48,604 nt of DNA from positions 124,270-172,873 of the forward strand of contig NZ_BAAAHE010000011.1 of assembly GCF_039525035.1 (NCBI RefSeq), in the 5' to 3' direction. The stretch comes from Sporichthya brevicatena (GTDB lineage: Bacteria > Actinomycetota > Actinomycetes > Sporichthyales > Sporichthyaceae). How positions within the stretch are numbered: position 1 is the stretch's first letter; every line of letters starts with the position of its first letter. A program made the position numbers and the translations under genes. Under the pieces are notes generated by a model, which was not told where the DNA came from, did not search any database, and saw only the letters and a program-made list of their open reading frames with translations. Positions 1 to 48,604 of the stretch are shown here, one piece after another.

Positions 1-832
1 GTCTGCGGGCGACCTCCAGGTCGCGGACCATCAGCGCGAACGGCTTGTCCGGGCGGTGCTTGCGGTCGCGGAGCCGCTGGACCACGTCCTCGACGTCGGC
101 GCGGCAGGCGAGGTGGTAGCCGCCGATGCCCTTGACGGCGAGCACCTCGCCGGCGGCCAGCCGGGCGTGTGCGGCCCCGAGCACCCGGTCGTCACCGGTG
201 ACCGCCGTCTGGTCGAACTCCAGACGGATGCGGGGCCCGCAGTCGTGACAGGCGACCGGCTGGGCGTGGAACCGGCGGTCGGCCGGGTCGTCGTACTCGG
301 CTCGGCACCGCGGGCAGAGCGGGAAGCCGGTCATCGTCGTGACCGGGCGGTCGTACGGCAGGTCGGTGATGATCGTGAACCGGGGGCCGCAGTTCGTGCA
401 GCTGATGAACGGGTGCCGGTAACGCCGGTCGGCGGGGTCGAACAGTTCACGTAGGCAGTCGGCGCACACCGCCGTGTCCGGCGGCACCAGCGTCCGGCGG
501 CCCTCGCTGTGCCGGCTGGGGACGATCGTGAAGGCCGCCTCCCCGCGCGTCGGCACGGTCCAGGTCTCCACGGCGACGACCACGGCGGCCGGAGGCGCGT
601 CGCGGTGCAGTCGCTCGACGAAACGATCGAGGACGGACTCGGGCCCCTCGGCCTCGACGAAGACGCTGGTCACGTCATTGCCGCAGAAGCCGACCACACC
701 CAGCTCCGCGGCGAGACGAGCGACGAACGGGCGGAACCCCACGCCCTGGACGACGCCGCGCACCACGATCTGACGCCGTGTCACGCTCGTGGGGTCGAGG
801 GGCGTCGCGAGGACGGCAGGCGAGCGGTTCAC
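1..832 (-). CDS. hypF: Carbamoyltransferase HypF, N-terminal part (cut by window edge)
   Basis: HypF makes the cyanide ligands of the [NiFe] hydrogenase active site from carbamoyl phosphate, together with HypE in the cytoplasm. About 277 N-terminal residues are visible. They begin with an acylphosphatase-like domain containing VRGVVQGVGFRPF. Two zinc-finger units follow, with Cys pairs CADC/CTNC and CPRC/CHDC, then the start of the YrdC-like domain (VKGIGGYHLACRA). The catalytic Kae1-like half lies beyond the left edge. The GTG start at 832 overlaps the stop of the upstream NHL gene (GTGA), so the two are translationally coupled. An internal GTG about 16 codons later is the alternative start. 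hypC, hypD and hypE are not in the window and may follow outside it. The family assignment is secure; the gene is partial only because of the window boundary. Confidence 0.95.
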   Translation of the reverse strand, partial: MNRSPAVLATPLDPTSVTRRQIVVRGVVQGVGFRPFVARLAAELGVVGFCGNDVTSVFVEAEGPESVLDRFVERLHRDAPPAAVVVAVETWTVPTRGEAAFTIVPSRHSEGRRTLVPPDTAVCADCLRELFDPADRRYRHPFISCTNCGPRFTIITDLPYDRPVTTMTGFPLCPRCRAEYDDPADRRFHAQPVACHDCGPRIRLEFDQTAVTGDDRVLGAAHARLAAGEVLAVKGIGGYHLACRADVEDVVQRLRDRKHRPDKPFALMVRDLEVARR

Positions 833-2016
833 GGTTGCGCCCAGATCACGACGCGGTTGTTGCCCGAGTCGGCGATCGCGAGCCGGCTCCCGTCGCACGC
901 GATGCCGTACGGCCAGCAGAGCGTGTCGGAGGTGACCGCCTCCCAGCGGTTCTCCCCGTTGCCGCTGAAGGTCACCTGCCCGAGGACACCGTCGGCACCG
1001 GCGTCCGGACCGGTCGGCGGGGACTCCCAGAGCAGCACCCGGTTGTTGGCCGTGTCCGCGACCGCGATCCCCGCGCCGACGTTCGTCACCGCGTACGGGA
1101 ACCGCATCGAGGTGGCCGACTGCGGCCGGTAGGGAAAGTCGTCCGCGGTGACCATGTCGGGCTGCCCGACGACGACGTCGGCGGGTCGATCCTGCTCCGG
1201 GATCGCACGCCACCCGAGCAGCCGGTGGTTTCCGGCGTCGGCCACGAAGATGCCGTCGCCGAACCTCGCCACCGCGTGGGGCCACCGGAAGGTGTCCGGC
1301 CCGGTTCCGGTGCCGCGGTTCTCGTCGCGGGAGACCGCGTCGGGCTGGCCCAGCACCACGTCCGCCGGGACCTGCGCGGAGGCCGGCAGCCCGGCGCGCC
1401 AGATCAGGACCCGCCGGTTGCCGGTGTCCGTGACGAAGAACCGCCCGGCGATCTCCGCGATGCCGAACGGCCAGTAGAACGTGGTCGCGTCGGGCTCGCC
1501 GCCGCGGTTCTCGTCGATCGCGTCCGGGCTCGCCTGGCCCAGGATCAGGTCGGCGGGCCGCGGCGAGTCGGGAACGCCGTCCCACACCAGCAGGCGGTGG
1601 TTCCAGGCGTCGGCGACGACGAGACGGCCGTCGGTGGTCACCAGCACGCCGGTGGGCATGCGCATGCCGATCTCGGGACGGCCGCCGGCGTTAGGCGCCT
1701 CCGAGGTCGCGTCGGGCTGGCCGAGGATCACGTCGGCCGGGGCCTCCGGCGAGTCCGGGACCGAACGGAAGATCAGGACGCGGTGGTTGCCGGTGTCGGC
1801 GACGATCACACCACCGTCGTGCAGACAGACCCCACGAGGCCCGTACATGCCGGTCGCCGTCGCACGCGCGTCGGGCAGGCGCAGGGCGCCCGGGGACGAC
1901 GCCCCGAGCTCCACGTACGGCCGCCAACCCAAGGAGGACGCCGCCGGTCCGGACGGTGCCCGGCCGGCCCAGACCGGCGACGCCTGGCCACCGTCCGGAA
2001 TGATCTGAACACGCAT
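829..2016 (-). CDS. NHL-repeat beta-propeller protein of the hydrogenase operon
   Basis: A 395-residue protein built of six NHL repeats, each with a core such as VADTGNHRVLIF, VVADAWNHRLLVW, VTDTGNRRVLIW, VADAGNHRLLGW, VADTANNRVLLW and IADSGNNRVVIW. The spacers carry recurring LGQPD-type turns. Six repeats suggest a complete six-bladed propeller filling nearly the whole chain. No signal peptide, membrane segment or haem motif is visible, so it is probably cytoplasmic. The ATG at 2016 shares a base with the stop of the NifU/Rieske gene (TGATG) and is preferred to longer in-frame starts that would run into that gene. Propellers of this kind usually serve as protein-binding platforms. Its place among hydrogenase accessory genes suggests a scaffold for assembly or electron transfer; that role is inference. 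Confidence 0.85.
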   Translation of the reverse strand: MRVQIIPDGGQASPVWAGRAPSGPAASSLGWRPYVELGASSPGALRLPDARATATGMYGPRGVCLHDGGVIVADTGNHRVLIFRSVPDSPEAPADVILGQPDATSEAPNAGGRPEIGMRMPTGVLVTTDGRLVVADAWNHRLLVWDGVPDSPRPADLILGQASPDAIDENRGGEPDATTFYWPFGIAEIAGRFFVTDTGNRRVLIWRAGLPASAQVPADVVLGQPDAVSRDENRGTGTGPDTFRWPHAVARFGDGIFVADAGNHRLLGWRAIPEQDRPADVVVGQPDMVTADDFPYRPQSATSMRFPYAVTNVGAGIAVADTANNRVLLWESPPTGPDAGADGVLGQVTFSGNGENRWEAVTSDTLCWPYGIACDGSRLAIADSGNNRVVIWAQP

Positions 2017-2921
2017 CAGGATCGTGTCCGAACCCAGACGTGACCGTCCTCGACCCGTAACGGCAGCGGATCGAGCTGTGCCCCAGGGAGAGTGCGGCTC
2101 TCCCCGGAGAGTCCGTCGAACCGGTGGCCGTGCCACGGACACGTGATCTCGCCGGTCGCGGGGTCGACCTCGGAATCGGCCAGGCTCAGCCCGAGGTGCG
2201 CGCAGGAGTCGCGGTAGGCCGCGAGCTGCCCGTCGACGTTGATCACGACGACCGGCACCTCCTCCCCCGGCTGCCCCGGCAGCACGACCCGGACCAGGCG
2301 GCCGGACGGGAACTCGTCGAGCGGGCCGGTGCGGCGCCAGTTCGGGTCGGCCGCGCCCGGCCGCAGCCCCACCTCCCCGAGCGGGATCAGCGCGGGCCCC
2401 GGCTCGTTCGGCAGCACCTCGACCGCGCACCCCGGCAGCACCTGCCGGAGCACCTCCTCGACACCGTTGCGCATCGTCACGGCCGACATCGAGCAGCCGT
2501 TGCACGCGCCGGACAGGCGGACGTAGACCACGCCCTCCTCGACGCGGTCGAGACTCACGTCGCCGCCGTGGGACTGCAGCTGCGGGCGCACCTGCTCCAG
2601 TGCCCTCCGCGCCAGCGTGGTGGGGTCGGGCTTGATGAGCTGGTGCGCGAGGAGCACCATCCGCACCGCCGGTTCGTCGACGAGCGCGAACAGCAGTTCC
2701 TTGCCGCGCTCGTCGGCACGCAAGGTCCGGATGACGTGGACGAGGGCGGCGCGGTGCAGGTCGTCCAGCGCGTGCCGCAGGCCCTCGGCCGTCCGCCGGG
2801 CGTCGTCGTCCAGCTCGGTCAGCCCCGCGGTCGCCGCGTCGAGCGCGGCAGCGAGGTCCTCGATCGGGCGGTCCTCGGGCGGCACCGCGGTCGGAGCCGG
2901 CCGTTCGGCAACGGCGGTCAC
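2016..2921 (-). CDS. NifU-like / Rieske [2Fe-2S] fusion protein of the hydrogenase operon
   Basis: A 301-residue three-part protein. Residues 1-100 are helical and not recognised. Residues 105-175 form a NifU C-terminal-like domain with the CNGC cluster-binding pair (C140, C143). Residues 205-300 form a Rieske ferredoxin domain with C240-x-H242 and C261-x2-H264, so all four ligands of a [2Fe-2S] cluster are present. The GTG at 2921 overlaps the TPR gene stop by 4 nt (GTGA); a longer frame upstream is Arg/Pro-rich and antisense-like. In mycobacteria a Rieske-type protein encoded with the group 1h hydrogenase (called HhyE there) is thought to relay electrons toward the respiratory chain, and this protein probably has that role. 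The NifU part could alternatively deliver clusters to the small subunit. Confidence 0.88.
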   Translation of the reverse strand: MTAVAERPAPTAVPPEDRPIEDLAAALDAATAGLTELDDDARRTAEGLRHALDDLHRAALVHVIRTLRADERGKELLFALVDEPAVRMVLLAHQLIKPDPTTLARRALEQVRPQLQSHGGDVSLDRVEEGVVYVRLSGACNGCSMSAVTMRNGVEEVLRQVLPGCAVEVLPNEPGPALIPLGEVGLRPGAADPNWRRTGPLDEFPSGRLVRVVLPGQPGEEVPVVVINVDGQLAAYRDSCAHLGLSLADSEVDPATGEITCPWHGHRFDGLSGESRTLPGAQLDPLPLRVEDGHVWVRTRS

Positions 2922-4138
2922 GACGACACCGCCGACGGCACCGTCTCCCGGGCGATCTCGTCGAGGATCGAACGGACCGTCATGACGCCGGCCAGGTCGG
3001 ACTCGGTCTCGAACAGGTAGCGGGCCTCGACCAGGCGCGCCTTCGCCTCCTCGAAGACGCCGAGGTGCGCGAGCGCGTTGCCGATGTTGGTGAGCAGACG
3101 GGCGCGGCCGGAGGGGTCGGCCGTGCCGTCGCGGTGCTCCAACACCTCCTCGTAAAGGCCGACGGCCTCGACCAGGTTGTCCGCCCGGTGCGTCGAGGGC
3201 ATGTAGACGAGGGCGTTCGCGAGGTTGATCTGCGCGCTCGCCCACTGCTCCGGGTGCGCCTCCTTGGCGAACACACGGAGGGCGGAGCGCAGCGACTGGG
3301 TCGCGATGCCCACGCGCAGCTGGTCACTGGCCTGCACCATCGGCATCACGAGGTAGGCCGTGCCGAGATTGAGGTGCGCGGAGGCCCACAGGTACGGCGC
3401 GCTCGCCTCGTCGATCAGCTGCAGCGCGGACTGGTAGTGGTGGATGGCCTCGCGCGGCGGCCGCTCCTCCGCGGCCGCCCGCTCGTGGAGCACGGACCCG
3501 AGCTGGAGATGCAGCTCGGCCGCCGAGACGGCGAGGTCGGAGTCGGCCAGCAGCGTCACGGCCTGGGTGAGGTCGGCGACCGGGTCGGTGGCGGCGGCCG
3601 GGTCCCCGGCGGCGAGCATGCCCGCGGTGCCCAGCATGACCGCCTGGGTCGCCGGAGACACGGCGGACGCCTCGGCCGCGGCGCGCCGCAGCAGGTCGAT
3701 CGCGACGTCGGGGCTCCCGGTGGCGGCGGCGTGCGAGGCCTGGGCCGCGAGGACGAGGGCGGCGATCTCGCCGTTCGCGGCGACGAGCGCGGGCGGATCG
3801 TCGCTCAGTCCGACCTCGAAGGCGAAGGCGTCGATCAGACCCAGCAGCTCGGGCGGGGCGTCGGTCCGCAGGCCCGGGAGGTCGGCCGGGTCCGGGGCAA
3901 GCACGAAGCGGTTGATGCGGTCGACCAGCGACGGCCCGGCGAAGCAGGCAGCAGCTGACGCAACGTCACCTTCGACGGCGAGCTGGACGCCCCGCAGCGA
4001 GGCCGGCCAGCTCTCCGGCTGTCGGCCGGCGGCCAGCAGGTCGAGGCATCTCCGTGCCTCCGGGTCGGTCCTGGCGTCGACGAGTACGTAAGACAGGGGG
4101 CTGGGGAAACAAGCCAGGGCGTGGGGTCGTTCGGGCAT
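2918..4138 (-). CDS. Tetratricopeptide-repeat protein of the hydrogenase operon
   Basis: A 406-residue, Ala/Leu-rich all-helical protein. The C-terminal half (about 190-390) contains TPR-like helix pairs, for example around LHLQLGSVLHERAAA, ASAHLNLGTAYLVMP, WASAQINLANALVYMP and LLTNIGNALAHLGVFEEA. The first 180 residues are less regular. There is no signal peptide or transmembrane segment. The ATG at 4138 is preceded by a GGAAAGG-type ribosome site. TPR proteins accompany group 1h hydrogenases in other actinomycetes and probably assist assembly or partner docking. No enzymatic motif is visible. It is translationally coupled to the NifU/Rieske gene downstream by a 4-nt GTGA overlap. Confidence 0.82.
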   Translation of the reverse strand: MPERPHALACFPSPLSYVLVDARTDPEARRCLDLLAAGRQPESWPASLRGVQLAVEGDVASAAACFAGPSLVDRINRFVLAPDPADLPGLRTDAPPELLGLIDAFAFEVGLSDDPPALVAANGEIAALVLAAQASHAAATGSPDVAIDLLRRAAAEASAVSPATQAVMLGTAGMLAAGDPAAATDPVADLTQAVTLLADSDLAVSAAELHLQLGSVLHERAAAEERPPREAIHHYQSALQLIDEASAPYLWASAHLNLGTAYLVMPMVQASDQLRVGIATQSLRSALRVFAKEAHPEQWASAQINLANALVYMPSTHRADNLVEAVGLYEEVLEHRDGTADPSGRARLLTNIGNALAHLGVFEEAKARLVEARYLFETESDLAGVMTVRSILDEIARETVPSAVSS

Positions 4139-4165
4139 GGCGACCGCTACCTTTCCGCGGGGTCC

Positions 4166-4429
4166 TCAGCCGTTGAGGGGACCTCCGCCAATTTCTCTTT
4201 CCGCCGATCTCTTCATCAGATCGGCGCTGATCCGGGCGAGGCGTTCGGTGCGATAGGTGGCGATCCGCTTGCGGACCACCTCGTCGGCGAAGAGGACGAT
4301 GAGCTCCACCGCCCACTTGCCTCGGTCCGGCACCACCTCGACCTCGACAGCGTCGGCATGCTGGGCGCTGATCGGCCCGTCCGGGTTGAGAGGTTCTCGC
4401 GCCGGTGGACCTTCGCTGTCGGGCCCCAT
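4166..4429 (-). CDS. Small conserved-type protein of the hydrogenase operon (87 aa)
   Basis: An 87-residue open frame with a strong ribosome site (GAGGAGG, about 4-10 nt before the ATG at 4429). It lies 9 nt after the maturation protease gene and 27 nt before the TPR gene, in the same orientation. The first 25 residues are Pro/Gly-rich and probably disordered. Residues 28-60 look like two beta strands (AVEVEVVPDRGKWAVELIVLF), followed by a basic helix (RKRIATYRTERLARISADLMKR). I recognise no named family. The tight packing and good ribosome site argue that it is real. It may be a small accessory or regulatory subunit; nothing in the sequence fixes the function. Confidence 0.75.
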   Translation of the reverse strand: MGPDSEGPPAREPLNPDGPISAQHADAVEVEVVPDRGKWAVELIVLFADEVVRKRIATYRTERLARISADLMKRSAEREIGGGPLNG

Positions 4430-4438
4430 CCCGCCTCC

Positions 4439-5272
4439 TCAGGGTCTCGCCGGCATCACCTCCGGAGACAGGTCGATCCGCAGCAGTCCCCGGGCGGCAT
4501 CCCATTCGACCGGGAAGACGCCGACTGGCGCGTCGTTCCCGAGGACCTCCCGGAGCAACACGGCGCGATCACCGGCCGGGTTGCGTTCCTTGAGTACGAG
4601 ACCACCGTTCGCCTCGGCGTGCAAGGGCACGAGCAGCACGTCCGACCCCTCACGCAACCCGGTGCACACACCGGAGGGGAAGTAGCGACGTGCGAGCTGC
4701 GCGTCCATGCGCAGGTACGCGTTGCCCGTCAGCTCGACCGTGGCGACCGTCCGCTCGTACGGGCGCACGAACTCCTCGCGGAGGGTCTCGGCGACGGCGT
4801 GCATGGCCTGCTCGACGGCCGGGGTGAGGTGCTCCCCCGGCGCGACGTTCGCGGCCTCGACGAGGAAGACGGTGATGTCCTCCGGGAACTCCGGGCCGAG
4901 AAGCCACCGGCCCAGTGCGAGCGCGTTGTCCCAGCGGAACGCGTGAGTGTGGACGTCGGGCAGCGAGGGCAGGTGGGCGAGCTCCGCGCCGGGCACGCGG
5001 TACACCGTGCCCGGCGCGGCGCCGGTGTTCGAGGCGTCGACGATCACCACTCGTCGTGCCCCGCGCATCTGGAAGGCGACGTCCATTCCCGCCGTCCCGC
5101 CGTCCACCAGACGCACCTGTTCCGGTAACTCGGACGACCACAGCAGCCGGATCACACGGGGCCCGACGGAGTCGTCGGCGCGCAGCAGGTTGCCGCAGCC
5201 GATGATCACAACCTCGCACGGAGGGGGTGCGAAGCCGTCGTCGAGCAGCTCGTGCGGAGCCGGCGCTGACAT
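4439..5272 (-). CDS. [NiFe] hydrogenase maturation endopeptidase with extra C-terminal domain
   Basis: HyaD/HupD-type proteases remove the C-terminal tail of the hydrogenase large subunit once Ni-Fe is inserted. Residues 20-160 show the family signature GCGNLLRADDSVG (25-37; D34 aligns with the metal-binding Glu of E. coli HybD). Further on are an Asp in IVDASNTG and a His in DVHTHAFRWDN, matching the other expected metal ligands. The protein is 277 residues, whereas typical family members are about 150-195. The extra 110 residues (about 165-277, from YERTVATVEL to the end) are a mixed alpha/beta region I do not recognise. The gene starts 3 nt after hhyL, whose product carries a cleavable tail, so pairing of protease and substrate is likely. 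Confidence 0.9.
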   Translation of the reverse strand: MSAPAPHELLDDGFAPPPCEVVIIGCGNLLRADDSVGPRVIRLLWSSELPEQVRLVDGGTAGMDVAFQMRGARRVVIVDASNTGAAPGTVYRVPGAELAHLPSLPDVHTHAFRWDNALALGRWLLGPEFPEDITVFLVEAANVAPGEHLTPAVEQAMHAVAETLREEFVRPYERTVATVELTGNAYLRMDAQLARRYFPSGVCTGLREGSDVLLVPLHAEANGGLVLKERNPAGDRAVLLREVLGNDAPVGVFPVEWDAARGLLRIDLSPEVMPARP

Positions 5273-5275
5273 CAG

Positions 5276-6883
5276 TCAGACCATTCCGTTGACCACGAAC
5301 TTGCTCAGCTCGCGGCCGGTCTTGCCGTCGTAGGCGTGGACGGTGCAGACCAGACAGGAGTCGAAACTACGGGCGACGTGGCCGAGCTCCACGGGGTCCT
5401 CCTGGTCGACGATCGGGGAGCCGACGAGCGCCTCCTCGATCGGGCCGCGCACCTCGAGCGAGTCGCGCGGGCCGATGTTCCACGCAGTCGGGGTGACCAC
5501 CTGGTAGTTCTCGATCTTGCCGTCCTCGAGGACGATCCAGTCGGACAGCGCCCCGCGGGCGGCCTCGGTGGAGCCGAAGCCCTTGCCGGACAGCGGTTCC
5601 ACCGGCTTGGCGTAGAACGACTCCTTGAGCTCGAGGCGCGCGAGCCAGTCCATGACCCACGTGAAGTACTTCGGCCCCTCGTGCATGCGCGCCATCTGAC
5701 GCACGAACACCGACGGGCCGAGCTTCTGGATCATGTCGAGGAACAGCGGGTCGTCGTCCTGGTGCGCAGCCGCACCGGGAGCGGCCGCCGCGACGCGACG
5801 GGCGAGCGGACCGACCTCCAGCGGCACGCGTCCCATGTCCGGAACCTCGTAGCGCGGGGACTTCGCCCAGCTGTACTTGCCCTGCTTGCGGCCGACCTCG
5901 GGGTCGATGGGCCGGGTCTCGCCCTCCCACGGGTGCAGCGGGCGGTTGCCCTCGTAGAACGAGTGCGTGACGTCCTCGGAGACGCGCGCCTGGTCGAACT
6001 CGCTGAACTGGCCGTTCGCGTACACGCCGGACCGGTTGATCAGCGCCGCGTTCCGACCTTCCACCGTTGGATTCTCGTACAGGCTCGGTTCGAAGTACGT
6101 ACCGGTGGCCAGGTAGTTGCCGACACCGGCGCCGTACTTGTGCAGACCGACGTCGAGGGCGTAACGGATGAAGAACCCGCAGTCGCTGTTGTACTGGGCC
6201 TCGTTCTCCTCGACCCAGGCCATCATGTCGTCCCAGGTGCGGATCTGCATCCAGCGGTCGATGGAGCATCCCAGCCACTGCTTCTCGAGCCAGTTGTCCT
6301 TCCAGTGGTTGAGGATCGCCGTGGCTCGGGTGACGTCGGCGAGGCCGGGGGCGCTCATGACGCCGCCGGGTACCATGAACGACGAGTGCGGCCACTGACC
6401 GCCGAAGATCGCGTAGACCTCGACGGGCTTGTTGGAGAGCACGACACCGGACTGGTACGAGGTGCCGACGTACGGGGCGAAGCGGCGCACGGCCTCGTCG
6501 TAGAGCTTCGACTTGGCGTAGTTCTTGTTGGTCAGGTCGACCGCGAACAGCGCGTAGAAGTAGCGCGGGATCGACTGAAGCGTCTCGCAGGCCTGGGCGA
6601 TGTTGCGGACCAGCGTCGCGTTCGGCGGAACGTAGGTCTTCCACGCGGTGTCGAGCGCGTAGCAGGACTTGTACAGGTGGCTGCCGCCGCAGATCCCGCA
6701 GATGCGGGGCGTGACGATCAGACCCGCCTGCGGGTCCTTGCCCTTGAGGATCATCTCGAAGCCGCGGAACATCGCGGCCTCCGTCCAGGCGGACGTTACG
6801 ACGCCGTCGGTAATGGTCACCCGGACGTCGAGGTCGCCTTCGACGCGACCCAGTGGAGAGACGAAGAGGTCGACTGAAGTCAT
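5276..6883 (-). CDS. hhyL: [NiFe] hydrogenase large subunit, group 1h type
   Basis: The 535-residue catalytic subunit of a group 1h (high-affinity, oxygen-tolerant) uptake hydrogenase, which oxidises trace H2. The N-terminal nickel-binding motif RICGICGGSH and the C-terminal motif DSCLVCTVH supply the four Cys that bind Ni-Fe. The serine in DSC and the following AYDGKTGRELSKFVV tail are typical of this group. The protease encoded next door is expected to cut after the His, removing about 19 residues. Length and both motifs are intact. The ATG at 6883 has an AAAGG ribosome site. There is no Tat signal, as expected for a large subunit. The small subunit gene is 91 nt upstream in the same operon. 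Function: H2 to 2 H+ plus 2 e-, with electrons passing through HhyS. Confidence 0.96.
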   Translation of the reverse strand: MTSVDLFVSPLGRVEGDLDVRVTITDGVVTSAWTEAAMFRGFEMILKGKDPQAGLIVTPRICGICGGSHLYKSCYALDTAWKTYVPPNATLVRNIAQACETLQSIPRYFYALFAVDLTNKNYAKSKLYDEAVRRFAPYVGTSYQSGVVLSNKPVEVYAIFGGQWPHSSFMVPGGVMSAPGLADVTRATAILNHWKDNWLEKQWLGCSIDRWMQIRTWDDMMAWVEENEAQYNSDCGFFIRYALDVGLHKYGAGVGNYLATGTYFEPSLYENPTVEGRNAALINRSGVYANGQFSEFDQARVSEDVTHSFYEGNRPLHPWEGETRPIDPEVGRKQGKYSWAKSPRYEVPDMGRVPLEVGPLARRVAAAAPGAAAHQDDDPLFLDMIQKLGPSVFVRQMARMHEGPKYFTWVMDWLARLELKESFYAKPVEPLSGKGFGSTEAARGALSDWIVLEDGKIENYQVVTPTAWNIGPRDSLEVRGPIEEALVGSPIVDQEDPVELGHVARSFDSCLVCTVHAYDGKTGRELSKFVVNGMV

Positions 6884-6974
6884 GGCTCGGCCTTTCTCGT
6901 GGCCAGTACAGGGGCTGAGGAGGGGCAGTGATCTGAGAGGGCATCAGTCGCGTGACGCACGTCCGCAGGACGGG

Positions 6975-7946
6975 TCAGACGACGAACATGTCCTCCTTCG
7001 ACCACTGCGGGGCCGCGATCCGGGCGGCCGAGGCGTGTGCCATGTAGGTCAGGTGGTCCGAACCTTCCGGAATCTCCTTCGGGATGACCCCGGACACCTT
7101 CTGGGTCTTGAAGACCGTCCCCTTACGGAGGTCGAAGAAGGGGAACTCGGGCTCGGTGCAGCCGAGGCACGGCATCCCGGCGCGGGTCTTCGACGACTGG
7201 CGGTTCCAGAGGATCCGGTTGCAGGGGGAGTGCGTCATCGGGCCGCGGCAGCCGAACTCGTAGAACAGGCACCCGGTGCGCGTGCCCTCACCGAAGTTCA
7301 TCGTGGCCTGCTTGTACTCGAAGAACTGCACGCGGGTGCAACCGGTCTGCGTGAAGGTCTTGAAGAAGGTCTGGGGCCGGTGCAGGTCGTCCAGGGCGAT
7401 GTCGCCGGCGCGGCCGGTGGCGAGCGCGACGATGATCTGCGTGATCCAGTCCGGGTGCGCCGGGCAGCCGGGGATGTTGATGATCGGCAGACCGGACTTC
7501 GATCGCCAGTCGGCGCCGAGGAATCCGCCCTTGGCGCGCTTGTGGAACTGCAGGCCGGTGGAGTCGGTCGGGTTGGGGTCCGCAGCCGGGATACCGCCCC
7601 AGCAGGCGCAGTCACCGATGGCGACGACGATCGACGCCGCGTTGGCGAGATCGGTCACCCAGTCCTTCATCGGGCGGTCCGCGAACATGTCGTAGCGGCC
7701 CGTCCCGTTCGGGCCGTTCATCACGGTGCCCTCGAAGACGAAGACGTCCAGGGGACGTTCGCCGCGGGCACAGTCCCAGAACAACTTCTGCGCGTTGTTC
7801 CCGAGTTCGAGGCCGAGGGAGGGGTGCCAGAGCACCTCCAACCCGAAGTCGACGATCAGGTCGACGACGTTGGGTTCCTCGGCGTTGAGGAACGACATGG
7901 TGTTCCCGGAGCAGGCGCCCCCTTGGAACCAGAGCACTGAGGTCAT
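6975..7946 (-). CDS. hhyS: [NiFe] hydrogenase small subunit, group 1h type
   Basis: The 323-residue iron-sulfur electron-transfer subunit. Near the N-terminus the usual C-x2-C pair reads ACSGN (C12, N15), so one canonical proximal-cluster Cys is missing. The remaining expected Cys lie in GDCACWGG and NIPGCPAHPDW. This matches group 1h enzymes, where the proximal [4Fe-4S] cluster has three Cys and one Asp (shown for the Ralstonia actinobacterial-type hydrogenase). D67, before VFVFEG, is a candidate fourth ligand. Medial and distal cluster ligands lie in the Cys-rich C-terminal half (TGCLFYEFGCRGP, HSPCNRI, PCLGCTEPEF). There is no Tat signal peptide or C-terminal anchor, so the enzyme probably sits on the cytoplasmic side. 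The ATG at 7946 is the first start. Confidence 0.96.
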   Translation of the reverse strand: MTSVLWFQGGACSGNTMSFLNAEEPNVVDLIVDFGLEVLWHPSLGLELGNNAQKLFWDCARGERPLDVFVFEGTVMNGPNGTGRYDMFADRPMKDWVTDLANAASIVVAIGDCACWGGIPAADPNPTDSTGLQFHKRAKGGFLGADWRSKSGLPIINIPGCPAHPDWITQIIVALATGRAGDIALDDLHRPQTFFKTFTQTGCTRVQFFEYKQATMNFGEGTRTGCLFYEFGCRGPMTHSPCNRILWNRQSSKTRAGMPCLGCTEPEFPFFDLRKGTVFKTQKVSGVIPKEIPEGSDHLTYMAHASAARIAAPQWSKEDMFVV

Positions 7947-8008
7947 TGTCGAAACCAGCTTCCGTGGGTCGTGGGCGGCAAGTCCCGCGCTGGCGGGGGA
8001 GGCAGGGT

Positions 8009-8917
8009 CTACGAGGCCGGCCGCTGCTGCGATCCGGCTTCCAGCTCGGCTCCGAGGGAGCGCGACATGGCGATGGCGAAGGCGAGGGCCCGAGCGATCT
8101 CCGGGTCCTTGCGAAGTCGGAGGAGGCCGAAGAGGCCCGGCACCGATGCGGGGTCGGCGGTCTCGGCCGAGGCGTTGGACAGGGCCCGGCCGACCATCGC
8201 CAACTGATTGACGGTCTGCGGCGCGAGCATGCCGGAGTCGAGGAAGTTCTCGATGACGTGGGAGTCGAGCACGCTGTCGATGACGCGGCTCTCCAGCACC
8301 CGGTCGAGGATTCGCGACTCCACCACGCGGGTGAGCGTGCCGGTGAGGGCCGGCAGCAGCGAGGCGAGCGAGACGAGGTTCGACACGAGCTCGGCACCGT
8401 CGATGCCCGCCGGCTTCTGCACGGAGTTGGTGATCCCGCGCAGCTCGGCCACACCGTCGGCGACGCTGTCGCTGATCGTGTCGCCACGGCGGACGAATCC
8501 GTCGAGGCCGTCGAGCAGCACGCCCAGCAGGTCGGCGTGCTTGAGGAGGTGATCAATGACGCCGGAGTCGAGAACGCGCTCGATGAGCCCGGACTCGGCG
8601 AGACGCGCCATCGGTTCGGCGAGCCGCGGCAGCACCGCCGAGACCGTCATGAGGCTGGAGACCACGTCCCCGCCGCTGACGCCGTCGGGCTTGGGGATCG
8701 ACGCCGCGATCTGACGGAAGTCGTCGACACCCTCGGCGAGCGCGTCGCCGATCATCTCGCTGCGACTGACGAACCCGTCGAGGCCGACCAGCAGCACCGC
8801 GAGCAGATCGGCGTGATCGAGCAGGTTCGACAGGGCGGCCGCGACCTGGGGATCGTCCAAGCGCGCCTTGAGCGTCTCCAGGGACTCCTGGCGTGCGACA
8901 GGGGGACTTGACGTCAT
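8009..8917 (-). CDS. DUF1641-type helical protein, internally duplicated; first gene of the hydrogenase operon
   Basis: A 302-residue Leu/Ala/Asp-rich helical protein resembling the DUF1641 family. It contains two copies of a module of about 95 residues. Copy 1 runs from LLDHADLLAVLLVGLDGFV through GLIERVLDSGVID; copy 2 runs from LLKHADLLGVLLDGLDGFV through RVLESRVIDSVLDS. Each copy has a central Gly-Asp-x-hydrophobic stretch (ALAEGVDDFR, SVADGVAELR) and ends in repeated VLDS/VLES-VID units. There is no signal peptide. The ATG at 8917 has an AAAGGG ribosome site and begins the leftward operon, 62 nt before hhyS. DUF1641 proteins are encoded near hydrogenases and formate dehydrogenases, but their biochemical role is not established. 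An assembly or anchoring role here is inference. Confidence 0.82.
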   Translation of the reverse strand: MTSSPPVARQESLETLKARLDDPQVAAALSNLLDHADLLAVLLVGLDGFVSRSEMIGDALAEGVDDFRQIAASIPKPDGVSGGDVVSSLMTVSAVLPRLAEPMARLAESGLIERVLDSGVIDHLLKHADLLGVLLDGLDGFVRRGDTISDSVADGVAELRGITNSVQKPAGIDGAELVSNLVSLASLLPALTGTLTRVVESRILDRVLESRVIDSVLDSHVIENFLDSGMLAPQTVNQLAMVGRALSNASAETADPASVPGLFGLLRLRKDPEIARALAFAIAMSRSLGAELEAGSQQRPAS

Positions 8918-8967
8918 GGTGGCCCTTTCCGCAGTTCTGGACCTGACCCTGAGTTCCGGAGGGCGAT

Positions 8968-8985
8968 CCGTGACTCAGGTCACGG
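8968..8985. promoter_or_regulatory. CRP/GlxR-type palindrome upstream of the hydrogenase operon
   Basis: A perfect inverted repeat with 7-bp arms (CCGTGAC and GTCACGG) around TCAG. Its core is GTGA-N6-TCAC, the recognition pattern of CRP-family regulators (actinobacterial Crp/GlxR consensus TGTGA-N6-TCACA). It lies about 50 bp before the DUF1641 start and about 125 bp before the araC-type gene. It could couple hydrogenase expression to cAMP or carbon status. The regulator itself is not in the window. Confidence 0.6.
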
Positions 8986-9040
8986 GACCGTAGACGGGTT
9001 CTCCGGCCACCGGCTATCGCAACGCCGCACGCGCTATCCG

Positions 9041-9071
9041 ATTCGCGCAACTTTCTTGCCTCATTCGCGCA
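9041..9071. promoter_or_regulatory. Pair of 9-bp direct repeats, candidate AraC-family operator
   Basis: ATTCGCGCA occurs at 9041-9049 and again at 9063-9071, start to start 22 bp, which is two helical turns. AraC-family proteins often bind direct half-sites on one DNA face with such spacing. The repeats lie 40-70 bp before the AraC-type gene, so they may serve its autoregulation or control of the divergent hydrogenase operon. Confidence 0.5.
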
Positions 9072-9110
9072 GACGGGCGCACTCTAGGCCCGGTGGAAGG
9101 AGGAAGTCCT

Positions 9111-10166
9111 GTGGGGCGCCTGTCCAAACTGGGCTTCATCGACACGCGGCGGACCGGCGGTCCCCCGCGGCGTCGCATCCGCTCCCGCGGCGTGCCGACC
9201 GCGCTCATCGGGCACGAGATCTTCTGCACCGACGACCCGGACGAGGCGAGAGAGCTGGTCGGACAGTTCCTGGGCCCCAGCCACCTGGAGATCAACACCG
9301 CCGAGGGCCCGTTCCAGGCCACCATGAACGGGATTCGCCTTCGCGACGTCACGCTGGCGTACCTGGACTTCCACACGGCGACCAAGCTCACGATCGGCTG
9401 CACCGGCGACCACTACAGCGTGCACATGCCGATGTCCGGGCGCGCGCGCTGCATGTACGACGAGAAGCCGCTGGAGGCGCTCTCCTACCTCGCGCTCGTC
9501 GTGAATCCCGGGATCAACCTCGAGATGGCGATGGAGTTCGACTCCCCGCAGTTGATCGTGCGGATCGAGGTGCAGGCCCTCGAGCGCCAGCTCGCGCGCA
9601 TGCTCGGTCGAACGGTGACCAAACCGGTCGTGTTCGACCCGGCCATGGACCTGACCACCGACCCGGCCGTGCGCTGGCACGGGGCGCTGCAGCTGCTGTC
9701 GAGCGAGGTGATGACCCCGAACTCGCTCGTGCAGCAGGGGATCGGCGCCGGCCCGATCGAGGAGCTCGTGATCTCCTCCCTGCTGTGGGTGCAGCCGTCG
9801 AACGTCCACGAGGACCTGATGGCCGGGAACTCGCAGCGGCGCGGCACGACCGTGCGACGCGCCATCGCGTACATGGAGGAGAACCTGTCCTGGGCGATCG
9901 GCCTTCCGGACATCGCGAAGGCGCTGGACGTCAGCGTGCGGTCGGTGCAGAAGGCGTTCCACGACGATCTCGGCACCACCCCGATGAACTACCTTCGCGA
10001 CCGGCGCCTGGAACGGGTCCGGGCCGAGCTCGCGGACGCGGTGCCCAGCGACGGGGTCACGGTGACCGAGGTGGCCGAGCGGTGGGGATTCGGCCATCTC
10101 GGCAACTTCTCCGCGATCTACCGGAAGCGGTTCGGTGAATCCCCGTCAGAAACGCTGCGGCGCTAG
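9111..10166 (+). CDS. AraC-family transcriptional regulator beside hypAB
   Basis: A 351-residue regulator. The N-terminal about 210 residues form a ligand-binding-like domain of the type found in AraC-binding-like regulators (ITLAYLDFHTATKLTIGCTG-like strands). The C-terminal about 100 residues contain the two helix-turn-helix units: WAIGLPDIAKALDVSVRSVQKAF and VTEVAERWGFGHLGNFSAIYRKRFG. The second is the conserved AraC signature, ending GESPSETLRR. The GTG at 9111 is chosen because AAGGAGG sits 7 nt before it; an upstream in-frame GTG at 9093 would place the ribosome site inside the gene. It is divergent from the hydrogenase operon and 17 nt before hypA, so control of hydrogenase genes is likely but inferred. 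The effector is unknown. Confidence 0.9.
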   Translation: MGRLSKLGFIDTRRTGGPPRRRIRSRGVPTALIGHEIFCTDDPDEARELVGQFLGPSHLEINTAEGPFQATMNGIRLRDVTLAYLDFHTATKLTIGCTGDHYSVHMPMSGRARCMYDEKPLEALSYLALVVNPGINLEMAMEFDSPQLIVRIEVQALERQLARMLGRTVTKPVVFDPAMDLTTDPAVRWHGALQLLSSEVMTPNSLVQQGIGAGPIEELVISSLLWVQPSNVHEDLMAGNSQRRGTTVRRAIAYMEENLSWAIGLPDIAKALDVSVRSVQKAFHDDLGTTPMNYLRDRRLERVRAELADAVPSDGVTVTEVAERWGFGHLGNFSAIYRKRFGESPSETLRR

Positions 10167-10183
10167 GTGTTCAGGAGGCCCGG

Positions 10184-10525
10184 ATGCATGAACTTTCCCT
10201 GTGCCGCTCGATCTACGGCATCGTCGAGCAGTCCGCGCACGGCCGCGGCGTCGGCGTGATCCACCTCCAGGTCGGCCGCATGCGCCAGGTCGTCCCCGAC
10301 ACGCTGAAGTACTGCTGGGACCTCGTGGTCCAATCCACCGGCCTGGAGGGTTCCGTGCTCGAGGTCGAGTCGATGCCGGCCGTCGTCTCCTGTCGCGCCT
10401 GCGGCACCGAGACCCACTTGGAGGATGTGCTGATGGTGCTGTGCGGACAGTGCGGATCGACCGACGTCGCGGTCGTCGGCGGTGAGCAGTTCCTGCTCAC
10501 CTCGATCGATCTGGTGAGTGCCTGA
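10184..10525 (+). CDS. hypA: Hydrogenase nickel incorporation protein HypA
   Basis: A 113-residue nickel chaperone that works with HypB to deliver Ni2+ to the large-subunit precursor. MHEL at the N-terminus contains the Ni-binding His2. The structural zinc site is C70-x2-C73 and C87-x2-C90 (CRAC, CGQC). Length is normal for the family. AGGAGG lies 5 nt before the ATG at 10184. It is co-transcribed with the araC-type gene (17 nt upstream) and with hypB (1 nt between the hypA stop and the hypB ATG). Confidence 0.95.
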   Translation: MHELSLCRSIYGIVEQSAHGRGVGVIHLQVGRMRQVVPDTLKYCWDLVVQSTGLEGSVLEVESMPAVVSCRACGTETHLEDVLMVLCGQCGSTDVAVVGGEQFLLTSIDLVSA

Positions 10526-10526
10526 G

Positions 10527-11360
10527 ATGGGCCGCTTCCACCGTCACGACGACGGCACCGAGCACGCCCACGACCACGACCACGGCGACCACGGCGACCA
10601 CGGCGACCACGGCGACCACGGCGACCACGGCGACCACGAGCACCACCACGACCACGGGGACCACCAGGGGTACGACACCGGCCCGGAGCGCGTGCTGGTC
10701 CTGGAACGCATCTTCGACGAGAACGACCGGGCCGCCGCCCGGAACCGGGAGGTGTTCGACGCGGCGGGCATCGCGGCCGTGAACGTGATGTCCTCGCCGG
10801 GCGCGGGCAAGACCTCGTTGCTCGCGGCGACGTTCCGCCGGCTCGAGAACCCCGAGCGCATCGGGGTGATCGAGGGCGACATCGAGACGAGCATCGACGC
10901 GGACCGCCTCAGCGAGGCCGGCGCCCGGGTGTCGCTGCTCAACACGGCGAACGGATTCGGCGGGGAGTGCCACCTCGACGCCCCGATGGTCGCGGCCGCG
11001 CTGGACAAGTTGCCGCTGGACGACCTCGACCTGGTGATCGTCGAGAACGTCGGCAACCTCGTGTGCCCGGCCGAGTTCGACGTCGGCGCCCACCACCGGG
11101 TGATGGTTTACTCGATCACCGAGGGCGAGGAGAAGCCGCTCAAGTACCCGGTGATGTTCCGCAGCGCCGAGGTCGTCGTCATCAACAAGATGGACCTGCT
11201 GCCGCACCTCGACTTCGATCTTGACCTGTTCGAGCGCAACCTGCGCCAGGTCAACCCGAACGCCCTCGTCCTGCGGCTCAGCGCCCGCACCGGCGAGGGC
11301 ATGGAGGACTGGACCGCCTGGATCGAGAGCGTCCGCGCGCGACCCGTCGCGATGGCCTGA
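10527..11360 (+). CDS. hypB: Hydrogenase nickel incorporation GTPase HypB with His-rich N-terminus
   Basis: A 277-residue SIMIBI-class GTPase that drives nickel transfer with HypA. After a His/Asp/Gly-rich leader (about residues 5-52, including six consecutive GDH units) comes the GTPase domain. It has a P-loop SSPGAGKTS, switch region EGDIETSIDADR, a probable metal/dimer segment ECHLDAPM, LVIVENVGNLVCPAEFD, and the guanine-specificity motif NKMD. The leader probably stores or sequesters nickel, as in His-rich HypB of rhizobia. The ATG at 10527 follows the hypA stop; a GTG 9 nt earlier is in frame and possible. The 3' end overlaps the convergent amidotransferase gene by 83 nt. Confidence 0.95.
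   Translation: MGRFHRHDDGTEHAHDHDHGDHGDHGDHGDHGDHGDHEHHHDHGDHQGYDTGPERVLVLERIFDENDRAAARNREVFDAAGIAAVNVMSSPGAGKTSLLAATFRRLENPERIGVIEGDIETSIDADRLSEAGARVSLLNTANGFGGECHLDAPMVAAALDKLPLDDLDLVIVENVGNLVCPAEFDVGAHHRVMVYSITEGEEKPLKYPVMFRSAEVVVINKMDLLPHLDFDLDLFERNLRQVNPNALVLRLSARTGEGMEDWTAWIESVRARPVAMA
10584..10637 (+). repeat. Six perfect 9-bp tandem repeats inside hypB
   Basis: GGCGACCAC is repeated six times without change, encoding (Gly-Asp-His)6. Such identical units can gain or lose copies by slippage in whole 9-bp steps, so the reading frame survives and only the length of the metal-binding stretch changes. Confidence 0.95.
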
Positions 11361-12087
11361 GAGACCGTCGACCGAGCGAGGCGGCACGCACGACCCCGGC
11401 GAAGCGGCGCGCGAGGATCGCATTCGCGGCGGCGAATTCGGCGTCGCAACGCACGAGATCCTCGTGTCCGCGCCGAAGCTCGTCGGCGAACTGCGGGCTC
11501 GGGTTGCTCACGAACCCGAGCCAGGAGAGGTAGCGGTCCGGGGTGAGCTCCGGGTGGAACTGGAGCCCCCAGGCGCGCTCGCCGACCCGGTAGGCCTGGT
11601 GGGGGTAGCGCGCGGTCCCGCCGAGGAGGACCGCGCCGGGCGGGAGCTCGGAGATGCAGTCGCTGTGGAAGGAGCCGGTGAGGAACGGCGCCGGAACGCC
11701 GGCGAACAGCTCGTCGTCCGCGGCGGCGGGCGTCAGGTCGACGGCGATCGCGCCGGCCTCGAGCCCGGATCCGCCGACGGTGACCGTCCCGCCGGCGGCC
11801 TGCGCGAGCAGCTGACCGCCGAGGCAGAGGCCGAGGGTCGGGGTGCCGGTCTCGACGCCCTGACGCAGCAGATCGCGGACGCCGGCCACCCACGGGGAGG
11901 CGTCGGGACCGGCCACGCTCATCCGCCCGCCGAGGACGATCAGCCCGTCGACGTCCAGACGCTCGGGCAGCGCATCGCCGTCATAGGGGTGCAGGGTCCG
12001 CACCTTGGCGCCCGCGTCGACGAGCCAGGTCTCAAATCGGTCCATACCGGTCTTCGGATCCGGCTGGACGACCAGGATCTCCCCCAC
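11278..12087 (-). CDS. Class I glutamine amidotransferase (GMP-synthase-like, GATase1)
   Basis: A 269-residue stand-alone glutaminase-fold protein. The nucleophile elbow is LGLCLGGQLLA (C88). The partner His-Glu lie in LQFHPELTPD, and the oxyanion Gly-Gly is in IVLGGRMSV. Relatives include GMP-synthase-like amidotransferases and glutamine or gamma-glutamyl hydrolases; there is no synthase domain, so the acceptor is unknown. The GTG at 12087 is preferred because the first beta strand (EILVVQPDP) begins there; an ATG 14 codons later would remove it, and a GTG at 12129 is also in frame. No clear ribosome site is seen, so it may be leaderless. The last about 27 residues are Arg/Ser-rich and are read entirely from the antisense strand of hypB, unlike a conserved domain. 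Confidence 0.82.
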   Translation of the reverse strand: MGEILVVQPDPKTGMDRFETWLVDAGAKVRTLHPYDGDALPERLDVDGLIVLGGRMSVAGPDASPWVAGVRDLLRQGVETGTPTLGLCLGGQLLAQAAGGTVTVGGSGLEAGAIAVDLTPAAADDELFAGVPAPFLTGSFHSDCISELPPGAVLLGGTARYPHQAYRVGERAWGLQFHPELTPDRYLSWLGFVSNPSPQFADELRRGHEDLVRCDAEFAAANAILARRFAGVVRAASLGRRSLRPSRRVARGRSRSRRSSPPCPRRCGR

Positions 12088-12195
12088 GGCGCCGACTGTA
12101 GTGAGCCCGTTCCTGCAGGTCAGCGGCACGGTTCTGGGGTCACGCAGATCACATGACGATTCGTCAGGCGTAGGCCGGTTCGGTGACTGCTATCG

Positions 12196-12222
12196 TTGAC
12201 GCCAGTTGCAAGTGTTTACGAT
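12196..12222 (+). promoter_or_regulatory. Possible promoter for the cold-shock gene
   Basis: TTGACG (12196-12201) followed after 15 bp by TACGAT (12217-12222) resembles a SigA-type -35/-10 pair, although the spacing is short. It would give a leader of about 120 nt before the cspA start. Long structured leaders are typical of cold-shock mRNAs. Confidence 0.35.
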
Positions 12223-12347
12223 CCACGCCGTTCCTGACGACCGCGGATTTGTAGATCCGCAGGGCGCACAACGCATCACGAACGACGGAGCCCAGCACGC
12301 CCATTCGGGGCAGGCGACTCACCGTCGGATGCGGCAGGAGGAACACC

Positions 12348-12548
12348 ATGGTTCAGGGCACTGTGAAGTGGTTCAACGGCGAGAAGGGCTTCGGCTTCAT
12401 CGCCGTCGAGGGCCAGCCCGACGTCTTCGTCCACTACTCGGCGATCAACGCCAGTGGCTACCGCTCCCTCGACGAGAACCAGCGCGTCGAGCTCGAGATC
12501 ACCCAGGGCCCCAAGGGCCCGCAGGCGGAGAACGTCCGCCCGGTCTGA
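12348..12548 (+). CDS. cspA: Cold-shock protein, CspA family
   Basis: A 66-residue single cold-shock domain, the normal family length. RNA-binding motif RNP1 is KGFGFI (residues 14-19 region) and RNP2 is VFVHY. The N-terminal [18 protein letters not shown] is nearly invariant in actinobacterial Csp proteins. It binds single-stranded RNA or DNA and melts structure, acting as an RNA chaperone or antiterminator in the cytoplasm. The ATG has AGGAGG 6 nt upstream. The gene is monocistronic: a long leader before it and a strong terminator right after. Confidence 0.96.
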
Positions 12549-12560
12549 CCTCGCACCACC

Positions 12561-12597
12561 CGAACGGGCCCCGGACCTCACGTCCGGGGCCCGTTCG
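12561..12597 (+). terminator. Intrinsic terminator after cspA
   Basis: A perfect 16-bp G+C-rich stem (12561-12576 with 12582-12597) and a 5-nt loop CTCAC, starting 12 nt after the cspA stop. There is no U-tract, as is common in high-G+C actinomycetes. Confidence 0.85.
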
Positions 12598-12648
12598 GCG
12601 TTCCCGGACCCGTCGATCCCGTCACGGGGCGACAGGCACAATCGGTCG

Positions 12649-14181
12649 ATGGGAGCGCCCAGGATCACCGCTAGAGATCTGGTCGAGATCCTGCCGACCG
12701 AGGTCGTGACGCTCGCGCGGCCGGGAGCGGACCGTCCCGTGCTCGGGGTCGAGATCATCGAGGCCGGGGGTCCGACGGTCGCGCACCACGGGGAGCTCGT
12801 CCTCGTCGTGGGTCACCGGGACGCCGGCGAGGTGCTCGACCGGCTGGGTGAGCTCGGGAACGCGGCAGGCGTTGCGCTGCGGCGGAAATGGGCGGACGAC
12901 GCCGCCGTGCAGCGGCGCTGCGACGAGCTCGGCCTGGCGTTGCTGGCGGTCGCGGACGACGCCCCGTGGTCCCGGGTGCTCGCGGGAATGCGGTCGGCAC
13001 TCGACGCCACCGCGGGCCCCGCGGAGTCGGTCGACCAGGTCTACGGCGACCTGTTCGAGCTGGCCGACCGGATCAGCACCCTGCTCGGCGCGCCGGTGAC
13101 CGTCGAGGACGCGACCTCACGCGTCCTGGCGTACTCCACGGGCCAGGAGGACGTCGACGACGCGCGGCTGCTCAGCATCGTCGGACGCCAGGTGCCGAGG
13201 GAGGTGCGCGAGCACTTCCGGTCGCTCGGCGTCTTCCGGCATCTCGCGAGTTCGGACGAGCCGCTCGCCGTCCCGGCCGGGAAGGACGGCACCAAGCCGC
13301 GTCTGGTTCTCCCCGTACGTGCGGGCAGCGAATGGCTCGGATCGGTGTGGGCGGTGGTGGACGAGCCGGTGAGCCCGCAGCGCAACGCGAAGCTCGCGGC
13401 CGCGACGCAGACGCTGGCGCTGCTCCTGCTGCGGCTCCGGGCGCAGAGCGAGCTGCAGCATCACCTCGAGCTCGACCGCGTGCGGTCGCTGCTGCGCGGG
13501 GTCGCCGGGGACCGGCCCGTGGGCCTCGAGGAGGGACCGTGGCGGGTGGCGGTCCTGCACGGTCCCGACCACCTGACCGCGGAGTCGCGGTGCGAGCTGT
13601 GGACCACCCTGGCCCGCCGCAACGGCTGGGGACGGCCGCTGGTCGCGGATGCGGACGGCGTCGTCTACGGGATCCTGCGCGAGGAGGGTGCCGCGCCCGG
13701 CAGCTGGCAGTGGCTGGCGATGATGGTGCGTCAGGAACGCGCGGACGACCCGACGATCTGGACCGTCGCGGGCCGCCCGGTGGCGACGCTCGACCGGCTG
13801 CCGCTCTCGCGGACCGAGGCCGACGAGGTCAGCCGACTTCCGGACGAACAGGTGAGCAAGCCGGTCGCGGCGGTCGAGTCGGCGTGGGCCCACGTGGTGA
13901 TCGCGCGGGCGATGGCCGGGGTCGCGGGATCGTCGCCCGTCGCGCCGCTGCGCATCGAGGACGACCGCGACGAGCAGCTCCTCGCGACGCTGGAGGCGGT
14001 CATCGACCACTGGGGCCAGCCGCAGCGCGCGGCGCGGGCGCTGGACGTCCACCCGAACACCGTCCGGTACCGGATGGGGCAGATCGACGAGGTGTGCGAC
14101 GCCGACCTCGAGGACCCTGTGCAGCGCCTCGCGCTCAAGCTGGAGTTCCTGGCCGAGCGGTGGCGGCCCAGCTCGACCTGA
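12649..14181 (+). CDS. PucR-family transcriptional regulator
   Basis: A 510-residue regulator. Residues 1-115 match the PucR N-terminal domain (TARDLVEILPTEVVTLA, ELVLVVGHRDA). Residues 130-280 look like a GAF/sensor-like region (DLFELADRISTLLGAPVTVEDATSRVLAYS). The last 60 residues form the PucR C-terminal helix-turn-helix: HWGQPQRAARALDVHPNTVRYRMGQI. Such proteins activate purine, amino-acid or polyketide-related genes after sensing a metabolite. The ATG at 12649 starts exactly at the conserved domain; a longer open frame upstream overlaps cspA and the terminator and is not used. It ends 7 nt from the convergent FAD oxidoreductase gene, its plausible but unproven target. Confidence 0.9.
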   Translation: MGAPRITARDLVEILPTEVVTLARPGADRPVLGVEIIEAGGPTVAHHGELVLVVGHRDAGEVLDRLGELGNAAGVALRRKWADDAAVQRRCDELGLALLAVADDAPWSRVLAGMRSALDATAGPAESVDQVYGDLFELADRISTLLGAPVTVEDATSRVLAYSTGQEDVDDARLLSIVGRQVPREVREHFRSLGVFRHLASSDEPLAVPAGKDGTKPRLVLPVRAGSEWLGSVWAVVDEPVSPQRNAKLAAATQTLALLLLRLRAQSELQHHLELDRVRSLLRGVAGDRPVGLEEGPWRVAVLHGPDHLTAESRCELWTTLARRNGWGRPLVADADGVVYGILREEGAAPGSWQWLAMMVRQERADDPTIWTVAGRPVATLDRLPLSRTEADEVSRLPDEQVSKPVAAVESAWAHVVIARAMAGVAGSSPVAPLRIEDDRDEQLLATLEAVIDHWGQPQRAARALDVHPNTVRYRMGQIDEVCDADLEDPVQRLALKLEFLAERWRPSST

Positions 14182-14188
14182 CGAACCG

Positions 14189-15430
14189 TCAGCGCAGCGG
14201 GTCGACGGCGTCGAGCGCCGCGGGGCGCTCGGCGGTCGCGATCTGGGCGGCGAGGAGCTTGCCGGTGACCGGTCCGAGCGTCATGCCCCACATCCCGTGG
14301 CCGCCGGCGACGAAGACGCGCGGGTCCGTCGTGACGCCGATCAGCGGGAGCCCGTCGGCGGTGCAGGGGCGCGCGCCGACCCATTCGTCCTCGCGCTGGT
14401 CGAGATGGGCGCCGCGGAGCAGCACCTGTGCCTGGTCGACCAGGGCACCGATCCGGCGGGGGTCGCGCGGGGCGTCGACGTCGCGGAACTCCATCATTCC
14501 GGCGATGCGGAGCCGCTCGCCGAGCGGCGTGCAGGCGAGGCGCTGCGTCGGGAAGTAGACGGGCCCGCGCGGCAGGTCGTCGACCTTGACGGTGAACGAG
14601 TAGCCCCGCCCGGCCTGCACGATGCGCCGGACGCCGAAGCGGCGGGCGAGGTGGTTGAGGCGAGCGCCAGTGGCGAGGACGACGGCGTCGAACCGGCGCT
14701 CGCCGATGCTGACGCCGTTCGCGTCGGCGTGCACGTGGGCGACCTCCTCGTCGACGACGATCTCGCCGCCGCGCGCGAGGAAAGACTCGGCGAGTGCGTC
14801 GACGTAGGCCGCGGGGTCGAGGAACCGCTCGCCGTGGATGCGGACGGCGAGGCCGATCTCGGCGGACAGCGCGGGCTCGTCACGGCGCGCCGCGGCGCCG
14901 CTGATGACCTCGAAGTCGACGGCCTGGCCGCTCGCGCGAATGTGCGCGAACTCCTCGAGCAGCGCGCGACTGTCGGCTTCCGTGCGGAAGGCCGCGGTGA
15001 ACGGCTCGGCCTCGCGGGTGCGGGCGCGCACGCCGCCGTGCTCCAGTTCCTCGAACGCCGCGAGTGCGCCGTTGTTCAGCGGGATCAGTGCCTGCATCGC
15101 GCGTTGCCACCGGGCCGGCGTGCAGTTGCGGGCGAACTGGGCGAGGAAGGTCAGAAGTGTCCGGTCCGTCGTCGGCGGGACGTAGACCGGGGACGACGGA
15201 CTGAGCACCGCCCGTATTCCGTACCGGAGGACCGACGGCTCCGGCAGCGGCACCGCCATGCTCGGCGTCAGCCAGCCCGCGTTTCCCCAGCTCGACCCCG
15301 CCGCCACCCCGGCCCGGTCGAGCACCGTCACCTCGACCCCGTGCTCCTGCAGGAACCACCCGGTCGAGAGCCCCACCATCCCCGCCCCGAGGACCCCTAC
15401 CCGACGCGGAGGTATCTGCCTGCTTCCCAT
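14189..15430 (-). CDS. FAD-dependent amino-acid dehydrogenase-like oxidoreductase (DAO/DadA family)
   Basis: A 413-residue flavoprotein of the D-amino-acid oxidase/dehydrogenase fold. The dinucleotide motif GVLGAGMVGLSTGWFL lies at about residues 12-27, followed by an acidic VLDRAG strand end. LATGARLN and the C-terminal FVAGGHGMWGMTLGPVTGKLLA close the FAD site. Length fits DadA, which oxidises D-amino acids (often D-Ala) to 2-oxo acids. Sarcosine or other secondary amines are alternative substrates. The ATG at 15430 is chosen because the Rossmann motif begins 12 residues later; upstream in-frame codons give a basic leader with no ribosome site. It converges with the PucR-type gene. Confidence 0.85.
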   Translation of the reverse strand: MGSRQIPPRRVGVLGAGMVGLSTGWFLQEHGVEVTVLDRAGVAAGSSWGNAGWLTPSMAVPLPEPSVLRYGIRAVLSPSSPVYVPPTTDRTLLTFLAQFARNCTPARWQRAMQALIPLNNGALAAFEELEHGGVRARTREAEPFTAAFRTEADSRALLEEFAHIRASGQAVDFEVISGAAARRDEPALSAEIGLAVRIHGERFLDPAAYVDALAESFLARGGEIVVDEEVAHVHADANGVSIGERRFDAVVLATGARLNHLARRFGVRRIVQAGRGYSFTVKVDDLPRGPVYFPTQRLACTPLGERLRIAGMMEFRDVDAPRDPRRIGALVDQAQVLLRGAHLDQREDEWVGARPCTADGLPLIGVTTDPRVFVAGGHGMWGMTLGPVTGKLLAAQIATAERPAALDAVDPLR

Positions 15431-15532
15431 ACCTCGATCGTCGGCCCGATCGGCCCGGGACCGTTTGCGCTTTTCCCACCAACCGCGGCGGCGGTTCTGT
15501 GGTCGGAGCACAACTAGCCGCGGACAAATCGT

Positions 15533-15544
15533 GGTTCGAGCCCC
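15533..15544 (+). other. tRNA T-loop-like fragment (no complete tRNA)
   Basis: GGTTCGAGCCCC resembles the conserved B box/T-loop of tRNA genes. The flanking bases do not form a full T stem, and no acceptor, D or anticodon arm can be folded around it. It may be a scar of integration at a tRNA 3' end, or chance. Confidence 0.2.
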
Positions 15545-15577
15545 GCTCTTCTAACGAGCCCGCGTCGGCCTCACAGG

Positions 15578-15599
15578 CTTAACGTCATCCTTAACGTCA
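15578..15599. repeat. Tandem CTTAACGTCA repeats, left flank of the AbiE locus
   Basis: CTTAACGTCA occurs at 15578-15587 and at 15590-15599. The second copy sits in the 14-mer CATCCTTAACGTCA (15586-15599), which recurs at 17212-17225 on the far side of the toxin-antitoxin genes. Confidence 0.7.
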
Positions 15600-15685
15600 C
15601 GCGCGCAGCCGTGCCGTCCGCGTGGTTATCGGCCGCTGCCCGGCGGTCGACTACCCGATGTCTCGCGCAGAGTCGACCCGGCGAA

Positions 15686-16531
15686 TCAATCCCCCACGTG
15701 ATCGGCAGCCTCGTCGACGGTCGCGGCGAGATCGAGGTGATCGAGCCCTTCGAGCGCGCGTTGGTAGATGGCGGCCCAATGGGGATACACCGAGATCGCC
15801 GGCGGCCAGGACTGCTGGGCTCGAGTTGCGAAGACCGCGATGCAAGCTGCTCGGGTCTCGTGAAGTTCGACCTCGCCGAGAAGGGCTTCGAGCAGCTGGA
15901 GGTCCACCAGGTCGTGGGCCCGGTCGTTCGACTTCGGCGGCGACAAGGTAGCGGTGCAGGCGTGCAGCTTCTGGGCGATCTGCCATGGAACGGTCATGCA
16001 CGGAATGGCGCCGGCGCCGGGGATCCCGATCAGGCTCAGCGCTTCGGAGCTGATGGCGTCGAACGAGAGCGCGTTACCTGCTTCCACGGCTGCCGCCTCG
16101 ATGGGCACCGAGGCGAAGGGTTGTCCGCGGTAACTCAGCTTGGCGACGAAGCGCCGAGGCTTGATCGGCAGACCAGGCACCTCGATCTCCTCCGGCGCGG
16201 TGAACGTCGCGGTGAAGCCCGACCAGCCACGCTCGCCGGCCTCGGCAAGACGTTCGTGAACCTCGGCGAGATCCCGGCGGGCGACGACGTCAAGGTCACG
16301 CGAGGTTCGCGAATCAGCCACTCCGCAGCGCAGCTCCAACGAGGACCCACCCTTGACCAACAGCATCGGAGGGCCGGTGTCACCAGCCGACCGCGAGGCG
16401 AACTGCGCGACGACCAGGACCGCCACATGCTGTTGGAGTCGACCGAACACCAGGCCCTCGCGCTGCGCGGTCTGGGTGAGGCGATCGCGCAACGACCGCA
16501 GGTTGGACGGCGGCTTGTCATAGCGGCTCAC
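15686..16531 (-). CDS. AbiEii/AbiGii-family toxin nucleotidyltransferase
   Basis: A 281-residue protein of the AbiEii toxin family (type IV toxin-antitoxin, DNA polymerase beta-like nucleotidyltransferases that block growth and can abort phage infection). The active-site pattern is visible as KGGSSLELR (60-68) and SRDLD (77-81; D79 and D81 are probable metal ligands). A later region LSYRGQPFASVPIE and a C-terminal helical part with RAHDLVDLQLL follow, all expected for the family. The GTG at 16531 gives a 14-nt overlap with the antitoxin stop, typical of this operon; longer in-frame starts would lie deep within the antitoxin gene. Known relatives modify tRNA with nucleotides, but the target here is unknown. 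Confidence 0.88.
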   Translation of the reverse strand: MSRYDKPPSNLRSLRDRLTQTAQREGLVFGRLQQHVAVLVVAQFASRSAGDTGPPMLLVKGGSSLELRCGVADSRTSRDLDVVARRDLAEVHERLAEAGERGWSGFTATFTAPEEIEVPGLPIKPRRFVAKLSYRGQPFASVPIEAAAVEAGNALSFDAISSEALSLIGIPGAGAIPCMTVPWQIAQKLHACTATLSPPKSNDRAHDLVDLQLLEALLGEVELHETRAACIAVFATRAQQSWPPAISVYPHWAAIYQRALEGLDHLDLAATVDEAADHVGD

Positions 16532-17093
16532 GACGAGGTCTGCCCCGCTTCGCCCGGTCCAACGAGGCACGCAGTTCCGCGGCGGTAGCGCGTCGCAGCG
16601 TGCCCTCGCGTTCAGCGGCGTCGATCGCACGCCGCAGTTGGTACGGGTCCGTTCCCGTGGCGGCGCAGTCCCGGATCGTGCGCGCCACCGTCGTCACTGG
16701 AAGGGAGTCGACCCGCGTGACATCAGCAGGGTCGAGTTCGCGCCGGTGGGTTCGGTAGAGCGCACCGCCCGCCGCCCGCGGATGGTTGTCCCGGGGAACG
16801 GTGAGGTGGACCCGAGAGGGATTGACGTCGGCGAGCCCGTGCAATGCGAGCGCTGATTCGTGGGAGACCACACCCCGTCCGAGCGTCCACGCGATGGCTG
16901 CGGCGAGTTCGTCGTGAACGCCTCGCGGTAGCACCGGCACTCGGTAAACCCCGCGTCCGGTCCGCTCCAGGCGCCCCCGAGCAGCCAACAGCCGCAACTG
17001 TGTCGGGTCGACTCCCAAGTCTCGTGCGTCCCGGGTCGTGAGGTAACCATGCTGCTCGGCAGCACGCTCCACGAGACGGTCCCACAACCGCAT
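16518..17093 (-). CDS. AbiEi-type antitoxin / transcriptional repressor
   Basis: A 191-residue antitoxin of the AbiEi type. Residues 1-60 form the winged-helix DNA-binding region (HGYLTTRDARDLGVDPTQLRLLAARGRLERTGRGVYRV). The remainder is the C-terminal domain that counters the toxin (GVVSHESALALHGLADVNP, LPVTTVARTIRDCAA). The ATG at 17093 follows a palindrome by 9 nt and begins just before the domain; a longer open frame to 17168 would cover the operator. AbiEi proteins repress their own operon through inverted repeats, which fits the palindrome here. Confidence 0.88.
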   Translation of the reverse strand: MRLWDRLVERAAEQHGYLTTRDARDLGVDPTQLRLLAARGRLERTGRGVYRVPVLPRGVHDELAAAIAWTLGRGVVSHESALALHGLADVNPSRVHLTVPRDNHPRAAGGALYRTHRRELDPADVTRVDSLPVTTVARTIRDCAATGTDPYQLRRAIDAAEREGTLRRATAAELRASLDRAKRGRPRREPL

Positions 17094-17102
17094 GTGCAGA
17101 AT

Positions 17103-17119
17103 CGTATCAGAATGATACG
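17103..17119. promoter_or_regulatory. Inverted-repeat operator of the AbiE operon
   Basis: A perfect palindrome CGTATCA-GAA-TGATACG lies 10-26 bp before the antitoxin ATG. It overlaps an AT-rich element that could be the -10 box of a nearly leaderless transcript. It is the expected kind of site for AbiEi autorepression. Confidence 0.6.
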
Positions 17120-17587
17120 TTTCCGCACACGGACGCCTCCCACACCCACCTCGGCGCGCGAGTGTCACGCTCGTCGGTCAGAGTGGACACAACCACTCGA
17201 CAGCGGGTGGGCATCCTTAACGTCAGGCATGTCGCGAAACGGCGAGGACCGCGCGTTTCCGCAGGTCAAGAGAGCCGGCGGCCGGATTTCAACCGGCAAC
17301 CTTTCGATAGCAAGGCGGCCGACGGTCACCGCACCTCGCCCCACGAGCGGGCGAGAGTCTCGGCTGAGCCCCATAGTCCGCTGGAACCACGCCGATCCCA
17401 CCCAGGTTCAACGTCAGACATAACGTCCAAGGACCCGCGCTGTTCAGGTGCGCCATCCCGCCCGCGTGCCGTCTGGGCAAGGTAGGCGCTGGTCGCCTCA
17501 GCCGGCCAGCAACGGCCTCGGATCGAAGGGTCCGGACGCAAAGCCCGAAGAGCGAGCGGCTTCACCCCGTCGGCTCGCGGTGTCTGA
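17120..17587. other. Gene-free interval with repeat and tRNA-like remnant
   Basis: No open frame here has coding character or a ribosome site. It holds a third copy of CTTAACGTCA (17216-17225), a relaxed copy near 17407-17416 (TTCAACGTCA), and a hairpin at 17281-17297. That hairpin has a 5-bp stem GCCGG/CCGGC and a 7-nt loop; on the minus strand the loop reads TTGAAAT, one base from a tRNA T-loop. No full tRNA can be folded. The composition fits a recombination scar or degraded DNA next to the AbiE genes. Confidence 0.45.
17212..17225. repeat. Right copy of the 14-bp direct repeat flanking AbiE
   Basis: CATCCTTAACGTCA is identical to 15586-15599. The two copies enclose abiEi, abiEii and the operator within about 1.63 kb. 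Confidence 0.65.
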
Positions 17588-18403
17588 CTACTGGCCACCG
17601 AAGCGGGGCGGCCGGTGCTCCCGGAAGGCCCGCATCCCTTCCTGAGCGTCTGGTCCGGTGTTGACGAACATCACCGCGAGTGCGGCTTCCGACAACGCGG
17701 TTTCGAACGTGCTCGACATGGCGTCCCGCATCAGCCTCTTGGCCACGCGTACCGCGATCGGGGACCGCAGCGCCAGGGTCCGCGCCAGTTCGACCGCACG
17801 TTCCTGCAGGCCAACGTCCGGAACGACCTCACTGACCAACCCGAGGCTTTGAGCACGTCTCGCGTCGTACACCTCGGAGACCGCGACCATCCGGAACGCA
17901 GCCTCGAAGCCAATAACTCGTGGAAAGAGCCAGGCCCCACCCTCATCCGGCAACAGACCGACTCGACCGCTCGTGTCGCCCAGCTTGGCGCTCTCCCCCG
18001 CAATGCGAATGTCCGCAAGCAGTGCGAGGGTCAGCCCACCCGCCACGGCCGCCCCGTTGACTGCCGCGATCACGGGCTTGTCCAGACGCATCAGGTCCAG
18101 CGCAACGGCGTGGAGATCATGCTTGAGGTTCTGTGCCCGCCCCATCTGCCCTGCGAGTTCGCGCGCCATCTCCGGGTCGTCGCCGGCGACGTCACCACCG
18201 GCGCAGAACCCGCGCCCCGCCCCGGTCAGGATCATCACGCGGGCGGAGTCGTCCCGGTCGTAACGGTCGATCGCTGCGCGCAGGTCCCGGCACAACGTCG
18301 AGTTGTACGCGTTGAGTCGAGCCGGTCGATTCAGCGTCACACGAAGGACGCCTTCGCCGAGGTCCTCCTCCAGCACGGTGGACGACGTTTGTTCAGATGT
18401 CAC
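17588..18403 (-). CDS. Enoyl-CoA hydratase/isomerase (crotonase) family protein
   Basis: A 271-residue crotonase-fold protein, full family length. CoA-binding and oxyanion-hole regions are clear: ILTGAGRGFCAGGDVAG and PVIAAVNGAAVAGGLTLALLADIRIA. The two glutamates used by true enoyl-CoA hydratases (rat E144 and E164) align with Thr in AGGLTLAL and Ser in GDTSGRVGLL. Simple hydration is therefore doubtful, and an isomerase, hydrolase or C-C lyase activity is possible. The GTG at 18403 is the chosen start. It is the last gene of a leftward run that also encodes a thioesterase, dehydrogenases and a CoA ligase. Confidence 0.85.
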   Translation of the reverse strand: MTSEQTSSTVLEEDLGEGVLRVTLNRPARLNAYNSTLCRDLRAAIDRYDRDDSARVMILTGAGRGFCAGGDVAGDDPEMARELAGQMGRAQNLKHDLHAVALDLMRLDKPVIAAVNGAAVAGGLTLALLADIRIAGESAKLGDTSGRVGLLPDEGGAWLFPRVIGFEAAFRMVAVSEVYDARRAQSLGLVSEVVPDVGLQERAVELARTLALRSPIAVRVAKRLMRDAMSSTFETALSEAALAVMFVNTGPDAQEGMRAFREHRPPRFGGQ

Positions 18404-18413
18404 GGCGTTATCC

Positions 18414-19274
18414 CTAACCTGCCGAAGGGTCGATGCCAGTTGTCGAGTTCAGGCTCGTACGGAGCCGAACCTCCTGAACGGCTGTTGCGAGAAGATCACC
18501 GGCTCGTGCTTCCAAGGTGGCCCGCACAAGAACGCGATGCGGGTTGCCGGCGAACGCCGCCGCCCTGAGGAGCAGCCAGTCGTCGGGAATGGTGGCGGAG
18601 TGGATCCACACGGAGTGCTGTGCACTCGTGCCGGCCGGCAGCGAGTGCGCGGCCTCAGTCGGTCGTGCCGCCAGCCACGCAACGCGCACCAGGCCAATGT
18701 CCGTAAGGGCAGCGAGGATCGCCTCCGGGACGACGGCGCTCTCTCGGTTGACGGGCGCCTTGGCCCGGACCCACATCGGATGGTCTGTTTCACCATGGGC
18801 ACGCTTGAAGGAGAACCACTGATCGATCGAGCTCGTGTCCAGCTCGAGGGGGACGTCGGCACGGTGGTCGGCAGGATCGTCGATCGTCACCCCCCGGCCG
18901 ATCGTTTCGGCCATCAAGCCGTCGGACTCCTCTTCCGCTCCGAGGTTCAGCATGGCGGTGACGGCCCGACTTCGACCTCCGGTCACATCCACCGCCACCG
19001 TCGCCGAGCGACGTCCGGCGCGTACCGTGTGCACGGCCAGCTCCAGCTCCTCTTCCGGCGCCACCGGCGCCAGGAAGTGAGCCTGAGCCGAGCGCAGTAC
19101 CCGACCCGGATGAACCGCGCTCGCGGCGTTGACCATGAGCGCAATCAGGTTCCCGCCGAAAACACGAGACTGGGCCGGGGGGCAGGGCGCAGTCGCGCGG
19201 AACCGATTGCCCTCGTGCCGCTGCGGGATCAGCACCTCCAGCGGACTCTCCGGTACAGACACGCCCTCGATCAT
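18414..19274 (-). CDS. Acyl-CoA thioesterase, double-hotdog (TesB-like) family
   Basis: A 286-residue protein with two hotdog halves. The first contains SRVFGGNLIALMVNAASAV, the equivalent of the long central helix of the fold. The second contains HPMWVRAKAPV and ALTDIGLVRVAWLAA. C-terminal HSVWIHSATIPDDWLLLRAAAFAG matches TesB-like acyl-CoA thioesterases. It would hydrolyse an acyl-CoA intermediate, releasing CoA. The ATG at 19274 overlaps the stop of the upstream dehydrogenase by 4 nt (ATGA), so the two are coupled. The acyl specificity cannot be read from sequence. Confidence 0.82.
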   Translation of the reverse strand: MIEGVSVPESPLEVLIPQRHEGNRFRATAPCPPAQSRVFGGNLIALMVNAASAVHPGRVLRSAQAHFLAPVAPEEELELAVHTVRAGRRSATVAVDVTGGRSRAVTAMLNLGAEEESDGLMAETIGRGVTIDDPADHRADVPLELDTSSIDQWFSFKRAHGETDHPMWVRAKAPVNRESAVVPEAILAALTDIGLVRVAWLAARPTEAAHSLPAGTSAQHSVWIHSATIPDDWLLLRAAAFAGNPHRVLVRATLEARAGDLLATAVQEVRLRTSLNSTTGIDPSAG

Positions 19275-20335
19275 TGGTCGACGCCGACGAGCGCCCCGCG
19301 GATTCGCGCCTCATGGGTGTCGACCCCGACGGGGAGGTTCCGCAGCAGGCTGGCCCTCTTGAAGTAGCGATGGAGGTCGTACTCCCAGGTGAAGCCGATA
19401 CCCCCGTGCAGGTGGATCCCCGTGCTGCACACCGACCGCGCGATCTCGCTGCAGTAGTGCAAGGCGCTCGAGCACGCCAGCGGTTGGATGCCGATGCCGG
19501 CATCCGCGGCCTGCGCCACCTGGCGGACCAGCGCGCGGGCTGTCTCCACCGCGATGAACATCTCCGCGCAGGCGTGCCGGACGGCCTGGAACTCTCCCAC
19601 CGGGCGCCCGAACTGTCGCCGCTGTTTGACGTACTCCACCGTTTGGTCCAGCACCTTGGCGGCGATGCCGACGGACTCCGCCGCATGCGCCAGGGCGGCC
19701 CGGTCCAGGGCGCTCAACCGCAGCGCCTGTGCGTCCGGTCCCAGGCTCAACTGCCGCGCCGGCACTCCGTCGAGGATCAGGGTGGCCAGGTCCCGGCCCG
19801 GCTCGAAGGACGGCACCGCTTCGCGGCGCACTGCGCCGCCCTCCTCCACCAGGAGAACGACGTCCTCGTGCGCGACCTGACCGACGACCAGGAGGACGTC
19901 TGCCGTCATGCCGTCGACGACATCGGCGACGAGACCGGAGAGTTGGCGAGCGCCGTCGGACTCCGACGGGCCGACGACGACGGACCCGGAGAGGTCGAAG
20001 GCGACGGCGGCGGACCGGTGTCCGGCCGTCACGTCGTTCAGCGCCGCCTTGGCCAGGTGATCGGTCGCGTGCTCGGCGAGGATCGGCGCCGCCAGCACCG
20101 TCGACGCGAGGAACGGTACGTCGCTCAACGCGCGACCGATCTCCTCCATGACGAGCACGATCTCGGTGAGGCCGCCGACCCCGCCGCACGAGGACGGCAA
20201 CCCCAGCGCGCTCAGCCCGATCTCACGAGCGAGCCGCGTCCACAGCACGTCTCGGGGCGACCCGCCGGAGATCGGCTTCGCCAGCGCCGAGCGCACCGTT
20301 TCCGTGAGCGCCAGGCGCTCTTCTTCGTGGCTCAT
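19271..20335 (-). CDS. Acyl-CoA dehydrogenase, short-type subunit
   Basis: A 354-residue acyl-CoA dehydrogenase fold protein. N-terminal helices contain LARFIGLSALGLPSSCGG-like family sequence, and the C-terminal domain has KQRRQFGRPVGEFQAVRH and LHGGIGFTWEYDLHRYFKRA. The W-E in GFTWE is typical of the smaller partner in alpha2-beta2 steroid-type dehydrogenases (ChsE family). The middle domain is shortened and lacks a WCQGFSEP-type flavin segment. The ATG at 20335 shares a base with the ligase stop (TGATG). Its partner is probably the long-type dehydrogenase at 22748-23962 of the same operon. Function: alpha,beta-desaturation of a CoA ester using FAD. Confidence 0.85.
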   Translation of the reverse strand: MSHEEERLALTETVRSALAKPISGGSPRDVLWTRLAREIGLSALGLPSSCGGVGGLTEIVLVMEEIGRALSDVPFLASTVLAAPILAEHATDHLAKAALNDVTAGHRSAAVAFDLSGSVVVGPSESDGARQLSGLVADVVDGMTADVLLVVGQVAHEDVVLLVEEGGAVRREAVPSFEPGRDLATLILDGVPARQLSLGPDAQALRLSALDRAALAHAAESVGIAAKVLDQTVEYVKQRRQFGRPVGEFQAVRHACAEMFIAVETARALVRQVAQAADAGIGIQPLACSSALHYCSEIARSVCSTGIHLHGGIGFTWEYDLHRYFKRASLLRNLPVGVDTHEARIRGALVGVDQ

Positions 20336-21960
20336 CAGATCTCCTGACCCTGCAGAACGACATCCAGCAGAGCGGTCTTCGCGACCTTTCCCGAGGACGT
20401 CCGCGGCAGATCGTGAAGGCAGTGGACCACCTCGGGCCACTTGCGTTTGGACAGGCCGCTCTCCGCCATCCATCGCGCGACGGTGGCCACGGTGACCTCT
20501 GCGCCCGGGGGAACCTGGAGGACGGCGCAGGCTCGCTCACCCACGACCGGATCGGGCACAGCGAGGACGGCGACGTCGAGTACCTCGTCGCGCTCACGGA
20601 GGATGGCTTCGATCTCTGCGGCGCTGATGTTCTCCCCGGCCCGCACGATGATGTCCTTCTTGCGCCCGCGGATCGTCAGGTAGTTGTCCGCGTCGAGCGA
20701 TGCCAGGTCCCCGGTGCGGACCCAGCCGTCGTCTGTGAACAGTTCCGCGTTCAGCGTTGCGTCGAGGTAGCCGACGCACCGCTCCGGACCGAAGGCCTCG
20801 AGCTCGCCGACGGCTCCCGTCTCGACCGGCGAACCGGTCGAGTCGACGACCCGGGCACAGGTGTGATCGACGAGTCGGCCCTCCGTCGACGTCACGCGAT
20901 GAAGGTCTGTTCCTGGAGTACTCCACGTCAGGGTCGGAAACTCGCTGCACCCATAAGCCCGGGTGACGTGCGCGCCCAGGCGTTCGGTCGCTCGACGCAC
21001 CAGCTCCGTACCGATGGGCGCACCTCCGCAGGCGAACACGCGCAGCGTCGAGTCGCTCTGCCGACGCTCGTACGCATCAACAAGGCCGGCCAGCATCACC
21101 GTGACACCGTTCATGACGGTGCAGCCGTGCCGTTCGATGAGTTCGGCGGCGGCCGGCGGGTCCCACACCTCCTGGAGCACGACCGGGATTCCCAACAGCG
21201 CTGGGAGATGCACTCCGTAGGACAGGCCGGCGATGTGGGCCAAGGAGGATGGCATGAACACCGAGTCGTCGCGGTTGAGCGAGAACGGGGCTACGCGGCT
21301 CCGGACCTCGTGGACCAGCGCCTCGTGGGTGTGCAGGACACCCTTGGGGACCGAGGTCGAGCCCGAGGTGTAGATCACGGCGCAGATGTCGTCCGGGGCC
21401 CGGGGGACCGGACAACCGCACTCCACATCCGGTCCGAGCAGCGCGGCGAGGTCGGACTCCGAGCCGGGGGCCGCCGGCCGCACCACCACCAGCGGAACCT
21501 CGAGGCCGAGCTCGACGGCCACGTCCTGCATCTGCGTGCGCAGGTCCACGCCCCGGAAGTGATCGGCGACGATGATCATCACCGGGCGGACCTGTTCCAG
21601 AACCGTAAGAAGCTCACGCCGCGCAAAGGTGGTCGGCACCGGAACGGACACCCCGCCGGCGGCCGCCACGGCCTGATGCACGACGAGGGACTCCCACCAG
21701 TTCGGCACCTGGTACACGACCGACTGGCCCGGTCCGAGTCCGAGCGCCTGCATGCTTCCGACGAGTCGGAGCGACCTGGCCCAGTACTCGGCATAGTCCA
21801 GACGCGTCTCGCCGTCACAGATCGCCGTGGCCCTGGGACGGTCGGCGGCCGCCGCTGCCACGAGCTGCCAGGTCAGCGTGTCGGCCAACACGCCCTGCTG
21901 TCGAAAGAGATCGCGACGCGGGTTGGGGGACGTCGCTCGAATCTCGCGGCCGGGCTTCAT
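20335..21960 (-). CDS. Acyl-CoA synthetase (AMP-forming ligase)
   Basis: A 541-residue ANL-superfamily ligase that activates a carboxylic acid to its CoA thioester through an acyl-AMP. The AMP-binding P-loop is YTSGSTSVPKG. An adenine-binding YGCSEFPT motif follows. Hinge and C-terminal lid motifs are GDLASLDADNYLTIRGRKKDIIVRAGENI and the catalytic Lys in RTSSGKVAKTALL. Length is normal. The ATG at 21960 overlaps the upstream crotonase stop by 4 nt. It sits in a run with dehydrogenases and crotonases, so it probably activates the pathway substrate or an intermediate. The acid is unknown. Confidence 0.92.
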   Translation of the reverse strand: MKPGREIRATSPNPRRDLFRQQGVLADTLTWQLVAAAAADRPRATAICDGETRLDYAEYWARSLRLVGSMQALGLGPGQSVVYQVPNWWESLVVHQAVAAAGGVSVPVPTTFARRELLTVLEQVRPVMIIVADHFRGVDLRTQMQDVAVELGLEVPLVVVRPAAPGSESDLAALLGPDVECGCPVPRAPDDICAVIYTSGSTSVPKGVLHTHEALVHEVRSRVAPFSLNRDDSVFMPSSLAHIAGLSYGVHLPALLGIPVVLQEVWDPPAAAELIERHGCTVMNGVTVMLAGLVDAYERRQSDSTLRVFACGGAPIGTELVRRATERLGAHVTRAYGCSEFPTLTWSTPGTDLHRVTSTEGRLVDHTCARVVDSTGSPVETGAVGELEAFGPERCVGYLDATLNAELFTDDGWVRTGDLASLDADNYLTIRGRKKDIIVRAGENISAAEIEAILRERDEVLDVAVLAVPDPVVGERACAVLQVPPGAEVTVATVARWMAESGLSKRKWPEVVHCLHDLPRTSSGKVAKTALLDVVLQGQEI

Positions 21961-22751
21961 TCCCAGCTCCAGCGCGGCGCCCGGCCCTCTGCTCGGGCGA
22001 GCAGCGCCTCCTTCGAGTCGGCGAACCCACGCAGCCGGGTCGTGTAGTCCTGCTCGAGTCGATAGGCGTCCCCCAGCGGAAGGCCCTCGGTCCGCGCGAT
22101 CACCTCCTTGGCCAGTCGCACCGCGATCGGGCTCGCGGCCGCGATCCGACCGGCGAGCTCGTACACCGTGCGGAGCAGATCCGCCGACCCGACGACTTCC
22201 TCGACCGTGCCGAGCCGCTGGAGCTCGTGGGCGCTGACGCTGCCTCCGCTGAGGAAGAGGGAGCGCGCGCGGTAGGGGCCGACGAGTCGTTGAAGGTGGG
22301 AGTACGCGCCGAGAAGGCCGACACCGATCTCCGGCGCCGAGAACGTAGCGGTCTCCACTGCGAACAGCACGTCACACATCGCCGCGTACGCCATACCCGC
22401 GCCGATGGCCGGCCCGTTGATCGCGCCGATCACCGGGACTGCGCAGTCCCGGATCGCGAGGAAGGCCTCCCGCACTGCGCGTCCGCGATCGAGTTCGGCC
22501 GAGGCCGGCAGGATCGGCGGGCTGCTCGAGGCGAGCTGCTGCTGCTCCTTCAGATCCGCTCCGGCGATGAAGGCACGGTCACCGGCGCCGGTGAACACGA
22601 CCACGCGGACGTCGCGGTTGTCGGCGAAGGACCGGAAGGTGTCCCGGAGCAACTCGTTGGTGGCGCGGTCGACGGCGTTCACCGGCGGACGGGAGACCGT
22701 CACGGTCGCGATGTGGTCGCGGATCTCCACCGCCACCGGCGTCGCGGTCAC
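21957..22751 (-). CDS. Enoyl-CoA hydratase/isomerase family protein
   Basis: A 264-residue crotonase. The oxyanion-hole segments are VFTGAGDRAFIAGADLKE and PVIGAINGPAIGAGMAYAAMCDVLFA. The hydratase glutamate equivalent to E164 is present (FSAPEIGVGLLG), whereas the E144 position is Ala. A hydratase or isomerase acting on the product of the neighbouring dehydrogenases fits. The GTG at 22751 overlaps the stop of the preceding dehydrogenase (GTGA). A much longer in-frame extension upstream is antisense-quality Arg/Pro-rich sequence read through that dehydrogenase and is not used. Confidence 0.88.
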   Translation of the reverse strand: MTATPVAVEIRDHIATVTVSRPPVNAVDRATNELLRDTFRSFADNRDVRVVVFTGAGDRAFIAGADLKEQQQLASSSPPILPASAELDRGRAVREAFLAIRDCAVPVIGAINGPAIGAGMAYAAMCDVLFAVETATFSAPEIGVGLLGAYSHLQRLVGPYRARSLFLSGGSVSAHELQRLGTVEEVVGSADLLRTVYELAGRIAAASPIAVRLAKEVIARTEGLPLGDAYRLEQDYTTRLRGFADSKEALLARAEGRAPRWSWE

Positions 22752-23962
22752 GACCGGCCCCCCGACAGACCCAGGTAGCGCTTCGCGATCAGGTCGAGCT
22801 GGATCTCCGTCGTGCCGGCGAAGATGGTCTCGCCTCGGCTGTAGAGGAAGATCCGCTGCAACGCCTCCTCGACCGTGCCTTCGGGGTGCGCGCTCAGGGC
22901 CCGGCTGCCGAGGGCGTCCATGGCCAGATCCCCCAGCCGCTCGTGCCAACGACTCGAGTACGCCTTCGTGATCGCCGTGAGGGCGCCGGGGCCTTCGCCC
23001 GCCCTCGCCAGGTCCAGGGTCGTCAGACCGACGGCACGGAACGCGAGGAGTTCGGAGAACAGGGCGGCGAGCCGCGCGGGCCGGCCCGATTCGGCCCCGG
23101 CCGGCGCGCTGCGCACGACCTCTCGCACCAGTTCGAAATCCCGCTCGAAGCGCGGATAGCGGGACAGGAACCAGTCCCGCTCGTGGCCCAGTGTCGACAT
23201 TGCCACGCGCCAGCCCTCGTCGACCGGACCGACCACGTTGTGCTCGTCGGTGACCGCGCCGTCGAAGAAGACCTCGGCGAACTCGGCCGTCCCGGTCAGC
23301 TGCCGGATCGGGCGAACGGTGATCCCCGGTTGCCGCATGGGGATGAGCAGGTAGGACAGACCCTGGTGTCGCTGCGAGCCGGGCTGCGTGCGGCAGAGGG
23401 CGAAGCACCAGTCGGCCTTCTCGGCCAGGCTCGTCCACGTCTTCTGACCGTCGATCTGCCAGCGCCCTCCCACCAGCCGTGCGCGGGTGGAGATGTTGGC
23501 CAGGTCCGAGCCGGCCTCCGGCTCGGAGTAGCCCTGGCACCAGAACTCCGTCCTCGCACGGATGCCCGGCAGGAATCGCTCGCACTGCGCTGCGGTCCCG
23601 AAACGCATCATGGTCGGCGCGAGGAGGTCTTCCGCGACGAACCCGACACGATCGGGTACGCCCGCTCGATAACACTCCTCCCGGAACGCGAACAGCTCGT
23701 TGATCGTCGCGCCCCGACCGCCGTACGCCGGAGGCCAGTCGATGCACGACCATCCGGCCTGGGCGACCGCTTGCTCCCAACGGACGCTGAGGTCCCAGGA
23801 ATCGAGGTCGGTCGGCCCGCCGCGTCCGCGAAGCGCCTCGAACTCGCCGACGAAGGCGCCTTCGATCCACTCGCGGGCCGCTTGCCGGATGTCGGTGACC
23901 GACTCGTCCTCGTCCGACGCCAGCACCTCGCCGGCGAGGCCGGACCGCCCTCGCCGGCTCAC
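22748..23962 (-). CDS. Acyl-CoA dehydrogenase, long-type subunit
   Basis: A 404-residue acyl-CoA dehydrogenase. The flavin-binding segment is WCQGYSEPEAGSDLANI, followed by GQKTWTSLAEKADW and the C-terminal IFAGTTEIQLDLIAKRYLG. This architecture (WCQGxSEPxAGSD, GTxEIQ) marks the larger subunit in steroid-type alpha2-beta2 dehydrogenases. The GTG at 23962 overlaps the upstream short-type dehydrogenase stop (GTGA). It can pair with the short subunit at 19271-20335 or with that at 23959-24894. The desaturated substrate is unknown. Confidence 0.9.
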   Translation of the reverse strand: MSRRGRSGLAGEVLASDEDESVTDIRQAAREWIEGAFVGEFEALRGRGGPTDLDSWDLSVRWEQAVAQAGWSCIDWPPAYGGRGATINELFAFREECYRAGVPDRVGFVAEDLLAPTMMRFGTAAQCERFLPGIRARTEFWCQGYSEPEAGSDLANISTRARLVGGRWQIDGQKTWTSLAEKADWCFALCRTQPGSQRHQGLSYLLIPMRQPGITVRPIRQLTGTAEFAEVFFDGAVTDEHNVVGPVDEGWRVAMSTLGHERDWFLSRYPRFERDFELVREVVRSAPAGAESGRPARLAALFSELLAFRAVGLTTLDLARAGEGPGALTAITKAYSSRWHERLGDLAMDALGSRALSAHPEGTVEEALQRIFLYSRGETIFAGTTEIQLDLIAKRYLGLSGGRS

Positions 23963-24894
23963 GCCTCGACCCGGGCGGGGGCGAAGAGTCCGTCGAAGCC
24001 GTGGACCTCGATGGACTCGCCCAGCCAGTCGACCGTCTCGGCGAGCGCCGTCGGGACGCGCCGGTGCAAGAGGGTGCATCGCGAGATCCAGGACAGGGGC
24101 GTCTCGTCGCAGAACCCGCCGGCCCCGTGCAATTGATGGGCAGCACGGAAGACGGTCTCCGAGCTCTCGATCATCCTCAGGCGGAGGCTGAGGACGTCAG
24201 GGAGCGCGGCCTGGGGGTCCGACGCCAGGCGGAACAAGGAGAACCGGGCGAGTTCGTCGAGTCCCGCAACGGCCACCTCCATGTCGGCCAACTTGAACTG
24301 CACGGCCTGGAAGTCCGCCAACCGGCGGCCGAACTGCACCCGGTCACGGCAGTGCGTGACGGAGGCGTCCGTGGCCGCCCGCATGGCGCCGAGCACCGTC
24401 CAGGACTGGAACAGCAGGTGGTACGGAATCGTCGAGGGGTCCGCCGTCACCTGGTCGCCCAGGACCAGATGACAGGCGAAGGGGCTCGACAGCGACGACG
24501 AGTCCGCCACCGCGTCCCGGACCAGCCGAGCGGTCCCGTCGGGCAGCAGCGCCGTCCATCCCCCCATGAGGTCGCCGTGATCCATCACCGGCGACCTCGG
24601 ATGGAGCACCGTCGCGCCGGCGCCGCCGGGCCCGCTCAGTGCCCCGGTTACCGGGTAGGGCAGGGCGGTGGCCCCGGCCGCCCGGCAGACCGCCGCCGCC
24701 ACCGCCAACTGCTCCAGGTCTTCGCGTGGGTCGACGTCAAAGACGCCGAGGGCGGACAGCATCGGCGCCACCAGGTGCTCACGCAACGTCGGGTCCTGCG
24801 CGCACCGCTCGGTCAGATTGCCACCCAGGCTCGTGATGGCATCGACCACCACGCGCTCGAACTCGACGGCGCTGCGGGGAAGTTTGGTGTCCAT
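23959..24894 (-). CDS. Acyl-CoA dehydrogenase, short-type subunit
   Basis: A 311-residue, shortened dehydrogenase-fold protein. N-terminal helices start at FERVVVDAITSLGG. The C-terminal domain contains RDRVQFGRRLADFQAVQFKLADMEVAVA and HQLHGAGGFCDETPLSWISR. The flavin segment WCQGFSEP found in long types is absent, consistent with a partner subunit that completes a shared FAD site. The ATG at 24894 overlaps the stop of the next dehydrogenase by one base (TGATG), so the two are tightly coupled and probably form one alpha2-beta2 enzyme. Confidence 0.82.
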   Translation of the reverse strand: MDTKLPRSAVEFERVVVDAITSLGGNLTERCAQDPTLREHLVAPMLSALGVFDVDPREDLEQLAVAAAVCRAAGATALPYPVTGALSGPGGAGATVLHPRSPVMDHGDLMGGWTALLPDGTARLVRDAVADSSSLSSPFACHLVLGDQVTADPSTIPYHLLFQSWTVLGAMRAATDASVTHCRDRVQFGRRLADFQAVQFKLADMEVAVAGLDELARFSLFRLASDPQAALPDVLSLRLRMIESSETVFRAAHQLHGAGGFCDETPLSWISRCTLLHRRVPTALAETVDWLGESIEVHGFDGLFAPARVEA

Positions 24895-26036
24895 CACTCG
24901 CCCAACAGTCCGCGGGAAAGCGTCCGCCGCTGCATCTCGATGGTGCCCGACGACACCGTTGCCGCCTGTGCGTAGCGCCAATGATCCTCGACCGATCGCT
25001 CGAACGAACCGACCGGCGCCAGTACCCCCGGACCGCACATCTCGCCGACCACTTCGCCGACCTCCTGATCGAGTTGGGTGACGGCGATGCGGTACGCCGC
25101 CGCGACCTCGGGTGACCGGTTGCCTCGTTCGATCTCGGACACGACCCGGTACGCCAACAACTGGGCCTCCCGCGTGTGCACGAGAGCGGCGACCCACCGC
25201 GACCGCAAGGACCCGGGAAGCGAGTCCCACTGCTCGCCGGTACGCCGGCGCGCCTCCCAGAGCAGGCGGTCGCACTTCGCGTACCGCGCGATGCCGAACC
25301 GCTCGTAGGCGAGGACGTCGAGCACGATCCGCCAGCCCTCATCGAGGGTGCCGAGCAAGTTCTCCGGCCCCACGACGACCTCGTCGAAGAACAGCTCGTT
25401 GAGATGACGGGGACCGACCAGAGACTTGAGGGGCCGCACCGAGACGCCGGGCGCGGACATCGGAACCAGGAACACCGAGATCCCGGAACGCTTGTTCCCG
25501 GGGTCCCGGGAGGTGCGCGCAAGCAGGAAGCACCACTCCGCGATGTCCGCGTAGGAGGTCCAGACCTTCTGGCCCTCGATGACCCACCCGCCGTCGCGAG
25601 CGCGGGCGTGCGTCCGCAGCGCGAACAGGTCTGAGCCTGCATCAGGTTCTGAGAAGCCCTGACACCAGATGACATCACCCTGCGCGATGCGAGGCAGGTG
25701 CTCCTTCTTCTGCTCCTTCGTGCCGTGAAGCATCAGCGCCGGGCCGACCCAGTTCACACCCATATACTGGGCGCCCCGCGGCTCGAAGTGCGCCCACATC
25801 TCCTCCCGGACGACGGTTTGCGCCCAGACCGAGGCGTCCTGACCGCCGTACTCCGCCGGCCAGGCCATGCAGAGCAACTGCTGACTAGCCATCACTTTAC
25901 AGAACTGCTGGGCCACCTGGTGGTCGGAAGCGCGCCCGGTGAAGGCGCCCGTGAAGTCCTCGGGAACGCAGTCCGAGATGACGCCGCGGATCCGCTCTCG
26001 CAACTGTCGTGCGTCCGAAGGGAACGTGAAGTCCAA
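24894..26036 (-). CDS. Acyl-CoA dehydrogenase, long-type subunit
   Basis: A 380-residue dehydrogenase. WCQGFSEPDAGSDLFAL and GQKVWTSYADIAEWC are the flavin-contact motifs, and VSSGTIEMQRRTLSRGLLG is the C-terminal signature. I place the start at TTG 26036 because AGGAG lies 5 nt before it and the protein then begins MDFTFPSDARQLRER, the usual family start. A GTG at 26051 is the alternative. It is coupled to the short-type gene downstream. It is the first gene of the leftward run, with an AT-rich palindrome immediately upstream, shared with the divergent SDR gene. Confidence 0.88.
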   Translation of the reverse strand: MDFTFPSDARQLRERIRGVISDCVPEDFTGAFTGRASDHQVAQQFCKVMASQQLLCMAWPAEYGGQDASVWAQTVVREEMWAHFEPRGAQYMGVNWVGPALMLHGTKEQKKEHLPRIAQGDVIWCQGFSEPDAGSDLFALRTHARARDGGWVIEGQKVWTSYADIAEWCFLLARTSRDPGNKRSGISVFLVPMSAPGVSVRPLKSLVGPRHLNELFFDEVVVGPENLLGTLDEGWRIVLDVLAYERFGIARYAKCDRLLWEARRRTGEQWDSLPGSLRSRWVAALVHTREAQLLAYRVVSEIERGNRSPEVAAAYRIAVTQLDQEVGEVVGEMCGPGVLAPVGSFERSVEDHWRYAQAATVSSGTIEMQRRTLSRGLLGE

Positions 26037-26054
26037 AGAATCTCCTACCACCCG

Positions 26055-26079
26055 CGCTAAATATGATGATATTTTAGCG
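26055..26079. promoter_or_regulatory. AT-rich palindrome in the divergent dehydrogenase/SDR promoter
   Basis: CGCTAAATAT at 26055-26064 faces ATATTTTAGCG at 26069-26079 around GATG, a near-perfect inverted repeat. The internal 16-mer ATATGATGATATTTTA (26061-26076) matches 14 of 16 bases of 31615-31630, the other main promoter of this region. It is a candidate operator for a shared repressor, possibly one of the two GntR-type proteins. Confidence 0.5.
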
Positions 26080-26113
26080 GAGCTGAAAACGGTCCACAAC
26101 CACGAGGAAGCCG

Positions 26114-26914
26114 ATGTTCGAGTTGGACGGCAAGGTCGCGGTCGTCACGGGCGGTGGCAAGGGAATCGGGCGCGGCATCGCCCGAGCGCTCGCCGACGCA
26201 GGGGCGACCGTTGTCATCGTCGGTCGCGACACCGTCGCTCTCCGCCGCACCGTCGAGGAGATCCACGACCGCGGCGGGGAAGCCCGTTACCTGCAGGCTG
26301 ATCTCCGGGATCTGTCGGCACCGGATCGGATCATCGAATCCGTGCTGACCTGGCACGGACGGCTGGACTGTTGGGTCAACAACGCCGGCAGTGCCATGCC
26401 CTCCGACGTCGGGCCACTGCTCAGCATCACCGAGGACCGGTGGGACCGCGTCGTCGACCTGAACCTGAAGAGCGCCTTCTTCGCGTCCCAGGCGGCGTGC
26501 CGCGCCATGCCCAAGGGCGGATCGATCATCAACATCAGTTCCCGCAGCGGTTCGCAACCCAATCCGAACACCGGCCAGTACGGGGCGTCCAAAGCGGCTC
26601 TGGAGAACCTCACGATGACCATGGCCGTCGAGTGGGGGCATCTCGGCATCCGCGTGAACGCAGTCGCCCCCGGCCTGGTCCTCACCGAACTCGACGAGAC
26701 GCCCGACGGCGTCATGTACTCGGCCGAGCGCCGTCAGCGACAGATCGAACTGATCCCGGCCGGCCGCCTCGGAGTTGTCGACGACATCGGCCCGCTGTGC
26801 GTGTACCTGGCCTCCGACGAGTCGGCGTGGGTGTCCGGAGCAATCATCCCGGTCAACGGTGGCAGCCGAGTCTCGGTCGGTTACCTGTCGTACCTGAAGA
26901 AGGTCCGGCACTGA
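26114..26914 (+). CDS. Short-chain dehydrogenase/reductase (SDR)
   Basis: A 266-residue classical SDR. The cofactor motif is TGGGKGIGRG (residues 13-22), NNAG follows, and the catalytic residues lie in SIINISSRSGS and QYGASKAA (Tyr-x3-Lys). The C-terminal VSGAIIPVNGG is the family substrate-loop end. It probably oxidises a hydroxyacyl-CoA or a ring hydroxyl with NAD(P)+. The gene is divergent from the dehydrogenase run and monocistronic; a strong hairpin begins 6 nt after its stop. Confidence 0.9.
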   Translation: MFELDGKVAVVTGGGKGIGRGIARALADAGATVVIVGRDTVALRRTVEEIHDRGGEARYLQADLRDLSAPDRIIESVLTWHGRLDCWVNNAGSAMPSDVGPLLSITEDRWDRVVDLNLKSAFFASQAACRAMPKGGSIINISSRSGSQPNPNTGQYGASKAALENLTMTMAVEWGHLGIRVNAVAPGLVLTELDETPDGVMYSAERRQRQIELIPAGRLGVVDDIGPLCVYLASDESAWVSGAIIPVNGGSRVSVGYLSYLKKVRH

Positions 26915-26919
26915 CGCCG

Positions 26920-26955
26920 GTGCTCGGCGTCGGCGGGAACGCCGACGCCGAGCAC
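26920..26955. terminator. Bidirectional terminator between SDR and dehydrogenase genes
   Basis: A perfect 16-bp stem (26920-26935 with 26940-26955) and a GGAA tetraloop fill the gap between two convergent genes (stops at 26914 and 26961). It can terminate transcription from both sides. Confidence 0.85.
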
Positions 26956-26960
26956 TCCGG

Positions 26961-27935
26961 TCAGAACGACGAGACGCGGGGCAGCGCCGGCACCGACGAC
27001 GCGAGCCGGCCCAGCTGCGGCTGCAGCTGATGGTGCGACCCCAGCACGACGTCGAGGGTCCCCGTGTAGCGGACGAAGTGGTGGAACGGAAACTCCCACG
27101 TCATCCCCGTGGCACCGAGGACCTGCTGGCAGGCGGCTGTCACCTCGGCCGCGCAGCGACCGGCGGCCAGCTTCGCCAAATCCGCTGACCACAGATCGGC
27201 CGTCCGCCACGCTGTGGCCGTGAGCGCTGCTGCGCCTTCGATCTCCACGTACGCGTTGGCCAGGCCGTGCTGGACGCACTGGTTCGCCCCGATCGCACGG
27301 CCGAACTGGTGCCGTGTGGTCACGTGCTGGACGGCGATGTCCAGCATCTCTCGAGCCGCCCCGACCATCATCTGCGCGACGGCAGTCCGGGCGTAGGCGA
27401 GGGCGTCGACCCATCGCGATCCGTCGGGGCCGGCGGCTGCGATGCCGGCCGCGTCGAGCTCTCCACGGACCGTCGTGAGGCCGACCTCGTCGGACCAGGC
27501 ATCCCGCGGCCGGCAGTCCAGCCGTCCGGACTCCACCGGCAGGAGAGCTCCCGCGGACGAGCACCCGAAGAGGGCAGGCAGGAACAGGAGGTGGTCTCCG
27601 ACCGTCCCGAACGCGACACCCGCGACCGTGAGGACGTCACCCTCGCGGGAAGCCGCGAACGAGTCGCCCGACGGCGACCACGCGTCGGGCCAGATCACCT
27701 TCGACGTCGCCGGCAGGTCCAGCACACGTCGAACCGCGTCGTCGACGGCCTCGAGACCCGTCCGGGCCCGCCCGAGCTCGTCGAACAACAGCTCAGCCGC
27801 CTCCGTCGGATCCTCGGCAACGACGTCGTCCCACCCGAGATCCTCCAGAGCCGCACCGATGTCTGATCGCGCCTCGGCAGTCCGTGTGAGTTCACGCAGC
27901 CGCTCTCGCAGGAAGAGGGTCGTCTCGGTGTCCAT
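26961..27935 (-). CDS. Acyl-CoA dehydrogenase, short-type subunit
   Basis: A 324-residue dehydrogenase-like protein. Conserved C-terminal motifs are VTTRHQFGRAIGANQCVQHGLANAYVE and LGATGMTWEFPFHHFVRY. The T-W-E resembles that of the short subunit at 19271-20335. The WCQGFSEP flavin segment is missing. The ATG at 27935 is the first sensible start. The gene lies 8 nt after the long-type dehydrogenase at 27944-29143, which is its likely partner. Confidence 0.83.
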   Translation of the reverse strand: MDTETTLFLRERLRELTRTAEARSDIGAALEDLGWDDVVAEDPTEAAELLFDELGRARTGLEAVDDAVRRVLDLPATSKVIWPDAWSPSGDSFAASREGDVLTVAGVAFGTVGDHLLFLPALFGCSSAGALLPVESGRLDCRPRDAWSDEVGLTTVRGELDAAGIAAAGPDGSRWVDALAYARTAVAQMMVGAAREMLDIAVQHVTTRHQFGRAIGANQCVQHGLANAYVEIEGAAALTATAWRTADLWSADLAKLAAGRCAAEVTAACQQVLGATGMTWEFPFHHFVRYTGTLDVVLGSHHQLQPQLGRLASSVPALPRVSSF

Positions 27936-27943
27936 CCGCAGTC

Positions 27944-29143
27944 CTACCGTGGGAGCCCGAGCAACTGCTGGGCAACGATTGATCGTTGAACCTCGGCGAC
28001 GCCGCCGAGGATGGTGGCCGCCCGCGCGAAGTACCACGCGGACCGCCAGTAGGCCGCCCACTCACCGGATCCCGTCTCCACGGCGGGATGGAGCAGCCGT
28101 CGTGCACCGTCGGTCACGCACTGTTCCGCGCGGGACAGCAGCAGCTTGTCGATCGATGCCTCAGGGCCGAGCCGCGCGCCGGCCGCCAGGCGGCTCAACG
28201 TGCTCGCGGTGCGGGCACGAAGGGTACTGACCGCCGCGTACATCTCACCCAGCACCGCCGCCTCCAGATCACCGGGGGGACCGGGCATCTGATGGCGGAC
28301 CAACTCGACCCGGTGGTGAAGAACGGCTTGGCGCATCCAGGCGTACATGCCGCGTTCGAACTGCAGCAGGTACATCGCCACCTCCCAGCCCTTGCCGACC
28401 TCGCCGATCAGCCGGTCCGCGGGCACCTCCACGTCGTCGAGGAAGACCTCGCACAGGTGGTTCGCACCGGCGGCACTACGGATGGGATTCACGGTGATGC
28501 CTGGGGTGTTCATGTCGACCAGCAACATGGTCAGGCCGCGATGCCGACTTTCGGGCGTCCCGGTCCTGACCAGCAGGACGCACTTCGTCGACATCTGGGC
28601 GTTGCTGGTCCAGAGCTTCTGGCCGTTGACGACCCATCCCCCGGGACGCTCGGTCGCCCGGCAGCGCAGCGATGCGAGATCACTCCCGGCCTCCGGTTCC
28701 GAGAAGCCCTGACACCACATCTCGGCACCGGTGATCAGACCCGGAAGGTAGCTCACGGCCAGGTCCGGCGCATAGCGGAGGAGCGTCGGTCCGAGGATCT
28801 CCACGGGGTAGCAGCGCTCGGGCAGCACATAGCCGGCCGCCGCCAACTCGTCGTACACGACGCCGCGCAGCACCAGGTTGCCGCCGAGCCCACCGATCGA
28901 CTCCGGCCAGCCGATCAGTGACCAGCCGGCCTCCGCCAGCAGGAGCAGGAGACCGACGTGGAGTTCGTCCGCCTCCTCGTACGACGCCGGTTCCGGCTCG
29001 CGGTAGGGAATCAGCCGATCCGCGTTCGCCGCGAGCCACTCCCGGAACCACTCCCGCAGCTCGTCGGTACCGACTTCGTTCAACTTCTCCGGCTCCTGCG
29101 CCGGGGTGGGGCGCGTTCTCGGCGGCACTTCACTCATGGTCAT
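27944..29143 (-). CDS. Acyl-CoA dehydrogenase, long-type subunit
   Basis: A 399-residue dehydrogenase with MWCQGFSEPEAGSDLASL, VNGQKLWTSNAQMSTKC and the C-terminal ILGGVAEVQRSIVAQQLLGL. The last motif departs from the usual GTxEIQ (here GGVAEVQ). The ATG at 29143 overlaps the upstream SDR stop (ATGA); a second ATG at 29137 is equally in frame. It forms, with the following short-type gene, the third long/short pair of the region. Confidence 0.88.
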   Translation of the reverse strand: MTMSEVPPRTRPTPAQEPEKLNEVGTDELREWFREWLAANADRLIPYREPEPASYEEADELHVGLLLLLAEAGWSLIGWPESIGGLGGNLVLRGVVYDELAAAGYVLPERCYPVEILGPTLLRYAPDLAVSYLPGLITGAEMWCQGFSEPEAGSDLASLRCRATERPGGWVVNGQKLWTSNAQMSTKCVLLVRTGTPESRHRGLTMLLVDMNTPGITVNPIRSAAGANHLCEVFLDDVEVPADRLIGEVGKGWEVAMYLLQFERGMYAWMRQAVLHHRVELVRHQMPGPPGDLEAAVLGEMYAAVSTLRARTASTLSRLAAGARLGPEASIDKLLLSRAEQCVTDGARRLLHPAVETGSGEWAAYWRSAWYFARAATILGGVAEVQRSIVAQQLLGLPR

Positions 29144-29913
29144 GACGCGGCGACGAGCCCGCCGTCGACGGCGATCAGCGTGCCGTTGACGAAGGATGCT
29201 GCGGGTGAGAGGAGGAAGCACGCCACGTTCGCCGGCTCCTGCGCCAGGGCGGGACGGTTCATCGGATTGCGCCGAATCTGCTCCTGGTAGCCAGGGAGGT
29301 TGATCCACGACTCCGTGCGCGGCGTCAGGGTGTAGGAAGGAGCGATGGTGTTGGCCCTCGGCCGACCCCCTTCGCGGACCGCCAGATGGCGCGAGTACGA
29401 GGCGATCGCGCCCTTGGCCACCGGATAGAAGGACTGGACCAACGAGCTCCCGCCCCACCAGGTGCCCACGATCGACGAGGTGAACACCACGCTCTCCGCG
29501 TCCTCCGGGCACACCGTGAGCCAGGACTCGGTCACGTTGATCATGGCCCCGATCGCCCGCGAGACGCTGTCGATGATCGGCGCGTCGGTCACGCTGGCCG
29601 GCCCCGCGTTGTTGAACAGGTAGCGACAAGGTCCCGCTTCGGCCGCCTGCCGCCAAGCTCCTTCCACCGCCGCGGTGTCCGCCACGTCCACGATCGCCAG
29701 GTGGGCACGACCGCCCGCCGCCGTGATCTCCTCGACGACGGACTCGCATCCGTCCTTGTCCACGTCCCAGGCCGCGACGTGCACACCCGCCCGGGCCGCC
29801 GTGACCGCCGCCGCTCGGCCGATGCCACTGGCGGCACCCGTGACGACCAGCACCGCGTCCCGGTCGAAGCCGAGACCGGACATGTCCGGTGCCCAGTTCT
29901 CAGGTCGAGTCAT
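29140..29913 (-). CDS. Short-chain dehydrogenase/reductase (SDR)
   Basis: A 257-residue SDR. TGAASGIGRA binds the dinucleotide, and FNNAGPAS is the NNAG motif. The catalytic Ser lies in VFTSSIVGTWWGG and the Tyr-x3-Lys in SFYPVAKGA. The aspartate in AAWDVDKDG after the second beta strand suggests NAD+ preference. The C-terminus FVNGTLIAVDGG is canonical. The ATG at 29913 shares a base with the ligase stop (TGATG). It is in the same leftward run as a ligase and a dehydrogenase pair, so a hydroxyacyl-CoA is a plausible substrate. Confidence 0.9.
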   Translation of the reverse strand: MTRPENWAPDMSGLGFDRDAVLVVTGAASGIGRAAAVTAARAGVHVAAWDVDKDGCESVVEEITAAGGRAHLAIVDVADTAAVEGAWRQAAEAGPCRYLFNNAGPASVTDAPIIDSVSRAIGAMINVTESWLTVCPEDAESVVFTSSIVGTWWGGSSLVQSFYPVAKGAIASYSRHLAVREGGRPRANTIAPSYTLTPRTESWINLPGYQEQIRRNPMNRPALAQEPANVACFLLSPAASFVNGTLIAVDGGLVAAS

Positions 29914-31589
29914 CAGGACCCACCCCCGACCTTCGCCGGCGTGAACGTACGGCGCTCGATGACGAACCCCGCCGCCTCGCGGTCCCAGAGACCGTCGACG
30001 CCTTGGCGAAGAGCGAAGCGCTCGCGCAGCTTGTACTTCTCCACCCGTCCGACGGGGTTCCGAGGGAGCTCGTCGAGGATCCAGAGGTAACGCGGGATTG
30101 CGAAGTAGGGAATCTCCGCGACGCAGTGGTCCATGAGCGCGACCGGGTCGATCGACACCCCCGGCACCGGCACGACGCAGGCGATGACGTCGTCCTCCGT
30201 CAGCTCGCTGGGTGCCGCGACGACCGCGACCTCGGCGACGCCCTCGAACTGCATCACCGCGTGCTCCACCTCGAAGCTCGAGATGTTCTCCCCACGGCGG
30301 CGGAGGTAGTCCTTCTTCCGGTCGACGAACTCGAAGAAGCCCTCCTCGTTGAACCGGCCCAGGTCGCCCGTGTGCATCCACAGGTTGCGCCACGTCGCCG
30401 CGGTCGCCTCCGGGTTCTTGAAGTAGCCCTCGAACATGACGTGCGGTTGGTTGGGTCGTACACAGACCTCACCGACCTGCCCCGGCGGCACCTCGTTGTC
30501 GTTCTCGTCGAACAACCTGACGGTGAGGAGTGGGTTCGGTCGGCCGGAGTAGCCGGGGGGCGCGGGGTCGTGGGCCGAAGCCACCGTGAGCGGGTAGACC
30601 TCGGACTGTGCGTACATCTGAAGTACCGTCAGTCCGAATCGCTGCTCGAACTGGCGGTGGAGCGCCGGAGGCATCGGAGCGATGAGTGCCACCTTGAGCG
30701 GGTTGTCCGCGTCGCCGGGATCCTCCGGCCGGTTCCACAGCATCGTGCTCATGGCGCCGAGCAGGATCGTCTGATCCGCACCCGTTTCCCGTACTCGGCT
30801 CCAGAAGTTGTTGGGCGAGAATCGAGCGTCCAGGACAGCGGTGGCACCGGCGAGGATCGGCCCCAGGACGACGACACTGATCGCCGCGAGGTGGAACAAG
30901 GGAAGAGCGCCGTAGACGACCGAATCCTGCGTACAACCACGGAGGTCGAACACCTGACGAGCCGACCGGACCATGTAGTTGTGGCTCATCGCCACGCCCT
31001 TGGACGGACCGGTGGTGCCCGCCGTGAAGATGACCGCGGCGATCGCGTCGCCCGGCGGGTCGGCCACGCCGGGCACCGCAGTCAGATCTCCGTCGAAGCG
31101 GGCGGGGGTCATCAGTTCGGCGGAGTCGTGCACCTGCAGATCCGCGCGGCCGAGGTCGACCCGATCCGTACCCCGATTCACGACGACCACGTGCTTCAGG
31201 TCCGGCAGGCGCGTCGCCACGGCCGCCACTTCCGGGATGCACGAGCTGTCCACAACCGCGACACCGACCGCGGCCGTCGTCCACTGGTGGATGAGGAAGG
31301 TGCCCTTGTACTCGACGTTCACCGGCACGTACACGGCGCCGAGCATCGAGGCGCCGATCCACGTGTAGATCATCTCCGGCGTGTTCGGGGAGAGCACCCC
31401 GACGGAGTCACCGAAGCCGACGCCGAGCTCCTGGAGACCACGGGCCGCGGCCACCGATCGCTCGAGCAGCGCCTGGTAGCTGATCGATTCGCCGTTCAGC
31501 ACAAGGGCCGTCTTCGCCGGCGTGCGCACCACCTGCTCGCGCAGCACGGTCGGGATGCTCAACAAAGCCGTGTTCGACCAGTCCGTCAT
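29913..31589 (-). CDS. Acyl-CoA synthetase (AMP-forming ligase)
   Basis: A 558-residue ANL-superfamily ligase. The P-loop is FTAGTTGPSKG. The Y-x-x-S-E motif is MYAQSEVYPLT. GDLGRFNEEGFFEFVDRKKDYLRRRGENI is the hinge/lid region, and the catalytic Lys is in NPVGRVEKYKLRE. It resembles the CaiC/FadD17-like branch that activates carnitine-type or steroid side-chain acids. The ATG at 31589 has GAGGAGAG 8 nt upstream; a long upstream extension is non-coding in character. It is the first gene of the run 26961-31589, with an AT-rich palindrome 25 bp upstream. Confidence 0.92.
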   Translation of the reverse strand: MTDWSNTALLSIPTVLREQVVRTPAKTALVLNGESISYQALLERSVAAARGLQELGVGFGDSVGVLSPNTPEMIYTWIGASMLGAVYVPVNVEYKGTFLIHQWTTAAVGVAVVDSSCIPEVAAVATRLPDLKHVVVVNRGTDRVDLGRADLQVHDSAELMTPARFDGDLTAVPGVADPPGDAIAAVIFTAGTTGPSKGVAMSHNYMVRSARQVFDLRGCTQDSVVYGALPLFHLAAISVVVLGPILAGATAVLDARFSPNNFWSRVRETGADQTILLGAMSTMLWNRPEDPGDADNPLKVALIAPMPPALHRQFEQRFGLTVLQMYAQSEVYPLTVASAHDPAPPGYSGRPNPLLTVRLFDENDNEVPPGQVGEVCVRPNQPHVMFEGYFKNPEATAATWRNLWMHTGDLGRFNEEGFFEFVDRKKDYLRRRGENISSFEVEHAVMQFEGVAEVAVVAAPSELTEDDVIACVVPVPGVSIDPVALMDHCVAEIPYFAIPRYLWILDELPRNPVGRVEKYKLRERFALRQGVDGLWDREAAGFVIERRTFTPAKVGGGS

Positions 31590-31613
31590 GTACCCGCTCT
31601 CCTCTGTGATATT

Positions 31614-31630
31614 AATATGAACATATTTTA
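31614..31630. promoter_or_regulatory. AT-rich palindrome in the ligase/GntR divergent promoter
   Basis: AATATG-AA-CATATT (31614-31627) is a perfect inverted repeat in otherwise very G+C-rich DNA. The 16-mer ATATGAACATATTTTA (31615-31630) differs from 26061-26076 at only two central bases. It lies between the ligase start and the GntR-type gene (start 31685), an ideal place for that regulator to bind. Confidence 0.55.
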
Positions 31631-31684
31631 TGGCGGGGTACGGACGCAAGAGCGCTAATCTGATCGTCAGGAGGAGGTCGCACT

Positions 31685-32437
31685 GTGACCGCACCAGACG
31701 AGAGCTCCGAGGGCGCGCCCCGACCGAGAGTCGCGGTGAGCACCGCGAAGGCGTTGCTCGACTACATCGACACCAATCACCTGCAGCCCGGCGACAGCCT
31801 GCCCATCGAGCGGGACATGATCGAGTGGCTGGGCGTCGCTCGGACCACCCTGCGCGAGGCGCTGCGCCTCCTCGAGGCTCAGGGCGTGCTCGAGATCCGA
31901 CGCGGCCGCGGTGGCGGCCCCGTGGTCGGGAACGTGGGGCCCGAGGACTACGCGAGCTCGACAACGATGCTCCTGCAGTTCATGAAGGTCCGGTTCGGCG
32001 TCGTGATGGACGCGCGGATCGCGATCGAGCCCGAGATCGCCGCTGCCGCCGCGGAGCATCGCAAGCCGGAGCAGGTCCGCGCTCTCGCCGCAGCCGTGAA
32101 GGACATGAAGGCTGCGACCACGAAGCTCAGCAACTTCCAGGATCCCTACGACCGCTTCCACGTGTTACTGGGCGAGTGCAGCCAGAACCCCCTGCTGTTC
32201 ATGACCGGCCTGACGTTCCGGCGCATCTGGAGCAATCTGCATCCCGAGAACGCCGCGAACGACTCGGCGACAGCAGCCGCCGTGGTGCGCGCGCACCAGC
32301 GCCTGCTCACGGCCGTCGAGAAGCAGGACGCCGAAGCGGCGCGACGCACCAGCCGCCGCCACCTGACCCAGTACCGCTCCTGGGTGAACGAGAACCTTCC
32401 GGAGTGGTTCGATCGCCGCGTGGAGTGGACCTTCTGA
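31685..32437 (+). CDS. GntR-family regulator (FadR/FCD type)
   Basis: A 250-residue repressor-type protein. The winged helix occupies residues 18-80 (LLDYIDTNHLQPGDSLPIERDMIEWLGVARTTLREALRLLEAQGVLEI). The rest is the helical FCD ligand domain with metal-site-like residues in DARIAIEPEIAAAA, DRFHVLLGE and AHQRLLTAVE. The GTG at 31685 is preceded by AGGAGGAGG. It is divergent from the ligase run and 57 nt before an aldehyde dehydrogenase gene. A CoA ester or acid intermediate is the probable effector. Confidence 0.9.
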   Translation: MTAPDESSEGAPRPRVAVSTAKALLDYIDTNHLQPGDSLPIERDMIEWLGVARTTLREALRLLEAQGVLEIRRGRGGGPVVGNVGPEDYASSTTMLLQFMKVRFGVVMDARIAIEPEIAAAAAEHRKPEQVRALAAAVKDMKAATTKLSNFQDPYDRFHVLLGECSQNPLLFMTGLTFRRIWSNLHPENAANDSATAAAVVRAHQRLLTAVEKQDAEAARRTSRRHLTQYRSWVNENLPEWFDRRVEWTF

Positions 32438-32494
32438 AGTTCGGGCATCACTGATGTCCAGTCAGATCCACCCGTCTCGAAGGAGCACCGCGGA

Positions 32495-33916
32495 GTGCAC
32501 ATCCCTACCGATCTCTTCATCGGTGGTACCTGGGTGGAGTCGCCCGATCGCGTCCCGGTCCTGGATCCGGCGACCGGGGCTCCCATCGCGAGCGTGTCCC
32601 TGGCCGGCGATGCTGACATCACGCTCGCGGTGGAGGCTGCCGCCGACGCGGCCGCACCCTGGGCCGCGACCCCACCCCGGGACCGGGCCGAGCTTCTCCG
32701 GCGCGCGTTCGAGCTGATGACCCAGCGCGGTCGCGCCCTGGCCGAACTGATCACGAGGGAGAACGGCAAGGTATTGGCCGATGCGCAGGCCGAGGTGACC
32801 TACGCTGCCGAGTTCTTCCGGTGGTTCTCCGAGGAAGCGACCCGCATCCGCGGCGACTACCGCCTGGCACCGTCCGGCGACAAGCACATCGTGGTGACCC
32901 ACGACCCCATCGGTGTTTCCCTGCTCGTCACACCGTGGAACTTCCCCGCCGCCATGGTCACGCGAAAGATCGCGCCGGCACTCGCCGCCGGGTGCACGGT
33001 GGTTCTGAAGCCGGCACTGGAGACACCTCTGACAGCGCTGGCCATCGCGGCCGTCCTGGAGGAGGCCGGCGTCCCCGCGGGCGTCGTCAACGTGGTTCTC
33101 GCCTCGCCCGCCGGGCCGCCGGTCCGCGCCATGCTCCGCGATGCGCGGGTGCGCCACCTCTCCTTCACCGGCTCCACCGGGGTGGGCTCGCACCTCCTCC
33201 GCGAGGCGGCGTCACAGGTGCTGCGCTGCTCGATGGAACTCGGCGGCAACGCGCCATTCCTCGTCCTGGAAGGTGCGGACGTGCGGGCGGCGGTCGACGG
33301 CGCACTGATCGCGAAGCTGCGTAACGGCGGTGCGGCCTGCACCGCGGCCAACCGGTTCTACGTCCACGAGTCGCTCGCCGCGGAGTTCACCGCGAACCTC
33401 AGCGCGGCGATGGCGAAGCTGCGTTGCGGCCCGGGGCTGGCCGGGGACTCGCAGCTGGGCGCGCTCGCGTCGCCGGGCGAGCGCGACAAGGTCGCAGCCC
33501 TCGTCGAGCAGGCGATCGCCGAAGGCGCTCGCCCACGGGCGGGTGCCCGGACGCCGGAGGGTCCGGGAGCGTTCTATCCGGCGACCGTGCTCGACGAGGT
33601 GCCCCGTGACGCCTCGATTCTCGGCGTCGAGATCTTCGGTCCGGTGGCACCGATCGTCACCGTGTCCGACGAGGACGAGGCGGTCGCTCTCGCGAACGGC
33701 ACGGAGTTCGGGCTTGCCGGCTACGTCTACGCCTCCGACATCGGCGCCGGGTTACGCGTGGCCGAGCGGCTCTCGTCCGGCATGGTCGCCGTCAACCGCG
33801 GAACCCTGTCGGACCCGGCGGCTCCGTTCGGCGGCGTGAAGCAGAGCGGACTCGGCCGCGAGGGAGGACTCGACGGCGTCCACGAGTTCCTGGAGACGAA
33901 GTACATCGCGGTCTGA
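32495..33916 (+). CDS. NAD(P)+-dependent aldehyde dehydrogenase (succinate-semialdehyde dehydrogenase-like)
   Basis: A 473-residue aldehyde dehydrogenase. The active-site Cys is C282 in NGGAACTAANRFYV. The general-base Glu is E248 in MELGGNAPF. VTPWNFP and FTGSTGVG contact the cofactor, and the C-terminal FGGVKQSGLGREGG is intact. The CTAANRF context is typical of succinate-semialdehyde dehydrogenases. Here it may oxidise an aldehyde released from the acyl chain. The GTG at 32495 has AAGGAG upstream. It follows the GntR-type gene and converges with the crotonase gene at 33923. Confidence 0.92.
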   Translation: MHIPTDLFIGGTWVESPDRVPVLDPATGAPIASVSLAGDADITLAVEAAADAAAPWAATPPRDRAELLRRAFELMTQRGRALAELITRENGKVLADAQAEVTYAAEFFRWFSEEATRIRGDYRLAPSGDKHIVVTHDPIGVSLLVTPWNFPAAMVTRKIAPALAAGCTVVLKPALETPLTALAIAAVLEEAGVPAGVVNVVLASPAGPPVRAMLRDARVRHLSFTGSTGVGSHLLREAASQVLRCSMELGGNAPFLVLEGADVRAAVDGALIAKLRNGGAACTAANRFYVHESLAAEFTANLSAAMAKLRCGPGLAGDSQLGALASPGERDKVAALVEQAIAEGARPRAGARTPEGPGAFYPATVLDEVPRDASILGVEIFGPVAPIVTVSDEDEAVALANGTEFGLAGYVYASDIGAGLRVAERLSSGMVAVNRGTLSDPAAPFGGVKQSGLGREGGLDGVHEFLETKYIAV

Positions 33917-33922
33917 CGGAAG

Positions 33923-34711
33923 TCAGCCGGCCGAACCGCTCTTCGTCAGGAACCGGCGGACGATCCGTTCGTGATCGTCGGTGTCGAAGGAGGCGAACTC
34001 CTCCGCGAGGGCGTACTCAAGGACCCCGGTCATGGCCCGCGAGAGATGCATGTTCAGGGCCTTCTTCGTCGTCCGCACCGCATGCGCCGGCTGCGCCGCC
34101 AGCCGTCCCGCGAGGGCGAGGGCCTCCGGCAACAGGTCCGCGCCGGGAACCGTACGGTTCGCGAGTCCGATCGCGACGGCCTCCGCGGCCGGGATGCGAT
34201 CACCTGTCAGGAGATACTCCTTCGCGCGGAGCAGGCTCATGAGCAACGGCCACGCCGGGGCCCCTCCGTCCGCGGCCGTGAGGCCGGCCGAGACGTGGGG
34301 GTCGGCCATGTAGGTGCCCTCGGCGATCAGGACGATGTCCGAGAGCGCCGCCAGGCTGCAGCCCAGACCGACCGCCGGGCCGTTCACCGCGGCGACGATC
34401 GGCAGCGGGAAATCGACCATCGCCAGCACCAGGCGGCGCGCGTTCTCGATCTCCTTGCGCCGCATGTGCACATCGGTCCGGCAGGCGGCCAGGTGATGCA
34501 TGTCGCCGCCGGCGCTGAAGGCGTGCCCGGCTCCGGTCAGCACGACGGCACGGGCCTCGGGATCGGCGCCGAGCGGCGACCAGACCTCGATGAGTGCGTC
34601 GTGCAGACGCTCGTTGCTGGCGTTGAAGGCGTCGGGCCGATTGAGCACGACCAGGCGAATGCCGTTGCCCCGATCCTCCACGAGGAGTTCGGGCTCGAAC
34701 TGTGCGTACAA
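33923..34711 (-). CDS. Enoyl-CoA hydratase/isomerase family protein, atypical active site
   Basis: A 262-residue crotonase-fold protein. The oxyanion-hole motifs VLTGAGHAFSAGGDMHHL and PIVAAVNGPAVGLGCSLAALSD are intact. Both hydratase glutamates are replaced: Ser at the E144 position (GLGCSLAAL) and His at the E164 position (ADPHVSAGL). It therefore probably catalyses another crotonase-type reaction. The start is TTG 34711 by conservation of the N-terminal strand (YAQFEPELLVEDRG); an internal GTG about 10 codons later is possible. It is a single leftward gene following the GntR-type gene at 34770. Confidence 0.82.
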   Translation of the reverse strand: MYAQFEPELLVEDRGNGIRLVVLNRPDAFNASNERLHDALIEVWSPLGADPEARAVVLTGAGHAFSAGGDMHHLAACRTDVHMRRKEIENARRLVLAMVDFPLPIVAAVNGPAVGLGCSLAALSDIVLIAEGTYMADPHVSAGLTAADGGAPAWPLLMSLLRAKEYLLTGDRIPAAEAVAIGLANRTVPGADLLPEALALAGRLAAQPAHAVRTTKKALNMHLSRAMTGVLEYALAEEFASFDTDDHERIVRRFLTKSGSAG

Positions 34712-34769
34712 GTACTACCGACCGATCTGACGGGCAGGACAGTCCGGACGCGCCCCGAGGATCACGGGC

Positions 34770-35576
34770 TCACGTCAGGATGTCGAGCAACTTTTCCTCT
34801 CCAGCCGCACCGAACGCGTGGGCGGCCCCGTCCGCGAGGTGCTTGTCCCACAAGGCTTCCGCCGTTCCGGCGTCGCCGACGTCGATGAGCTCGATGAGTC
34901 GCCGGTGCGCCTCCGCGGCCGTGCGCGCAGCGAGCTCGGCGTCCGGGCCGCTCTCCCCCTGCGCCCGGGAGACGCCGGCCTGGTCGATGATCTCCTGGAC
35001 CAGCTGTCCGAGCAGAACCAGCGTGCTGTTGCCGGTCAGGCTCAGCAGGAGCTGGTGGAAGTCGTTGTGCCGGCGCGCGCGTTCCTCCGCGGTGAGCCCG
35101 GCTTCCTCCGCCGCCTCCAGCGCCCCGCGCAACTGGGCGATGTCGTCCGCCCGGCCCCGTCGAGCGAGCATGCGGACGCACGGCACCTCCAGAAGACTTC
35201 GTACCTCGCAGACGTCGGCCAGCGTGGTCCCCTGGTACTGCAGCAGCAGGCCGGCGTACCGAGCCGCGACCTCGCGCCGGGGAGCGCAGACCCGAGCCCC
35301 ACCGCGCGCGCCCCGCTGGATGACGATCAGGGACTCGGACTCCAACACCCGAAGCGCTTCCCGCAGGGTCGGACGGGACACCCCGTACTGCGACATCAGG
35401 GCCGCTTCCCCCGGCAGCGCCTCGCCCTCCGCCAACTCGTTGCGGATGATGCGCCGGCGCAGGTCGAGCGCGACCAGCTCCGCCATCTTGGGCAGGCGCA
35501 CACGCCGTTCGTCCTGGCTCGGCTCCGCCGCCGCCGTCGGCGTCGTCACGTCCTCTTCGACTGTGCCCACTTGCAC
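34770..35576 (-). CDS. GntR-family regulator (FadR/FCD type)
   Basis: A 268-residue regulator. The first about 27 residues are a flexible leader. The winged helix follows (LVALDLRRRIIRNELAEGEALPGEAALMSQYGVSRPTLREALRVLE). The FCD domain contains EVRSLLEVPCVRML, NDFHQLLLSLTGN and EAHRRLIELIDVGD. The GTG at 35576 gives the full frame. It is divergent from the aldolase/DUF35 genes and next to a crotonase gene, both of which it may control. It is only distantly similar to the other GntR-type protein of the window. Confidence 0.9.
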   Translation of the reverse strand: MQVGTVEEDVTTPTAAAEPSQDERRVRLPKMAELVALDLRRRIIRNELAEGEALPGEAALMSQYGVSRPTLREALRVLESESLIVIQRGARGGARVCAPRREVAARYAGLLLQYQGTTLADVCEVRSLLEVPCVRMLARRGRADDIAQLRGALEAAEEAGLTAEERARRHNDFHQLLLSLTGNSTLVLLGQLVQEIIDQAGVSRAQGESGPDAELAARTAAEAHRRLIELIDVGDAGTAEALWDKHLADGAAHAFGAAGEEKLLDILT

Positions 35577-35655
35577 CGCTTCCTCGGTCGCCTGGCGGCC
35601 CGGCCGCCGGGGTTCACCGGCGCCGGACGGTTGCGCGTCCTGGCCGACGATACCG

Positions 35656-35675
35656 TATAATTATCTAAATAGAAA
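35656..35675. promoter_or_regulatory. AT-rich element upstream of the aldolase gene
   Basis: An AT-rich stretch with the palindrome ATAATTAT (35657-35664), followed by CTAAATAGAAAAC, sits 20-40 bp before the aldolase start and in the divergent gap with the GntR-type gene. It is a plausible -10 region or operator. Confidence 0.4.
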
Positions 35676-35694
35676 ACGTCCTAGAAGGAGTTCG

Positions 35695-36831
35695 ATGTCG
35701 GTCGCTGTGGTGGGTATCGGACGAACCTCCTTCACCCGCGCGTCGGGCCGCACGACCCAGGCGATGGCCGTCGAGGCCTGCCGCGCCGCGATCTCCGACG
35801 CGGGGCTCACCGTGGCCGACGTCGACGGCTGGGCGAGCTTCCAGTACAACGACTCGACGATGTCGGGCGAGGTGGCCTGGGCCGCCGGCCGCGACGAGGT
35901 CGAGTGGGCGCCGACCCTGTTCGGCGGCGGTGACATGGCCGCGCAGGTCGTCCAGGACGCCGTCGCCGCGATCGAGTCGGGCCGCTGCCGAGCGGTGGTG
36001 GCCTTCCGTTCGCTGAACGGCCGGTCCGGCTACCGGTTCGGGACCGTGGCCAAGCAGCTCGAGGTCACCGGCAAGCATCAGTTCGACGCTCCGTCAGCAT
36101 TCCTGGTGCCTCCACAGTTCGTCGCCTCCTGGGCGCGCCGCTACCAACACACCTACGGCAGCACCGAACTCGACCTGGCCGCGGTGGCCGTCACCCAACG
36201 AACGCATGCCCAGGCTAATCCGCACGCCGCGATGCGCGAGCCACTGACCGTCGACGACTACCTCGCGAGTCGGTGGGTGTGCGACCCCTTCCGGGTCAAC
36301 GACTGCGCCTTCGAGGTCGACGGCGCGGTGGCCGTCGTCCTCGCCGGTGCCGAGCTCGCCCGCGGCTGCCGGCACACGCCGATCTGGTACCGAGGTGGTT
36401 CCGGTTCCTGGAGCGGTTCGGGGTGGACGACGTGGGACGACATGACGTCGATGTACTCCCGCTCGGCCGGCCCTCGCCTGTGGCAGCGGACGGGATTCAC
36501 GCCGGCCGACGTCGACGTCGCCTGCATGTACGACTGCTTCACCTACACGGTGCTGGCAACGCTTGAGGACTACGAATTCTGCGAACGCGGGCAAGCTGGC
36601 GCCTTCCTGAGCGAAGGACGCGGCACTCACGGCGGGGACGTCGTGGTCAATCCGCACGGCGGCTTGCTCTCCGAGGGGTACATCCACGGCATGAACCACC
36701 ACTACGAAGCAGTCCTGCAGCTCCGCCGCGAAGCCGGCGAACGTCAGGTCCAGGACGCGTCGGTCGCCCTGGTCAGCGCGGGCGCGGGGCCGTTCGGCGG
36801 GGCCCTGATCTACAGCCGGGAGGCGGCGTGA
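35695..36831 (+). CDS. Thiolase-fold lipid-transfer protein, Ltp2-type aldolase
   Basis: A 378-residue thiolase-fold protein without the usual catalytic Cys (the region reads LFGGGDMAAQVVQDA). Instead it keeps Y279 in MYDCFTY and Y329 in GYIHGMN, 50 residues apart, the same separation as Tyr294 and Tyr344 of the steroid side-chain aldolase Ltp2. NPHGGLLSEGYIHGMN is the family's most conserved block. Ltp2 cleaves a hydroxyacyl-CoA side chain by retro-aldol reaction, releasing propionyl-CoA, and requires a DUF35 partner, which is encoded immediately downstream. The ATG at 35695 has AAGGAG 4 nt upstream. The same chemistry on an unknown substrate is likely here. Confidence 0.85.
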   Translation: MSVAVVGIGRTSFTRASGRTTQAMAVEACRAAISDAGLTVADVDGWASFQYNDSTMSGEVAWAAGRDEVEWAPTLFGGGDMAAQVVQDAVAAIESGRCRAVVAFRSLNGRSGYRFGTVAKQLEVTGKHQFDAPSAFLVPPQFVASWARRYQHTYGSTELDLAAVAVTQRTHAQANPHAAMREPLTVDDYLASRWVCDPFRVNDCAFEVDGAVAVVLAGAELARGCRHTPIWYRGGSGSWSGSGWTTWDDMTSMYSRSAGPRLWQRTGFTPADVDVACMYDCFTYTVLATLEDYEFCERGQAGAFLSEGRGTHGGDVVVNPHGGLLSEGYIHGMNHHYEAVLQLRREAGERQVQDASVALVSAGAGPFGGALIYSREAA

Positions 36832-37262
36832 CCAGCACCTTGGACCAGTCGACCGACCGGGGGCCGCTCTGGCCGTTGCCGATCCCGGACCCGGACACCC
36901 GGGGGTTCTGGGCCGCCACCGCGCAGGGCGTGCTCGCCGTGTGTCGGTGCCTGGACTGCCGTCAATGGATTCACGCGCCGCTGGAGCGCTGCCGGACCTG
37001 CATGGGTCCGGTGGAGTTCGCCCCGGTGAGCGGTCGGGGCACCCTCCACACCTGGATCGCGGTGAACCGGCAGGCCGTGCCGGGACCCGACGTGCCCTAC
37101 CTGGTCGGCGTGGCCGAACTGGAGGAGGCGCCGTCGATCCGCATCACCGGGGTGCTGCGGACGGCGACCGACCTACGCCCGCAGGTCGGCATGCCCGTGA
37201 CGATCGGCCTGGAACCGACCGCGGCCGGCGACTTCGTCGCTCCGGTCATCCTGCCGGCTTGA
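36828..37262 (+). CDS. DUF35 OB-fold/zinc-ribbon protein, aldolase partner
   Basis: A 144-residue protein with a rubredoxin-like zinc ribbon (C41-x2-C44 and C55-x2-C58) followed by an OB fold (GRGTLHTWIAVNRQ, PYLVGVAELEE, VTIGLEP). DUF35 proteins bind thiolase-fold partners and help position acyl-CoA; in steroid degradation the DUF35 domain of ChsH2 forms the Ltp2 aldolase complex. The GTG at 36828 overlaps the aldolase stop by 4 nt (GTGA), which suits an obligate complex. Its end overlaps the convergent pentapeptide gene by 17 nt. Confidence 0.9.
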   Translation: MTSTLDQSTDRGPLWPLPIPDPDTRGFWAATAQGVLAVCRCLDCRQWIHAPLERCRTCMGPVEFAPVSGRGTLHTWIAVNRQAVPGPDVPYLVGVAELEEAPSIRITGVLRTATDLRPQVGMPVTIGLEPTAAGDFVAPVILPA

Positions 37263-38154
37263 CGTCGTCCGCCAGCATCGCCAGCAGAGGCAGCGCCCGG
37301 CGAGCGTTGCCGCACCCTGCCATCTCCTGATCCAGGGTCGACCCCACGTCGGCGCGTTCGCCCAGCAGCGCGGCGGCATCGACCCGACGGGGCAGGCGTT
37401 GCCGGCTCCACTCGTCCATCGCACTGGGCGCCAGGACGACGACGCGCTCCAACCCCCGCGCCTCGCCCAGATCCGACCGCAACACCACGACCCCACCGAA
37501 CCGGGCGTCGTCGAAGCGGGACCGCGCGAACGTGCACCCCCGAAAGACGACGCCCACCAGAAGGGCACCCCCGAGGTCCGCTGCGCCCAGGTCAGCGCCG
37601 TTGAAAGTGGCCTCGAGCAGATCAGCCCCCGTCAGATCGGCACCGACGAACCGGGCTCCCCACGCACTGACGTTGGACAGCCGAGCGTTCGCAGCCGTGA
37701 CGTGTGCGGCGTCGGCACCGTCCAGTACGGCACCGACCAGGGAGGCGCCGGTCAGATCCGCGCGCCGCAGGTCGGCGCCCGAAAGGTTGACCGTCCTCAG
37801 TTCCTGACGATCATTCAGAACCGATGCCCACCCCACGGAGGCCACGCGCAGCACCGCGTCGGTCAGGCTGGCCGACGCCAGGTCGGCCCCCTGCAGATTG
37901 CACCCACTCAGGTCGGCGTTGCTGAGGTCGGAGAAGGAGAGTTCCGCTCCTCGCAGGTCGGCGTCGCGGAACACCGCTCCGGACGCTGCGATGCCCTCCC
38001 CGTGCGCACAGGCGTTCCGGAGATCCGCCTTGGTCAGGTCAGCACCGGCCAGCAAGGCGCCACTGAGATCAGCGTCCCGCAGGTTCGCGCCCACCAGGTC
38101 GGCGCCGCGCAGATCCGCGCGCCGCAGATCAACCCCCCGCAGATCCGCGCTCAT
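37246..38154 (-). CDS. Pentapeptide-repeat protein
   Basis: A 302-residue protein. Residues 1-225 are dense A(D/N)Lxx pentapeptide repeats (for example ADLRGVDLRRADLRGADLVG), interrupted near residues 48-60 and 105-120. This predicts a right-handed quadrilateral beta helix. The last 75 residues (LERVVVLAPSAMDEWSRQRLP to the end) are not repetitive. There is no signal peptide. The ATG at 38154 overlaps the stop of the Rieske gene upstream (ATGA), so it is the last cistron of the oxygenase operon. Pentapeptide proteins can mimic DNA or act as protein scaffolds; here a scaffold or resistance role is only a guess. Confidence 0.9.
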   Translation of the reverse strand: MSADLRGVDLRRADLRGADLVGANLRDADLSGALLAGADLTKADLRNACAHGEGIAASGAVFRDADLRGAELSFSDLSNADLSGCNLQGADLASASLTDAVLRVASVGWASVLNDRQELRTVNLSGADLRRADLTGASLVGAVLDGADAAHVTAANARLSNVSAWGARFVGADLTGADLLEATFNGADLGAADLGGALLVGVVFRGCTFARSRFDDARFGGVVVLRSDLGEARGLERVVVLAPSAMDEWSRQRLPRRVDAAALLGERADVGSTLDQEMAGCGNARRALPLLAMLADDVKPAG

Positions 38155-39041
38155 GCCGTCGTGGAGACCCGATCGCCGGACTCCCCGATCGGCGAGGACT
38201 CCAGGTCCGCACGCCAGGCCCGGAATGACCGCAGCGGCTCCTCCCCCGACCCGCCAGGCAGGGGTTGGTAGGCCATGTCCGCGACCAGGCCGAGGATTCG
38301 ATCCATCGCGCGGTCCGACGCACGCGCATCACCGGTGATCGCCGTCAGGATCCGCACCGTGTCGTCGACCACCGGGAGGATGGCGACCGTGAGTGACCAA
38401 CCCGGCCCGACGACGACACCGGTGGCCACGTCGAGGACAGCCGTCCGGACCGCCGCACCGTCGTCGCGTCGGTACTCGACCTCGAAGCGGGTGTCCGAGC
38501 TGGTCGGAACCCCGGCGAGATCGATCTCGCCGCCGGCGAGGAATCTCAACAGCGCCGGATCGACCAGCGCTTCGAGGATCAGCCGCGGGTCGGCGACGAG
38601 CTCGCGCGTGACCCAGGCCCGAGTCGCGTCGTTCGGAAGGTCCGGCGCCGGCCGCTGCGGTTGCGGCTGGTCGGCCGAACCGGAGTACCACAGGAAGACC
38701 AGCCCACCCTGCTCCGCGACGGTCCAGGGACGGATCCGCCGGCCGCGGTGCGTACGGCTGTCGTAGGGGATGTCGGTGTTCTCGCCGGCCGGCGACCACG
38801 CCCACCCGTGGTAGAAGCACCGCACGTCCTCACCACAGACGCGCCCGTTGTAGCCGAGGTGCGCTCCGAGGTGCTGACAGAAGGCGTCCAACGCATGCAG
38901 CTCACCGGACTCACCACGCCACAGGACCAGTTCCTTGCCCTGGACGCGGAGGGGAATCACTCCACCGACGGGCAACTCGGACAGCACGGAGACCGGCAAC
39001 CACCCGCGCAGTACCGCGCCTCCACTCGCCACCGTGGTCAT
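38151..39041 (-). CDS. Rieske oxygenase-like protein A: intact [2Fe-2S] site, degenerate catalytic iron site
   Basis: A 296-residue homologue of KshA/VanA-type Rieske oxygenases. The Rieske domain is complete: C55-x-H57 and C75-x2-H78 (FCQHLGAHLG, RCFYHGW). In the catalytic domain the segment that should read E-N-x2-D-x2-H-x4-H reads EALVDPALLRFLA. D161 is kept, but the two iron-binding His align with L164 and A169. The C-terminal ligand region (D-x2-I-W in the third homologue) is not recognisable. It should carry a redox cluster but no mononuclear iron. The ATG at 39041 overlaps the next Rieske-like gene (ATGA). It may donate electrons across a subunit interface to protein C (45436-46437); alternatively it has become a ferredoxin-like carrier. 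Confidence 0.87.
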   Translation of the reverse strand: MTTVASGGAVLRGWLPVSVLSELPVGGVIPLRVQGKELVLWRGESGELHALDAFCQHLGAHLGYNGRVCGEDVRCFYHGWAWSPAGENTDIPYDSRTHRGRRIRPWTVAEQGGLVFLWYSGSADQPQPQRPAPDLPNDATRAWVTRELVADPRLILEALVDPALLRFLAGGEIDLAGVPTSSDTRFEVEYRRDDGAAVRTAVLDVATGVVVGPGWSLTVAILPVVDDTVRILTAITGDARASDRAMDRILGLVADMAYQPLPGGSGEEPLRSFRAWRADLESSPIGESGDRVSTTA

Positions 39042-39928
39042 GCGCGCCCGATCCAGGTACGAACGACAGCGAGACCCGATCGCCGGGCCGGAACGACCCG
39101 CTCCTGGTCCCGGCGAACGGCCGCGACCACCTCCGCGAGCCGCCCCGCCATCCCGGCCCAGTCGGCACCACCACCCCAGGCACAGGTCCGGAGCTCCAGC
39201 GACTCGTCGGCTCCGGTCGGAGTCGTCCCGATCAAGGCCCCGCCGCTGTTGTGGCCGGTCGCCGAGACCGACATCAGCAGCGTGCCGAACGCGCGGACGT
39301 CAACGGTGCACTCCGGTCGTCGATCAACCGCGAACTGAAGGTGCAGAACGTCGTCGGTCGCCACCGGCACGCGAGGTTCTCCGGTCACCCCGACCCCGAG
39401 GACGTAACTCAAGGTGCAGGGGTCCGCGAGGGACTCGAGCACCGCCAGCGGATGGCTGGCCACGGCCCGCGTGGTCGGCCGGGAGATCCATGCTTCGGGC
39501 GACGGGAGGCGCGGAACGTCCGGAGGCACCCGTTCCCCGCCGCACACGAGCACAAGTCCGTGCACCTCCGTGACAGCGTGGTGGCGGAGAACCAGCCCTG
39601 GTTCGGATCGGTGGACGACACCGCTCGGCTCCGTGGCCGAGCCGTCGAACGACCACAACCAGCCGTCGACCGAGGACCGGATGCCGGTCGGCTCCACCGA
39701 GCCGTCCGTCAGGGGGTACCCCCGTCGGGGGCACCGGCGGTCGGCCGCGCGGACATGCCCGTCGGCGTCGCGATACAGCAGCAGATCCATCCCCTCCACC
39801 CGCGTCGGGACGAGGGCTCCCGCGACGACGTCGTCCGACCAGGCCGCCGCGATCCAGTTGCTTGCCGAGCGCCTCACCGGGACCTCCGCCTGGGGAGTCA
39901 CCGGGTCGACGGGAGCCGGCGCACCCAT
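39038..39928 (-). CDS. Rieske oxygenase-like protein B: both metal sites degenerate
   Basis: A 296-residue homologue of the two other Rieske-type proteins of the window. In the Rieske domain only C66 of the four ligands remains: His is R68 (CPRRGYPLTDG), the second Cys is S85 and the second His is D88 (IRSSVDGWLW). In the catalytic domain the iron motif reads ESLADPCTLSYVL. The bridging Asp (D169) is kept, but the His positions are T172 and L177. It should bind neither a [2Fe-2S] cluster nor iron. The fold-defining residues around the lost ligands (RGYPLTDGS, DGWLWSFDG) are conserved, so the reading frame is under selection as a structural subunit. The ATG at 39928 shares a base with the aldehyde dehydrogenase stop (TGATG); an ATG at 39937 is also in frame. 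Confidence 0.85.
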   Translation of the reverse strand: MGAPAPVDPVTPQAEVPVRRSASNWIAAAWSDDVVAGALVPTRVEGMDLLLYRDADGHVRAADRRCPRRGYPLTDGSVEPTGIRSSVDGWLWSFDGSATEPSGVVHRSEPGLVLRHHAVTEVHGLVLVCGGERVPPDVPRLPSPEAWISRPTTRAVASHPLAVLESLADPCTLSYVLGVGVTGEPRVPVATDDVLHLQFAVDRRPECTVDVRAFGTLLMSVSATGHNSGGALIGTTPTGADESLELRTCAWGGGADWAGMAGRLAEVVAAVRRDQERVVPARRSGLAVVRTWIGRA

Positions 39929-41433
39929 CACGGCCATTCGGAACCGACCAATCCGTACGGCCGGCAGTCGAGGTCGTTCTCGTCCAGGCTCGTGTAGACG
40001 TGCTTCATCTGGGTGTACTCGAGCATCCCTTCCGGACCCCACTCGCGGCCGAATCCGCTCTGCTTGTAACCCCCGTAGGGCGCCGGCGCCAGAACTCCGT
40101 ACGTGTTGATCCACACCGTCCCGGCCTGGATCCGGCGCGCCACGGCGCGGGCCGCGAGCGTCGAACCCCAGACGACCGCTCCGAGTCCGTACCTCGTGTT
40201 GTTGGCCAGGGCGACACCCTCCTCGACGGTGTCGTAGGGCAGCACGACAAGCACCGGACCGAAGACCTCCTCCTGGGCGATCTCCATGTCGGGCGTCACG
40301 TCGGTGAGCACCGTCGGTTCGAAGAACCACCCGTCCGCTCCGTCGACGACGGCGCGCCGGCCCCCGGTGAGGACCTTCGCGCCCTCGCTCACCGCTCGCT
40401 CCACCATCGCCTCCACGCGGAGGCACTGCTGCTCGGAGATCAGCGGGCCGACGTCGGTCGCGAAGTCCTCGGCGGGGCCGAGCTTCAGCGCCTCCGTGCG
40501 CTTGCGGACCAGGTCTACTGCTACGTCGTAGAGACCGGAGGGCACCAGGAGCCGGGTGGTCGCGACGCAGGCCTGCCCGGCGTGCATGAACGCGGCGAAC
40601 AACGTGCCACGGACGGCCAGTTCCAGGTCGCCGTCCGGCAGCACCAGACTCGGGGACTTGCCCCCGAGCTCCAACGTCAGCCGCTTGACGGTGGGCGCCG
40701 CCGCCGCCATGACACGCGATCCGACCTCCGTGCTGCCCGTGAAGCTGATGTGGTCGACACCCGGATGCGCGACCAGCGCCTTGCCCGCCTCCTGGTCCCC
40801 GTGCACCAGGTTGACGACCCCGGCCGGCACGCCCGCTGCCTCGCAGGCACGGACGAACTCGACGCTGGCGAGCGGCGTCAGCGGCGAAGACTTGATGACC
40901 ACCGTGTTCCCCATCAGGATCGGCGGAACGACCTTCCAGATGGTCATCAGCAGGGGGAAGTTGAAGGGGACGAAGCCGGCGCAGACGCCGACCGGCTCGC
41001 GCAGCACGTCACTCTGACCGACGGCCGGAGCAGTCACGATCGGTCCGGACTTGACCTCCTCCAGCAGGCCCGCCCACTCCGCCATGTCACGGACCATCCC
41101 GATGGGGGTACCGGTCTGCATGAGGCCGGACAACCGCGCCGGGCAGCCGGCCTCGCGCGGGATCAGCTCGTCGAGCACCGGCAGGCGGGCCTCCAACTCG
41201 GCCGCGAGTCGCAGCACGACGTCGCCTCGGGCGGCCGCACTCAGACGGGGCCAGGGGCCTTCGTCGAACGCTCGGCGAGCCGCTGCCACGGCCGCCGCGA
41301 CGGTCTCGACATCGCTGTCGGGAACCTCGGCGATCGGCGTCAGGTGGGACGGATCGACAACGGGAATCCAGTCTCCGCTGCCACCGTCCACCCATTCGCC
41401 GTCGATGTAGTTCAAGGCGCGGGTCGAGCTCAT
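39928..41433 (-). CDS. NAD(P)+-dependent aldehyde dehydrogenase
   Basis: A 501-residue aldehyde dehydrogenase with C289 as nucleophile (HAGQACVATTRLLV) and E255 as base (LELGGKSPS). VPFNFP is the cofactor motif (PF instead of the usual PW), and FTGSTEVG and GGYKQSGFGREWG are intact. The GQACV context is that of general aldehyde and betaine-type enzymes. The ATG at 41433 overlaps the SCP2-like gene by 4 nt. Within this operon it probably oxidises an aldehyde produced by side-chain cleavage or by hydroxylation at a terminal carbon. Confidence 0.92.
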   Translation of the reverse strand: MSSTRALNYIDGEWVDGGSGDWIPVVDPSHLTPIAEVPDSDVETVAAAVAAARRAFDEGPWPRLSAAARGDVVLRLAAELEARLPVLDELIPREAGCPARLSGLMQTGTPIGMVRDMAEWAGLLEEVKSGPIVTAPAVGQSDVLREPVGVCAGFVPFNFPLLMTIWKVVPPILMGNTVVIKSSPLTPLASVEFVRACEAAGVPAGVVNLVHGDQEAGKALVAHPGVDHISFTGSTEVGSRVMAAAAPTVKRLTLELGGKSPSLVLPDGDLELAVRGTLFAAFMHAGQACVATTRLLVPSGLYDVAVDLVRKRTEALKLGPAEDFATDVGPLISEQQCLRVEAMVERAVSEGAKVLTGGRRAVVDGADGWFFEPTVLTDVTPDMEIAQEEVFGPVLVVLPYDTVEEGVALANNTRYGLGAVVWGSTLAARAVARRIQAGTVWINTYGVLAPAPYGGYKQSGFGREWGPEGMLEYTQMKHVYTSLDENDLDCRPYGLVGSEWP

Positions 41434-41819
41434 GTCAGCTCGATCGTCGTCATCGTGTCGATGATGTACTTGAACGCGCTCATGTTCTTGAGCAGCGTCG
41501 ACATCTTCCCCTTGACGCTCAACTGACCACGCGTCAAGGCGATGGTCGGGTCGATCGTCTTGGTCAGCACCCCCCGCCAGACCTCGCCGTCCCCACTGAT
41601 GACGAAGTCGGCCTGGATGTCGCCACGCGACTCGAGTTCGCGAACTTCGCTGACACGACCCTTCTCGTAGCGGACGAAGAACGCCTTGTCCACGGGGGAT
41701 CCGTAGTCGTAGACCATGGTGTAGGTGATGTCGACGCCTTGCATCCCGGTCCACTCGGGATCGGCGTTCAGCGCCCGCGCCATTTCCTCGTACACCTCGA
41801 CGGTGCCGAACTGCGCCAT
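41430..41819 (-). CDS. SCP2-like sterol/lipid-binding protein
   Basis: A 129-residue protein resembling SCP2 domains: an N-terminal helix pair, beta strands (DITYTMVYDYG, AFFVRYEKGRV, QADFVISGDGEVWRGVL) and a C-terminal hydrophobic helix near LSVKGKMSTLLKNMSAF. SCP2 domains bind sterols, fatty acyl-CoA and similar ligands. The ATG at 41819 has AAGGAGG 6 nt upstream. It is coupled to the aldehyde dehydrogenase gene. It may solubilise or present a hydrophobic substrate to the oxygenases of the operon. Confidence 0.82.
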   Translation of the reverse strand: MAQFGTVEVYEEMARALNADPEWTGMQGVDITYTMVYDYGSPVDKAFFVRYEKGRVSEVRELESRGDIQADFVISGDGEVWRGVLTKTIDPTIALTRGQLSVKGKMSTLLKNMSAFKYIIDTMTTIELT

Positions 41820-41860
41820 GAGTACCTCCTTCGTTCAGTGTTCAGTTGCCGACGTGAACC

Positions 41861-43099
41861 TCAGACCGTTTCCAGGAGAAGTTCCGTGTGACCACGGACC
41901 GCCGACAGATGACGGACGGGCGTGGTGCCGGGCTGAATTCGGTAATTGGGCATCAGCCGATGCCACTCGCGCAGAGCGATCCGGAGTTCTAGGCGCGCGA
42001 CGTGGGAGCCCAGGCAGCGATGTGCTCCAGCCCCGAAAGCGATGTGACGGTTGGGATTCCGGGAGAAGTCGATTGAGCCCGCGTTCGGGAACTGGTCCTC
42101 GTCGCGACACGCGGAACTCATCATCAGCAGGACTCGGTCGCCCTCGCTCATGTCGACCCCGCGGATTGTCACGTCACGCGTCAACCGGCGACCCGGAAGC
42201 ACCGGGGCAAACCAGCGGAGTAGCTCCTCGACGGCGGAATCGATCCGTTCCGGGTGCTCGACGATCTCCCGCCGGTAGTCCTCGTGGGTGGCCAGGAACT
42301 CCATACTCATGCTCAGGACGCCTTGAACCGTGTCGAGGCCGGCGATGAGCACGATGAAGATGCAGTCGAGAATCTCGAACGTGCTCAGAGGCCGTTCGTC
42401 ACCGAACGAGGCGCTGCGAAGCCAGTCGATGAAATCGCGGCCCTCAGAGGTGTTGGGCGGACCCAGCTCCTCCCTGCGGTCCAGCTCCTCGGCGAAGTAC
42501 GAGACGAGTTCGAGAGCCGTCGCCTCCTTGATGCGCGCCGACTCCTCCGGATCGTCGGAAGGCTGACGCATCAGCTTCTCGGTCCACTCAAGGAACCGGG
42601 GCGCGTCCTCGAGCGGCCATCCCATCATGTCCAGGAACACCCGCGTGGGGAGCACCTGCGCGAAATCCTTGACGTAGTCGCAGGAGCCCTTCGCAGCAAT
42701 CTCGGCGACGAGCGCTTCGGCATGTTCCTGAATCTTGGCCTCCAGGGGACGCACCCGCCTGACCGTGAAAAGCGGGGCGAGAATCTCCCGGTACTTCGCG
42801 TGGTCCGGAGGGTCGATCTCGACCGGAATCACCGGGCGAGCGCTGCCGATTCCGTTGGCCGGGATCGGGTTCGGGTACGACGAGAACAGCTCCGGCTCCT
42901 GATAGGCACGGAAGACGTCGTCGTACTTCGACAGCATCCAGAAGCCGCCGTAACGTTCACTCTTCGCGACCGGGCAGCGCTCGCGCATCCGGTCGAAGAG
43001 GGCGTCCGCACCGCCCTGGACGTCCTCGTTCCAGTAGTGGAACTGAGAGATCTCGGGATCGTCGGACCCGACGTTCATTTCGGCGACACTTTCAGTCAT
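41861..43099 (-). CDS. Cytochrome P450 monooxygenase
   Basis: A 412-residue bacterial class I P450. The heme signature FGAGAHRCLG contains the axial Cys C362. The E-x2-R pair is E292/R295, and the I-helix reads IAGLDTV (residues 252-258; the second Thr of the usual DTT is Val). All core elements are present and the length is normal. The ATG at 43099 overlaps the ferredoxin stop by 8 nt. It is expected to hydroxylate a C-H bond of the pathway substrate with electrons from the adjacent ferredoxin. Family number cannot be assigned by eye; CYP125- or CYP142-like identity is not evident. Confidence 0.93.
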   Translation of the reverse strand: MTESVAEMNVGSDDPEISQFHYWNEDVQGGADALFDRMRERCPVAKSERYGGFWMLSKYDDVFRAYQEPELFSSYPNPIPANGIGSARPVIPVEIDPPDHAKYREILAPLFTVRRVRPLEAKIQEHAEALVAEIAAKGSCDYVKDFAQVLPTRVFLDMMGWPLEDAPRFLEWTEKLMRQPSDDPEESARIKEATALELVSYFAEELDRREELGPPNTSEGRDFIDWLRSASFGDERPLSTFEILDCIFIVLIAGLDTVQGVLSMSMEFLATHEDYRREIVEHPERIDSAVEELLRWFAPVLPGRRLTRDVTIRGVDMSEGDRVLLMMSSACRDEDQFPNAGSIDFSRNPNRHIAFGAGAHRCLGSHVARLELRIALREWHRLMPNYRIQPGTTPVRHLSAVRGHTELLLETV

Positions 43100-43286
43100 C
43101 CGACACCTCCACGGTGATCGCGCGTTCAGGACAGTTCTGCTCCGCCTCTCGGGCCGCGGCGAGATCGTTCCCGGAACCCGGCCGGACGACGGCCATACCC
43201 GCGTCGTCGTGCTCGAAAATCTCGGGTGCATGGGACAAGCACAGGCCGTGTCCACTGCACCGCCGAGCGTCAATGACGACCTTCAT
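43092..43286 (-). CDS. [3Fe-4S] ferredoxin, P450 redox partner
   Basis: A 64-residue single-cluster ferredoxin. Cys ligands are in RRCSGHGLCLSHAP (C-x5-C) and EQNCPERAI (C-P). The position of the fourth ligand is His (SGHGLC), the pattern of P450-associated [3Fe-4S] ferredoxins in actinomycetes. It is translationally coupled to the P450 gene and surely serves it. The ferredoxin reductase is not in the window. Confidence 0.93.
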   Translation of the reverse strand: MKVVIDARRCSGHGLCLSHAPEIFEHDDAGMAVVRPGSGNDLAAAREAEQNCPERAITVEVSDD

Positions 43287-43299
43287 CGCTCGTGGCCCC

Positions 43300-44124
43300 T
43301 CAACGGGACGTCAGCCCGGCGTCGACGGGCATCTGGATCCCGGTGACGTACCGGCCGTGGTCCGATACCAGGTACAGCACCGCTCGGCTGACGTCGATCG
43401 ATTCGATGACCGGCACCGGGAGCGCGTTGACCGCTTGTTCCCCGAGCTCGGGATTCGCCGCGATGAACTCCGGGAAGAACTCGTTCACGACCATCGGGGT
43501 GGCCACTCCTGTCGGATGGATCGAGTTCACGCGGATGCCGTGCTTGCCCAGCGCATTCGCGTAGGCCTTCACCAGACCCACGACCCCGAACTTCGAGGCG
43601 AAGTAGCCGTCGGTACCCCCGCCCATGTCCGTCCCCGAGGCGCGGAGGCCGGCGGAGGAACTGGTGACGACAATCGATCCCCCGCGGCCGCCGGCAATGA
43701 GGTGAGGGACTGTCACCTGAAGGGTGTTCCAGACACCGGTCAGCATGATGTCGATGGAGTCGCGCCAAGCCTCGCGCGAGTTCTCGATCGGGGGCACACC
43801 GTGCGCCATGACACCGGCGTTGGCCAGGACGATGTCCAGCCGCCCCAGTTCGGCCACCCCAGCGCGCACCGCGGCGTCGAGCTGGTCGTAATCCCGGACA
43901 TCGCCCTCCACGGCGATGATCCGGCGGTCCAGCTTCTCCACCAGGGCGACCGTCTCCGCGAGGTCGTCCGGAGTCGCCATCGGATAACTAACCGTGTCCA
44001 GTTGCCGACACACATCGACGCCGATGATGTCCACGCCCTGCTCGGCCAACGCCACCGCATGGGAACGGCCCTGCCCACGGGCCACACCCGTGATGAATGC
44101 GACCTTGCCTTCCAACCCGTACAC
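43300..44124 (-). CDS. Mycofactocin-coupled type SDR oxidoreductase
   Basis: A 274-residue SDR. The cofactor motif is TGVARGQGRSHAVALAEQG, followed by IIGVDVCRQLDTVSYPMAT, an insertion characteristic of the mycofactocin-coupled SDR family (TIGR03971), whose NAD is not exchangeable and is reoxidised by mycofactocin. The catalytic residues are in VVTSSSAG and the Tyr-x3-Lys in GYFASKFGV. The GTG at 44124 is the only good start. No mycofactocin synthesis genes lie in the window. It probably oxidises an alcohol produced by the P450 or Rieske oxygenase. Confidence 0.9.
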   Translation of the reverse strand: MYGLEGKVAFITGVARGQGRSHAVALAEQGVDIIGVDVCRQLDTVSYPMATPDDLAETVALVEKLDRRIIAVEGDVRDYDQLDAAVRAGVAELGRLDIVLANAGVMAHGVPPIENSREAWRDSIDIMLTGVWNTLQVTVPHLIAGGRGGSIVVTSSSAGLRASGTDMGGGTDGYFASKFGVVGLVKAYANALGKHGIRVNSIHPTGVATPMVVNEFFPEFIAANPELGEQAVNALPVPVIESIDVSRAVLYLVSDHGRYVTGIQMPVDAGLTSR

Positions 44125-44135
44125 CGCAGCCCTCT

Positions 44136-45299
44136 CTACGCCGTGGCGACCGGGTCGGCGAACCCGAGCGACCGGCCCACGATCTCTTTCATGACCTCAT
44201 TGGTCCCGCCATAGATCCGCGAGACCCGCGAATCCCGCCAGATGCGCGCGATCTCGTACTCGTTCACGTAGCCGTAGCCGCCGTGCATCTGCAGACAGCG
44301 GTCGACGATCTCCCACTGGGTTTCCGTCGCCCACCACTTCGCGCCGGCCGCCTCCTCGGCGGTCAGGTCGCCGGCGTTGACAGCGAGGATGCAACGGTCG
44401 AGATAGGCACGCAGGACGTCGAGCTTGATCCGGATCTCCGCCAGGGCATGCCGGTTGGCCTGGAACGTACCGACCGGCCGCCCGAACGCCTCGCGATCGC
44501 CGGCGTACTGCGTCGTGAGCGCGAACGCCCGCTCCGCCGCCCCCGCGGCCTGCAGCGCGATACCGAGACGTTCGCGGGGCAGGTTGGCCATCAGGTGGTA
44601 GAAGCCCCGATCCTCGGTCCCGATCAGGTTCTCCACCGGCACGCGGACGTCGACGAAGGAGAGCTCGGCCGTGTCCTGGGAGTGCTGGCCGATCTTGTCC
44701 AGCTGTCGGCCACGAGTGAAGCCCTCGGTACCGCTTTCCACGACGATCAGGCTGAGGCCTCGGTGGCCGTCCATCTCGGACGTGCGGCAGACCACCAGCA
44801 CGAGGTCCGCCAGCAGACCGTTGCTGATGAACGTCTTCGACCCGTTGATGACGTAGTGGTCGCCGTCGCGACGGGCTGAGGTCCGTACCGCGCGGACGTC
44901 CGAGCCGGCACCCGGTTCGGAGATGGCGATCGCGCCGATCAGCTCGCCGGCGACGAATCCCGGCAGCCATCGTGCTTTCTGCTCCGGGGTCGTCAGGTCG
45001 AGCAGGTACGGCAGGAGGATCTCGTTCTGCAGGCCCAGCCCGATGCCCACCGTGCCCGTGGCCCAGAACTCCTCGATCAGGACCGCGTTGAAGCGGAAGT
45101 CGACCAGGCCGAGCCCGCCGTACTCCTCTGGAGCCTCCCAGGCGAGCAGCCCCTGCTTCCCCGCGGCCCGCCAGGCCTCGCGGCTGACCTGCCCCGCACG
45201 CTCCCACTCGTCGACGTACGGCACACAGTCCCGCTCGAAGAACTCCCGGCAGGTGGCGCGGAAGTCATCGTGCGAAGGATCGAAAATTCCGCGCTGCAT
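44136..45299 (-). CDS. Acyl-CoA dehydrogenase, stand-alone type
   Basis: A 387-residue dehydrogenase of ordinary homotetrameric type: GAIAISEPGAGSDVRAV, NGSKTFISNG, REAFGRPVGTFQANRHALAEIRI, LQMHGGYGYVNEYEIARIWRD and RIYGGTNEVMKEIVGR. Unlike the paired dehydrogenases, it carries both complete halves and lacks WCQGFSEP. LPRERLGIALQAAG is the segment that in long-chain and isovaleryl-type enzymes holds the catalytic base. The ATG at 45299 is preferred over an open upstream frame without ribosome site. It is divergent from the Rieske-like gene at 45436. Confidence 0.93.
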   Translation of the reverse strand: MQRGIFDPSHDDFRATCREFFERDCVPYVDEWERAGQVSREAWRAAGKQGLLAWEAPEEYGGLGLVDFRFNAVLIEEFWATGTVGIGLGLQNEILLPYLLDLTTPEQKARWLPGFVAGELIGAIAISEPGAGSDVRAVRTSARRDGDHYVINGSKTFISNGLLADLVLVVCRTSEMDGHRGLSLIVVESGTEGFTRGRQLDKIGQHSQDTAELSFVDVRVPVENLIGTEDRGFYHLMANLPRERLGIALQAAGAAERAFALTTQYAGDREAFGRPVGTFQANRHALAEIRIKLDVLRAYLDRCILAVNAGDLTAEEAAGAKWWATETQWEIVDRCLQMHGGYGYVNEYEIARIWRDSRVSRIYGGTNEVMKEIVGRSLGFADPVATA

Positions 45300-45315
45300 G
45301 ATGTGGACCCTCGAA

Positions 45316-45427
45316 CTAGTAGTAAGAGTTAACTGATTAGACCGTAGATGGCGCGGGCAGCTTGTGTCCAGCGGCCTTGCTCGCTCGCTCCCCACGCACA
45401 TATAGTAAAATAAATCGACTCTTAAGG
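45316..45427. promoter_or_regulatory. AT-rich divergent promoter region with candidate operators
   Basis: Between the dehydrogenase (leftward, from 45299) and Rieske-like protein C (rightward, from 45436) there are two AT-rich blocks: 45316-45342, containing the palindrome AGTTAACT at 45327-45334, and 45401-45427, containing TAGTAAAATAAATCG. TAAGAGT on one strand near 45324-45329 has an inverted counterpart ACTCTTA at 45419-45425. This could be a pair of sites for one regulator. Confidence 0.4.
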
Positions 45428-45435
45428 ACGCCCCG

Positions 45436-46437
45436 ATGCGCCATCGAGCTATCGCCGGCTGGAACCGTCGGACCTTCCCGACGGGCTGGTTCCAAGTCGC
45501 CTGGTCACCCGAGCTGGAACCGGGACAACTCGCAGCACGCCGGTACTGGGGTCGAGACCTCGTCGTCTGGCGGTCAGAGTCGGGCGCGGTGCACCTCATG
45601 GAGGCCCACGAGGGGCGTCGGGGCCTCGACCTGACCCGCTGGGGCCAGGTCGAAGGGGAGTCGATCCGGTGCATCCTCGACGGCTGGCAGTGGCAGCCGG
45701 ACGGGACCGCGCGCGACGACACCGGCGCCGCCGTCGACGTGGGAGCGCTACGTTCGTTCCCCGCCGTCGAGATCTCCGGCCTGGTCCTCGCCTGGTACGA
45801 CGAGAACGGCGATCCGCCATCCTGGTCGGTGGAGGGCGGCGAAGAGGCGACCTCCCCCGACTACTACCCCGCCTGGCCCCACGGGGCCGTTTTGGACCTG
45901 ATGTCGTGTCAGCCCCAGGTGATGGCGGAAAACATTGCCGACGTCGTGCACGTCCGCTACGCACACCGCTGGCTCGACATCCCGACGATCACCGAGTGGG
46001 ACGACTCGTCGCCACGACTCGAGGTCGGGTACGAGGGAAACTTCCCCTCCCCGCGCGGGCCGGTTCACGCGGTGTTCCACAACACCGCGTGGGGCTTCGG
46101 CGTCATGCGTACGAGCATGACGAGCATCCGGAAGTTCGTGCACTACATCTGCCCCACTCCGATCGACCACACGATGATGGACGTCCGGTTGAGCGCCTGG
46201 GTCGAACGCGCGCCCGACGACACCGGCGACCGTCCGGACTCGATCGCTGCGGCCCTGATCCGAGCGCAGCGAGACGAGGTTCTCGGACCAAATGTGGATC
46301 GCAGCATCTGGGAGAACCAGGCCTACATGGAACAGCCGGCCTTTCGGAGCCAGGAGCGGCAGTACGTCCAGTTTCGGCGCTGGTGCGCTCAGTTCTATCC
46401 GCACGAGCCGCGGCCCCAGCGGGCGGCCTCCCGCTAA
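45436..46437 (+). CDS. Rieske oxygenase-like protein C: intact catalytic iron site, degenerate Rieske site
   Basis: A 333-residue KshA-like oxygenase. The catalytic domain keeps ENIADVVHVRYAH (165-177): bridging D169, iron ligands H172 and H177 with the spacing of naphthalene dioxygenase (D205, H208, H213), and a probable third ligand D288 in VDRSIWEN. The end RQYVQFRRWCAQFY matches KshA-type C-termini. The Rieske domain aligns without gaps to protein A but has lost three ligands: the first Cys is E59, the first His R61 and the second His D82. Only C79 remains (AHEGRRG, RCILDGW). It should bind catalytic iron but no [2Fe-2S] cluster, so it needs an external Rieske donor; protein A is the obvious candidate. 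The ATG has AAGGA 8 nt upstream. Confidence 0.88.
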   Translation: MRHRAIAGWNRRTFPTGWFQVAWSPELEPGQLAARRYWGRDLVVWRSESGAVHLMEAHEGRRGLDLTRWGQVEGESIRCILDGWQWQPDGTARDDTGAAVDVGALRSFPAVEISGLVLAWYDENGDPPSWSVEGGEEATSPDYYPAWPHGAVLDLMSCQPQVMAENIADVVHVRYAHRWLDIPTITEWDDSSPRLEVGYEGNFPSPRGPVHAVFHNTAWGFGVMRTSMTSIRKFVHYICPTPIDHTMMDVRLSAWVERAPDDTGDRPDSIAAALIRAQRDEVLGPNVDRSIWENQAYMEQPAFRSQERQYVQFRRWCAQFYPHEPRPQRAASR

Positions 46438-46461
46438 GGGGGAGGCGCCCGGCTGGGGCCG
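46411..46461. terminator. Large bidirectional hairpin spanning the protein C stop codon
   Basis: Nested complementary arms: the outer pair CGGCCCCAGC (46411-46420) with GCTGGGGCCG (46452-46461), the inner pair GGGCG-CCTCCC with GGGAGG-CGCCC. The TAA stop (46435-46437) lies at the tip of the loop. It separates two convergent genes (next stop at 46467) and probably terminates both. Confidence 0.7.
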
Positions 46462-46466
46462 GCGCG

Positions 46467-47237
46467 CTACTTGAGGCCGAACCGCTGGGCGCCGTCGATG
46501 CGGATGGTCTCACCGTTCACGTAATCATTGGCTGCGAGAAAAGCGACCAGATCGGCGTACTCAGAGGTACGTCCCATCCGCTTCGGGAACGGAACCGAGT
46601 TCCCCCAGCGTTCCTGCGCTTCGGCCTCGGACATCTGGAAGGCCGGGGTGAAGAACGTACCCGGCGCGATGGTGACGACGCGGATGCCGACCGCGGCGAG
46701 GTCGCGCGCTGCCACCAGCGTCAGGCCGTGAACACCCGCCTTGGCGGCGCTGTAGTCGCTCTGCCCGACCTGCCCCTCGAATGCCGCAATGCTCGCGGTG
46801 TTCACCACCAGACCACGGACGCCGGAGTCATCGGGCTCGAGCACTGCCATTGCGGCTGCGCCCAGGCGAAGCATCTGAAACGTTCCGGACAGGTAGATGG
46901 AGATGGTCCGGTCGAACAATTCCTGCGGCATGGGCGTGCCGTCCTTGGCGAGCACCCTCATCCCCGCGACGGGGCCGCCATGGGTGTTCACCACCAGACG
47001 AAGCTCCCCCAGTTCCGCCGCCGCCTCGACCGCCTCCGCCGCCGACGCTTCGTCCGTGACATCGGTGCGCACGTACACCGCCGCGCCACCGAGGTCGGCC
47101 GCGAGCTTGGCCCCCTTCTCGTCGGAGAGGTCAGCAATGACGACCCGGGCGCCTTCGCCCACCAGCCGGCGCACGGTCGCTTCGCCAAGTCCTCCGACGC
47201 CACCGGTCACGAGGGCTGCTTTGCCTGCGATGTTCAT
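46467..47237 (-). CDS. SDR, 3-hydroxyacyl-CoA dehydrogenase type 2-like
   Basis: A 256-residue SDR. The Gly-rich motif is TGGVGGLGEATVRRLV, and IADLSDEKGAKLA indicates NAD+ binding. NTHGGPV stands in place of the usual NNAG. The catalytic Ser is in VNTASIAAFEG and the Tyr-x3-Lys in SDYSAAKAG. It resembles HSD10-type 3-hydroxyacyl-CoA/hydroxysteroid dehydrogenases (APGTFFTPAF, FPKRMGRTSEYA). The ATG at 47237 fits conservation. Its probable role is oxidation of a 3-hydroxyacyl-CoA in beta-oxidation. Confidence 0.9.
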   Translation of the reverse strand: MNIAGKAALVTGGVGGLGEATVRRLVGEGARVVIADLSDEKGAKLAADLGGAAVYVRTDVTDEASAAEAVEAAAELGELRLVVNTHGGPVAGMRVLAKDGTPMPQELFDRTISIYLSGTFQMLRLGAAAMAVLEPDDSGVRGLVVNTASIAAFEGQVGQSDYSAAKAGVHGLTLVAARDLAAVGIRVVTIAPGTFFTPAFQMSEAEAQERWGNSVPFPKRMGRTSEYADLVAFLAANDYVNGETIRIDGAQRFGLK

Positions 47238-47313
47238 CCGAAACTCTTCTCCTGAACGGGTCGACCGCCACGACTTGCCTCGGCGCGGCGGCACGTGGGT
47301 AGGTCAGAACTTT

Positions 47314-48604
47314 TCAGGTCAAGCCCTTGAAGCACTCGACCTTGCTGCCCACCGGGGCGACATATCCCTTCGTCGTGACGCCGAGCAGGTACGCGCAGTC
47401 GTTGTTGGACGGCGGCGCGCCCTTGTTGAAGGTGATCGGGGGAGCGATTCCGTCGAGCTTCTCGTTTTTGATCTGCCAGAGGCCGGACAGCACCATGTCG
47501 ACGGTGACCGGCCCACTGCGTGCCTGGTCGCTCACCTTCTCGAGGGCCTTCTCGAGCAACTTGCCGGAGGCCCAGCCCGACATCGTGTTCTGGTCGAGCG
47601 GGGAATCCGGCGCCAGCCGCAGGTAGGCCTCCCGGAATTCCTTGCCGCCAACCGAGTCCGTGGAAAGGAAGGGAGCGTTCCCGTTGCCGAGGTACATGCC
47701 GAGTTCGCGCAGGTTCGGGTCGTTGGCGGCGGCATCGCTCACGGCCAACGCGGACGTTGCAGTCGTACCGGTGAATCCGAGCGCCTTGCAGGATCGTGCG
47801 GCCCGGGCGGCCCCTGACCCGTCCAGGGACAGGAAGATGACATCGACCTTTGCCGCCTTCATCGCCTGGCACTCGGCCGTGTAGTCCGGCGACGTCAGCG
47901 ACGAGACGCGCTTGGCGACCGCTTGCAGGCCGGCGGCACGGGAGAAGGCCTCGAATTGCTCATTGACGATCCCGCACCCCGCCGACTCGACGCAGTAGAT
48001 CAGACCCGCCTTTGTTCCCCCACGCTCGACCGCGGCCGCCTTCATCGCAGCCGCCCACGTGGCCACGGCATTGCCGCCCTGCGGGAAGAGATAGGGACTA
48101 GCGTGCCACGTGGTGTCGGCGAGATCGCCGCCGACGAAGGGGATTTTCCGCTTCTCAGCGAACTGCCGACCTACCGCCACCGTGGTCGGGATCGCAGCTC
48201 CCACGATCGCGACGGCCTTCTTGTTGTCGACCAGCTCGGTCAAGTTCGACGTCACGCGCGCGGGGTCAGCCCCGTCGTCCATCTGGTAGAGCTTCACCGG
48301 GTGGCACTGAATGCCGCCACGCGCATTCACCGCGCGAAGCCACAACGCCACTCCGGTCCGAATATTGCCGACGGAGGCGCCGATCAACCCGGAGAAGGCG
48401 GCGGTCTGGCCGATGACGATCGGTGCGAGCGACTTGCTGCACGGGGCGTTCGGTCCGGCGGGAACCGCTGCGCTGCTGCCCTGCGTTCCCGAACTCGTCT
48501 TGACCCCTGGCTTGGTCGCGGTCCCGGTCGTGCCGCTGGTGGCGGCTCCGGTCGTGCCGGTGGTCGCGGCGCCGGTGGTGGCGGCGCCGGTGGTGCCCGG
48601 GGCC
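47314..48604 (-). CDS. ABC-type solute-binding protein, branched-chain amino acid family (N-terminus cut)
   Basis: About 430 residues are visible and the N-terminus lies beyond the window edge. The periplasmic-binding fold (Peripla_BP_6 type) is clear from CSKSLAPIVIGQTAAFSGLIG, VNARGGIQCHPVKLYQMDDG, VAIVGAAIPTT and VDVIFLSLDGSGAARAARSC. In front of it is a low-complexity Thr/Gly/Ala stretch of about 35 residues (TTGAATTGAATTGTTGAAT), as in cell-wall-spanning linkers between a lipoprotein anchor and the domain. The frame remains open to position 48604. This family imports amino acids, amides, aromatic acids and other carboxylates. Here it probably brings in the catabolic substrate or its acid. 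Permease and ATPase genes are not visible. Confidence 0.87.
   Translation of the reverse strand, partial: APGTTGAATTGAATTGTTGAATSGTTGTATKPGVKTSSGTQGSSAAVPAGPNAPCSKSLAPIVIGQTAAFSGLIGASVGNIRTGVALWLRAVNARGGIQCHPVKLYQMDDGADPARVTSNLTELVDNKKAVAIVGAAIPTTVAVGRQFAEKRKIPFVGGDLADTTWHASPYLFPQGGNAVATWAAAMKAAAVERGGTKAGLIYCVESAGCGIVNEQFEAFSRAAGLQAVAKRVSSLTSPDYTAECQAMKAAKVDVIFLSLDGSGAARAARSCKALGFTGTTATSALAVSDAAANDPNLRELGMYLGNGNAPFLSTDSVGGKEFREAYLRLAPDSPLDQNTMSGWASGKLLEKALEKVSDQARSGPVTVDMVLSGLWQIKNEKLDGIAPPITFNKGAPPSNNDCAYLLGVTTKGYVAPVGSKVECFKGLT
48520..48604. repeat. Imperfect GGTGGTSGCGGCGCC-type repeats encoding a Thr/Gly/Ala linker
   Basis: Short repeated units built on GGTGGTGGCGGCGCC and GGTCGTGCCG run to the window edge. 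They encode the (T-T-G-A-A)n linker of the solute-binding protein and are likely to vary in copy number. Confidence 0.7.

Follow-up and report, generated by a model that had tools for sequence, protein, structure and literature searches.

A thiolase-fold retro-aldolase candidate with a stand-alone DUF35 partner in Sporichthya brevicatena, in a clade separate from Ltp2 and Sal

Background

Ltp2-ChsH2(DUF35) of Thermomonospora curvata (PDB 6ok1) is the aldolase of the cholesterol C3 side chain, and its ChsH2 component is, as we take it, a fusion of MaoC and DUF35. In TcLtp2, according to PMC12329534, Y294 is the base, Y344 is the acid and His296 lies in the oxyanion hole. The same paper describes CtSal as using Y302 and C304 (motif YDCY), with Gln352 at the position of TcLtp2 Y344. 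CtSal belongs to Sal-Shy(DUF35) of Comamonas testosteroni (PDB 9myr), the aldolase of the bile-acid C5 side chain.

An Ltp2-type pair outside steroids is already known: IpfD/IpfE, the ibuprofen retro-aldolase of Rhizorhabdus wittichii (plasmid pIBU218, L106), is likewise an aldolase with a stand-alone DUF35 protein. The literature on ibuprofen degradation places a CoA ligase and a dioxygenase before this retro-aldolase.

The aldolase-DUF35 gene pair

We analysed 48,604 nucleotides of contig NZ_BAAAHE010000011.1 of Sporichthya brevicatena (the window). An aldolase candidate, P0001, and a DUF35 protein, P0002, are encoded next to each other and are divergent from a regulator gene:

35695..36831, plus strand: P0001, thiolase-fold retro-aldolase candidate of 378 aa (ORF, Pfam, PDB match, fold)
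36529-36531, 36535-36537 and 36679-36681, plus strand: codons of the P0001 active-site residues Y279, C281 and Y329, respectively
36828..37262, plus strand: P0002, stand-alone DUF35 protein of 144 aa with a zinc ribbon (C41/C44/C55/C58) and an OB fold, presumed obligate partner of P0001
35577..35694: intergenic region that separates the divergently oriented GntR and aldolase genes, with a ribosome-binding-like site, AGAAGGAG, just 5' of the ATG
34770..35576, minus strand: GntR/FCD regulator, transcribed away from the aldolase operon and starting with a codon at 35570 or 35576

The ORF positions bore out the coordinates given in an earlier note on this DNA, together with the overlap of 4 nt between the two ORFs, and the pair is real and looks intact. 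The same 4-nt overlap was found in seven of the 12 relatives checked with a simple gene caller, and the other five had gaps of 29-98 nt. P0001 matched Pfam Thiolase_C_1 with 131 bits, and P0002 matched OB_ChsH2_C with 38 bits, while zf-ChsH2 stayed slightly below its cut-off (22.5 vs 23.2 bits). A search for a GntR operator in the aldolase promoter gave one 10-nt GC-rich inverted pair within 35577..35694, which was not convincing. The last 17 nt of the DUF35 gene are shared with a gene for a pentapeptide-repeat protein on the opposite strand (37246-38154, minus).

Active-site residues

The best PDB sequence match of P0001 was TcLtp2 (6ok1_A, 226 bits), with 36% identity. As in Ltp2, there is a Tyr in a YDxF motif and a second Tyr in EGYIHG/EAYIHG, and the nucleophilic Cys is lost. 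In the alignment Y279 falls in the column of TcLtp2 Y294 (YDHF) and Y329 in the column of Y344. The P0001 motif is YDCF, and C281 replaces the oxyanion-hole His of Ltp2. IpfD also differs from P0001: it carries YDHF and GEAYIHGMN, and the identity is 37%. Sal shares Tyr-Asp-Cys (Tyr302/Cys304) and a DUF35 partner with P0001, but has Gln352 where P0001 has Y329. In these aligned residues P0001 thus combines the Tyr-Cys of Sal with the second Tyr of Ltp2.

The earlier note had called Y279 and Y329 a catalytic pair from their separation of 50 residues. The assignment agrees with the alignment, but the spacing is weak evidence, because a Tyr pair exactly 50 apart was present in 1532 of 5000 shuffles of P0001 (31%); it is the homologous columns that carry the claim, and spacing as proof of a catalytic pair was rejected. 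The thiolase Cys had also been reported as absent, which holds for one of two positions: the nucleophile column (Cys in SCP2 thiolase) is G79 in P0001, but C281 preserves the other catalytic Cys, that of HDCF. P0001 thus lacks the catalytic set of SCP2 thiolase (nucleophilic Cys, HDCF and GH), having G79, YDCF and GY instead. Because the nucleophilic Cys is Gly, no thiolytic cleavage would be expected.

Structure model

The AlphaFold2 model of P0001 had a mean pLDDT of 84.6 and a pTM of 0.88. It was weak in the loop 119-133 and at 322-328 (322-324 and 326-328), where pLDDT was mostly below 50; this second segment lies beside Y329, so the active-site geometry is uncertain. The closest folds were 6ok1 (Z 48.0, rmsd 2.1 over 356 residues), 4u4e (44.3) and CtSal (43.1), and in the profile comparison Ltp2-ChsH2(DUF35) was top with 475 bits vs 287 for the next. 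Foldseek and VIA-align score all thiolase folds high, so the fold alone cannot separate aldolase from thiolase.

Phylogeny and distribution

A scan of genome contigs gave orthologues at 56 loci, with 52-71% identity in the best segment. They were found in Mycobacterium, Mycolicibacterium, Williamsia, Pseudonocardia, Frankia and Acidimicrobiia, and on single contigs labelled Pseudomonas, Myxococcota, Phycisphaerae and Acidobacteriota. The residues Y279, D280, C281, F282 and Y329 were conserved in 56 of 57 clade sequences, a figure that is somewhat overstated because the scan was driven by six peptide patterns favouring conserved motifs, two of which (CMYDCFTY and HGMNHHYE) cover these very motifs. 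In the sole exception (L103, from Frankia sp. QA3) the gene has a frameshift, by decay or sequencing error; the orthologue of Williamsia limnetica (L066) has one in-frame stop at residue 309, of the same two possible origins. P0001 itself is atypical at D80, where 53 of the 54 other sequences with a residue there have Asn.

The careful tree had 81 rows, including 26 of the 56 orthologue loci, picked for spread and full length. Paralogues were taken from 54 sequences that passed at least 300 aligned query positions, leaving out copies of loci already in the tree. P0001 fell in a clade of 28 rows with support of 100/100, separate from a clade of Ltp2 and IpfD (6 rows, 100/100), and each of the two had one origin in 100% of 200 bootstrap trees. 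CtSal, which paired with L139 (100) in a quick tree, lay outside the P0001 clade. The end branch of P0001 is long (0.5), which makes it an odd member of its own clade. A third group, three plasmid-borne copies from Novosphingobium EMRT-2 (L108), Bosea F3-2 (L109) and Sphingopyxis macrogoltabida (L111), formed its own clade (100/100). These have YDCF, the second Tyr and an adjacent DUF35 gene like P0001, but at most 46% identity to it, and are annotated as acetyl-CoA acetyltransferase or hypothetical protein. In the quick tree the P0001 clade, this trio and L110 adjoined the group containing Ltp2, with SH-aLRT of only 89.

YDCF with the Tyr was present in 31 of the 81 rows, namely the 28 of the clade and the trio. 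A paralogue in the same genome (L043) has YDCY plus Tyr, and YDC plus Tyr is therefore not limited to the P0001 clade. Another active-site class, YDGF/Arg, was seen in 12 of the 81 rows.

In the region of Mycobacterium triplex that contains KshA-like and Ltp2 genes (L148), copies resembling Ltp3/Ltp4 are without the motifs and far off in the tree, with long branches; their naming (Rv3523/Rv3522-type) is our assumption from gene order. Against NCBIfam NF005892 (PRK07855), which we take to be the Ltp2 model, P0001 scored 327 bits with a curated cut-off of 469, and no other copy in its genome reached the cut-off either. In M. triplex, M. peregrinum and Williamsia sp. 1138 a clade member coexists with an Ltp2 encoded at another place, no more than 100 kb from HsaC; around this Ltp2 in M. 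triplex there are genes that by eye resemble Ltp3/Ltp4, KshA and HsaF/G. The phylogeny against Ltp and Sal proteins that the earlier note had proposed thus places P0001 outside the Ltp2, Ltp3, Ltp4 and Sal clades. The name Ltp2-type fits in so far as the Y294 and Y344 columns are matched, but the motif is YDCF and not YDHF, the clade is its own and the DUF35 protein stands alone. That P0001 is the cholesterol Ltp2 orthologue was rejected because of the tree, the motif, the three genomes that have a true Ltp2 besides a clade member, and the absence of HsaA and HsaC.

At E <= 1e-100 the gene was present in two of 60 genomes (own and relatives), its own and G045, of the same class, with 54% identity. 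It was missing at this threshold from the two other same-genus and two same-family genomes examined, and the aldolase gene is therefore accessory in the Sporichthya lineage. Window synteny with same-genus and same-family genomes consisted of scattered family-level matches only (about 63-82% identity among those listed), which gave no clean boundary of an insertion.

Several orthologues are surrounded by further thiolase-like candidates for aldolases, some of them next to DUF35 genes (G001:C2:241-364 kb, G002:C11, G003:C1 and G004:C1:5.75-5.89 Mb). The first of these is the region of the M. triplex clade member, with six further thiolase-like matches. In Pseudonocardia parietis, genes that look MCE-like by eye adjoin these candidates. 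The genome of S. brevicatena itself has 22 thiolase-like or Ltp-like matches in 5.2 Mb, with DUF35-like neighbours at several (L039, L041, L042, L045). No paper on a YDCF-plus-Tyr clade came up in literature searches, whose scope did not extend to Murdoch and Hay or to the first structure paper on Ltp2.

DUF35 partner and zinc ribbon

A DUF35 gene was found within 2.5 kb of the aldolase gene in 57 of 61 loci, and the other four contigs end 2-116 bases past the aldolase match. The partners are stand-alone, with at most 60 residues beyond the match, and no MaoC hydratase fused to DUF35 was found among those examined, which sets them apart from Ltp2 and from Sal, where DUF35 is fused to MaoC. The aldolase stop was directly upstream of DUF35 in all 13 cases measured, and the long open frames upstream of DUF35 partners would overlap the aldolase gene in a different reading frame.

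The zinc ribbon of P0002 is of the C4 type (C41-x2-C44-x10-C55-x2-C58), while that of the Sal partner is a C3H1 zinc finger. The C4 ribbon was kept in 29 of 58 proteins (P0002 and 57 partners). It was gone in all partners labelled Mycobacterium, Williamsia or Pseudonocardia, 26 having CTST and 2 CTSS instead (L050, L054-L070, L072, L073, L075-L078, L087, L097, L104, L107), and one Novosphingobium partner also lacks it (SASS).

Steroid genes in the window and genome

The following genes surround the pair in the window:

26961..29143, minus strand: acyl-CoA dehydrogenase (ACAD) pair, genes 26961-27935 and 27944-29143
29913..31589, minus strand: acyl-CoA ligase
32534..33916, plus strand: aldehyde dehydrogenase
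33923..34711, minus strand: crotonase-fold protein, both canonical hydratase Glu positions missing, possible pathway partner
38151..39937, minus strand: two adjacent Rieske-domain genes, 38151-39041 and 39038-39937
39928..41433, minus strand: aldehyde dehydrogenase
41430..41819, minus strand: SCP2-domain (sterol-carrier-like) protein
41861..43078, minus strand: cytochrome P450
43300..44124, minus strand: SDR oxidoreductase; in 15 of 35 long loci the orthologue has within reach a gene of at least 45% identity to it
44136..45299, minus strand: acyl-CoA dehydrogenase
45436..46437, plus strand: Rieske oxygenase whose C-terminus is of the 3-ketosteroid-9-hydroxylase type (KshA_C domain, 74.5 bits with a cut-off of 23.3)
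46467..47174, minus strand: SDR oxidoreductase; L073, L075 and L076 have genes of 53% identity to it close to the orthologue

The ACAD at 27944-29143 is 49% identical to genes beside the orthologue in L089 and L096. Farther away, look-alikes of NiFe hydrogenase and its maturation cluster were seen at 4439-11360, as in L033 (by eye, from N-termini only).

The earlier note had found no HsaA-D, KstD or KstR-type genes in the window. Genome-wide, HsaA and HsaC are indeed absent: in the genome of S. brevicatena, which is 99.5% complete, the HsaC model gave at best 68 bits and the HsaA model 27 bits, with a cut-off of 450 for each. The positive controls worked, HsaC being above its cut-off in three of five other genomes and HsaA in three of three. 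But the surroundings are not free of steroid-catabolism-like genes: the KshA_C oxygenase, the P450, the SCP2-domain protein, paired ACADs and ligases are all in the window, and three KshA_C proteins in the genome, including that at 45436-46437, were above cut-off. No steroid cluster was seen on the left flank of the contig (120 kb, N-termini scanned by eye); on the right, the contig ends at the edge of the window. Clear orthology to steroid Ltp proteins with steroid genes nearby, which the earlier note had named as counter-evidence to its reading, was not found, because P0001 lies outside the steroid Ltp and Sal clades and HsaC and HsaA are missing genome-wide.

Source of the beta-hydroxyl

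Neighbourhoods were counted over all 56 loci and over the 35 of at least 19 kb. Near the orthologue, ACADs were found in 24 of the 35 long loci, P450 in 16, Rieske genes in 6 and crotonases in 6. Oxygenase genes were present in only 19, and neither oxygenase nor crotonase in 13. Four MaoC hydratase seeds had no match in the 56 loci. The three crotonases of the window each lack at least one of two Glu residues at what we presume are the canonical hydratase positions, and that at 33923-34711 lacks both. The idea that the gene across the divergent promoter is the hydratase is weakened, since neither canonical Glu position is retained.

We lean slightly to a beta-hydroxyl made by an oxygenase, by analogy with ibuprofen degradation, over one made by a hydratase, because the DUF35 protein is stand-alone, no MaoC was found near relatives and the window crotonases lack the canonical Glu pair. 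An oxygenase-fed substrate fits the neighbourhood data but is far from proof, and ACADs in 24 of 35 loci fit a route of dehydrogenation and then hydration at least as well.

Some further genes recur in these neighbourhoods. A protein of about 122 aa, EthD-like by eye and with no Pfam match, is encoded near the orthologue, often immediately before it (L073:7309-7677, with similar ones in 28 of the 56 loci); it was at least 45% identical to the seed in 22 of the 35 long loci. A double-length ACAD (about 700-735 aa, two units per chain) is often directly upstream of the orthologue (L073:7772-9979 and similar), and an AveC-like (PF17198, spirocyclase-like) protein was seen at L050:13223-13960 and in 13 other loci.

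Proposed function and alternatives

We consider it fairly probable that P0001-P0002 is a DUF35-dependent thiolase-fold retro-aldolase of a subfamily apart from Ltp2 and Sal, with a substrate that is probably not a classical steroid. Retro-aldol chemistry with a DUF35 partner, which the earlier note had proposed, is the best-supported function. A beta-hydroxyacyl-CoA would bind at the thiolase/DUF35 interface and Y279 would take the proton of the beta-hydroxyl. The bond between C-alpha and C-beta would then break to give a ketone or aldehyde and an acyl-CoA enolate, and Y329, or the Y279-C281 dyad, would give the proton back, with release of acetyl- or propionyl-CoA. The cyclic ketone or aldehyde that had been named as substrate is thus to be replaced by the class of beta-hydroxyacyl-CoA, the ketone or aldehyde being the product.

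Could P0001 simply be a steroid side-chain aldolase, a stand-in for Ltp2 or Sal whose ring genes are divergent or elsewhere in the genome? Its closest solved relative is TcLtp2, and the KshA_C proteins of genome and window, with the SCP2-domain protein, P450 and paired ACADs, would suit this. However, HsaC and HsaA are absent with the controls working, P0001 is outside the Ltp2 and Sal clades, mycobacteria retain a separate Ltp2 linked to HsaC, and the left 120 kb of the contig showed no steroid cluster by eye; we regard a steroid role as quite improbable. The substrate is probably not a steroid of the classical 9,10-seco pathway, and from the separate branch and a genome without the ring-breakdown markers HsaA and HsaC, a short acyl chain is probably cut from a molecule other than cholesterol. 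A terpenoid- or polycycle-like acyl-CoA would fit the P450, Rieske, dehydrogenase and ligase neighbours. The earlier note's idea of a possibly novel substrate stands, but use outside steroids has a precedent in IpfD/IpfE.

Chemistry other than aldol cleavage is also conceivable, as a DUF35-dependent acyltransferase of Claisen/Friedel-Crafts type (PhlC-like) or an activity like the malonyl-CoA decarboxylase reported at low rate for TbSLP. The same fold with a DUF35 partner does other chemistry in PhlABC, BbsAB and the HMG-CoA-synthase-bound thiolase, and the TbSLP motif is also YDCF. Yet the nucleophilic Cys of P0001 is Gly, Y329 occupies the position of the acid Tyr of Ltp2, and sequence, fold and tree all put P0001 nearest to the Ltp2/IpfD aldolases, so this is unlikely. 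Within the retro-aldolase explanation, and overlapping it, the enzyme may be fed strictly by a hydratase, in the order ACAD pair, separate hydratase and aldolase, as in cholesterol side-chain removal. It is favoured by the frequent ACADs near orthologues, by the ACAD pairs in the window and by the crotonase gene that immediately precedes the related pair in Novosphingobium (L108) and Sphingopyxis (L111). Against it are the lack of DUF35-MaoC fusions among the partners examined, the unmatched MaoC seeds, and the loss of one or both canonical Glu (positions as we presume them) in each of the three window crotonases. We give this variant real weight, though short of an even chance.

Meaning of the finding

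The P0001 group is a new subfamily of an already known kind of enzyme complex. With considerable doubt, we speculate that it may be a third DUF35-dependent thiolase-fold retro-aldolase family with a composite Tyr-Cys-Tyr site, distributed in Actinomycetota and on scattered contigs labelled Pseudomonadota, Myxococcota, Planctomycetota or Acidobacteriota, and acting on side chains of non-steroid polycyclic or terpenoid molecules with a beta-hydroxyl made by an oxygenase. The zinc-less partners in mycobacteria, Williamsia and Pseudonocardia, and the position of the gene among other aldolase candidates, might then reflect an uncharted degradative programme beside cholesterol catabolism.

PMC12329534 links side-chain length to which catalytic residues are used, Tyr-Cys as in Sal or Tyr-Tyr as in Ltp2. 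A clade holding both residue sets would be a direct test of this idea, because single substitutions could shift it either way. The clade may mark a catabolic route in many mycobacteria that runs parallel to cholesterol catabolism, and P0001-P0002 is a possible biocatalyst for the cleavage of acyl chains at hydroxylated carbons.

Follow-up and report, generated by a model that had tools for sequence, protein, structure and literature searches.

Rieske oxygenases are assigned an electron transfer that leads into the neighboring subunit, yet each chain of the homotrimers carries both metal sites. Three homologues of KshA, the oxygenase of 3-ketosteroid 9alpha-hydroxylase, that are encoded in a 48,604-nucleotide stretch of Sporichthya brevicatena DNA (the window) raise the question of whether the two sites can be distributed over different chains. 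None of these proteins, termed A, B, and C (Table 1), carries both metal sites in one chain. In KshA and its relatives, the Rieske cluster hands its electrons on to the iron in the adjacent subunit via a conserved Asp, over about 12 Å (PMC4064121, PMC12445004), which is the route that had been assumed in an initial reading of the window made from the sequence alone (the sequence-only reading). Judged from the sequences, it is rather probable, though far from assured, that A, B, and C form one KshA-like hetero-oligomeric Rieske oxygenase that was split by the stepwise decay of paralogues.

Table 1. Features of the gene cluster, in window positions
Feature	Position	Strand	Basis or remark
Pentapeptide-repeat protein	37246..38154	-	Pfam; start overlaps the stop of A (ATGA)
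Protein A, KshA-like subunit	38151..39041	-	Complete ORF, Pfam, ligand alignment, predicted model
Protein B, KshA-like subunit	39038..39928	-	Complete ORF, Pfam, ligand alignment, predicted model
Aldehyde dehydrogenase (ALDH)	39928..41433	-	Pfam; coupled to B
SCP-2 sterol-carrier domain protein	41430..41819	-	Pfam
Cytochrome P450	41861..43099	-	Pfam, NCBIfam
Mycofactocin-coupled SDR oxidoreductase	43300..44124	-	Pfam, NCBIfam
Acyl-CoA dehydrogenase (ACAD), first operon gene	44136..45299	-	48% identity to the ACAD of the congener cluster
136-bp gap separating the divergently oriented genes of ACAD (start 45299) and C (start 45436)	45300..45435	.	Possible shared control region
Protein C, KshA-like subunit	45436..46437	+	Complete ORF, Pfam, ligand alignment

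Alignment with intact relatives bears out the ligand assignments of the sequence-only reading for all three proteins. The Rieske site of A is intact (C55, H57, C75, and H78), and its iron-binding His residues are replaced by L164 and A169; the third carboxylate ligand is also lost, a point missed by the sequence-only reading, so that the aligned ligand string reads CHCH / D / LA / lost. The mononuclear iron motif of C is intact (D169/H172/H177, plus the third carboxylate D288), and three of its four Rieske ligands are replaced by Glu, Arg, and Asp (ERCD / D / HH / D). Both sites are gone in B, where the aligned Rieske columns contain C, R, S, and D and the iron His columns T and L; a D is aligned in the third-carboxylate column, but the surrounding region is mostly deleted. 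The bridging Asp was, as had been claimed, found at equivalent positions in all three (D161 in A, D169 in B, and D169 in C). Across alignments of 37 sequences, in which A, B, and intact relatives are represented, neither this residue nor the Glu four residues earlier (E157 in A) varies. As a pair, A and C show the ligand pattern of a split oxygenase, with the Rieske site only in one chain and the iron site only in the other.

By sequence evidence, these ligand losses appear to be neither decay nor sequencing error. The three genes contain no stops or frameshifts, and their codon-position GC and synonymous codon scores resemble those of neighboring genes. Each lost site shows several independent replacements, two of which are common to B and C. 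With intact ORFs, normal codon use, and multiple replacements, there is no indication of the sequencing error that the sequence-only reading had named as a possible objection. Ligands were surveyed in 200 KshA-like ORFs, redundant copies counted, which came from loci of the S. brevicatena genome, of related genomes, and of 80 named genome contigs. The only degenerate cases were A, B, C, and the A-type protein of a congener; the other full-length ORFs keep the four Rieske ligands and the two His residues, which argues that the degeneracy of A, B, and C is not due to chance. The genome of S. brevicatena contains 27 Rieske domains.

Several loci of the survey deserve mention in their own right. 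Four loci of uncultured freshwater actinobacteria (L109, L118, L126, and L148) appeared to lack the second His but were rejected as degenerate cases: their iron ligands follow an HxxxH instead of an HxxxxH spacing, with an insertion after them, and are hence intact. The tandem Rieske genes of the actinomycete G087 were likewise rejected, since all three oxygenase genes (L071, 7580-10919) are intact. In Williamsia sp. 1135 (L090, 9902-10981), a KshA-like gene is divided by one stop into ORFs for a Rieske half and a catalytic half, which may correspond to a pseudogene, a sequencing error, or a natural split. Two MAGs labeled Bifidobacterium breve (L093 and L098) contain a KshA-like gene nearly identical to that of Actinobacteria bacterium IMCC26207 and are probably mislabeled bins. 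In S. brevicatena itself, three small Rieske-domain proteins are encoded in tandem (G000:C24:85635-87246; L014, L018, and L025), at least one of them with a lipoprotein-like signal.

The best relative of C is C' of Sporichthya sp. MGR_bin378 (NZ_JACDFE010000003.1), with 39% identity. Across the class (394 genomes) and the phylum (396 genomes), no C orthologues were found besides that of the congener, and plasmid records yielded only distant ordinary Rieske oxygenases with at most about 34% identity to C over its length. A peptide-pattern search of genome contigs detected no close relatives of A. In MGR_bin378, the genes of A' and C' overlap by 4 bp, and the cluster has P450, SDR, and ACAD genes in common with that of S. 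brevicatena. A' possesses an intact Rieske site and keeps the D..H part of the iron motif, its second iron His being replaced by Ser, and C' has both metal sites intact. Among the five genomes of the order, two contain both the A and the C type and three contain neither. The sequence-only reading would have been contradicted had A and C never co-occurred in related genomes; the two types are in fact found together, as overlapping genes, in the sole other genome of the order to contain one of them.

The clade of C and C' received an SH-aLRT value of 99, and values of bootstrap 91 and SH-aLRT 74 after removal of the ligand columns. A and A' group with weak support, and both share a relaxed catalytic domain. 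A, B, and C as one exclusive clade was rejected (AU test, p 0.003), and the three are thus not fresh copies of one gene. As C' keeps both sites, site loss was probably stepwise: the A-type protein would have lost its iron site first, in the presence of an intact partner, and this partner would then have lost its Rieske site in the brevicatena lineage. A counterpoint to the split oxygenase is that C' of the congener does not need A'.

The two domains of these proteins also differ in their conservation. The Pfam Rieske score of C is 30.1 bits versus 65 bits for C', and the KshA_C scores are 74.5 and 75 bits, respectively, the match of C spanning the whole domain. For A and A', the Rieske scores are 61.5 and 70 bits, and KshA_C is matched by A' (29 bits) and not by A. 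PDB KshA aligns to A with 75 bits, confined to the Rieske part, and to C with 71 bits; NCBIfam gave no match above the cut-off. When branch lengths were fitted per domain on one topology of 31 sequences, the tip branches of C and C' measured 1.22 versus 0.46 in the Rieske domain (2.6-fold) and 0.77 versus 0.66 in the catalytic domain (1.2-fold), and A and A' ranked first and second of the 31 in excess catalytic-domain change. Among the 17 non-ligand catalytic columns with strong conservation, C keeps 16, A 9, and A' 10. Relative-rate site counts of C and C' point in the same direction but are borderline (p 0.03-0.26, depending on the outgroup; Fisher test not significant), and the ratio of Rieske to catalytic identity is ambiguous as a measure of rate, since a Rieske oxygenase that is distant but intact reaches a value as high as that of A. 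The domain-wise rates are consequently support, not proof, for an apparent relaxation that affects the catalytic domain in A and A' but the Rieske domain in C only.

The loss of catalytic residues in A and B is not accompanied by a loss of fold in the predicted structures. Modeled with AlphaFold2, A (pLDDT 82) and B (pLDDT 86) retain both the Rieske fold and the helix-grip catalytic domain and match solved KshA across them, with Z 27.3 over 278 residues for A and Z 23.2 over 283 residues for B. A is a full-length oxygenase fold with no reductase domain, according to Pfam and the predicted model. A Rieske domain was found by Pfam in all three proteins, with a score of 32.2 bits in the case of B. 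The origin of B is less straightforward. Its Rieske ligands 2 (Arg) and 4 (Asp) are replaced identically in C, and B has 8 derived Rieske-domain residues in common with C versus 2 with A; in the catalytic domain, however, B and A are reciprocal best matches. Given that B is C-like in one domain and A-like in the other, it may derive from C by a later duplication or be a hybrid with A. The AU test rejected B neither as a simple copy of C nor as one of A (p 0.40 and 0.42).

The genes for ACAD, SDR, P450, SCP-2, ALDH, B, A, and the pentapeptide-repeat protein are arranged in this order in one direction. From ALDH onwards, the last four overlap by 1-4 bp, as TGATG between ALDH and B and as ATGA at the other two junctions, and A and B are translationally coupled. 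C is encoded on the opposite strand, diverges from the operon head at a distance of 136 bp, and is uncoupled from A; a scan of the 136-bp region found no sigma-70 match. Further acyl-CoA genes are close to the cluster, the content of which suggests that a steroid- or terpenoid-like compound is broken down. No reductase is present in the annotated cluster, and three FAD_binding_6 candidates are encoded elsewhere in the genome. Neither a reductase-fused Rieske domain nor a GST-like partner was found among the genes annotated in the cluster. Two further features of the surroundings were observed. It is unusual for a pentapeptide-repeat gene to share an operon with an oxygenase subunit, and positions 34702-37262 contain a thiolase-like gene followed, with a 4-bp overlap, by a ChsH2-type OB-fold (DUF35) gene, an arrangement comparable to the Ltp2/ChsH2 steroid side-chain aldolase.

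From these data we infer the assembly, electron path, substrate class, and role of B as follows. A reductase encoded elsewhere would reduce the Rieske cluster of A, and the electron would then cross the head-to-tail subunit interface and reach the iron of C through the conserved Asp in that chain. At this mononuclear iron, O2 activation would lead to the oxidation of a hydrophobic substrate, probably one that resembles a steroid or terpenoid. B, as a doubly dead paralogue, would possibly be a structural or docking subunit. Since the cluster is found only in A and the iron only in C, the A-to-C interface alone would be workable within this gene cluster. The earlier proposal that A gives the cluster and C the active site is partly supported: it is in line with the domain-wise Pfam scores and rates, and it is complicated by the intact C' and by two intact paralogues. 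A more specific version, in which an obligate A:B:C heterotrimer has a single productive A-to-C interface and a structural B, represents the first bacterial case of complementary decay, and was preceded by the A'C' stage seen in MGR_bin378, is conceivable but doubtful.

C has some of its closest relatives in the two intact KshA-type paralogues of the same genome (G000:C34:11047-12012 and G000:C49:77184-78161), and one of them could supply the Rieske cluster to C in mixed trimers, with A being separate or accessory. This arrangement is unlikely, given that both paralogues are on other contigs than C, that of C34 adjoining transport and acyl-CoA genes, whereas A belongs to the operon adjacent to C, and that MGR_bin378 has A' and C' but no other KshA-type gene. 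The degeneration of A and B might also mean that one or both are regulatory or chaperone-like pseudoenzymes or relics that transfer no electrons, the Rieske site of A having remained intact by chance; catalytic conservation is lost in both proteins, and B has lost both sites. However, A keeps not only its Rieske ligands but also 25 of 33 conserved Rieske-domain positions, and the normal coding statistics and tight operon overlaps argue in the same direction, making relics or pseudoenzymes of this kind quite improbable.

Alternatively, A could use its Rieske cluster to deliver electrons to a different operon product, such as the P450, and C could be a mononuclear iron enzyme that operates without Rieske electrons in a peroxide-driven or non-redox reaction. 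A does have a cluster and no iron site, and no ferredoxin gene was seen beside the P450-containing operon. There is nevertheless only a slim chance that this is the case, since the conserved E157, the bridging D161, and the KshA fold of A fit a trimer interface, and A' adjoins the intact oxygenase subunit C'. If the split oxygenase formed by A, B, and C is real, such a natural separation of cluster and iron, together with a half-way relative, would permit direct tests of the intersubunit route, of half-site activity, and of the fate of redundant subunits. It would also provide a bacterial example of the conversion of a homo-oligomeric redox enzyme into an obligate hetero-oligomer.

Among known systems, KshA itself (2ZYL, 4QDC) shares the predicted fold of A and B, the KshA_C domain of C, the bridging Asp, and the spacing of the iron ligands. 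In the KshA homotrimer, however, every chain carries both metal sites, and in structure alignment the identity of KshA to A and B was about 20% or less. NdmA and NdmB chains are each a complete oxygenase, unlike A, B, and C. They resemble the present case in that a Rieske oxygenase is built from two different alpha-type chains, as alpha3alpha'3 (PMC12445004). Another parallel is the caffeine N7-demethylase NdmCDE, which the sequence-only reading had cited as a precedent for splitting: the oxygenase chain NdmC has no Rieske cluster of its own and uses that of NdmD (PMC4408171). In NdmCDE, the reductase NdmD carries the Rieske domain as a fusion, a GST-like helper is present, and there are no paralogous dead subunits.

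No paper on dead Rieske oxygenase subunits and no bacterial case of such a complementary split were found in the literature searched. Nevertheless, the idea that reciprocal loss has no precedent is wrong, in view of NdmC and of the two-chain chlorophyllide a oxygenase of Micromonas pusilla (MpCAO). Kunugi, in JBC in 2013, reportedly assigned the Rieske site to one MpCAO chain and the iron motif to the other. The two MpCAO polypeptides have been proposed to form a heterodimer or a trimer of dimers and are active with VanB (PMC9615114). In MpCAO, one Rieske oxygenase activity is divided between two chains and works with a Rieske reductase, as is proposed here for A and C. Whereas MpCAO is an algal chlorophyll enzyme of two chains, Sporichthya adds three new points: a KshA-like family in a bacterium, a third chain that is doubly dead, and a related Sporichthya genome that contains an intermediate.
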